28,987 nucleotides of DNA from a virus, in the IMG/VR virus record IMGVR_UViG_3300032046_002904, positions 1 through 28,987 of that record. The stretch is one strand, 5' to 3'. A program made the position numbers and the translations under genes. This document shows positions 1-28,987 of this stretch, one piece after another (positions within the stretch are counted from its first letter, which is position 1; each line of letters starts with the position of its first letter). Below the pieces are notes generated by a model, which was not told the origin of the DNA, did not search any database, and saw only the letters and a program-made list of their open reading frames with translations.

Positions 1-211
1 GTAATGCAGCAGCAATTCCACCAGCGATGATTCCTTTCTCTCCCTGTAAGCCGACTGTTGAAGTTCCAGCTATCGTGGTGAAGAAGGTTATAGCTGAGAA
101 GATACCAGCATCGAGAACTGCATCAGCCCAATCGAACTTAGCAGTTTCTTTGGGTTCTGGATTGCCTTCCACAATTCTAATCAACTTTCCATACCTACTT
201 AGTCTACTCAT
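1..211 (-). CDS. Two-TM small protein, left copy, 3' end cut by window
   Basis: This is the first 70 codons of the gene seen whole at 28478-28738; the C-terminal part lies off the left edge. Its ATG (211-209) overlaps the portal stop as ATGA. It differs from the right-hand copy by one V/I substitution in the first membrane segment and by silent changes. On a circular genome it is the same gene as the right-hand copy, not a paralogue. Confidence 0.8.
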   Translation of the reverse strand, partial: MSRLSRYGKLIRIVEGNPEPKETAKFDWADAVLDAGIFSAITFFTTIAGTSTVGLQGEKGIIAGGIAAAL

Positions 212-460
212 TGTTCTGTCTCCGGTACTTCTATATCCACCTCAAACCCGGCCTTCTTCAGCATCTTCCTTGCTTCAGGCTCTGTGATGAGGTTAGTTTC
301 TTTGAGTTTGATGATATCTTCTATTGAGATCTCTTTCTCGATGGGTACTCCATAGTTTAGTCTGATGTTGGCCTTAGCAGGGTCGAAGTCATGTTTCTTG
401 AGGTATAACCTCCAGTACTTCTCGACCTGTCTCTTGATTATTCTCTGTACTGATGCTATT
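1..460. repeat. Left copy of terminal redundancy
   Basis: Bases 1-460 match 28528-28987 in the same orientation with nine substitutions and no gaps (positions 113, 118, 140, 194, 206, 218, 250, 313 and 334 of this copy), about 98% identity. The repeat covers the end of the two-TM protein gene and the end of the portal gene. Seven differences are synonymous; two change an amino acid (V/I in the membrane protein, T/K near the portal C terminus). The pattern fits a circular or circularly permuted genome of about 28,527 bp whose contig ends came from slightly different strains. Confidence 0.9.
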
Positions 461-1395
461 TCTAGTCTATGAAGATCTCCCACTGCTTGCACTGAACCAG
501 GACTGAATCCTGGAGTCATCAGTGATCTCATGTATGGGTTACCTACTGATAGAAGGAACTGATTGAAGAGAGATTCCTGTATGTTATCCCAACCCTGTGC
601 TCGGTCTACTATAGTAGAGACAATGCTTGTCTTCTCCAGGTTGGTAAAGTATCTGTCTCCAGACTTAGGGATCGTATTCTTGTTAGTATTGAGAGCAGTT
701 ATTTCTGTATCAGGCAGTCCAGGGATAGCTACAATCAGGAATGGATTAGCAAACTTATCCCAGGCTTCAACAGAATACTTCCTCATTAGAGCCATGGTCT
801 CAAGAATGTTGGGTGATTCGGAGTAGGTCTTTAGTAGAGGTTCTATCTTCCCAATCCCCAGAGGAGATCCAGATCGAGGGAATCTCCTGAAGTGAATTAT
901 ATTGCTAACAGGAATTTTCCCACCATTGAAGTTAGCAGTCTGAACTAGAACCTTCTCCTTCATGTCTAATCTAGCCACTGAAGATATTGGTATGATGACA
1001 GGATATTCCAAGTCCGTGATATCCCAGAAGCAGTTTCCATCTGCAAGAGTTTCAGCAGAAGTCTGAGCCATCATCTCGTCAAGGTTGATCTCTTCATTCT
1101 TGTCATTGACAAGTTCCAGTGGAGTCTTCTCGACATCATTCTCCTTTAGTTTGAAGGTCTTCGCATACTCTGACCCAGTGGTAAAGATCCCAAGTCCACA
1201 GACTTCAGCAGCCATATACAATATAGATTCTCTACTGAGAGCTTCTTTCTCAAAAGCTTCTGTTATTTCTAAGAAGGTAGCTTCAGGAACAATCCAACTT
1301 TCTTTACTCTTTGGAACGAGAACAGCAGTTCCTTTCTTCACTTCTGCTACTACTGTGGCTAACTTCCCTTTTGACTTTCTGAAACGGTCAAACAT
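208..1395 (-). CDS. Phage portal protein
   Basis: A 395-aa protein that fits the portal family, which forms the dodecameric ring at the capsid vertex through which DNA is packaged. It starts with the short basic N terminus common in portals (MFDRFRKSK), then an alpha/beta core. A G-S-P-L-G-I-G-K segment near residue 175 is followed by long helices and a C-terminal segment (GNPYMRSLMTPGFSPG, then an arginine- and lysine-rich helix) that resembles the portal stem and wing. It is the first gene of the long minus-strand late operon and its stop overlaps the next ATG as ATGA. The first 390 bp upstream are the divergent control region. The start has only a weak ribosome site (GTGAG). Assignment rests on family resemblance, context and size. 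The last 84 codons recur at the right end of the window. Confidence 0.8.
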   Translation of the reverse strand: MFDRFRKSKGKLATVVAEVKKGTAVLVPKSKESWIVPEATFLEITEAFEKEALSRESILYMAAEVCGLGIFTTGSEYAKTFKLKENDVEKTPLELVNDKNEEINLDEMMAQTSAETLADGNCFWDITDLEYPVIIPISSVARLDMKEKVLVQTANFNGGKIPVSNIIHFRRFPRSGSPLGIGKIEPLLKTYSESPNILETMALMRKYSVEAWDKFANPFLIVAIPGLPDTEITALNTNKNTIPKSGDRYFTNLEKTSIVSTIVDRAQGWDNIQESLFNQFLLSVGNPYMRSLMTPGFSPGSVQAVGDLHRLEIASVQRIIKRQVEKYWRLYLKKHDFDPAKANIRLNYGVPIEKEISIEDIIKLKETNLITEPEARKMLKKAGFEVDIEVPETEQ

Positions 1396-1420
1396 GTCTC
1401 ACATAACACCAACTTGTATC

Positions 1421-1434
1421 ATCTAAGCTTAGAT
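1421..1434. promoter_or_regulatory. 14-bp perfect palindrome upstream of portal
   Basis: ATCTAAGCTTAGAT is its own reverse complement. It lies 26 bp upstream of the portal ATG, between that start and the TATA-like element, where a repressor bound to it could block late transcription. The regulatory role is inferred from position. Confidence 0.4.
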
Positions 1435-1576
1435 ACTCCTACTATCATGGTTTTGCTCATTATTATAGTCTCTTCCTTCCTATCTTTCATTCCCTTTCCT
1501 TACGGATACCGATGGATGGAGTCCTGGGAGGATTGTGCAGATACGGAGGTCTTCCAGGGATGGATCTAGTCTCCTA

Positions 1577-1601
1577 TTGTATACCATTGTATTGAATACA
1601 A
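1577..1601. promoter_or_regulatory. Operator-like palindrome with extra half-site
   Basis: TTGTATT-G-AATACAA (1587-1601) has perfect 7-bp arms around one base. A further TTGTAT half-site sits 10 bp upstream at 1577-1582, about one helical turn away. That spacing suits a dimeric regulator; the ribbon-helix-helix protein at 6076 is one candidate. Function is inferred. Confidence 0.4.
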
Positions 1602-1783
1602 GTAGAATGCACAGGAACCATAAATGGCCTTCCAGGAGTTGAATTGAAGGTACCATTGACTAATAGAACCTAAGTCCAGCACTGGAACCATAATGAGGCC
1701 TAAGGAACAACTCCTGCTGGTATCCATAGTTATCCTCTGGTCTTCAACTGTCTAAGTGTAGGACGACAACAAGAGGTTGACTA

Positions 1784-2155
1784 TTGGAAGAACACCTATA
1801 TCACCAGACTGAGTTAGAAGACTTGATGGTTGATATGATCAAGAAGTGTACGATCTGTGGCAGGGAGTTTCGTGTGTATGGTCTGTCTTCAAGTAGATAT
1901 GAGAAGAAGTTCAGTAGATCTCCAAGGTCTCTGACCTGCTCTCCTGAATGCTCCAGGAAACTCTACATTGCCTCAGTGGTCAAAGGATCGCACAAGTACT
2001 GCAAGACAAAGAAAGGAAAAGCTGTGCTTGCCAGAGCAATGAAGAAGTATTCCCAGACTCCCAAGGGCAAAGCAGCTATCGCCAGAGCCGGAAAGAAGTA
2101 CCGTCTGAAGAAGAGGAACAGTAAAGCTCTTATAAGTGCAGGGCCCCTTACCTAG
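1784..2155 (+). CDS. Zinc-ribbon protein with KGKA tandem repeats
   Basis: A 123-aa basic protein. Residues 22-25 (CTIC) and 52-56 (CSPEC) form a CxxC...CxxxC zinc-binding set. The C-terminal part has two exact 17-residue tandem repeats at 71-87 and 88-104, of the form K-Y-x-x-T-x-K-G-K-A-x-x-A-R-A-x-K, with a third beginning KY. This lysine/arginine-rich repeat suggests nucleic-acid binding. The start is TTG at 1784, chosen because AGAGGT lies 7-12 bases upstream; the first in-frame ATG is at residue 15. It is the first gene of plus-strand cluster 1, directly after the divergent control region. I do not recognise a named family; a DNA-binding or host-takeover role is a guess. Confidence 0.65.
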   Translation: MEEHLYHQTELEDLMVDMIKKCTICGREFRVYGLSSSRYEKKFSRSPRSLTCSPECSRKLYIASVVKGSHKYCKTKKGKAVLARAMKKYSQTPKGKAAIARAGKKYRLKKRNSKALISAGPLT

Positions 2156-2171
2156 TTAGGTGGAATATCGA

Positions 2172-2420
2172 ATGACAAAGTCTAAAACCATAAATGGATC
2201 CATCTTTCTGAAGAAGGGTGATACCTTCATTACAATGGTCTGTAGGCCTATCAAGGACAGGTTCTATGAGATCAAGGTGGTCGCTAGAGAGGACATGACA
2301 CTAAGTCAGGAGGAGGAACTCCAGTTGGCACTTGACATCCTAGAGACATTCAACATACCAGACAACCTAGAGGACAAGTTCTCCTTACATGCATACTGGA
2401 ACTGTAGGAGGACAAAGTAA
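2172..2420 (+). CDS. Small protein of unknown function
   Basis: An 82-aa protein with no family I recognise. The ATG at 2172 is preferred over the in-frame GTG at 2160 because TTAGGTGGA (2156-2163) lies at the right distance. The sequence alternates short beta-type stretches (SIFLKKGDTFITMV, YEIKVVAR) with an acidic helix (QEEELQLALDILETF). It has no signal peptide or membrane segment. It follows the KGKA-repeat gene by 16 bases, so the two are probably co-transcribed. Confidence 0.6.
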   Translation: MTKSKTINGSIFLKKGDTFITMVCRPIKDRFYEIKVVAREDMTLSQEEELQLALDILETFNIPDNLEDKFSLHAYWNCRRTK

Positions 2421-2535
2421 GTTGTTCTATAGAGGGATCGATCTAGTTGAATTACAAATACACTTAGTTAATCCTATCACTGTATCTCTTGTCAATCCTA
2501 TCTATAGAAGAAGTACTATCAAGGGGACCTAGAGA

Positions 2536-3015
2536 ATGGGATATGAAAATCATTGGGGTATCTCAGACAAACTGATAAGCTACAAGGATAAGATTGTTCT
2601 AGATCTAGGAGCAGACATTGGAAGCACTGCCATCTTCTTTTTGAAGTATGGAGCAAAGAAAGTCATCGCTGTCGAAGGAGACGAAGACAAGGGAAAGCAG
2701 CTGATCAATTCCTATCAGGCATCAAAAACTGTTATCCCTCTAGTCATCTTTTTGACTGATCCAAAACAATTAGAGAGACTGATAGTTCTCTACAAACCAG
2801 ATGTCATCAAGGTAGACATCGAAGGTGCTGAGATGCTGATCTTGGAAGTAGACAGAAAGATAGTTGCTTCTGTCAGAGAGTGGCTCATCGAAGCCCATTC
2901 TGATGAGATTGATCAGAAACTACAGAGAATGTTCCTAAGTTATGATTATACCAGGAAGCTCCTCAGTTGCAAGAGCCAGGGAAAGGATTGGGTTATGTAT
3001 TATGTTCGGAACTGA
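2536..3015 (+). CDS. FkbM-like SAM-dependent methyltransferase
   Basis: A 159-aa class I methyltransferase-like protein. Motif I is VLDLGADIGS at residues 21-30. An acidic strand end, AVEGDE, at 45-50 would bind the SAM ribose. DVIKVDIEGAE at 89-99 is the signature typical of FkbM-type enzymes. It is shorter than usual FkbM methyltransferases (200 or more residues) and starts almost directly at motif I, so the N-terminal region is minimal. The substrate cannot be told; family members methylate sugars, lipids or other small hydroxyl-bearing molecules. There is no glycosyltransferase next to it. A possible ribosome site, AGGGGA, lies about 8 bases before the ATG. The next gene overlaps its end by 14 bases. 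Confidence 0.8.
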   Translation: MGYENHWGISDKLISYKDKIVLDLGADIGSTAIFFLKYGAKKVIAVEGDEDKGKQLINSYQASKTVIPLVIFLTDPKQLERLIVLYKPDVIKVDIEGAEMLILEVDRKIVASVREWLIEAHSDEIDQKLQRMFLSYDYTRKLLSCKSQGKDWVMYYVRN

Positions 3016-3511
3016 TCTAGTTATTAGGGCAGAGAAGGAATGCCCTATCAAGTGGAGAGGAACCAGCAAACGATCCCAGGATGCTCATAGGGACTTCGGG
3101 AAGCCTAGATTCATTCGGAAGAAGATCAAGATCACTATAGGAAATAGAATTTATGATTTGGGTGATAAGATCTTGACAGAGCAATTCTCCAAGGTCCTAT
3201 CAGAAAGAAATCTACACCATGAAGGTGCTGTTGTCTCCTTCAATCTCTGGTTCGACAAGGATGGCTGTATCTATACAGTCTTCAAGGAAGGCCGGGAATG
3301 GTATTCCAATAAACTAGGAGTAATAGACAAGACCAGGAACTTACAGACTTTCAAGAGCAAGGGCGCTATCAAGATCAAGGGTTTTCTTTGTTATGGAAGA
3401 CACCATAAGCCTCTGTCCGCTCCAATCCCCTTTGAGATTGAGATCGGACAGTATCTACCTCCCGAAGAAGCAAGCCAGAGAAGTCTAACCTCTTTCCAGA
3501 AGGAGGAATAG
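3002..3511 (+). CDS. Hypothetical protein
   Basis: A 169-aa basic protein without a recognised family. The open frame extends upstream to an ATG at 2942, but that would overlap the methyltransferase by 74 bases, so the ATG at 3002 (14-base overlap) is preferred. Residues 40-110 look like a beta-rich fold (KIKITIGNRIYDLGDKI, EGAVVSFNLWFDKDGCIYTVF). It has no membrane segment and no metal-binding cysteine pairs. It ends four bases before the next start, so it belongs to the same transcript. Confidence 0.6.
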   Translation: MFGTDLVIRAEKECPIKWRGTSKRSQDAHRDFGKPRFIRKKIKITIGNRIYDLGDKILTEQFSKVLSERNLHHEGAVVSFNLWFDKDGCIYTVFKEGREWYSNKLGVIDKTRNLQTFKSKGAIKIKGFLCYGRHHKPLSAPIPFEIEIGQYLPPEEASQRSLTSFQKEE

Positions 3512-3514
3512 AAT

Positions 3515-3778
3515 TTGAAGCTTGAATTCATCAAGTTCATAATGTCCTATCATGGAAGAGGTGCAGGAAGATATTGCAGAGCTTGTCATCGAAGAATTGA
3601 GGCAGGAGAGGATGTCTATAGAATCCTGGAGTCAAATGCAGCCTTAAGGAGATTCCTCCATTATAGTAGACTTTCAAATAAGAACTGTCCTATCATCTGT
3701 TCTGAATGCTGGAAGAAACACAAGTCTCAATTCGAAACCTGGGCTTGCGAGGGATGGACAACCCTGGAGGTGGACTAA
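3515..3778 (+). CDS. CxxC...CxxCW zinc-ribbon protein, paralogue A
   Basis: An 87-aa protein with a split zinc ribbon: C21-R-A-C24 and C62-S-E-C65-W, followed by K-K-H-K-S-Q. The start is TTG at 3515 behind a perfect AGGAGGAA at 3501-3508; the next ATG is nine codons in. The arrangement CRxC, then a R-R/E-F-L helix, then CxxCWKxHKxQ recurs in the minus-strand protein at 8324-8596, so the two are paralogues. The function is unknown; small zinc ribbons in viruses often bind nucleic acid or host proteins. It overlaps the next gene as TAATG. Confidence 0.7.
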   Translation: MKLEFIKFIMSYHGRGAGRYCRACHRRIEAGEDVYRILESNAALRRFLHYSRLSNKNCPIICSECWKKHKSQFETWACEGWTTLEVD

Positions 3779-4023
3779 TGAATACAGAGAGAGTATATTC
3801 AGTACTTCATAGCAGAGGAACGAACCTTCCAGTAGTGATTGGAGTCAGTGAAGACATCAGTGATGAAGATTTGCATAAGATCTTCCTAGCTCTTGAAGCA
3901 CTACACTTTGACTTCAATTTTGTCTTGACACGAGTACAGAGTTTCAACATTACTGGATTCAACATCTTTGAATGGTACGCTTCCGTCATAAAGGAAGAGG
4001 AAAAAAAAGACTGCTCGAGTTGA
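3778..4023 (+). CDS. Small alpha/beta protein, copy 1
   Basis: An 81-aa protein starting at ATG 3778, which overlaps the previous stop (TAATG) and has GGAGGTG just upstream; the open frame extends further upstream but inside the previous gene. The core reads PVVIGVSEDISDEDLHKIF, then ALEALHFDFNFV: a strand, a short acidic turn, an amphipathic helix and a second strand. The protein at 4325 has the same plan (VVIPKNVSEEGRRRI, ALKRLSLDVVF), so the two are probably diverged duplicates. No function is recognised. A run of eight A bases near its end is a possible slippage or sequencing-error site. Confidence 0.55.
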   Translation: MNTERVYSVLHSRGTNLPVVIGVSEDISDEDLHKIFLALEALHFDFNFVLTRVQSFNITGFNIFEWYASVIKEEEKKDCSS

Positions 4024-4029
4024 AATTGA

Positions 4030-4317
4030 ATGAAGAAGAAAGAAGGAATCAAAAAGCTCATAGGGAGAAAGATACCTAGAAGTATACTTATGAAACGATG
4101 GAAGCATCTATTTAATGACACACCACTTCCCAAGAATCTTGATGCATTTGTAGTAAGTAAGAGATATGTTTACTCAGGATTTTTCTTTCCTCCCATTCAG
4201 CACCCAAATCATATAATACTGATTCGAGTGAATGAGTCTAAGGGATTCTTTAATCTTGTTCTAGATCATGAATTGGCACACATGTATTATTATCTCAGAG
4301 TGAAGCATGGGAGGTGA
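4030..4317 (+). CDS. Minimal HExxH zincin-like protein
   Basis: A 95-aa protein with a metallopeptidase-type motif H80-E-L-A-H84 close to the C terminus, in the context LVLDHELAHMYYY. The sequence ends K-H93-G-R, and His93 could act as a third zinc ligand in the manner of SprT-type proteins (HExxH followed by an HG motif). Zincins of that kind normally continue beyond HG, so this is either a minimal form or truncated. It has no signal peptide. Its last codons (GGGAGGTGA) double as the ribosome site of the next gene. A peptidase activity is possible but unproven. Confidence 0.55.
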   Translation: MKKKEGIKKLIGRKIPRSILMKRWKHLFNDTPLPKNLDAFVVSKRYVYSGFFFPPIQHPNHIILIRVNESKGFFNLVLDHELAHMYYYLRVKHGR

Positions 4318-4324
4318 GTTGAAC

Positions 4325-4516
4325 ATGGATAAGAATGAGAATCCTATAATGGTTCCCTTGGAGTCAGTATTAGTTGTCATACCCAAGAATGTAAGTGAGG
4401 AAGGCAGAAGAAGAATCAGAGAAGCACTCAAGAGATTATCTCTAGATGTTGTATTCTGTGACTCAGAGGTCTGCTTTGGACTCAGTGAATGTATCGACAA
4501 CCTAAGAACTGATTGA
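4325..4516 (+). CDS. Small alpha/beta protein, copy 2
   Basis: A 63-aa protein. The ATG at 4325 is chosen because GGGAGGTGA (4310-4318) sits 6 bases upstream; an earlier in-frame ATG at 4307 lies inside the previous gene. The strand-turn-helix-strand plan (LVVIPKNVSEEGRRRI, REALKRLSLDVVF) repeats that of the protein at 3778-4023. Three cysteines in the C-terminal half (CDSEVCFGLSEC) could bind metal. Function unknown. Confidence 0.55.
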   Translation: MDKNENPIMVPLESVLVVIPKNVSEEGRRRIREALKRLSLDVVFCDSEVCFGLSECIDNLRTD

Positions 4517-4588
4517 GATCCCTGAGACACCTAAGTTCCCTAGCATCTTTGTTTTAAGCTAGGCATTAGAAGAAGTCCTGAGCAAGAG

Positions 4589-4885
4589 GTGATTGAACTG
4601 AGGAAATATGAAACAATTACAGTGGGTAAGAACCTAACCTGGGACAAGAACCATCTGAAAGAATTGCCATATGAGGCAGTGGAGAAGAGAATAAGGAAAG
4701 CAAAGAGGATGATAAGTAGACTCATCGTGGAAGAGAAGGTCAGGAAACTCAAGTATATACCAATAGGAAGACCATTCAACATGATAGTAGTGACTGCTCC
4801 ATCTAAATTAGAAACCTACCACATGAAGAACAAGTATGGAGCAGTTGTTCGAAGAAGGTTCGGAATCAAGATCAAGTATCTTTAA
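4589..4885 (+). CDS. Small basic hypothetical protein
   Basis: A 98-aa lysine- and arginine-rich protein; the frame opens with GTG at 4589, with no clear ribosome site at standard spacing. A helix of alternating basic residues (EAVEKRIRKAKRMISRL) is followed by short strands (YIPIGRPFNMIVVTAP) and a basic tail. Possibly nucleic-acid binding. It is the last gene of cluster 1; the non-coding control region follows. A 6-bp inverted repeat (CCTAGC at 4539, GCTAGG at 4558) lies just upstream. Confidence 0.45.
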   Translation: MIELRKYETITVGKNLTWDKNHLKELPYEAVEKRIRKAKRMISRLIVEEKVRKLKYIPIGRPFNMIVVTAPSKLETYHMKNKYGAVVRRRFGIKIKYL

Positions 4886-5255
4886 CCTGACACCTTGGTA
4901 TTAGGTGGTATAAGTACAAGTCCATCTGAGCACTGGATATTGTGGTTAGCGGCTGCATCTCCTTCTATGGAGTTCGGAACTAAAAGCAGGACTTATCTGG
5001 CTAGTAGGATTGGCCTCGACATGAGTATTAGGTAACAATTTGACTGTTTATCTATACTATGATTGTGATGGATTACAGTTCTATGGTGTCAGTGTCTAAA
5101 TACCTGGTATCTAGAATCCTCGTCCCTTTCCCGGGAAAGTCACGACTTGGCAACAGTAGGATCGTATTAGAATGATCATAGGTTATCTATACTTCAATAC
5201 AAGTACTTCCTTCTGACATCGTCATTTGACGATGTTGCTAAGTTCCTAAATGTCG
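4886..5255. other. Non-coding region with several palindromes
   Basis: A 370-bp gap without a convincing gene on either strand. It contains a 14-bp perfect palindrome (5126-5139), an 18-bp direct repeat with two mismatches (5097-5114 and 5271-5288, TAARTACCTGRTATCTAG), and two inverted repeats (5216-5235 and 5248-5271). I looked for a tRNA near 4940-5010 and did not find a cloverleaf with a proper T-arm. With the ParB-like ORF and GC palindromes beyond it, this is a candidate origin or partition region. Confidence 0.5.
5126..5139. promoter_or_regulatory. 14-bp GC-centred palindrome
   Basis: CTTTCCCGGGAAAG is a perfect palindrome in non-coding DNA. It may be a binding site for a dimeric protein. 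No gene start lies directly next to it. Confidence 0.35.
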
Positions 5256-5271
5256 TCAATTGATGACATTT
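5216..5271. promoter_or_regulatory. Two adjacent inverted repeats with a shared core
   Basis: The first (5216-5235) has perfect 9-bp arms, ACATCGTCA and TGACGATGT, around TT. The second (5248-5271) has 11-bp arms, AAATGTCGTCA and TGATGACATTT, around AT with one mismatch. Both share the core TCGTCA-nn-TGAyGA, and their centres are 34 bp apart, about three helical turns. The ParB-like ORF on the minus strand ends inside the second. No T-tract follows, so they look more like paired operators or ParB-type sites than terminators. Confidence 0.5.
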
Positions 5272-5750
5272 AAGTACCTGATATCTAGTCTACAACCACC
5301 ATAGATACTTAGGGTCTGGTTCCTCACCAAATCTTTCAGTCCATCTGAACCTTTCTCTATGATCTTTTGTGCTCTCTCAAATGTCTTATAGTTTAGACCA
5401 ACCTGCTCTGCTGTCTTCTCGGATGCTTTCCCTGCTAAGGTAGGGACAATTGTCTCTCCCTTACCACCCTGAGACATTCTTTGCTTGACTAATGCCTTTT
5501 CTACATCTAGATTCATGTCTCTTGCCTCAATGTATGGAAGTTCCCTACTGATATTCAAGATAATATTTTTGGGCGGGGGGCCAAAAATGTGACATTTCCT
5601 TGGTATGTCTGAAGTACTTAACATGCAGGCTTGCTCTTTGGTGATGATCCCGCCGCCGGCGGTATCATGAAGTCTTAGCATCTGAACTTGTTCAAATGTA
5701 ATGGACTGTCCGCCGGACAGATCATGCAATTTATCATATGTCGAGATCAA
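5256..5750 (-). CDS. Truncated ParB-like DNA-binding ORF, possibly decayed
   Basis: A 164-aa open frame starting at TTG 5750 without a clear ribosome site. Residues about 75-150 resemble the helix-turn-helix half of ParB-like proteins: N-L-D-V-E-K-A-L, then GKASEKTAEQVGLNYKTFER, a helix AQKIIEKGSDGLKDLV and N-Q-T-L-S-I. The usual N-terminal ParB nuclease-like domain is missing. In its place are two 19-residue repeats (LHDLSGGQSITFEQVQMLR and LHDTAGGGIITKEQACMLS) encoded by the 57-bp DNA repeat. A six-G run inside a hairpin (5565-5588) separates the two halves. The C terminus also breaks off right after the last family-like residues. It lies alone on the minus strand between plus-strand clusters. 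It may be a remnant of a partition or regulator gene, or a short functional DNA binder. Confidence 0.5.
   Translation of the reverse strand: MISTYDKLHDLSGGQSITFEQVQMLRLHDTAGGGIITKEQACMLSTSDIPRKCHIFGPPPKNIILNISRELPYIEARDMNLDVEKALVKQRMSQGGKGETIVPTLAGKASEKTAEQVGLNYKTFERAQKIIEKGSDGLKDLVRNQTLSIYGGCRLDIRYLNVIN
5565..5588. other. Hairpin with G-run inside ParB-like ORF
   Basis: ATTTTTGG (5565-5572) and CCAAAAAT (5581-5588) are perfect 8-bp arms around GCGGGGGG. On the minus strand it encodes the odd peptide IFGPPPKN at the junction between the repeat peptides and the ParB-like part. A homopolymer in a hairpin is prone to slippage and to sequencing error, so the frame here should not be taken as certain. 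Confidence 0.45.
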
Positions 5751-5876
5751 TGCTTCTTCTCATGAGATAGTCTTCTGGAATGTCTGAGGTGCTTAGCATC
5801 CTTGCTTGTTCAAGGCTATTCCAGATCCGCCGGCGGCAGAACTGAAGTTGTCAACGCCGTTGATATCATTAAGTTC
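5602..5876. repeat. Degenerate 57-bp tandem repeats with GC palindromic cores
   Basis: About three and a half copies of a unit that reads, on the minus strand, CATGAT, a GCCGGC-type palindrome, TTGAACAAG, ATGCTAAG, then TCAGACAT-CC. The palindromic cores are CCGCCGGCGG at 5653-5662 and 5827-5836, TGTCCG-C-CGGACA at 5707-5719, and TCAACG-C-CGTTGA at 5851-5863. Two units are exactly 57 bp apart and in frame inside the ParB-like ORF. The upstream units carry frameshifts and stops, so the array extends beyond the coding frame. These cores are much richer in GC than the surroundings. They resemble inserted palindromic elements or a decayed coding repeat. Confidence 0.6.
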
Positions 5877-6015
5877 CTCAGTTTTCTAGTTCAACCAAAT
5901 CAACCCGAATACTAGAAAGATAACTTCCTATTCTACTAGGGATTAAAGATGATGGGAAAGCCAAGTCTGTGTTGGTCTCCTGGATTGAACTACCAAATTG
6001 GTGTCTCACCACAAT
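5877..6015. other. Non-coding spacer before cluster 2
   Basis: No gene is supported in this stretch. It carries the short palindrome ACCAA-A-TTGGT at 5992-6002, about 15 bp before the TATA-like element, where a regulator could bind. Nothing else stands out. Confidence 0.35.
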
Positions 6016-6070
6016 GTTAATATATCGTAGTGTCGTAATATTATGTATAGGAGAAAAACAGGAGGGTGGT
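6016..6070 (+). promoter_or_regulatory. TATA-like promoter and leader of cluster 2
   Basis: GTTAATATATCG at 6016-6027 is a good match to an archaeal TATA box; a start about 25 bp downstream would fall near 6045-6050. A palindrome, TAATATTA (6036-6043), overlaps the presumed start region and could be an autoregulatory site. AGGAGGGTGG at 6060-6069 is a strong ribosome site for the ribbon-helix-helix gene at 6076. The promoter is inferred from sequence alone. Confidence 0.5.
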
Positions 6071-6075
6071 AAAGA

Positions 6076-6201
6076 ATGAAGAAATCAAGGAACTTCAAGA
6101 TAGAAGATGAACTATGGTTCTCGTTCTGTCTCAAATATAAAGACGAGGGAGCCAGTCAGAGAATAAGACAGCTCATTAGAGAAGACCTGAAAAGACAATA
6201 G
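6076..6201 (+). CDS. Ribbon-helix-helix (Arc/MetJ-type) regulator
   Basis: A 41-aa protein starting behind AGGAGGGTGG. It has the compact RHH plan: a short N-terminal strand (RNFKIEDELW), helix A (FSFCLKYKDEG) and helix B starting at S27 (SQRIRQLIREDLKRQ). RHH proteins bind DNA as dimers through the paired N-terminal strand and commonly repress their own promoter. Here the TATA-like element and an AT-rich palindrome lie just upstream. First gene of cluster 2, followed by the zinc-ribbon micro-ORF after 11 bases. Confidence 0.65.
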   Translation: MKKSRNFKIEDELWFSFCLKYKDEGASQRIRQLIREDLKRQ

Positions 6202-6212
6202 GAGAAGAAAGA

Positions 6213-6323
6213 ATGGAAGAAGAAAAGACGAATGAATGTAGTAGGTGTGGAAAGCCGATAACACGAGAGGAATATGATGATCATCATCAGATGTGCCTTG
6301 AATGTTATGAGCAAGAACTTTAG
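6213..6323 (+). CDS. 36-aa zinc-ribbon micro-protein
   Basis: Starts at ATG 6213 with AGGAGAAG directly upstream. The protein is almost entirely a zinc ribbon: C9-S-R-C12 and C28-L-E-C31, with a pair of histidines between (HH). It is rich in acidic residues. Small single-ribbon proteins of this type recur in this genome. It probably acts through binding nucleic acid or another protein; no specific role can be assigned. Confidence 0.55.
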   Translation: MEEEKTNECSRCGKPITREEYDDHHQMCLECYEQEL

Positions 6324-6343
6324 ATTTCGCAGGGAATAGAAGA

Positions 6344-6397
6344 ATGAAAGTAAAGATGCTTTGCAAAATCCTTCGTGAAGGAGAAGGTGGAATATAA
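6344..6397 (+). CDS. Possible 17-aa leader ORF
   Basis: An ATG at 6344 opens 17 codons (MKVKMLCKILREGEGGI) ending in TAA exactly one base before the next gene's ATG. GAAGGAGAAGGTGG inside it is the ribosome site of that next gene. It could couple translation, or be chance. Weak support. Confidence 0.2.
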   Translation: MKVKMLCKILREGEGGI

Positions 6398-7486
6398 ATG
6401 GGAAGACATCCAGTACCGAAGGAAATCATAAAGCAGATAAGAGCCTTGGCACCAACACTGACTAATCTTCAGATTTCAAAGAATCTCAGCATACCCAAGG
6501 CAACTGTAAGAAAATACTGCAAAGGATTGAGGAAACCGGGGCCTCGTTTAGGAGGAGGAAGGAAACAGGGCAAGAAATGGACTGATGCCATATCTGAAGC
6601 AGGCAAGTTCATCGTGGCAAACACACCAGTGACATTGAGGCAGATCTATTACCATCTTGTAGCACATGGCTTCATACCAAAGAATAAAAATGCATACATC
6701 TATCTTGGAGACTTAATAGGAAGACTGAGGAAACAAGGACAATTTAGAAATGACATAGTAGACAGCAATCGACCTGTTGAGGGCGGAGACTTTGGATATA
6801 ATTCTCCAGAAGCTTACATTGAATCTCAGATAGACAATATAGAATTCGGGAGTTACTGTAGGAAAGCGTGGAGAGGACAAACGAAATACATTGAAGTTTG
6901 GATAGAGAAGGAAGCGTTGCTATCTTCAGTAGGTAAGGTTTGCAGGGAATGCGGAGTAAAATATTCAGCCACTAAAGGATTCAGTTCTCACACATCAGTT
7001 ATCAAAGGAGTAGATAGATTTCCTGTTAAAGAGATAGAGATTCTACTCCTGTCTGACCATGACCCGTCAGGACTCGATATGTTGCGAGCACTCCAAGAAA
7101 ATATGGATGCTTTCAACAATAGAGGCTTGAATATTACTGTGACAAGAATAGGTCTCAACCAGGCACAGATAGCAAAGTATAACAAACAGAACCTGACAAC
7201 AGCACTGAATAAGAAAGACCCAGCCTTGAAGCGAATGAGATATCCATATCAAGTAGTCTGGGAACTAGATTGTCTAGAACCCGCGGAACTTCAAGAGATA
7301 GTCAAAGAAGAAATAGAGGCAAGAATTGATTCAACCATCTGGAATGGTAATGAGAAAGAAGGAGCAGAAGAGAAGGAGCATCTCGAGGAGTTCAAGAAAA
7401 ACACTGAGGATTATCTTGCAGAGGTAACAGAGGAGCTTAAAGATAGATGGGATAAGTTTAAACAAGAAATGGAAAAGGAGGAATAA
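6398..7486 (+). CDS. Spo11/topoisomerase VI A-like (Mini-A type) protein
   Basis: A 362-aa protein. Residues 21-42 form a helix-turn-helix (LTNLQISKNLSIPKATVRKY). Residues 79-90 (TLRQIYYHLVAH) match the 5Y-CAP winged-helix segment of topoisomerase VI subunit A and Spo11, with Y85 at the position of the catalytic tyrosine. A Toprim domain follows: E170 in VWIEKEAL, and D220-H-D222-P-S-G in the strand LLLSDHDPSG. The C-terminal 60 residues are a charged coiled-coil. No ATPase B subunit is encoded here. Single-subunit A-like proteins (Mini-A) are known from archaeal mobile elements. It might cut or nick DNA during replication or recombination, or act only as a DNA binder. The HTH at the N terminus is additional to the core. 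Ribosome site AAGGAGAAGGTGG lies upstream. Confidence 0.75.
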   Translation: MGRHPVPKEIIKQIRALAPTLTNLQISKNLSIPKATVRKYCKGLRKPGPRLGGGRKQGKKWTDAISEAGKFIVANTPVTLRQIYYHLVAHGFIPKNKNAYIYLGDLIGRLRKQGQFRNDIVDSNRPVEGGDFGYNSPEAYIESQIDNIEFGSYCRKAWRGQTKYIEVWIEKEALLSSVGKVCRECGVKYSATKGFSSHTSVIKGVDRFPVKEIEILLLSDHDPSGLDMLRALQENMDAFNNRGLNITVTRIGLNQAQIAKYNKQNLTTALNKKDPALKRMRYPYQVVWELDCLEPAELQEIVKEEIEARIDSTIWNGNEKEGAEEKEHLEEFKKNTEDYLAEVTEELKDRWDKFKQEMEKEE

Positions 7487-7494
7487 TACTCTAC

Positions 7495-7596
7495 ATGGAC
7501 AATAATCTGTGGTGGACGGAGGAAGAAGACCATAATTGTGTACTATATATTGAGAGAGAACGAATACTTAAACGACTAGGGAGGAATGAAGAATGA
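7495..7596 (+). CDS. 33-aa W-W-T-E-E-E-D micro-protein
   Basis: ATG 7495 lies 12 bases after AAGGAGG. The sequence begins MDNNLWWTEEEDHNC, resembling the first helix of Myb/SANT-type DNA-binding domains, and continues in a basic helix (YIERERILKRLG). The stop overlaps the next start as ATGA. The ATGA coupling and ribosome site favour a real gene, but the similarity is short. Confidence 0.4.
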   Translation: MDNNLWWTEEEDHNCVLYIERERILKRLGRNEE

Positions 7597-7949
7597 GAAC
7601 TAGAACAATGTTCAGGAAGATATTAGGATTCAAGACTTGCTCTAAGTGTGGTAGGTCAGAGGATGATATCGAAGAAGCTATGAAGCAACTTGACTACACT
7701 CAAGAATTCATAGATTCGATCAAGGATTCCTTCCTTCCATTCCATGAGATCAAGAAGGGGGCAGACTTCGACATGTTCCATCCTGCCACAGAGAAACAGA
7801 AACAGAAGTATGGATTTGATGAATTCCTGGATGCCTATAAAGCCAAAGAAGACTTCATTCTATGTGACCGTTGTTGGTCAATACTAATGTATCAATTGGA
7901 TGATGGTTGGAAGAAGTGTGACTTCAGACGATTCCTCAGGAAGAAGTGA
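7593..7949 (+). CDS. Zinc-ribbon protein with CxxCW motif
   Basis: A 118-aa protein with C16-S-K-C19 near the N terminus and C91-D-R-C94-W near the C terminus, separated by a 70-residue acidic/helical insert (residues 24-85). The C-D-R-C-W ending resembles the C-S-E-C-W and C-M-K-C-W of the 87-aa and 90-aa zinc proteins of this genome, so it may be a longer cousin. AGGGAGGAATGAAG provides a strong ribosome site. Function unknown. Confidence 0.65.
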   Translation: MRTRTMFRKILGFKTCSKCGRSEDDIEEAMKQLDYTQEFIDSIKDSFLPFHEIKKGADFDMFHPATEKQKQKYGFDEFLDAYKAKEDFILCDRCWSILMYQLDDGWKKCDFRRFLRKK

Positions 7950-7954
7950 GACCA

Positions 7955-8065
7955 ATGAACAAACAGGAACGAGAAGTCTATTACAAGATTGCAGATCAGC
8001 ATTGTTTCAACTGTAGATACCTAGACCTAACACTTAGACTAGAACATTCTTTCAGTGGGATTTGA
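7955..8065 (+). CDS. 36-aa CxxC micro-protein
   Basis: ATG 7955 opens 36 codons; the protein contains H16-C-F-N-C20-R-Y-L-D-L. The pattern CxNCRxxxL is repeated in the following gene (CSNCRHRIL), suggesting a partial duplication of the same motif. It has only one CxxC pair, so it would need a partner or another ligand to bind zinc. It overlaps the next gene by 11 bases. Only weak evidence for a ribosome site. Confidence 0.35.
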   Translation: MNKQEREVYYKIADQHCFNCRYLDLTLRLEHSFSGI

Positions 8066-8267
8066 GAGGAAGTTGAAGAGAACAGTTTGGGATAAGATCG
8101 CAAGACAAAGTTGTAGCAACTGTAGACACAGGATATTAGCATATTTCCATCCAAGAAGGAGATATTGCCACTGCACAAAACATCCATCGCTGAGAATGGT
8201 CATATCAGAACTCTATTTTAAGTGCTGTTCAGATTGGAAGGAAGATCCAGAGGCCACATCGATATGA
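8055..8267 (+). CDS. Cysteine-rich small protein
   Basis: A 70-aa protein from GTG 8055 with C20-S-N-C23, C38-H-C40 and C57-C58-S-D-W. The spacing suits a zinc or iron-sulphur site. The C-C-S-D-W-K ending is seen in small zinc proteins of mobile elements. It is the last gene of cluster 2; the convergent minus-strand genes begin 57 bp further on. Function unknown. Confidence 0.5.
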   Translation: MGFERKLKRTVWDKIARQSCSNCRHRILAYFHPRRRYCHCTKHPSLRMVISELYFKCCSDWKEDPEATSI

Positions 8268-8323
8268 ATGGACTCCTGGCATGACTTAGTAATTGGATTA
8301 ACTTGGATCTTACTGGAAGTTAC

Positions 8324-8596
8324 TCAACTATATCCAGTGCCTTCCAGAGCATCCAGTTGTCTCTTGTGTCTCTTCCAACACTTCATACAGAGAGTCACCC
8401 AACTTACATGATGAGGAGAAGTGGTGATCATCTTAAGGAACTCCCGAACGAATCCAGAGGTTGTCATGAAGAAGATAGATTCCTCATTCCATTCAATAAC
8501 CTTCAGACACTTCCTGCAACGAGGAAACCTTCCACGCTTAGATTTTCTAGTTTGATAGAAGTAATTCAGATATCTAGGTTCAAAGTCATCTTGCAC
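8324..8596 (-). CDS. CxxC...CxxCW zinc-ribbon protein, paralogue B
   Basis: A 90-aa protein starting at GTG 8596 behind AGAGGGA. It has C27-R-K-C30 and C70-M-K-C73-W followed by K-R-H-K-R-Q. The layout matches the plus-strand protein at 3515-3778: CRxC, an E-rich turn, a R-E-F-L helix, then CxxCWKxHKxQ and a G near the end. It is the last gene of the late operon, after the terminase. The opposite-strand open frame at 8303-8614 is a shadow. Confidence 0.65.
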   Translation of the reverse strand: MQDDFEPRYLNYFYQTRKSKRGRFPRCRKCLKVIEWNEESIFFMTTSGFVREFLKMITTSPHHVSWVTLCMKCWKRHKRQLDALEGTGYS

Positions 8597-8642
8597 AGTT
8601 ATCCCTCTAGTTGAATAGATCGCTCACTTATTTATCAGTTCC

Positions 8643-9983
8643 TCACCAGTCATCCTTCTTCCTTCCATATACCTTCTTTGGACTCTTGAGTTCTATGAAA
8701 ACTCCCTTCTGAGATGACATAGAATCTTCCTTCCAGAGAGCCATCATTAGAGCACAAGTTAGATCATCTCTTCTTCCTATGTCGAATCGATACTTCTTCA
8801 ACTCTTCTTTTATGTCCTTATGCTCATCATAAAGCTCCAGTTTTCCTGCCTTCATTATCCTTCTGAGATTGTGGATCATCTGAGTCTTTCGACCCAACTC
8901 CTGCCCATTGATTATTGTGTAAGGGATCTTGACATTCTCCTGGGCATATTCACTTGGAGCAAATGGCCTGTAGTCAATATTCACAATCTTCACTTTCATG
9001 TCAGTTAGGATCTGATTGATTTCAGGCAGACATTCTTCAATTGTTATAGGAGTTTCCCACTTTCGAGTTAGATAGAGCTTGTTCCTCTCTTTCAATACTT
9101 CAACTATGACTAGTGAAATAGGATCTGCCTTTCCCTCAGAAAGATCCAGACCAGCAATGAGATCTCCACCTTCTAGATATGCTGACCCAGGAATAGAACA
9201 TTTGGGAAGGAATTCTCTGTATAGGAATTTGGTGCTTACCTTAGCAGACTCTCCAAGCACATCTGTATAGTATTCTGCTGAAGTCTCTCCTAGGACCTTC
9301 TTAGCAATCATAACAGCCATTTCATTCCAAGGAGTATCAAGTTTGCTCCAGTTATAGAGCTTCCAGCCTTTCTCTTGCTCTTCAGGCTTGGAACATAAGT
9401 CATCGAAGTATGAGTCCTCTTCAGGAGTTGAAAGGAGGATCAGTCTGCAGATCCCTTGCATTCTACCAAGACAGTCTTTGATTGCACTCTCTTTAACCAG
9501 ACCGGCCTCATCCACTATCAGGAGATCACAATGTGGTCCCTTGATCTGTCTAGAGGTTGCTCCTCTGATCAGAACCTCTGAAAGATTGTCCTTGAACTGG
9601 AATCCATCTTCTGGAATATCATGGTAGATTCCTCTTGTCACAAGCCTGTCATTGGATCTGTCATCCTTAGTGGAATCAGGACCATCAGGATCAAGGCGCA
9701 GGAGTTCAGGATGCTCTCTGAAGATTCTTCTCAAATGAGACCATAATTCTTTAGTCTGGGGAGTGATAACAAGAACTCTGATCGGTCTCTTAAGCTCTTT
9801 TGAAACTTCAGTGATAAACCAGAGAATGAGAATGGCTGCTGATAGTGTCTTGCCACAGTTAGTACCAGAAGAAACCAAGACCAACTTAATGCCAAAATTC
9901 ATCATATCTAGAAAGAAACTTTTCTGTGGAGGAATAGGATCAAAATCTGTCAAGTCCTTGAAGTAACTGTTCAAGTTCTCCAA
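8643..9983 (-). CDS. terL: Terminase large subunit
   Basis: A 446-aa packaging motor with ATPase and nuclease halves. Walker A is SSGTNCGKT at residues 38-46; Walker B with the catalytic glutamate is LLIVDE at 154-159, and STPE near 185-188 looks like the coupling motif. The RNase H-like nuclease has D280 in GLDLSEG, D337 in VNIDY and the pair D406-D407 in RRDDLTCAL. It uses ATP to pump the genome into the procapsid through the portal and cuts concatemers. The length is normal. Its start overlaps the end of the Cas4-like gene by 13 bases. No small terminase subunit is obvious nearby. Confidence 0.93.
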   Translation of the reverse strand: MENLNSYFKDLTDFDPIPPQKSFFLDMMNFGIKLVLVSSGTNCGKTLSAAILILWFITEVSKELKRPIRVLVITPQTKELWSHLRRIFREHPELLRLDPDGPDSTKDDRSNDRLVTRGIYHDIPEDGFQFKDNLSEVLIRGATSRQIKGPHCDLLIVDEAGLVKESAIKDCLGRMQGICRLILLSTPEEDSYFDDLCSKPEEQEKGWKLYNWSKLDTPWNEMAVMIAKKVLGETSAEYYTDVLGESAKVSTKFLYREFLPKCSIPGSAYLEGGDLIAGLDLSEGKADPISLVIVEVLKERNKLYLTRKWETPITIEECLPEINQILTDMKVKIVNIDYRPFAPSEYAQENVKIPYTIINGQELGRKTQMIHNLRRIMKAGKLELYDEHKDIKEELKKYRFDIGRRDDLTCALMMALWKEDSMSSQKGVFIELKSPKKVYGRKKDDW

Positions 9984-10663
9984 GATTCTCTGCTCCTAAC
10001 TTCATTTTGGAAGTAATCGCATTGATCCCTGACTTCTTTACTGCAGCATCTACAGATCTTTCTTGCTAATGGTACTGGAGGATACTTCATAGGTTTTAAC
10101 CCAAGCCAGGTGTCAATAATAAAACTCAGGATCTCTTCGATATCATCCAAAGGAATTGCATCCTCTTCGAACATAAACTCCTCAGGCTCTTGTTGATACC
10201 ATAGGATGCTATCACGATCGTGAAACTTAAGGCCAAGCGAATCAAGACTAGGACCTGCTAGCCACCGGTAGATCTGTACTTGGAAGATGGCATGTTCTCT
10301 TTGCCACAGGGCAGGTCTTTCTTGCCCAGTAGTCTTGAACTCAATTAATGAGATCTTCTTCCCTATGATCTTCCCAGTAGGATCTTTCTCGTAGATAACA
10401 TCGAGAGCATCAGGTTTCCCAACTATAGTGAAGCCCTTGAATTCTCTTTCTATGCCATACTTGCATCCAAGGTGATAGAAGTAGAGTTGTCTATCCCAGG
10501 ACTTAGATAAGAATTCTCTCACGAGTCTCTCATGCATCTCAATCCCCTTGAGTCTATACTTGCTCTTTCGTTCTCCTGAAGGAAGCACTTTCTTATAGCA
10601 TAGGAAGTAGGCTTTCTTAGGACACGACAAGTACTCTACAATAGCCCACACAGGGATCTTCAA
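9971..10663 (-). CDS. Cas4/RecB-like PD-(D/E)XK nuclease
   Basis: A 230-aa nuclease of the Cas4-like family. The active-site set is H44, D85 in GKPDALD, E108-F-K110 in LIEFKTT, and the QxxxY motif Q128-IYRW. Four cysteines suited to a 4Fe-4S cluster are in place: C14 in YLSCPKKAYF and C204, C207 (or C206) and C215 in the C-terminal C-R-C-C...C segment. Family members degrade DNA ends or trim spacers. No cas1, cas2 or CRISPR array is present in the window. Start is TTG at 10663 with GAGGT about 9 bases upstream. It sits between the capsid and terminase genes and overlaps the latter, so it may process DNA for packaging or recombination, or interfere with host CRISPR adaptation. Confidence 0.85.
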   Translation of the reverse strand: MKIPVWAIVEYLSCPKKAYFLCYKKVLPSGERKSKYRLKGIEMHERLVREFLSKSWDRQLYFYHLGCKYGIEREFKGFTIVGKPDALDVIYEKDPTGKIIGKKISLIEFKTTGQERPALWQREHAIFQVQIYRWLAGPSLDSLGLKFHDRDSILWYQQEPEEFMFEEDAIPLDDIEEILSFIIDTWLGLKPMKYPPVPLARKICRCCSKEVRDQCDYFQNEVRSRESWRT

Positions 10664-10731
10664 TTATTGATACCTCGATTCCCAGAAAATAGGGGAATTT
10701 CGCTGGAATCTCACCAGCTCAATCAGGAGGT

Positions 10732-11580
10732 TTATCTGTTATACTTAGCTACAGCAGTTCCCCTTAGCACTAGTCTACCCATGCGCTCTCTGGCCCTTAT
10801 GCCCATCTTGCCTGTCTGACCATTCTCCCAGTCTTTTATCTCCAGATCTGAGCGGATAGCCAAAACAGCTGCAGCAGTTGCATCAATACAGAAGATAGTG
10901 TTCGCTATGCAGAGACTCGTTACAAGAATCTTGCAACCTAATAGAAGACTTCTGAGACCGCTGCCCAGTACTTGTTCCTCGGTATACAGAGAACTTGTGA
11001 ACTTCTCGTCCTTTAATAGTTCACCATACAATTCTGGTGTCATCACTATTACTGTTGGGACATAATCTCCACCCTTGACATCAGTGACCATTGCACTTAG
11101 GTCAGCCATGGTTATTGTTCCTGCTAGAGTGCCTATCGTTCCACCGGCCAAATCACCGGATGAGATAGCTCCAAACATGGCGAAGATGTCAGCAGTCTCT
11201 TCCTTTCCTATTGCTGTGCCAACACCTTGGATCTGTCTTTCTACCACACTGAATGGAACTTCCTCGATGAATCCTTCAGTCCAACTCTGGCCTGAGAAGA
11301 CTCTTCGATTCACATCAACAGTTCCATAGGTATAGGATTCGCCCTCATCAGTATCAGCATCATAGGTGTCATTTGTAACTATAGTTGCACTGCCAATTCC
11401 AGCTTTGGGTACCAGCAAGGTCAACTGATCGGTCTCAATGACCCACATCAATTCTCTGCCTATTGCAGCAGCTTTTGCAGCCTCAGATATGACCTTAGCC
11501 ACACCAACAGCCGCAGGACCCGCAGTCAAAGCTAGCTTTTCATTAAAGCGCTTGTAGATTTTCTCTTCAATCTTTGTCAT
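10732..11580 (-). CDS. Major capsid protein, HK97-fold type
   Basis: A 282-aa protein fitting an HK97-type major capsid protein. It has an alanine-rich N-terminal helix (residues 15-42), an extended E-loop region with a gly/thr/asp-rich stretch (NDTYDADTDEGESY), and a long alpha/beta centre. The C-terminal segment is typical of the fold's P-domain: LAIRSDLEIKDWENGQ, then an arginine-rich GRLVLRGTAVAKYNR. A strong ribosome site, AGAAGGAGAT, precedes the ATG. It follows the protease/scaffold gene, as is usual for capsid modules. It would form the icosahedral shell. Confidence 0.82.
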   Translation of the reverse strand: MTKIEEKIYKRFNEKLALTAGPAAVGVAKVISEAAKAAAIGRELMWVIETDQLTLLVPKAGIGSATIVTNDTYDADTDEGESYTYGTVDVNRRVFSGQSWTEGFIEEVPFSVVERQIQGVGTAIGKEETADIFAMFGAISSGDLAGGTIGTLAGTITMADLSAMVTDVKGGDYVPTVIVMTPELYGELLKDEKFTSSLYTEEQVLGSGLRSLLLGCKILVTSLCIANTIFCIDATAAAVLAIRSDLEIKDWENGQTGKMGIRARERMGRLVLRGTAVAKYNR

Positions 11581-11637
11581 TTTAATCTCCTTCTAATTTG
11601 TTCTTTACCTCGACTTTGATCAAGTCAGGATTTCAGG

Positions 11638-12807
11638 TTACTTCTTGTGCTTATTGATTATTTGCTTAATCTCACCGACTAGACGAACTGCTCCTTCACT
11701 CTTCCACTGTCTAACGAGATTAGAATCTTTTAGAACCTTGAGGTTCTCTAAGTCAACAAGGATCTCATTCCTTGTCCTTTCTACTGCATCCTTGACTTCC
11801 TTCACTTTGTCAGCTTCAAGTTTGGTCTGGTTCTCTCTACCAAGATCTACTGACTTCCTCAAGTTCTCGACCTCAGTCTTGAGACCTTCCATCTCCTTAA
11901 CAAGAGCAGCTTCCTTGCAGGGCTCACATGGTTCCTTTGGAACTTCTGCCTTAGGGATTTCCTCTTTCTTCGGAGTCTCAGCTAAAGTCTCAGTTGCTTC
12001 CTCTTTTATAGGCATACATTTACCTTCCTTCTCATCCCACACTTCTCCTTCTGGGCATCCATAGTCAGCTTTCTTCTCAGGTGCCTTCTCTGGATACTTT
12101 GGATAGTATGGATAGTACTTGCCTTCTTGCTGGTCATAGTAATAATATGGATACTTGTGAGGATAGCCATAGTAAGGATAGACATATGGGTACTTCTTCT
12201 GAAGTTCCTCTACTTCCTCAACTGAATGCAGTTCCACAATAGCAAAGAGTTTAGGATTCTCTTTCGTCTCTGTCTTCTTCTCTTCAATCAACTTCAATTT
12301 CTCCTTCAATTCAATATGTTTTGTAGAGCTAAATTGCTCCTGGGTTATATCTGATAACTGTTCCTTTGATATGATGAAGCAGGTCTTACATGCTGGACTT
12401 TGAGTCAAGGACAGTTCATCAAACGAGAAGTCATGTCCTTCGACCTTGCCATCAGGTAATGTCAACTTGTTCATCCATGAGGATACGCTCACGAAGTCAT
12501 AGTCCTCTATTGGAAAGTCCTCACCTGTGATCTCTGCCTTGAATAGAATTGCCTTGAGCAGAGGATTATATGCAGACTCAGTTACTTTCCCAATTGTCCT
12601 TCTAGATTCAAGTTCATGTTCAATCTTGATAGGTATTCCAAGCAGTAAACTGGCAGCTCTCTCCAACTCACTTGCTGGATAGAATACTCCCTTCCATTCA
12701 CCCTCAGCAAGAGCTACTCCTGAGATGAAGAGTTTACCCTCTTCTCTCTTGACAATGACAGGGTTTGAAAGTCTCTCTTGTATCAGTTCAGAATGTACAT
12801 CTATCAT
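11638..12807 (-). CDS. Prohead protease (XkdF-like) fused to scaffold
   Basis: A 389-aa protein. Residues 15-145 resemble phage prohead proteases of the XkdF/S78 type: H64 in IPIKIEHEL, followed by IGKV, the strand YDFVSVSSW with candidate nucleophilic serines, and ELSLTQSPA, a hallmark of the family. After a linker, residues about 205-240 are a tyrosine/proline-rich stretch, followed by a small disulphide- or metal-type motif (CPEGEVWDEKEGKC). The last 100 residues are a coiled-coil typical of scaffolding proteins. The protease would clear the scaffold from the procapsid. The ATG at 12807 is preferred to GTG 12819 because AAAGGAG then has proper spacing. Confidence 0.75.
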   Translation of the reverse strand: MIDVHSELIQERLSNPVIVKREEGKLFISGVALAEGEWKGVFYPASELERAASLLLGIPIKIEHELESRRTIGKVTESAYNPLLKAILFKAEITGEDFPIEDYDFVSVSSWMNKLTLPDGKVEGHDFSFDELSLTQSPACKTCFIISKEQLSDITQEQFSSTKHIELKEKLKLIEEKKTETKENPKLFAIVELHSVEEVEELQKKYPYVYPYYGYPHKYPYYYYDQQEGKYYPYYPKYPEKAPEKKADYGCPEGEVWDEKEGKCMPIKEEATETLAETPKKEEIPKAEVPKEPCEPCKEAALVKEMEGLKTEVENLRKSVDLGRENQTKLEADKVKEVKDAVERTRNEILVDLENLKVLKDSNLVRQWKSEGAVRLVGEIKQIINKHKK

Positions 12808-12852
12808 ATTACATGACACTCCTTTAGTACTAGCATTTCCTCATTATTATAA

Positions 12853-14580
12853 CTAGCCATCTAGTAACTCCTTCAATACCTTGAATCCTTTCTTCCCTCT
12901 GACACTAAGTCTAAGTGCAAATTGTGCTACTGGCTTCCCTATGAGTGGAATCTCTTCAACTAATTGGGTGAAAGGAAATCCTTGTATAGGGACTGGAATC
13001 TCAAACTCTTCGTAAGGATTGCCCAGAGTAGGAATTCTCTGTACGATCCTCCATTTCTTCCCTACCTTAGAAGGTAGAATCGCCTTAGGAATTAGTATCT
13101 CTTCCAGGATGATATCGAGTTGTCCAAGAAGTTCAAGAACCGCTATCTGAACTTTCAGTGGGATATGGATGAAGTCCTCCGAAGCCAGTAGTTCTGAACA
13201 GACTCTCTGGAGATCCTTAATTCTGCTTTGGATATCTTTTCCACCAAGACCCTCAATGATGATTCTCTGGAGTTCTTTGATCCTGGATCTACTATCAGCA
13301 AGATCTAATTCCTCAGTCCTAGTCCTCACTATGATCTTAGTTCTTGACCAGACATCTGTTGTTCCTAGTTTCTCAATCACAGTTCTAATAATTGGTGTTT
13401 GCCTGGCTAGAAAGCAAGAGACTCCTAGCAACTCTACAAAGGTTCTCATGAGACTCTTGGAACTAATTCTTGAATCTAGGAAGACTAAGGACTCAGCAAG
13501 ACTTCTTTGCAGAGTTTTGATTCGACTCTGTGAATCCTCAAGATCAAAGATCTCAATTAGAGTTTTGAAGATTCTGAGGACATGTTTCTTGATGAAGAAG
13601 TCTTGCATCCCAAATGATTCGATAGTTTCAATAGAGGTCTGCCTGTATCCCCAACCTCCGTGGCTTGGTTCAGGACTTATGTGCTTGAATAATATCAAGT
13701 CATCTATAAAAGAATCCATCCGGGACTGAGTACCTGTCCAAACTGTCAAGTTAGTTATGTCAGTTAAAACATTGTAGAATGGGAGACTACTTCCTTTCAG
13801 TACTCCATCTATGTAGATATCAAATGTATCTGTACTGCAATCGATAATGAGGAGTAATCTATACCAGATATTTGGATAATACTTTTGGATGTTGGAATGA
13901 TTCCCAGAAGGAAGGATGTATGTTATCCAACCATTGTTCCAAAACTCTATGACTGGCCCAGCTAGCCTTGCTGCATCTTCAAAGAGTAGAGTAAAGGTTG
14001 TACCGTTCTGATTGGACCGTACCATAATCTCAGACTTGAATCTTGTCTGATTCGAGAATGGCCTATAAGCTTGCACATAGGCTTGTCTCGAAGAGTCTCT
14101 GAACATGAGTGAACGGGAAGGAGAAACATAAGGATCACTAACAGTTCTTATTTCTCCACCTTGTTGTGTTTCTAGGATCCAGTTAGTAGGAGCTTCACTA
14201 TCACCCTGTTCATCAAAGTCTTGTCCTATGATGCCAGTATTTCCAATGCTAGATGCCGAGATTGCATCTGCCTTCCCGAAGTAAATGTAGATGGTGACTG
14301 CACTTGTGTTGAGATCGTCTGTTATCCTCACCCAAATGATAGCGTTATTTGAATTAATCTTCTGTTCTATCCAGTAAGGCAGAAGTGTGGTCTCATCATT
14401 ATCAGAGAACCGGATGTCCCCGAAGTCTGTTCTACATCCACTGTTTAGGTAGACATCTCCAGCCGTATCTATGCCAGAGCCATAATGAACAATGATCTTA
14501 ACTTGGTAACCTGTTCCTGCCTCGCTTGCAGGATTGATCACATGGCTTTTGCGATACTTCCATCCCGTTAACCATGCCAT
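12853..14580 (-). CDS. DUF2341/lectin adhesin with 20-aa repeats
   Basis: A 575-aa protein. Residues 5-110 are a DUF2341 domain (W-K-Y-R-K-S-H start, T-I-Y-I-Y-F-G-K-A-D end). Residues 125-320 are a concanavalin A-like (LamG-type) lectin, ending FIDDLILFKHISPEP. Residues 336-475 are seven 20-residue tandem repeats of the type R-x-x-x-E-x-L-x-x-x-D-x-x-S-R-x-K. A short C-terminal tail follows. There is no signal peptide. Such modules occur on surface and virion proteins and probably bind host glycans. Its first 320 residues are clearly related to the 840-aa protein at 22538-25051. It lies just upstream of the protease/scaffold gene. Ribosome site GGTGGAG precedes the ATG. Confidence 0.75.
   Translation of the reverse strand: MAWLTGWKYRKSHVINPASEAGTGYQVKIIVHYGSGIDTAGDVYLNSGCRTDFGDIRFSDNDETTLLPYWIEQKINSNNAIIWVRITDDLNTSAVTIYIYFGKADAISASSIGNTGIIGQDFDEQGDSEAPTNWILETQQGGEIRTVSDPYVSPSRSLMFRDSSRQAYVQAYRPFSNQTRFKSEIMVRSNQNGTTFTLLFEDAARLAGPVIEFWNNGWITYILPSGNHSNIQKYYPNIWYRLLLIIDCSTDTFDIYIDGVLKGSSLPFYNVLTDITNLTVWTGTQSRMDSFIDDLILFKHISPEPSHGGWGYRQTSIETIESFGMQDFFIKKHVLRIFKTLIEIFDLEDSQSRIKTLQRSLAESLVFLDSRISSKSLMRTFVELLGVSCFLARQTPIIRTVIEKLGTTDVWSRTKIIVRTRTEELDLADSRSRIKELQRIIIEGLGGKDIQSRIKDLQRVCSELLASEDFIHIPLKVQIAVLELLGQLDIILEEILIPKAILPSKVGKKWRIVQRIPTLGNPYEEFEIPVPIQGFPFTQLVEEIPLIGKPVAQFALRLSVRGKKGFKVLKELLDG
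13156..13575 (-). repeat. Seven 60-bp repeats coding for 20-aa units
   Basis: Residues 336-475 of the 575-aa adhesin repeat with an exact period of 20. The consensus is a hydrophobic helix or strand with R-x-x-x-E-x-L-G, followed by D-x-x-S-R-I-K. Units have diverged at the DNA level. The same motif, as E-L-F-G-L-x-D-S, recurs in the 840-aa protein near 22595-22906. Confidence 0.7.
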
Positions 14581-14591
14581 ATCAACTCCAC

Positions 14592-14888
14592 CTACTTAAG
14601 AATGACTTCCTCTCCCCTGACGAGTAGGTCTATCTTGAGAGCACTCTTTATCTGAAGATTAGGAGTCCATCTCACTACCAACTTAGTAATTTGTCTAGGA
14701 CTGAGAGCCCTAGGACTCTCTATCACTTCGACATCTTTATTCTTGAAGGAGAAGTTTAGATTCTTCAATAGGGTATCTCTCTCATTGAGAAGATACACTG
14801 TCATTTCCTTGCTTTGCCCTATCTCCACTTCTCCAAAATCTATCTGGGAGATCTCTTCCTTCAGTTCAGGGTCTCTATACATCTTCAC
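14592..14888 (-). CDS. Ig-like (ASH/Hydin-type) virion protein
   Basis: A 98-aa beta-sandwich protein. The pattern I-D-F-G-E-V-E-I-G-Q-S-K-E-M-T-V-Y-L, then two more strand pairs and a W-x-P near residue 73, resembles the ASPM-SPD-2-Hydin family of Ig-like domains. The start is GTG at 14888, with GGAGGAG about 8 bases upstream; an ATG lies two codons later. It overlaps the preceding gene by 14 bases. Small Ig-like proteins often decorate capsids or tails; here it sits between the phosphoesterase gene and an adhesin gene. Confidence 0.55.
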   Translation of the reverse strand: MKMYRDPELKEEISQIDFGEVEIGQSKEMTVYLLNERDTLLKNLNFSFKNKDVEVIESPRALSPRQITKLVVRWTPNLQIKSALKIDLLVRGEEVILK

Positions 14889-16731
14889 TTTGATTCTCCT
14901 CCTTCAATATCTTCTCCATTAACTCTAACTTCTTCTTCTTCAGAGCCATGTCTAACTCACTGGTTTCTTTCTGGACCTTGTCCTCTATCCTTGAGAATTC
15001 CCATCCACCTTCAACTCTATTTGCCTTGAATACTCCCTTGAATTTCTGTCCTTCTACCCTTAATGTGATCTCATCTTCTGTCTGCCCTAGAATCTCCAGA
15101 GTTCCCGAATCCAAGCAGTCAATGTATGTCTCGAGAGGCCCAACTAATCTGAAGAGATGAGTTCCTTCAGTGACCATCCATAACTTGAGAGTCTCTGGGT
15201 CTTCATGAACATCCTTCACTCTAGCGAATGCTTTCTCTCCTACATCTAACCTACGAGGATCTTTGTAGATGTTGATCTCTTGCTTGTGATCACTAGCCAG
15301 CTTCCATCTTAGATCATAGTGTTCCTTGATTCCATTTCCATAGTGCTTGTGCAAGACAAACTCATGTCCTGTTGATAGACTTTCAAGTGTATAAGTAGGA
15401 GTTCCTTTCTCCTCTTGAATTAGTCTGAAGTTCCCCTTCAGTTCTGTGCCCTTCAATTCTAGATCATAGATAGTCTTTCCTGTCTCATCTGTTGATTCCT
15501 TGATATTGCAGTCTGCTAACTCTAGGACTTTATGGTATGCTCTAAGTTCCTTGTTTGGATTGTATGGTGTACTTGGAGATAGTTCTCCCTCATAGTCTAG
15601 CCACTTCTTGTTGATTCTCCCTTCACCCATTGCTCCTACTGGGAGAACTCTCAATGGATTGTCGGTCAACAGGAAGCCTAGCACCTTAGCACTTCCATCA
15701 TCTATTCTTAGATAGTATTCTCTCTCAGCTTGTCCTCTCACATGAACTGGACCTAGCCAACTAATCTCAATGACACTGAATCTTGCCTGGGCCAGGTTCT
15801 CAGTTAAGGTTGCTTTCCATATCTTGAATTCCTCAGAGTCTCTCTGGTCAGGTGGAACTGGAATGACACCCTTTGGAGGTTTCCAGTCTTTCTTCATTCC
15901 CCTCTCTAGGGCATATGCCACTTGGTCTTCTGGCACCATGAATCTCCATATTATCTCATACTTGCCTGGGATCTTCTTCCTTGTCTCAGGATCCAATAAA
16001 GGCAGTCTAAGTCCTCTGACAACTACTCGTACATACTTGTCTTTCTTTAGTGGACCTGTATCTCTATCAGACTTATAGAAGAATTCCTTGAAGTAAGGCT
16101 TCTGTGCTCCTTCCCAGAAGACTCCCTTGGATACGATCTTGAACTCTCCAGCTTCTCTTTGAGTTGCTCCAATCTCGCCTGGCTCTATCTTGCCTTCTAC
16201 CTCTAACCAATCCTTAGGCTGTGTGAGTTTCCATTCGATTCTCTGTCCCTTGTTTATCTCCCATTTATCAGGGGTAACTGGTTCCTTTACCGAACCTCCA
16301 ACCACTTCATAGCCAACTAGGAATCCATCCCATTCCATTCTAACATCAGTATGTTGAGAGTCTCCTCTAATGTGTGACTGCATGACATACCTTCTCTTGG
16401 ATGCCTCAGTTGGATATTCCTGGTCTGTTCCTATCTGGAGTCTCTGGTAGTAATAATCCTTGACATAGGCACATCTGAAATGATCAGCATAGATACACTT
16501 GACAGGGAACTTGAGGTTGGTTAGCCAGTAGAATGGTCTGCAGAATCTTTCCTTCAGAACACACTTCTTAGCATTGTGGACATGTGGACAGACAGGCATG
16601 TATGTCAATCCTGCTCTCCAGCCAGTCCCAACTGCTTCCAGTCTCTTGAAGAACTTATAGTCATCTGGTTCTGTCTTGGATGACTTAGAGACAACCAAAG
16701 GAAACATCCAACTTATAGTCCTCTTAACCAT
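14875..16731 (-). CDS. Protein with two LigD-type 3'-phosphoesterase domains
   Basis: A 618-aa protein. The ATG at 16731, which overlaps the HNH stop, is preferred to an upstream TTG. The first phosphoesterase (PE) domain begins YVMQSH120-x6-H127-T-D129-V-R131, with EVEGKIEPGEIGAT (about 177-190) matching the conserved F-E-G-x-I-P-x-G-x-Y-G-x-G of LigD PE domains. A second PE-like unit begins FVLHKH463-x7-H471-Y-D473-L-R475. Both halves contain a terminal strand of the form G-x-x-x-K-G-x-F-x-x (LKGNFRLI at about 431; FKGVFKA at about 564). The N-terminal 95 residues have a cluster of cysteines and histidines (CPHVH...C...C...C...C) that could bind zinc or iron-sulphur. PE domains remove blocked 3' ends before ligation. 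The gene is co-transcribed with the HNH and ligase genes. Confidence 0.72.
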   Translation of the reverse strand: MVKRTISWMFPLVVSKSSKTEPDDYKFFKRLEAVGTGWRAGLTYMPVCPHVHNAKKCVLKERFCRPFYWLTNLKFPVKCIYADHFRCAYVKDYYYQRLQIGTDQEYPTEASKRRYVMQSHIRGDSQHTDVRMEWDGFLVGYEVVGGSVKEPVTPDKWEINKGQRIEWKLTQPKDWLEVEGKIEPGEIGATQREAGEFKIVSKGVFWEGAQKPYFKEFFYKSDRDTGPLKKDKYVRVVVRGLRLPLLDPETRKKIPGKYEIIWRFMVPEDQVAYALERGMKKDWKPPKGVIPVPPDQRDSEEFKIWKATLTENLAQARFSVIEISWLGPVHVRGQAEREYYLRIDDGSAKVLGFLLTDNPLRVLPVGAMGEGRINKKWLDYEGELSPSTPYNPNKELRAYHKVLELADCNIKESTDETGKTIYDLELKGTELKGNFRLIQEEKGTPTYTLESLSTGHEFVLHKHYGNGIKEHYDLRWKLASDHKQEINIYKDPRRLDVGEKAFARVKDVHEDPETLKLWMVTEGTHLFRLVGPLETYIDCLDSGTLEILGQTEDEITLRVEGQKFKGVFKANRVEGGWEFSRIEDKVQKETSELDMALKKKKLELMEKILKEENQSEDV

Positions 16732-17140
16732 GATATAACATCCTCGCTCTTTCAATAAACTGATGATTCATACAGAGAATCCTATAACCTTCTGGATAGT
16801 TATTCTGTCTGATCCAATTGTAAAAGTCAATTCCGCTAACTCTTCCTTTCCTATGTCTTCTAGTTGCCCCTATGGACTTCCTGTGAGCATTTCCTCCACC
16901 TTTCACATGGTCCAGAGTAAGAGCATCTAAGTTGAAGCAAGAGCAGAGAGCACACTTTGGAACTCCACCTGAATAATGGCTTAGGACTTCTAGCTTTATC
17001 TTCTGAGAATACTTCCTTCTATTTCTCAACTTCCTTTCTCTCTCTGATTGTATATTCTGGTATCTCCATCTCTCATATTCTGAATTATCTCTACCATCCA
17101 AGTACCTTGGAGGCTGGTTCAACTTTCGATGATTAGGCAT
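16724..17140 (-). CDS. HNH endonuclease-like protein
   Basis: A 138-aa protein. The basic N-terminal helix (about residues 20-50) is followed by C63-A-L-C66, the strand LTLDH78-V-K-G-G-G, H86, and C123-M-N-H126 with FYNWIRQNNYPEGYRIL between. This is the zinc-binding HNH layout common in phages. Its ATG overlaps the ligase stop as TAATG, and its end overlaps the phosphoesterase start by 8 bases. It could be a free-standing homing-type nuclease that has inserted in the operon, or a working part of the ligase cassette. Confidence 0.75.
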   Translation of the reverse strand: MPNHRKLNQPPRYLDGRDNSEYERWRYQNIQSERERKLRNRRKYSQKIKLEVLSHYSGGVPKCALCSCFNLDALTLDHVKGGGNAHRKSIGATRRHRKGRVSGIDFYNWIRQNNYPEGYRILCMNHQFIERARMLYHG

Positions 17141-19395
17141 TATCCTTCCTCCTCGATGTACTCCAAAACTTGCACTGGACGCACTACCAGAATCTCTCCT
17201 CTCTCAAGTCTAAGAGATGTAGAGTAACTCTCTCCAATGTAGGCATAGTAGTTACCATTAATTTCCTCCACTCTCTTAAATTCATCCTTCATACTAGCTG
17301 GAATTTGAATCCCACATTCATAAGTGTACTGATCCATCTCCTTGCCTTCAGCAGTCTTCTTAGGAACTCTCTTCAGTACTATGACATCAATCTCCTTAAG
17401 GTTCTTTACCTTAGCCATATCGTTGGTTCTGCAAGATGATTGTGCACACTGGGTCTTGTAGACTCCTGTGGAATCCTTAACCATTGCACCTTCAGATCCT
17501 GGCATTGTCCTGACATCTTCTACTGCCTTGAAGAATTCTTGCTTATTCTCCACTATAACTGAAGGGATTGCTTCAAAGTGCTTGAGACTTCCAGAGATCA
17601 AACTCTGAAGGGCTCTATATCTCTCTCCATAGCCCTTATCCACCAACTGTTCTTCATTCAAGTAAGTGACATCATGCACATGGAATACTACATTCTTGTC
17701 ATCTAGAGACTCCGGCTTTGCATTGATCCACTTGATCATCTCTTCTCTTTTGAGTGCCTTTCCTTCATTGTCATATTCAACCATCTCAGCATGAATTATG
17801 TAAGTTCCTGAGATCTTCAACAGTTCTTCTCTTGACTTCTTGAAGGCATCCTGCCTATCGATATGAGAGTCTTCAGTAAAGAACCTAACCTCATCTCCCT
17901 TCCTGTGTATCTGGAAGTACATGCCATCATACTTCTTCTGAACATGCAGCTTATGTGCTATCCTTTCCTCTGCCCATTCTCTCCATAGAACATCTGCATC
18001 CCAAACTTCAGTCTCTTTCTCAGGCTTCTGGTTCTTGTGGTAAGTAAGGGGCTTGAGTTCTGCTAGGATCTCCCAGGGACTTAGTCTCTTGTTGATGGTT
18101 GACTTCTTATAGTCATAACTATAGAGTGGATATGAATAGCCAATCATTGGTCCTCTGAGGTCAAAGGTGACATGAAGTCTCCTAGCTATTGCTGGGTCTG
18201 TGCAGACATTCTTGATAAAGTAGACCAATCCCTCTAGGTACGGACCCTTGATGAGAATGTCAATGTCATGGTTAGAAGGAATCTTCCCCTCATTCACAAT
18301 CCTGCCAATCAGAAAAATAGGTATAGGTGGAAAATCCGAAGGCAGTGTGTCAGGGAATGATCCTACCACCTTGTCTAAGGTAATCTCCTCTTGTAAACCT
18401 TCTGGTGAAGGATACTCTACTATGAAGATCTGCATCTGCTTCTCAAGATCATCTTTCCAGTCTGGGATCTTGATGCCTCGTTTCCTCAACTCTTCCTCTA
18501 CGAATATTGCCGCATTGACAAGGTCTTCATTGACTCCAGAGTCCTTGCCAGTCTTGTGTAGGAAAGCATCGAGTGCCTTCAGTTCCTCATCACCTAAACC
18601 CTTGCAATAATCTGCAGTGATATCAGTAATGTTGACTGCTAGTGGAGTCAGATGCTTCATCTTTCTCTTCTCCATCTCAGCAACAATGAGGCTATGAATG
18701 TGCTCTATCATCTTCTTCTGTTCAGGTAATGCGAATGGACTCCATTGCTTCGATTCAATCTTGATTCCTTCTCTCATCCTGTTAGCAAAGATGTGGGCAA
18801 GTCTGTGATCATTGACAAGCACCTGGTCTGTCAGAGGAGCAGGATCATACTTGGCAATGTCTTCAAGAAGAATGACTTCCTCTCTATCGAGTTCATCTAG
18901 ATCTTGATGTTCCTTTCCTCTTCTCCTCAGTTCTGCATGAACCAAAAGGTGCAGGTCTAGATTGCATAAAGTATGAGCTAACAGGTGCTTAGCTTCTAAG
19001 TCCTGGTCTGATATCAGGAACTCTATATTCTTTGAATCTACGAATGTCTGGACTCCCTGAGGAATCTCCACACCTCTAGGAACCTTGTAGTTCTCTAGGA
19101 ACTTATATTCATAAGCAAAGAGTGGGAATATCCAGCCCCATGCCTTGATTTCTTCTGGAGTAATCAGATGTTCCTTCCTTCTATTCTCGAATTCAACCTT
19201 CCAGATCTTCCTCATGGATGTGAGTTCCAAGATACCATAACAGAGTTTACCCTCTATGAGATAGAGTGGAATATTGAGCATGTTGGGGAATTCCTTCTCC
19301 TTTACGATCAGAGTCTTCTTCCCAGTCCAGACTAGGTTACCATGTGGCTTCACTAGGTACATTCCCTTCTCAGGCAATATTTCATTACTGGACAT
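17140..19395 (-). CDS. ATP-dependent DNA ligase fused to NTase-like domain
   Basis: A 751-aa protein. Residues 470-675 form an ATP-dependent ligase adenylation domain: motif I K488-Y-D-G, motif III A536-E537 in HAEMVEYD, motif IV E635-G-A-M-V-K640, motif V K662-V-K664. An OB-type C-terminal region ends GEILVVRPVQV; motif VI is not evident. Residues 361-383 read G364-R-I-V-N-E-G, then D377-I-D379-I-L-I-K, the pol-beta nucleotidyltransferase pattern. Residues 1-118 form a beta-rich domain (KTLIVK, CYGILEL, H-L-I-T-P-E-E, PQGVQTF) that may be ASCH-like. The protein would seal nicks after end processing by the neighbouring phosphoesterase protein. Its start overlaps the end of the 110-aa gene and its stop overlaps the HNH start. 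It is far longer than typical phage ligases because of the N-terminal 470 residues. Confidence 0.8.
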   Translation of the reverse strand: MSSNEILPEKGMYLVKPHGNLVWTGKKTLIVKEKEFPNMLNIPLYLIEGKLCYGILELTSMRKIWKVEFENRRKEHLITPEEIKAWGWIFPLFAYEYKFLENYKVPRGVEIPQGVQTFVDSKNIEFLISDQDLEAKHLLAHTLCNLDLHLLVHAELRRRGKEHQDLDELDREEVILLEDIAKYDPAPLTDQVLVNDHRLAHIFANRMREGIKIESKQWSPFALPEQKKMIEHIHSLIVAEMEKRKMKHLTPLAVNITDITADYCKGLGDEELKALDAFLHKTGKDSGVNEDLVNAAIFVEEELRKRGIKIPDWKDDLEKQMQIFIVEYPSPEGLQEEITLDKVVGSFPDTLPSDFPPIPIFLIGRIVNEGKIPSNHDIDILIKGPYLEGLVYFIKNVCTDPAIARRLHVTFDLRGPMIGYSYPLYSYDYKKSTINKRLSPWEILAELKPLTYHKNQKPEKETEVWDADVLWREWAEERIAHKLHVQKKYDGMYFQIHRKGDEVRFFTEDSHIDRQDAFKKSREELLKISGTYIIHAEMVEYDNEGKALKREEMIKWINAKPESLDDKNVVFHVHDVTYLNEEQLVDKGYGERYRALQSLISGSLKHFEAIPSVIVENKQEFFKAVEDVRTMPGSEGAMVKDSTGVYKTQCAQSSCRTNDMAKVKNLKEIDVIVLKRVPKKTAEGKEMDQYTYECGIQIPASMKDEFKRVEEINGNYYAYIGESYSTSLRLERGEILVVRPVQVLEYIEEEG

Positions 19396-19708
19396 ATGAT
19401 AACTCCTTATTGTCTTCCTTCTCCAATCCCTTGCTCTGCATCTGCCTCGTAGCTTTCAGATCCAATTCCAGGAACAGTACAGCATACTCTCTCATCCTCT
19501 CAAAGTATCCAGCCAGTTCCTCTTTGGAGAATTTAGCCATGATACCTGGAGACTTGATCCAGCTATGCCAACCAATGGTGCTTCCATGGATGTTGTATAG
19601 ACTCTGCTCTAGTGCACTCATGAATGCTAGCCTATCGCTAGGATTCAGTTCCTTGAGCTTCCTAATCTCTTCCTCGACTTCTTTTATATACTCCTTCAGT
19701 TTACTCAT
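19385..19708 (-). CDS. Small helical protein coupled to ligase gene
   Basis: A 107-aa mostly helical protein: a charged N-terminal coiled-coil (KLKEYIKEVEEEIRKLKEL), then a tryptophan-containing segment (IHGSTIGWHSWIKSP), and two further helices. The ATG at 19708 is preferred over GTG 19717 because GGTGAT then serves as ribosome site. It overlaps the stop of the 943-aa hub gene and the ligase start. I do not recognise the family. Its tight coupling suggests a partner of the ligase or of the tail. Confidence 0.6.
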   Translation of the reverse strand: MSKLKEYIKEVEEEIRKLKELNPSDRLAFMSALEQSLYNIHGSTIGWHSWIKSPGIMAKFSKEELAGYFERMREYAVLFLELDLKATRQMQSKGLEKEDNKELSYVQ

Positions 19709-19709
19709 T

Positions 19710-22541
19710 CTAATCACCAGCAGGATAATCTTTTGCTAATACCATCAAGTCTTTGTCAACAGAAGCTGCTTTGATTGATGCTCGATCTCTATCTTGAAAG
19801 TCCGGATTACTTGCTTTAAGAATTGCAATGTAAGCATCTGCAGGGCCAATTGGAACACTATTTGTCAGGTCATCAGTAAGGCTTAGAGTAGTGGTTGCTC
19901 CACTTATCCCAAAGGCATGTGTAACTTCTGTAATTCTAAATCCGCCTGGGTGAGTGTTCTCATCGATATTGAATCCAGTCTCTTTCCTGCATGCTCGGAT
20001 CATAACTAATTGTCCTGGCAATATCAAGGGGTCAAGAGGAATCTGTATTATTCCTGTTAATGGAGTTTTCATCGCTCGAATCAACTCAGCCTTGGCTACC
20101 TGGCCCAGAGGGCAAGAATCATCTTCTGCATCTTTATACTGATAGGTTTCAGAAAGACTGTCTGTAATCAGTTTCTCCTTGCATCCATGTTTATCTATAC
20201 TCGTGCTATTGTAACTTACACGAACAATTTTTCCATTGATCCTTAAGCCATCTACCCAGCAATGTTCTTCTCCCGCATGAAAACCAGCATCGAAACTGAA
20301 GCCAACATAAGATATGGCAGACCAATCTCTTGAACTCCACTCATCTTTTGAGTTTGGTCCTATCTCTATTTCAACAAAGACCCATTCATTTTCCTTAACA
20401 CCTTTCCTACTTAGATCAAATTCTATTCGTGATTCCCAGTTAGTGCCAAATATGAAGAAAATCTTATGATTGGAAGTTGCTCCTCCAACCTTGAACCAGA
20501 AGGTAACAGTTGGAACATTCTTCTCGGAACCTAAGTAGTAAGTTTGGAAACTAAGAGGACATCTGAATCTATAAGTTGCCATCTGCCAACTAGCTAATTG
20601 AATGCATTGCAAACCTACTCTTGGATCGGCAGTGCTATTGTAGATTTTTCCATCAGACTGTTGGTGTTCCCATTGATTGGCATTCCCTTCACAGATCATA
20701 TCATTGCCTCCAAGTTTCACAATGCGATTCACAATCACTCTATTTGCTTCCATCTCTGACTTACGGAACTGGGTAGTGATCATTTCTTTCTTCACTTCAA
20801 TTGGAGTGATGCGAGACCAGGTTGGCCAGACATCGTTGATATTATATTCTGTTGTTATCCCCGAGACATTGTGATTTCCAATAGGAGCCATGCAAAGTTG
20901 TCCATCAGGAAGGACTATCCAGTGGATACCTGGGTTAGGATAACTTGCTGCTGCAGCTATACTCGTAATGTCATTGATACAATTGAAGGCTGGTTCATAC
21001 TGGAAGTTGAAGAACTTGAATTCATAATCCCAGTTCCAAATATAATCTGTGTTAAATTCCCATTTCGAGGGAACTCTGCCTGAACTTCCCAGATATTTCT
21101 CTACATACTTAGGAATGATCCCCACTATCGAATTAGTCATGATTTGTCGGAGTGTGGATATGCTTCCATCATGACCCCAACCTTTGTAGTACCAACAAGC
21201 TGAACTTACAGTAAGTCTAGCTGAGGTCGAATCTGTACCATAGAGAGTTATCTCCATATTATAGTCATTTAGATTGTCAATATCTATTGCATCCTTACAA
21301 TCATAGATATACCATTCCCAACCGCCAGTGATCTTCTTAGGAGGTAAGAAGATAGGAGGTGCAGGGAACGGACCAGAATCAGTCAAAGTAACAGTGATGT
21401 AGCATTCACTACTTGGTGGATCCACCTTAGCTCTAATCTCTAGCCATAGATAATCTACAAGTAAGAAGCTGCGAGGTTCCGTATCCACAAATCTAAATTT
21501 GCCTTCTGTCTTTCCAATTCCACCTTTCACTGTTCCTTCGACATGCAGATAAGCGTAAGTTACTTTGATTCCACCCTTCCCACTGCCTCCACCACTGACT
21601 GATTCCACTTCAATCTTCAGGCGGGCATTATTGATTTTGTTCAGTGTATCTAAACAGGAGAAGTTGAAGGTAACAGTTTCCCAATCTGTTGATGTAAAAG
21701 GCCAGGCTCCACTCCACCAGGTTGATCCATCCCAGCAATAGAATCTAAGAGTCATACTAGCATGACCATTCACCCCATCAAATAGTTTCGCCTTAACTTT
21801 TAATGAAACAGCAGAGACCGAGAATTCACCTGAAGGCAGACCTAGAGTTTCAAATTCATAGTATTCATCATAATGACCAACAGCAGAAGGATCTGCTATC
21901 TCAGTGATGTAGTTACTCTCATCATCATCATGCAACCATGGGCTGTCATTGACATGAGTAAAATCATTGTGGATAAAAGTCCAATTAGCAACATGAAGAT
22001 CGTCATTTACTGAAGTTGTCAACCAGTCAACATAGATGTGATCAGAATCACCATCTTGTAGGAAGGGACTGCTGCCCACCAGATTCCATTCATGGGTAGA
22101 GGTTGTATACTGGTCAACGAAATAATTATCATCAAATATGACTTTATTCATGAATCCATACTTACTTTCAGTTCCATACTCCTCAGGAACTCGCATTCTC
22201 TTGAGTCCCACTCCAGTTCCATAGGCTTTCACTGAGCAGATCTCACCTTTTATGTTCATTTCTGGTTGAAGTTCAACCACCTTTCCTTTGAATAAAATGT
22301 GCCAAGAATCTCCAGGTTTATCTTTATACTTGAACTTAACCGTGACCTCATCTTCCAAGTCAACTGTCCCAAGGAAAGTCTTGCCCTTCTCATCATTAGC
22401 AATTAACATTGCATCCCATATCTTACTCTCCCTCTGAGTTACTTTTGTAGTTATGCAGTCTTCAAGGATGGGATCTTCTTTACCATTGATGAGAGTTTTT
22501 CGAATGATCTCGGTTTCTTCCGGCTCTTTCATTTCCATCAT
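19710..22541 (-). CDS. Tail hub/tip protein with lectin-like inserts
   Basis: A 943-aa protein whose two ends resemble a tail hub: residues about 25-120 (DAMLIANDEKGKTFLGTVDL, then WHILFKGKVVELQP) and 810-905 (GIIQIPLDPLILPGQLVMI, FRITEVTHAF). Between them lie two beta-sandwich segments rich in W, S and T (about 140-465 and 620-780) that look like carbohydrate-binding modules, and a hub-like region around 475-600. It would sit at the tail tip and contact the cell surface. Its ATG overlaps the previous stop as ATGA. No peptidoglycan or pseudomurein hydrolase motif was seen. Assignment is by composition and context. Confidence 0.6.
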   Translation of the reverse strand: MMEMKEPEETEIIRKTLINGKEDPILEDCITTKVTQRESKIWDAMLIANDEKGKTFLGTVDLEDEVTVKFKYKDKPGDSWHILFKGKVVELQPEMNIKGEICSVKAYGTGVGLKRMRVPEEYGTESKYGFMNKVIFDDNYFVDQYTTSTHEWNLVGSSPFLQDGDSDHIYVDWLTTSVNDDLHVANWTFIHNDFTHVNDSPWLHDDDESNYITEIADPSAVGHYDEYYEFETLGLPSGEFSVSAVSLKVKAKLFDGVNGHASMTLRFYCWDGSTWWSGAWPFTSTDWETVTFNFSCLDTLNKINNARLKIEVESVSGGGSGKGGIKVTYAYLHVEGTVKGGIGKTEGKFRFVDTEPRSFLLVDYLWLEIRAKVDPPSSECYITVTLTDSGPFPAPPIFLPPKKITGGWEWYIYDCKDAIDIDNLNDYNMEITLYGTDSTSARLTVSSACWYYKGWGHDGSISTLRQIMTNSIVGIIPKYVEKYLGSSGRVPSKWEFNTDYIWNWDYEFKFFNFQYEPAFNCINDITSIAAAASYPNPGIHWIVLPDGQLCMAPIGNHNVSGITTEYNINDVWPTWSRITPIEVKKEMITTQFRKSEMEANRVIVNRIVKLGGNDMICEGNANQWEHQQSDGKIYNSTADPRVGLQCIQLASWQMATYRFRCPLSFQTYYLGSEKNVPTVTFWFKVGGATSNHKIFFIFGTNWESRIEFDLSRKGVKENEWVFVEIEIGPNSKDEWSSRDWSAISYVGFSFDAGFHAGEEHCWVDGLRINGKIVRVSYNSTSIDKHGCKEKLITDSLSETYQYKDAEDDSCPLGQVAKAELIRAMKTPLTGIIQIPLDPLILPGQLVMIRACRKETGFNIDENTHPGGFRITEVTHAFGISGATTTLSLTDDLTNSVPIGPADAYIAILKASNPDFQDRDRASIKAASVDKDLMVLAKDYPAGD

Positions 22542-25051
22542 GCCTTCACCACATCGACTTCTATTTCTGGTTTCTCATAGAATTTGAATATCCTACTTAC
22601 CTTCACGGCTAGAGGCATCTTATCTAGGAAACCCTGGATCTCTTCCACTAGGATCTTCAGAGCTCTATTGTGGGTCTGGCTGTCTACCTCTTCCAGTATC
22701 TCATACAGAGTCCTGTGGATTCCTTTTGTTCTTGTCTTGGAATCAGCCAGACCGAAGAGTTCAACCACAGTCAGATAAGTCTTGGGTACTAGAACAATAA
22801 TCGAATCCACTAGGCCAAAGATCTCTGTAACTGTCATTGGAATAGAGGTCCATTTGAACTTGGAATAAGAATCAAGAAGCCCGAACAGTTCAGTTTTAAT
22901 TAGTGAAATCAGACCTCCAACCTGCTTATAGTCATAGAAGATGACATAATTCGCTATTTCAGTCCCTTCAGTGTAGACATAGTCCAACCTCGAAGTGATA
23001 ATGTTGCTTTCTGGATAGAAACTCCATCTTTGATTCGGAAACTGAGAATTTGCATTGCTTTGAGCAAGAGAGATGTCTGACCAAGATACACCAGATACAC
23101 TTCTGTGCCACAACCTATAGAAGTCTGAATAGGCTGTAGCCTTGCCTGACCAGAATACATGAACTTTATCATTCCCCTGGATGGAGATACTAGCATCCTG
23201 TTGAATCATAGTATCCATCCCTGGAAGAGTACTAATGCGAAGTGGAGAAGACCAACTTCCATCATATTTGACATACCAGATCTGAGTCTGAGTCGAAAGG
23301 GGATAGGAGGTACTCTGTCCATGGAAGGTCACATGAAGATTATTAGAACTGTCAATTGCCATTGTTGGATGGTATCTATTATAGTCTCCCAGTCCAGTAT
23401 CAATTGCAACTGGGGTACTCCAGGAAGTGTCATATCTTGTGTAGAAGATTCTGCTAGCTCCAGTAGTAATGTAATAGGTCACATGAAGATAATCATTCCC
23501 ATCTACTGTCATTTGTGGCCCGGATCCTGTGGCTGAGTCAATCTGGTATGGAGTACTCCAGCTAGTATCATATTTGGTGTAATAGAGTAAATTCCCAGAA
23601 GTCAGATAAACTACATGAAGATAGTCATTGCTGTCAACAGCTATGCTGCATGTGAAATAAATGTACACTGCTTGGGAACTAATCTTGATGGGAGTAGACC
23701 AACTCGTTGTCTTCTTAGAATAGTAAAGCCAAGAACCAGTGTCTCCAGTTCCCTTTCCTGCCCAGATGACATGAAGGTTGCCAGATGAATCTACAGCTAT
23801 TGCAGGTTCATATTGGCTATAATTATCCATTCCAGTTGCTGTGCTTATCCTTGTCTCATCAGTCCAGTGTTCTCCTTGATCAGTGCTTTTCTTGACATAA
23901 ATCTGTGCAGTGCTGGGACCTGTCAGTATCTTCTGATAAACCACATAGAGTGTTCCATCAGACAAGCGGGTAAGAATTCTTCTTGTTGGTGCGGCAGTTG
24001 GATAGCTAACTGCAGATTTTGATATCCCTGTCTTTATGGAAGATGAATCAAGCAATCCAAAGAGTTCAGTGACAGTCTTATAGTCAGTAGGTATAAGTTC
24101 CTCTTCTTCACTTCCCCAAGCACCATGTGCTGGTTCTGGAGTGATGAACTTGAATATTGCCAGATCATCTAACCAAGCATCCTGGGTTGTAGCAGTACCT
24201 GTGTCTATGTCAAGATCAGCTATACCACTGACAGCATGCCAGAATGATAGTTGGTCACCTATCTTGACTCCATCTCTATAGAGATCAAACTTATCGGTGT
24301 CTGTGTTTATAATGAAGAGTAGTTTGTACCATGTGTCGATGCTGTAGGTTACAAGATTGTGAGAAGTACCATCATAATAAGTTAAGTAACCATTCGAATC
24401 CAGTGCGAATGCTATTGCTTCATTTCCTGGGGAGAATGTGTCACCAAACCGAAAGGCTGTGGGTGAATTAGTGTTGTTCTTCCTTACTTTGACAGCAACT
24501 TTCAGTCTCGTCTGGCTTGCGAATGGTCTATGGGCCAACACATAGTCTGAAGTCGAGTGATCATGGATGTTAAGTGAAAGACTAGCTGAATAGTATTGGA
24601 CATTATCAACTTCAATAGTACCCCCGGATTCTCTGGTTAGAACCCAGTCTGTAGGATTGGCTCCATCGCTTTGCTCATCGAAGTTCTGTCCAACTATTCC
24701 TGTGGTTGCAATGTTAGATACTGAAGGAGCATCTGACTTACCATAGTAGATATAGATTGTTGAGGAACCAGGACTGATAGGAATTGTATCCATCTCAACA
24801 TAGATCTGTGCTGAAGTCCCTGGGACATACGATTCTACCCACTGATCCAGGAGAGTTATTCCATCTGAGGTTGTGACACGGATATCATCAAAGTCATCCT
24901 GGACATTGCTTCCAACGAAGACTATGCTTCCACTATCTGATCCAGTTGTCTTCCTGACATCAAGCAGCATCTGGTATAGAGACACAGCTGAGAATGTTGA
25001 GCCAGTGACAACATGACTCTTTCGATAGGCCCATCCAGCTAGCCATGCCAT
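22538..25051 (-). CDS. DUF2341/lectin/beta-propeller adhesin
   Basis: An 837-aa protein. It begins MAWLAGWAYRKSH, matching the 575-aa adhesin; the ATG at 25051 is chosen for that match and for the AGGTGA spacing. Order: DUF2341 (about 5-120), LamG-like lectin (130-320), one E-L-F-G-L-L-D-S unit near 325, then a six- or seven-bladed propeller (350-710) with repeats of the form A-V-D-S-x-x-x-L-H-V-x-Y and T-S-W-S-T-P. One clear Asp-box is S-T-D-Q-G-E-H-W. About five ~20-residue E-L-F-G-L-x-D-S repeats close the protein (715-820). The propeller is sialidase-like, but no catalytic residues can be claimed. Likely a receptor-binding tail fibre. It overlaps the hub gene by ATGA. Confidence 0.72.
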   Translation of the reverse strand: MAWLAGWAYRKSHVVTGSTFSAVSLYQMLLDVRKTTGSDSGSIVFVGSNVQDDFDDIRVTTSDGITLLDQWVESYVPGTSAQIYVEMDTIPISPGSSTIYIYYGKSDAPSVSNIATTGIVGQNFDEQSDGANPTDWVLTRESGGTIEVDNVQYYSASLSLNIHDHSTSDYVLAHRPFASQTRLKVAVKVRKNNTNSPTAFRFGDTFSPGNEAIAFALDSNGYLTYYDGTSHNLVTYSIDTWYKLLFIINTDTDKFDLYRDGVKIGDQLSFWHAVSGIADLDIDTGTATTQDAWLDDLAIFKFITPEPAHGAWGSEEEELIPTDYKTVTELFGLLDSSSIKTGISKSAVSYPTAAPTRRILTRLSDGTLYVVYQKILTGPSTAQIYVKKSTDQGEHWTDETRISTATGMDNYSQYEPAIAVDSSGNLHVIWAGKGTGDTGSWLYYSKKTTSWSTPIKISSQAVYIYFTCSIAVDSNDYLHVVYLTSGNLLYYTKYDTSWSTPYQIDSATGSGPQMTVDGNDYLHVTYYITTGASRIFYTRYDTSWSTPVAIDTGLGDYNRYHPTMAIDSSNNLHVTFHGQSTSYPLSTQTQIWYVKYDGSWSSPLRISTLPGMDTMIQQDASISIQGNDKVHVFWSGKATAYSDFYRLWHRSVSGVSWSDISLAQSNANSQFPNQRWSFYPESNIITSRLDYVYTEGTEIANYVIFYDYKQVGGLISLIKTELFGLLDSYSKFKWTSIPMTVTEIFGLVDSIIVLVPKTYLTVVELFGLADSKTRTKGIHRTLYEILEEVDSQTHNRALKILVEEIQGFLDKMPLAVKVSRIFKFYEKPEIEVDVVKA
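22595..22906 (-). repeat. E-L-F-G-L-x-D-S coding repeats in 837-aa adhesin
   Basis: Five units spaced 20-22 residues apart (K-T-E-L-F-G-L-L-D-S, T-E-I-F-G-L-V-D-S, V-E-L-F-G-L-A-D-S, Y-E-I-L-E-E-V-D-S, E-E-I-Q-G-F-L-D-K). They are homologous to the seven units in the 575-aa adhesin but less regular in spacing. Confidence 0.65.
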
Positions 25052-25060
25052 CATACTCAC

Positions 25061-25348
25061 CTAAGTTAGATCAACCATCGTAACGATGGTGCTAGCCCAA
25101 GAAATTCCTAACAAGACCCAACCAAGAGGACCCATGCTCACATAGGTTGCTTCAATCGTTCTCTGCAATAGATTAAGGACTATAATCATTCTTTGTACTT
25201 GCATCAGTCCTGCCTGTATATTGTCCGGCAATCCTAGCTTCCTTAGGAGGCTTGCTGAGGATCTCAATAGATGAAGCATCTCAGATAAGGAGGCTTGACT
25301 TTCTCCCACATTAACTTTCAGACTTAGAGTCACACTATCATCAGCCAT
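25061..25348 (-). CDS. 95-aa tape-measure-like protein
   Basis: A 95-aa helical protein: a polar N terminus (SVTLSLKVNVGESQASL), an amphipathic helix, and a hydrophobic C-terminal helix that includes VSMGPLGWVLLGISW. The M-G-P-L-G-W-x-L-L-G motif is reminiscent of tape-measure proteins. It lies where a tape measure belongs, after the gp10-like gene and before the tail-tip genes, but it is 5 to 20 times shorter than usual. Alternatively a membrane-associated protein. It overlaps the previous gene as TAATG. Confidence 0.5.
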   Translation of the reverse strand: MADDSVTLSLKVNVGESQASLSEMLHLLRSSASLLRKLGLPDNIQAGLMQVQRMIIVLNLLQRTIEATYVSMGPLGWVLLGISWASTIVTMVDLT

Positions 25349-25707
25349 TAGGTGCTGCCTCCAAATTCTTTGCTTATCATATTCCAGTAGTCAATTACCA
25401 ATTCTTGCATTATGCCCTGGAATTCTGGAAAATGACTGTCAAGAATCGCTTTTGCATAACTTAGATTCACATACTTAGCATGTGGGCAATCGAAGTGGAT
25501 ATCTATACCGTCCAGCGTGATCTCTCCAGAGATTGAATCTCTTAACTCTCCACTTGTTGGGCCAGTGCCAACAGGAGTAGCTACTCTTATCTCTTCAACA
25601 ATAACAGTCAGTAGACTGGATAGAGCAGTCGACATATGTACTTCAAGGTATTCTTGAAGTGTTATCTCCAATTCAACTGGTACTTCCTCAGGTGTCTCTT
25701 CAGCCAT
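25348..25707 (-). CDS. HK97 gp10-like neck/tail completion protein
   Basis: A 119-aa protein with the pattern A-T-P-V-G-T-G-P-T-S-G-E-L-R-D-S-I at residues 54-70, followed by a strand and H-A-K-Y-V. This matches HK97 gp10-type tail completion proteins. It would join head and tail. A strong ribosome site, AGGAGGAAGAATG, precedes the start. It follows the tail-tube fusion gene by 12 bases. Confidence 0.65.
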   Translation of the reverse strand: MAEETPEEVPVELEITLQEYLEVHMSTALSSLLTVIVEEIRVATPVGTGPTSGELRDSISGEITLDGIDIHFDCPHAKYVNLSYAKAILDSHFPEFQGIMQELVIDYWNMISKEFGGST

Positions 25708-25719
25708 TCATTCTTCCTC

Positions 25720-27114
25720 CTAAACTTTCATGACCAGTCTTGCCGTGAACTTAATCGTCCAAGCACCTTCGCCACCAGATTCCAGTTCTGGGGTTACCGT
25801 CTGGATTGTGAGTATTCGTACATCATAGAAATTAAATACTATAGAATTTCCAAGAATATCCTTGAGCGTGATTACGAATTCAGTTCCATCAGAACTAAAC
25901 TTTGTCTTCTCCCCAGTGTCTTCATCAATTATTGGTGGACTTCCACCATAGAATGCTTCCCAAATTGATGTAATATCCATGCATACAATTGTACCTTCAA
26001 TCATATTTGGCATTAGGTGTTGATGAAGCATCTGACCTAGAGGAATCGGGGTCTTCACCCATGGATCACTATCAGTCCAGATTGCGGACTGAACTCCCTT
26101 CAAGGTCGTGCCTTTCACATAGACCGATTCGACTCTTGCAATTAAACCAAAAGTCATTTCTTCTCCTCCCCAAGTCGAATGTACTGGTTCTTCTCCAGCA
26201 GAAGCAACCTTCCTAACTGCAATCCAGTCAAAGATAATCTGCCCCACTCCTGTATTGGTTTCAGTTGCAGGTATAGTCTCGTTTGGAATACTGTTGGCAA
26301 GCCATGCCTTCCCAGTACCATCTACGAAGTATTGTAGACTGTTAAACACACTGTGACTTATTGGATATTTACTCAACCACTTAATGGCGAACTTATAGAA
26401 GTTGCCGTAGTATGCTCCAATGCTTATTGTCTCATAATAAGTGCTCTGTTGAGTTCTTGCTCGTATTGTTGATAATTCTCCTATGAATTTAGCTGCATCA
26501 TCAGTTCCACCAGTCGTCTTACAGAATCCAATGAATCCTGAAGGAATGCTGAACTTGGCCTTCATAAAGATAATGACATTCTGATACCAAGTGAGTTTGC
26601 TCTGGATATATGCACCAGATTCGAGAGTAAGAAGTCCACCGACCTCAGTATAACTTCCATCAACATTCCATTTAGCTGTATCTAATGTACCATCATTGAA
26701 ATCATCGAATAGAAGAAATACTCCTTCACCGTTGCTTTCATCTGTAGCAGATGCTTTACCATAGTAGATATAAATTGTAGTTGATACTGAGACATCATCA
26801 GTCACCTTAACCCAGAATATTGCATAGTTGCCATCAACCTTCTCTTGCATCCAGTAATTGAGTTTAGTATCACCACTATCGTCTGTGAACCTTACATCAC
26901 TGAAGTCTGCCTTGCAGTGACTTGAGCAGTAAATCTTGCCAGTCCAAGTATCAGTTGTTCCACCATAGTTTGTTAAGTGGTCAACCTTCTCTGTCCCATC
27001 AGTTCCAGTCCCATAATAGACCTTGATGCATATTGGGAAGTTTGTTGAACCTTCATAAGTTGCCAACATTAAATGTGATTTACGACATGCAAATCCAGCC
27101 AACCATCCAGTCAT
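25720..27114 (-). CDS. DUF2341 domain fused to tail-tube-like domain
   Basis: A 464-aa protein. Residues 3-125 are DUF2341 (G-F-A-C-R-K-S-H start; T-I-Y-I-Y-Y-G-K-A-S end). Residues 130-320 are lectin-like, ending in a W-G-G-E-E that marks the end of that module. The last 140 residues (T-F-G-L-I-A-R-V-E-S, then M-I-E-G-T-I-V-C-M-D, V-I-T-L-K-D-I-L-G-N and W-T-I-K-F-T-A-R-L-V) resemble a major tail-tube protein. If so, each tube subunit displays a lectin. It starts by TAATG overlap with the tail terminator gene. It could instead be a minor tail protein. Confidence 0.6.
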   Translation of the reverse strand: MTGWLAGFACRKSHLMLATYEGSTNFPICIKVYYGTGTDGTEKVDHLTNYGGTTDTWTGKIYCSSHCKADFSDVRFTDDSGDTKLNYWMQEKVDGNYAIFWVKVTDDVSVSTTIYIYYGKASATDESNGEGVFLLFDDFNDGTLDTAKWNVDGSYTEVGGLLTLESGAYIQSKLTWYQNVIIFMKAKFSIPSGFIGFCKTTGGTDDAAKFIGELSTIRARTQQSTYYETISIGAYYGNFYKFAIKWLSKYPISHSVFNSLQYFVDGTGKAWLANSIPNETIPATETNTGVGQIIFDWIAVRKVASAGEEPVHSTWGGEEMTFGLIARVESVYVKGTTLKGVQSAIWTDSDPWVKTPIPLGQMLHQHLMPNMIEGTIVCMDITSIWEAFYGGSPPIIDEDTGEKTKFSSDGTEFVITLKDILGNSIVFNFYDVRILTIQTVTPELESGGEGAWTIKFTARLVMKV

Positions 27115-27581
27115 TATGCCCAGTCTCCTTCATAATAGATTGTTCTAATGACTTGTTCGGCAATGAAAGTTATTGGTTCTTTTCCAGTCTTACCCTTGCT
27201 GTCTCTTCCAACTTCAAAGTCAATGTCCCTCCAACCTTCCGGTGTAACTGAGTAGATCGGTGAAAGACCAAATCTATTCACATTGAGAATTCTATCTATC
27301 TCAGTCTTCATATTGTTGAAAGTGACCTTGTAGGTTTCTATTGTAGTGGGAAGATAGTTCACTGGCCTAACAAAGATGGAGATCTTGCAGCTGTGTTCTA
27401 TCCTATAGTAATTCCGAGTTATGAAAGTCTTCTTGTCAGGCATATTCTCCAATAGGATCTGGAGAGAAGGATCATTTGGATTGTATTCATCAAAAGCCCA
27501 CTTGATATCTATCGTTCCTGGTGTATCCTCTGTCCAGTTAGCTTCTAGGAAATTCTTTATGATACTAGCTACATCTTTCAT
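27114..27581 (-). CDS. Tail terminator-like protein
   Basis: A 155-aa protein of alpha/beta type: an N-terminal helix (IIKNFLEANW), a long central strand region (CKISIFVRP), a helix with M-K-T-E-I-D-R-I-L-N-V-N-R, and strands at the C terminus. This plan and the position before the tail-tube gene fit a tail terminator/completion protein. AAAGGAG precedes the ATG. The identification is by position and pattern and is moderate. Confidence 0.5.
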   Translation of the reverse strand: MKDVASIIKNFLEANWTEDTPGTIDIKWAFDEYNPNDPSLQILLENMPDKKTFITRNYYRIEHSCKISIFVRPVNYLPTTIETYKVTFNNMKTEIDRILNVNRFGLSPIYSVTPEGWRDIDFEVGRDSKGKTGKEPITFIAEQVIRTIYYEGDWA

Positions 27582-27623
27582 TCATGGTTCTCCTTTGAAT
27601 GGGATAGAAATGAAAGAGGGAAC

Positions 27624-28121
27624 TTATGTGCCCTGTTTCATCTGGACTTTTACTGTCATCTGTAGACTGTCACCAGCATCCCAATCAAGATGTTCTGGAG
27701 TGAAAGTCTGTCTCATGAGCATGGTTACACCTGAAGCAGCATTAAACATGCCAACTTCACTTACATCGCTGGTGCCACTCAAACCATCAGCACTAGAGAA
27801 TGTAGCTACAAGGTTTGCAGTATCATTCAATATTGTTGTCTGGATTCTTGTTCCAGTTCCCGCCTTCCTCTTGATCGCGGTTCCTAGAGCAACATCTGTT
27901 GGGGCTGCAACTATTGTCCCTGTCCCAATCTCAACATAGTCGAAAGCTGTGATAGTTCCACCAGTTATGTCTGTCAGAAGTAGACCTGCAACGATGCCAA
28001 ATCCTGAGTTAGTCAGACATCTGTGACTTGTTCCTTTGCTTGTCCAACTCTTCCTGACTTTGCCCATCCCATCTCTGATGACATACTCGATGACATCTTC
28101 CATTCTTGTTCCTTCTTTCAT
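27624..28121 (-). CDS. Small beta-rich virion protein
   Basis: A 165-aa protein. Glycine/threonine-rich strands in the middle (GTGTIVAAPTDVALGTA) are followed by S-E-V-G-M-F-N-A, then M-L-M-R-Q-T-F, and a final beta strand Q-M-T-V-K-V-Q-M-K. This resembles domains of tail-fibre-type or decoration proteins. It starts behind GAGGTGAGTGATTAATG. It lies between the connector and the tail terminator. Structural role likely; exact place uncertain. Confidence 0.55.
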   Translation of the reverse strand: MKEGTRMEDVIEYVIRDGMGKVRKSWTSKGTSHRCLTNSGFGIVAGLLLTDITGGTITAFDYVEIGTGTIVAAPTDVALGTAIKRKAGTGTRIQTTILNDTANLVATFSSADGLSGTSDVSEVGMFNAASGVTMLMRQTFTPEHLDWDAGDSLQMTVKVQMKQGT

Positions 28122-28148
28122 TAATCACTCACCTCACTTAAGTTATTC

Positions 28149-28475
28149 TTATACAAAGCTAGGGAACACTCCCTTATGGTAGGTATTCTTGATGTAATCA
28201 TCAAGCTTCCTAAGTCCCTGGCCCCACCATCCTAGATCCATATCCTGTGGCATGTGTCTCCTCTTGAAGATTCCTGAAGCCAGATCTGCAGCAATTACAT
28301 TGATCATATCTGGAGGTTCTTCAAGTGGAAGTTCCTCTTCATAGGGCCCCAGTCTCACATCAATATACGCTGAAGCTTCAACCAATGCTGCCTCAATAGC
28401 TGAATTATATTGGTCATCTTCTAGAGCAATCAATAGCCGGTCCTTGACTAGATCAATAGTTCCATAGTAACTCAT
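28149..28475 (-). CDS. Head-tail connector (gp6-like)
   Basis: A 108-aa helical protein: a helix beginning T-I-D-L-V-K-D-R-L-L-I-A-L, then A-L-V-E-A-S-A-Y-I-D-V-R-L, I-A-A-D-L-A-S-G-I-F-K-R-R. This alternation fits HK97 gp6-like connectors, which bind the portal ring. A purine-rich ribosome site (GAGAGGAATAGAA) precedes the ATG. Starts two bases after the previous stop. Confidence 0.68.
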   Translation of the reverse strand: MSYYGTIDLVKDRLLIALEDDQYNSAIEAALVEASAYIDVRLGPYEEELPLEEPPDMINVIAADLASGIFKRRHMPQDMDLGWWGQGLRKLDDYIKNTYHKGVFPSFV

Positions 28476-28477
28476 TT

Positions 28478-28738
28478 CTATTCCTCTCTGATAAGTTTCC
28501 GTTTGATTGCCAAGATAGTGAAGAATTGTAATGCAGCAGCAATTCCACCAGCGATGATTCCTTTCTCTCCCTGTAAGCCGACTGTTGAAGTTCCAGCTAT
28601 CGTGGTGAAGAAGGTTATAGCTGAGAAGATACCAGCATCAAGAATTGCATCAGCCCAATCGAACTTGGCAGTTTCTTTGGGTTCTGGATTGCCTTCCACA
28701 ATTCTAATCAACTTTCCATATCTACTTAGTCTGCTCAT
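28478..28738 (-). CDS. Two-TM small protein, holin-like
   Basis: An 86-aa protein with a basic N terminus (S-R-L-S-R-Y-G-K) and two hydrophobic segments, about residues 31-54 and 58-77, ending in a K-R-K tail. This is the size and layout of a small holin, but the position directly after the portal also suits a head or DNA-ejection protein. No endolysin is identifiable to support lysis. Its ATG overlaps the portal stop. Confidence 0.55.
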   Translation of the reverse strand: MSRLSRYGKLIRIVEGNPEPKETAKFDWADAILDAGIFSAITFFTTIAGTSTVGLQGEKGIIAGGIAAALQFFTILAIKRKLIREE

Positions 28739-28987
28739 TGTTCTTTCTCCGGTACTTCTATATCCACCTCAAACCCAGCCTTCTTCAGCATCTTCCTTGC
28801 TTCAGGCTCTGTGATGAGGTTAGTTTCTTTGAGTTTGATAATATCTTCTATTGAGATCTCCTTCTCGATGGGTACTCCATAGTTTAGTCTGATGTTGGCC
28901 TTAGCAGGGTCGAAGTCATGTTTCTTGAGGTATAACCTCCAGTACTTCTCGACCTGTCTCTTGATTATTCTCTGTACTGATGCTATT
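28528..28987. repeat. Right copy of terminal redundancy
   Basis: Direct repeat of bases 1-460 with nine substitutions. Described at the left copy. Here the two-TM protein gene is continuous with the connector gene, so this side gives the intact order across the joint. Confidence 0.9.
28735..28987 (-). CDS. Portal protein, 3' end, right copy
   Basis: The C-terminal 83 codons of the portal gene, whose start lies past the right edge of the window. Ends in V-P-E-K-E-Q rather than V-P-E-T-E-Q of the left copy. It is the same gene on a circular map. The tail includes I-E-D-I-I-K-L-K-E and the lysine-rich K-M-L-K-K-A-G-F. Confidence 0.8.
   Translation of the reverse strand, partial: IASVQRIIKRQVEKYWRLYLKKHDFDPAKANIRLNYGVPIEKEISIEDIIKLKETNLITEPEARKMLKKAGFEVDIEVPEKEQ

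Follow-up and report, generated by a model that had tools for sequence, protein, structure and literature searches.

Why should a virus place genes for processing and sealing DNA ends among those for its capsid and tail? The question is raised by record IMGVR_UViG_3300032046_002904, all 28,987 bases of which (the window) were analysed. Its minus strand encodes large-terminase, HK97 capsid, portal and tail-type genes, and the same strand carries, at 14875-19395, the genes singled out in a first-pass annotation: a protein with LigD-type 3'-phosphoesterase (PE) domains, an HNH protein and an ATP-dependent ligase with an added nucleotidyltransferase (NTase)-like domain. Those coordinates proved correct, and the set is indeed flanked by a large tail-operon protein and the HK97-type major capsid protein. 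Because the first and last 460 bases of the record are 98% identical (1-460 versus 28528-28987, a direct repeat), the window fits a complete genome of about 28.5 kb, circular or terminally redundant; the 9 mismatches in the repeat are those of such a genome assembled from a mixed population. The features considered here, all on the minus strand, are as follows.

8643..9983, minus: terminase large subunit (PHROG 2, 1.8e-15)
10732..11580, minus: HK97-type major capsid protein (Pfam Phage_capsid, 6.5e-6; PHROG)
11638..12819, minus: XkdF/DUF2213/assemblin-like putative prohead protease with invariant His and Ser (profile comparison, alignment)
12853..14580, minus: DUF2341 protein, presumed surface or tail protein (domain match)
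14592..14888, minus: 98-aa Ig/ASH-like protein (downstream neighbour of PE in about 8 relatives)
14875..16731, minus: PE protein, 618 aa when started at the ATG and 626 aa at a TTG upstream of it (ORF, Pfam, AlphaFold, fold search)
14995..15360, minus: PE-C, with H471, H479, D481 and R483 (model and alignment)
15343..15783, minus: PE-B, a PE fold without metal ligands (model and alignment)
15817..16407, minus: PE-A, with H128, H135, D137 and R139; Q179/W183 replace His84/Tyr88 (model and alignment)
16471..16590, minus: conserved Cys cluster C56, C65, C72, C87 and C95, putative metal site (alignment)
16660..16713, minus: counterpart of ligase motif VI, SWMFPLVVSKSSKTEPDD, N-terminal in the PE protein (alignment)
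16724..17140, minus: free-standing homing-type HNH protein, 138 aa, between ligase and PE (ORF, homologues, overlaps)
17140..19395, minus: NTase-ligase protein, 751 aa (ORF, Pfam, AlphaFold model, fold search)
17158..17394, minus: ligase OB domain, residues 668-746; the frame ends before motif VI (alignment)
17401..18036, minus: ligase adenylation domain, residues 454-665 (Pfam, fold match, motif conservation)
18094..18384, minus: Pol-beta-superfamily NTase domain, residues 338-434, DxD D377/D379 (DxD conservation; weak NTP_transf_2 match)
18394..19002, minus: helical domain, residues 132-334 (alignment and model)
19385..19717, minus: DUF2153 protein, 110 aa, overlapping the ligase start (Pfam, 4.4e-7)

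Domains and active sites of the ligase and PE proteins

The ligase protein matches Pfam DNA_ligase_A_M (E 3.6e-21), and its AlphaFold model, in which confidence is low for the first 125 residues, matches archaeal and human DNA ligases in a fold search (E about 1e-14). The ATP-dependent ligase domain expected of a LigD is thus present in the window. Motifs I (K488-YDG), III (E537), IV (E635-G636) and V (K662/K664) of the ATP-dependent DNA ligase superfamily lie in the adenylation domain. Motif VI (RxDK), intact in several relatives and degenerate in the clade of the window, is absent from the ligase chain and occurs as a degenerate KSSK on the PE polypeptide.

The PE protein matches NCBIfam LigD_PE_dom (TIGR02777) at 1.3e-6 and Pfam LigD_N at E=1e-4, the latter under Pfam's own cut-off. 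Its AlphaFold model, built from a 29-sequence alignment, consists of three tandem beta barrels with pLDDT mostly >85, confidence being low for the first 110 residues; rows from the archaeal virus ANMV-1 were excluded from the structure-prediction alignments. The best PDB matches of the barrels are LigD PE structures (3p4h, 3n9b, 3p43 and 5dmp, probability 1.00). No significant match to the PE protein was obtained in a BFVD fold search, and PHROGs holds no family for PE. The DNA-ligase and LigD PE folds anticipated for the two proteins were therefore recovered, and the LigD-type identity of the PE domains is upheld by profiles and PDB matches; their number, given earlier as two, is three PE-like folds. 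The catalytic His/Asp/Arg arrangement is kept in the predicted structures of PE-A and PE-C (His-His-Asp plus Arg) and lost in PE-B, from which the HxDxR motif is absent. A profile-profile comparison of the three domains was set aside, as iteration had mixed them.

Single-sequence scans of viral contigs yielded one relative of the PE protein and none of the ligase protein. Alignment-based queries returned 15 and 49 loci, about 50 in total, and about 45 distinct PE-bearing modules, from divergent virus contigs, were left once near-identical loci had been dropped. The set includes ANMV-1, a virus of methane-seep archaea (ANME), and contigs binned with MAGs of Archaeoglobales, Thermoprotei and Omnitrophota, which may be hosts, with the caution usual for binning. 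Cellular genomes seldom carry the family: it occurs in 7/295 and 4/300 genomes of two archaeal phyla, three of the latter four matches being frames of 125-145 aa with PE-C only.

Relatives are about 20-40% identical to the window proteins, and their active sites, ligase motif V included, are still near-invariant. The NTase DxD is kept in 40-41 of 41, the motif I Lys in 43/43, the motif III Glu in 43/43, the motif IV EG in 44/44 and the PE-A H/H/D/R set in 44-45 of 45; since most loci were collected by peptide patterns around VQKK[FY]D, EITL or QKP[HY][YF][HK]E, counts at those motifs are inflated, other columns being unaffected. PE-C is found in about half of the modules, with its triad in 21-23 of 23. 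This near-invariance in NTase, ligase and PE-A makes the proteins look like enzymes, and the earlier description of an ATP-dependent ligase with an added NTase-like domain stands on the Pfam match, the fold and the DxD.

The PE-A site is nevertheless not that of LigD. Six residues characterize the LigD PE (His42, His48, Asp50, Arg52, His84 and Tyr88), and it is the first four that are kept and the last two that are replaced: the His84 column is Gln/Glu in 44/46 relatives and the Tyr88 column is Trp in 46/46. In LigD, His84 and Tyr88 hold the scissile phosphate together with Arg52 and are strictly conserved or essential (PMC4797286, PMC8656161). The replacement throughout the family indicates that the module is not LigD, and its PE chemistry may differ. 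These proteins would define a PE subfamily of their own, in which the phosphate pocket is altered. PE-A also has a Q218-K219-P220...E224 motif.

The module in comparison with known end-joining systems

Ligase and PE are fused or encoded in one operon in bacterial LigD (NHEJ) and in the archaeal PE-Pol-Lig operon (AP-NHEJ), as they are linked here, and separate PE, Pol and Lig genes are normal in many organisms (PMC4797286). Unlike those systems, the window has neither Ku nor a Prim-Pol, and a Pol-beta-type NTase takes their place; it also has three PE folds, lacks two of the six strictly conserved PE residues and is located in a head operon. Neither Ku (PF02735) nor LigD Prim-Pol (PF21686) was found in the window record, as had been stated, or in 10 relatives; the host may supply Ku. 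The idea of a viral end-processing and sealing set in a virion operon without Ku or polymerase is accordingly supported. That the set is a LigD taken apart is not supported, in view of the missing PE residues, a closest relative in which the two proteins are fused, and a unique split site filled by a patchily distributed, homing-type HNH gene.

Mycobacteriophages Omega and Corndog encode their own Ku and borrow the host LigD (Pitcher et al. 2006, as relayed in PMC7719229). They resemble the window virus in using end-joining chemistry for genome circularization, if such is its use here, and differ in that the window virus supplies the ligase and PE itself, without a Ku. An annotated counterpart is ANMV-1 AJP62006 (KP703175), an 866 aa NTase-ligase-PE-A-PE-B fusion in a virion gene cluster, without PE-C or the Cys cluster, which is annotated solely as an 'ATP-dependent DNA ligase'. 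No account of an NTase-ligase-PE module was found in a limited search of open-access papers.

Linkage to the prohead protease and proposed function

The window protease candidate is putatively a divergent relative of the XkdF/assemblin-like proteases, judging from profile comparisons: hhalign places it with XkdF at 92% (E 7e-7), and 10/24 members of its family match DUF2213, matches to XkdF and S21 being weak. In cultured phages members of this protease family serve in head maturation, and their genes lie between those for portal and capsid. Among the 42 relatives with downstream sequence, tallied by hand, the protease is fused to the module in 7, lies within <100 bp in 20 and within <1.2 kb in 4, so that it is fused or within 1.2 kb in 31/42; in 7/42 it is 2.5-8 kb off, and in 4/42 (L003, L025, L040 and L066) it was not found. 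Two of the fused proteases match Peptidase_S78_2 (E about 1e-32), and the ANMV-1 module begins 7 bp past the portal gene. The survey of related viruses thus recovered both the module, in about 45 contigs, and its neighbourhood.

Phages and conjugative elements encode 'polyvalent' proteins, in which assemblin-like peptidases are always C-terminal (PMC5512222). The present proteins resemble these in joining unrelated enzyme domains in one polypeptide (NTase and ligase in the window; metallo-beta-lactamase (MBL), methyltransferase, NTase, ligase, PE and XkdF in single polypeptides of relatives), in their virion-gene context and in the C-terminal assemblin-like peptidase; they differ in that the window version is divided into separate genes. 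The main text of PMC5512222 mentions neither LigD nor XkdF, and the ligase passages found in it concern no such fusion. Among the relatives, the added methyltransferase domains are of the Dam or C5 type.

These domains, the conserved active sites, the genomic linkage, the protease fusions of relatives and the HNH gene between the two halves are the basis for reading the locus as a head-assembly-operon module of the polyvalent kind, which would process and seal DNA ends, be packaged with the protease and be delivered with the DNA. This reading is quite plausible, and is proposed tentatively. The ancestral product would have been one polypeptide, or a tightly linked pair, of the order helical-NTase-ligase-PE-PE; in relatives this is joined by a metallo-beta-lactamase or DNA methyltransferase at the N-terminus and by an XkdF/assemblin prohead protease at the C-terminus. 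Made late, together with the head proteins, the module would enter the procapsid with the protease, be cut free during maturation and be delivered with the viral DNA. After entry into the next cell, the proposed division of labour is 3'-end cleaning by the PE domains, perhaps addition or transfer of nucleotides by the NTase, and nick sealing or genome closure by the ligase ahead of replication. The protease fusions in relatives support, indirectly, a set that travels with the particle; in the window itself each of ligase, PE and protease has its own gene, and targeting by fusion cannot be invoked directly there. Also counting against the reading are the relatives in which the protease is kilobases away or was not found, the replaced His84 and Tyr88 of the PE and the degenerate motif VI of the window clade.

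The occurrence of the pair beside or fused to a protease in dozens of viruses suggests that some viruses carry a DNA repair kit in the particle. The proteins may form a new class of head-associated 'polyvalent' proteins that process and seal ends and that are possibly packaged and delivered with the genome. A broader version of the proposal, somewhat more speculative, is that undescribed head-targeted end-repair polyproteins are widespread and packaged in the capsids of archaeal and bacterial tailed viruses. Such polyproteins (NTase-ligase-PE, often with a nuclease-like MBL or a methyltransferase and the maturation protease) would repair or circularize the genome on entry, independently of Ku and with a remodelled PE site. 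If true, tailed-virus particles contain a Ku-free DNA end-repair machine, delivered via fusion or linkage to the maturation protease; this would offer a generally usable way of getting enzymes into heads, and an explanation, open to testing, of how the DNA of such viruses is healed and closed at entry.

The same enzymes, co-transcribed with the head genes, might instead act late in the cell and stay out of the particle, trimming and sealing nicks, gaps or recombination intermediates of replicated viral DNA so that terminase packages intact genomes. This is rather unlikely. It would suit the position of the window module in a late operon that also holds the terminase, the separate ligase, PE and protease genes of the window and many relatives, and the fact that in most searched records the module ligase is the only one. 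It leaves unexplained the repeated fusion to the prohead protease (7 relatives) and the presence, in the larger viruses of L045 and L066, of a second ligase, encoded elsewhere, in which the N, M and C domains that make up an ordinary DNA ligase are all present (L107 452-2095; L108 400-2127). As that second ligase is complete, the module ligase of these two viruses is not the replicative one. The main reason for preferring the head-associated role over that of a simple late ligase is that the module is linked, and has been fused repeatedly, to the prohead protease.

Mending of host tRNA, or of other RNA, after cleavage by anti-viral nucleases, as a counter-defence, or the processing of nucleotide signals is improbable. 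The MBL domains of relatives do resemble RNase Z and PhnP, the NTase belongs to the Pol-beta superfamily, and L062 and L071 give weak RNA_ligase Pfam matches; however, ordinary DNA ligases give such weak matches also, profile and structure both match DNA ligases best, and no 5' kinase was seen.

Returning to the head-associated module, two neighbouring proteins are possible further components. The DUF2153 gene directly adjoins the module in 10 relatives, and in the archaeal clade DUF2153 usually lies upstream of the ligase and the Ig-like protein downstream of PE. DUF2153 is common in cellular Thermoproteota, and its neighbours in cellular genomes have no repair link. Elsewhere in the window, a Cas4-like PD-(D/E)XK nuclease (9971-10663, minus), for which the fetched loci contain no relative, lies between the terminase and capsid genes, and 6398-7486 (plus) matches PHROG 6247 'DNA topoisomerase' (1.8e-52) and, weakly, an HTH domain at its N-terminus. 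The genome encodes three DUF2341 proteins (12853-14580, 22538-25060 and 25720-27114, minus), two of them with a sialidase-like CBM match.

The HNH gene, inteins and the ligase-PE split

The HNH gene fills the gap between ligase and PE exactly with one frame. A TAATG is shared by the ligase stop and the HNH start, and the PE ATG at 16731 sits 8 nt inside the HNH frame, which bears out the description of the genes as consecutive and overlapping. In the closest relative, L002, a single 1344-aa ORF spans both window proteins. Most relatives of the PE-C clade are split after the Cys cluster, at composite column about 740; the window alone is divided at column about 634, in the stretch that separates the OB fold from ligase motif VI, and motif VI is consequently carried by the PE protein. 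Fused as well as split states surround the window clade in the tree. The split would then be secondary, a fused ancestor being the simplest possibility, one among others.

The HNH protein was confirmed; two other viruses (L049 and L052) have homologues of it at the ligase/PE junction. An HNH motif, patchy occurrence, insertion at a conserved site and a stop/start overlap, all features of homing endonucleases, are present, and Rfam gave no match to a group I intron or other intron RNA around the gene. It is probably a homing-type element that cut the ligase-PE gene just before motif VI, and hence the ligase activity of the window probably requires reassembly of both polypeptides. A precedent is the NrdA of phage Aeh1, a working split enzyme divided by MobE, whose gene at its usual site overlaps nrdA through a UAAUGA (PMC2988022). 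The window HNH likewise breaks up a conserved enzyme at a place critical to its function, with the same kind of stop/start overlap as at the usual mobE site; its target differs, being the ligase-PE gene of an archaeal virus, and the split enzyme is putative.

The HNH protein had been counted as a member of the set, and its homologues at the junction in L049 and L052 would suit an active part in the set, as nickase or processing nuclease, rather than a mobile element. That role is improbable: the gene was not found in the other surveyed modules, homologues in L052 and L055 lie at other gene boundaries, and the window split site differs. From its distribution, the HNH gene probably stands outside the enzyme set and is more likely to be parasitizing the locus.

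Conserved enzyme active sites are the usual sites of inteins. Here about a dozen inteins, with standard junctions and LAGLIDADG domains, interrupt the NTase, ligase motifs I, V and VI and PE-A motifs in eight relatives (L053, L050, L041, L052, L054, L066, L067 and L069, the last with three); those at motif VI in L067 and L069 occupy the place where the window HNH landed. The module is thus a locus whose active-site motifs have been colonized repeatedly by inteins and an HNH element. Reuse of catalytically dead domains as structural head proteins, to which the lack of metal ligands in PE-B and the replaced His84 and Tyr88 of PE-A might point, is highly improbable and was rejected on the near-invariant catalytic residues of NTase, ligase and PE-A, along with the inteins retained at active-site motifs.

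Other loci are divided or rearranged. In L031-L034, L037 and L038 the adenylation domain is spread over two adjacent ORFs at about column 510, possibly a split ligase. In L010 (10451-15843) it lies in two ORFs 2.1 kb apart, and no significant intron RNA was found. L039 has the order NTase-PE-XkdF, with no full ligase domain detected, and L035 and L046 have the permuted order NTase-PE-ligase-XkdF in a single ORF.
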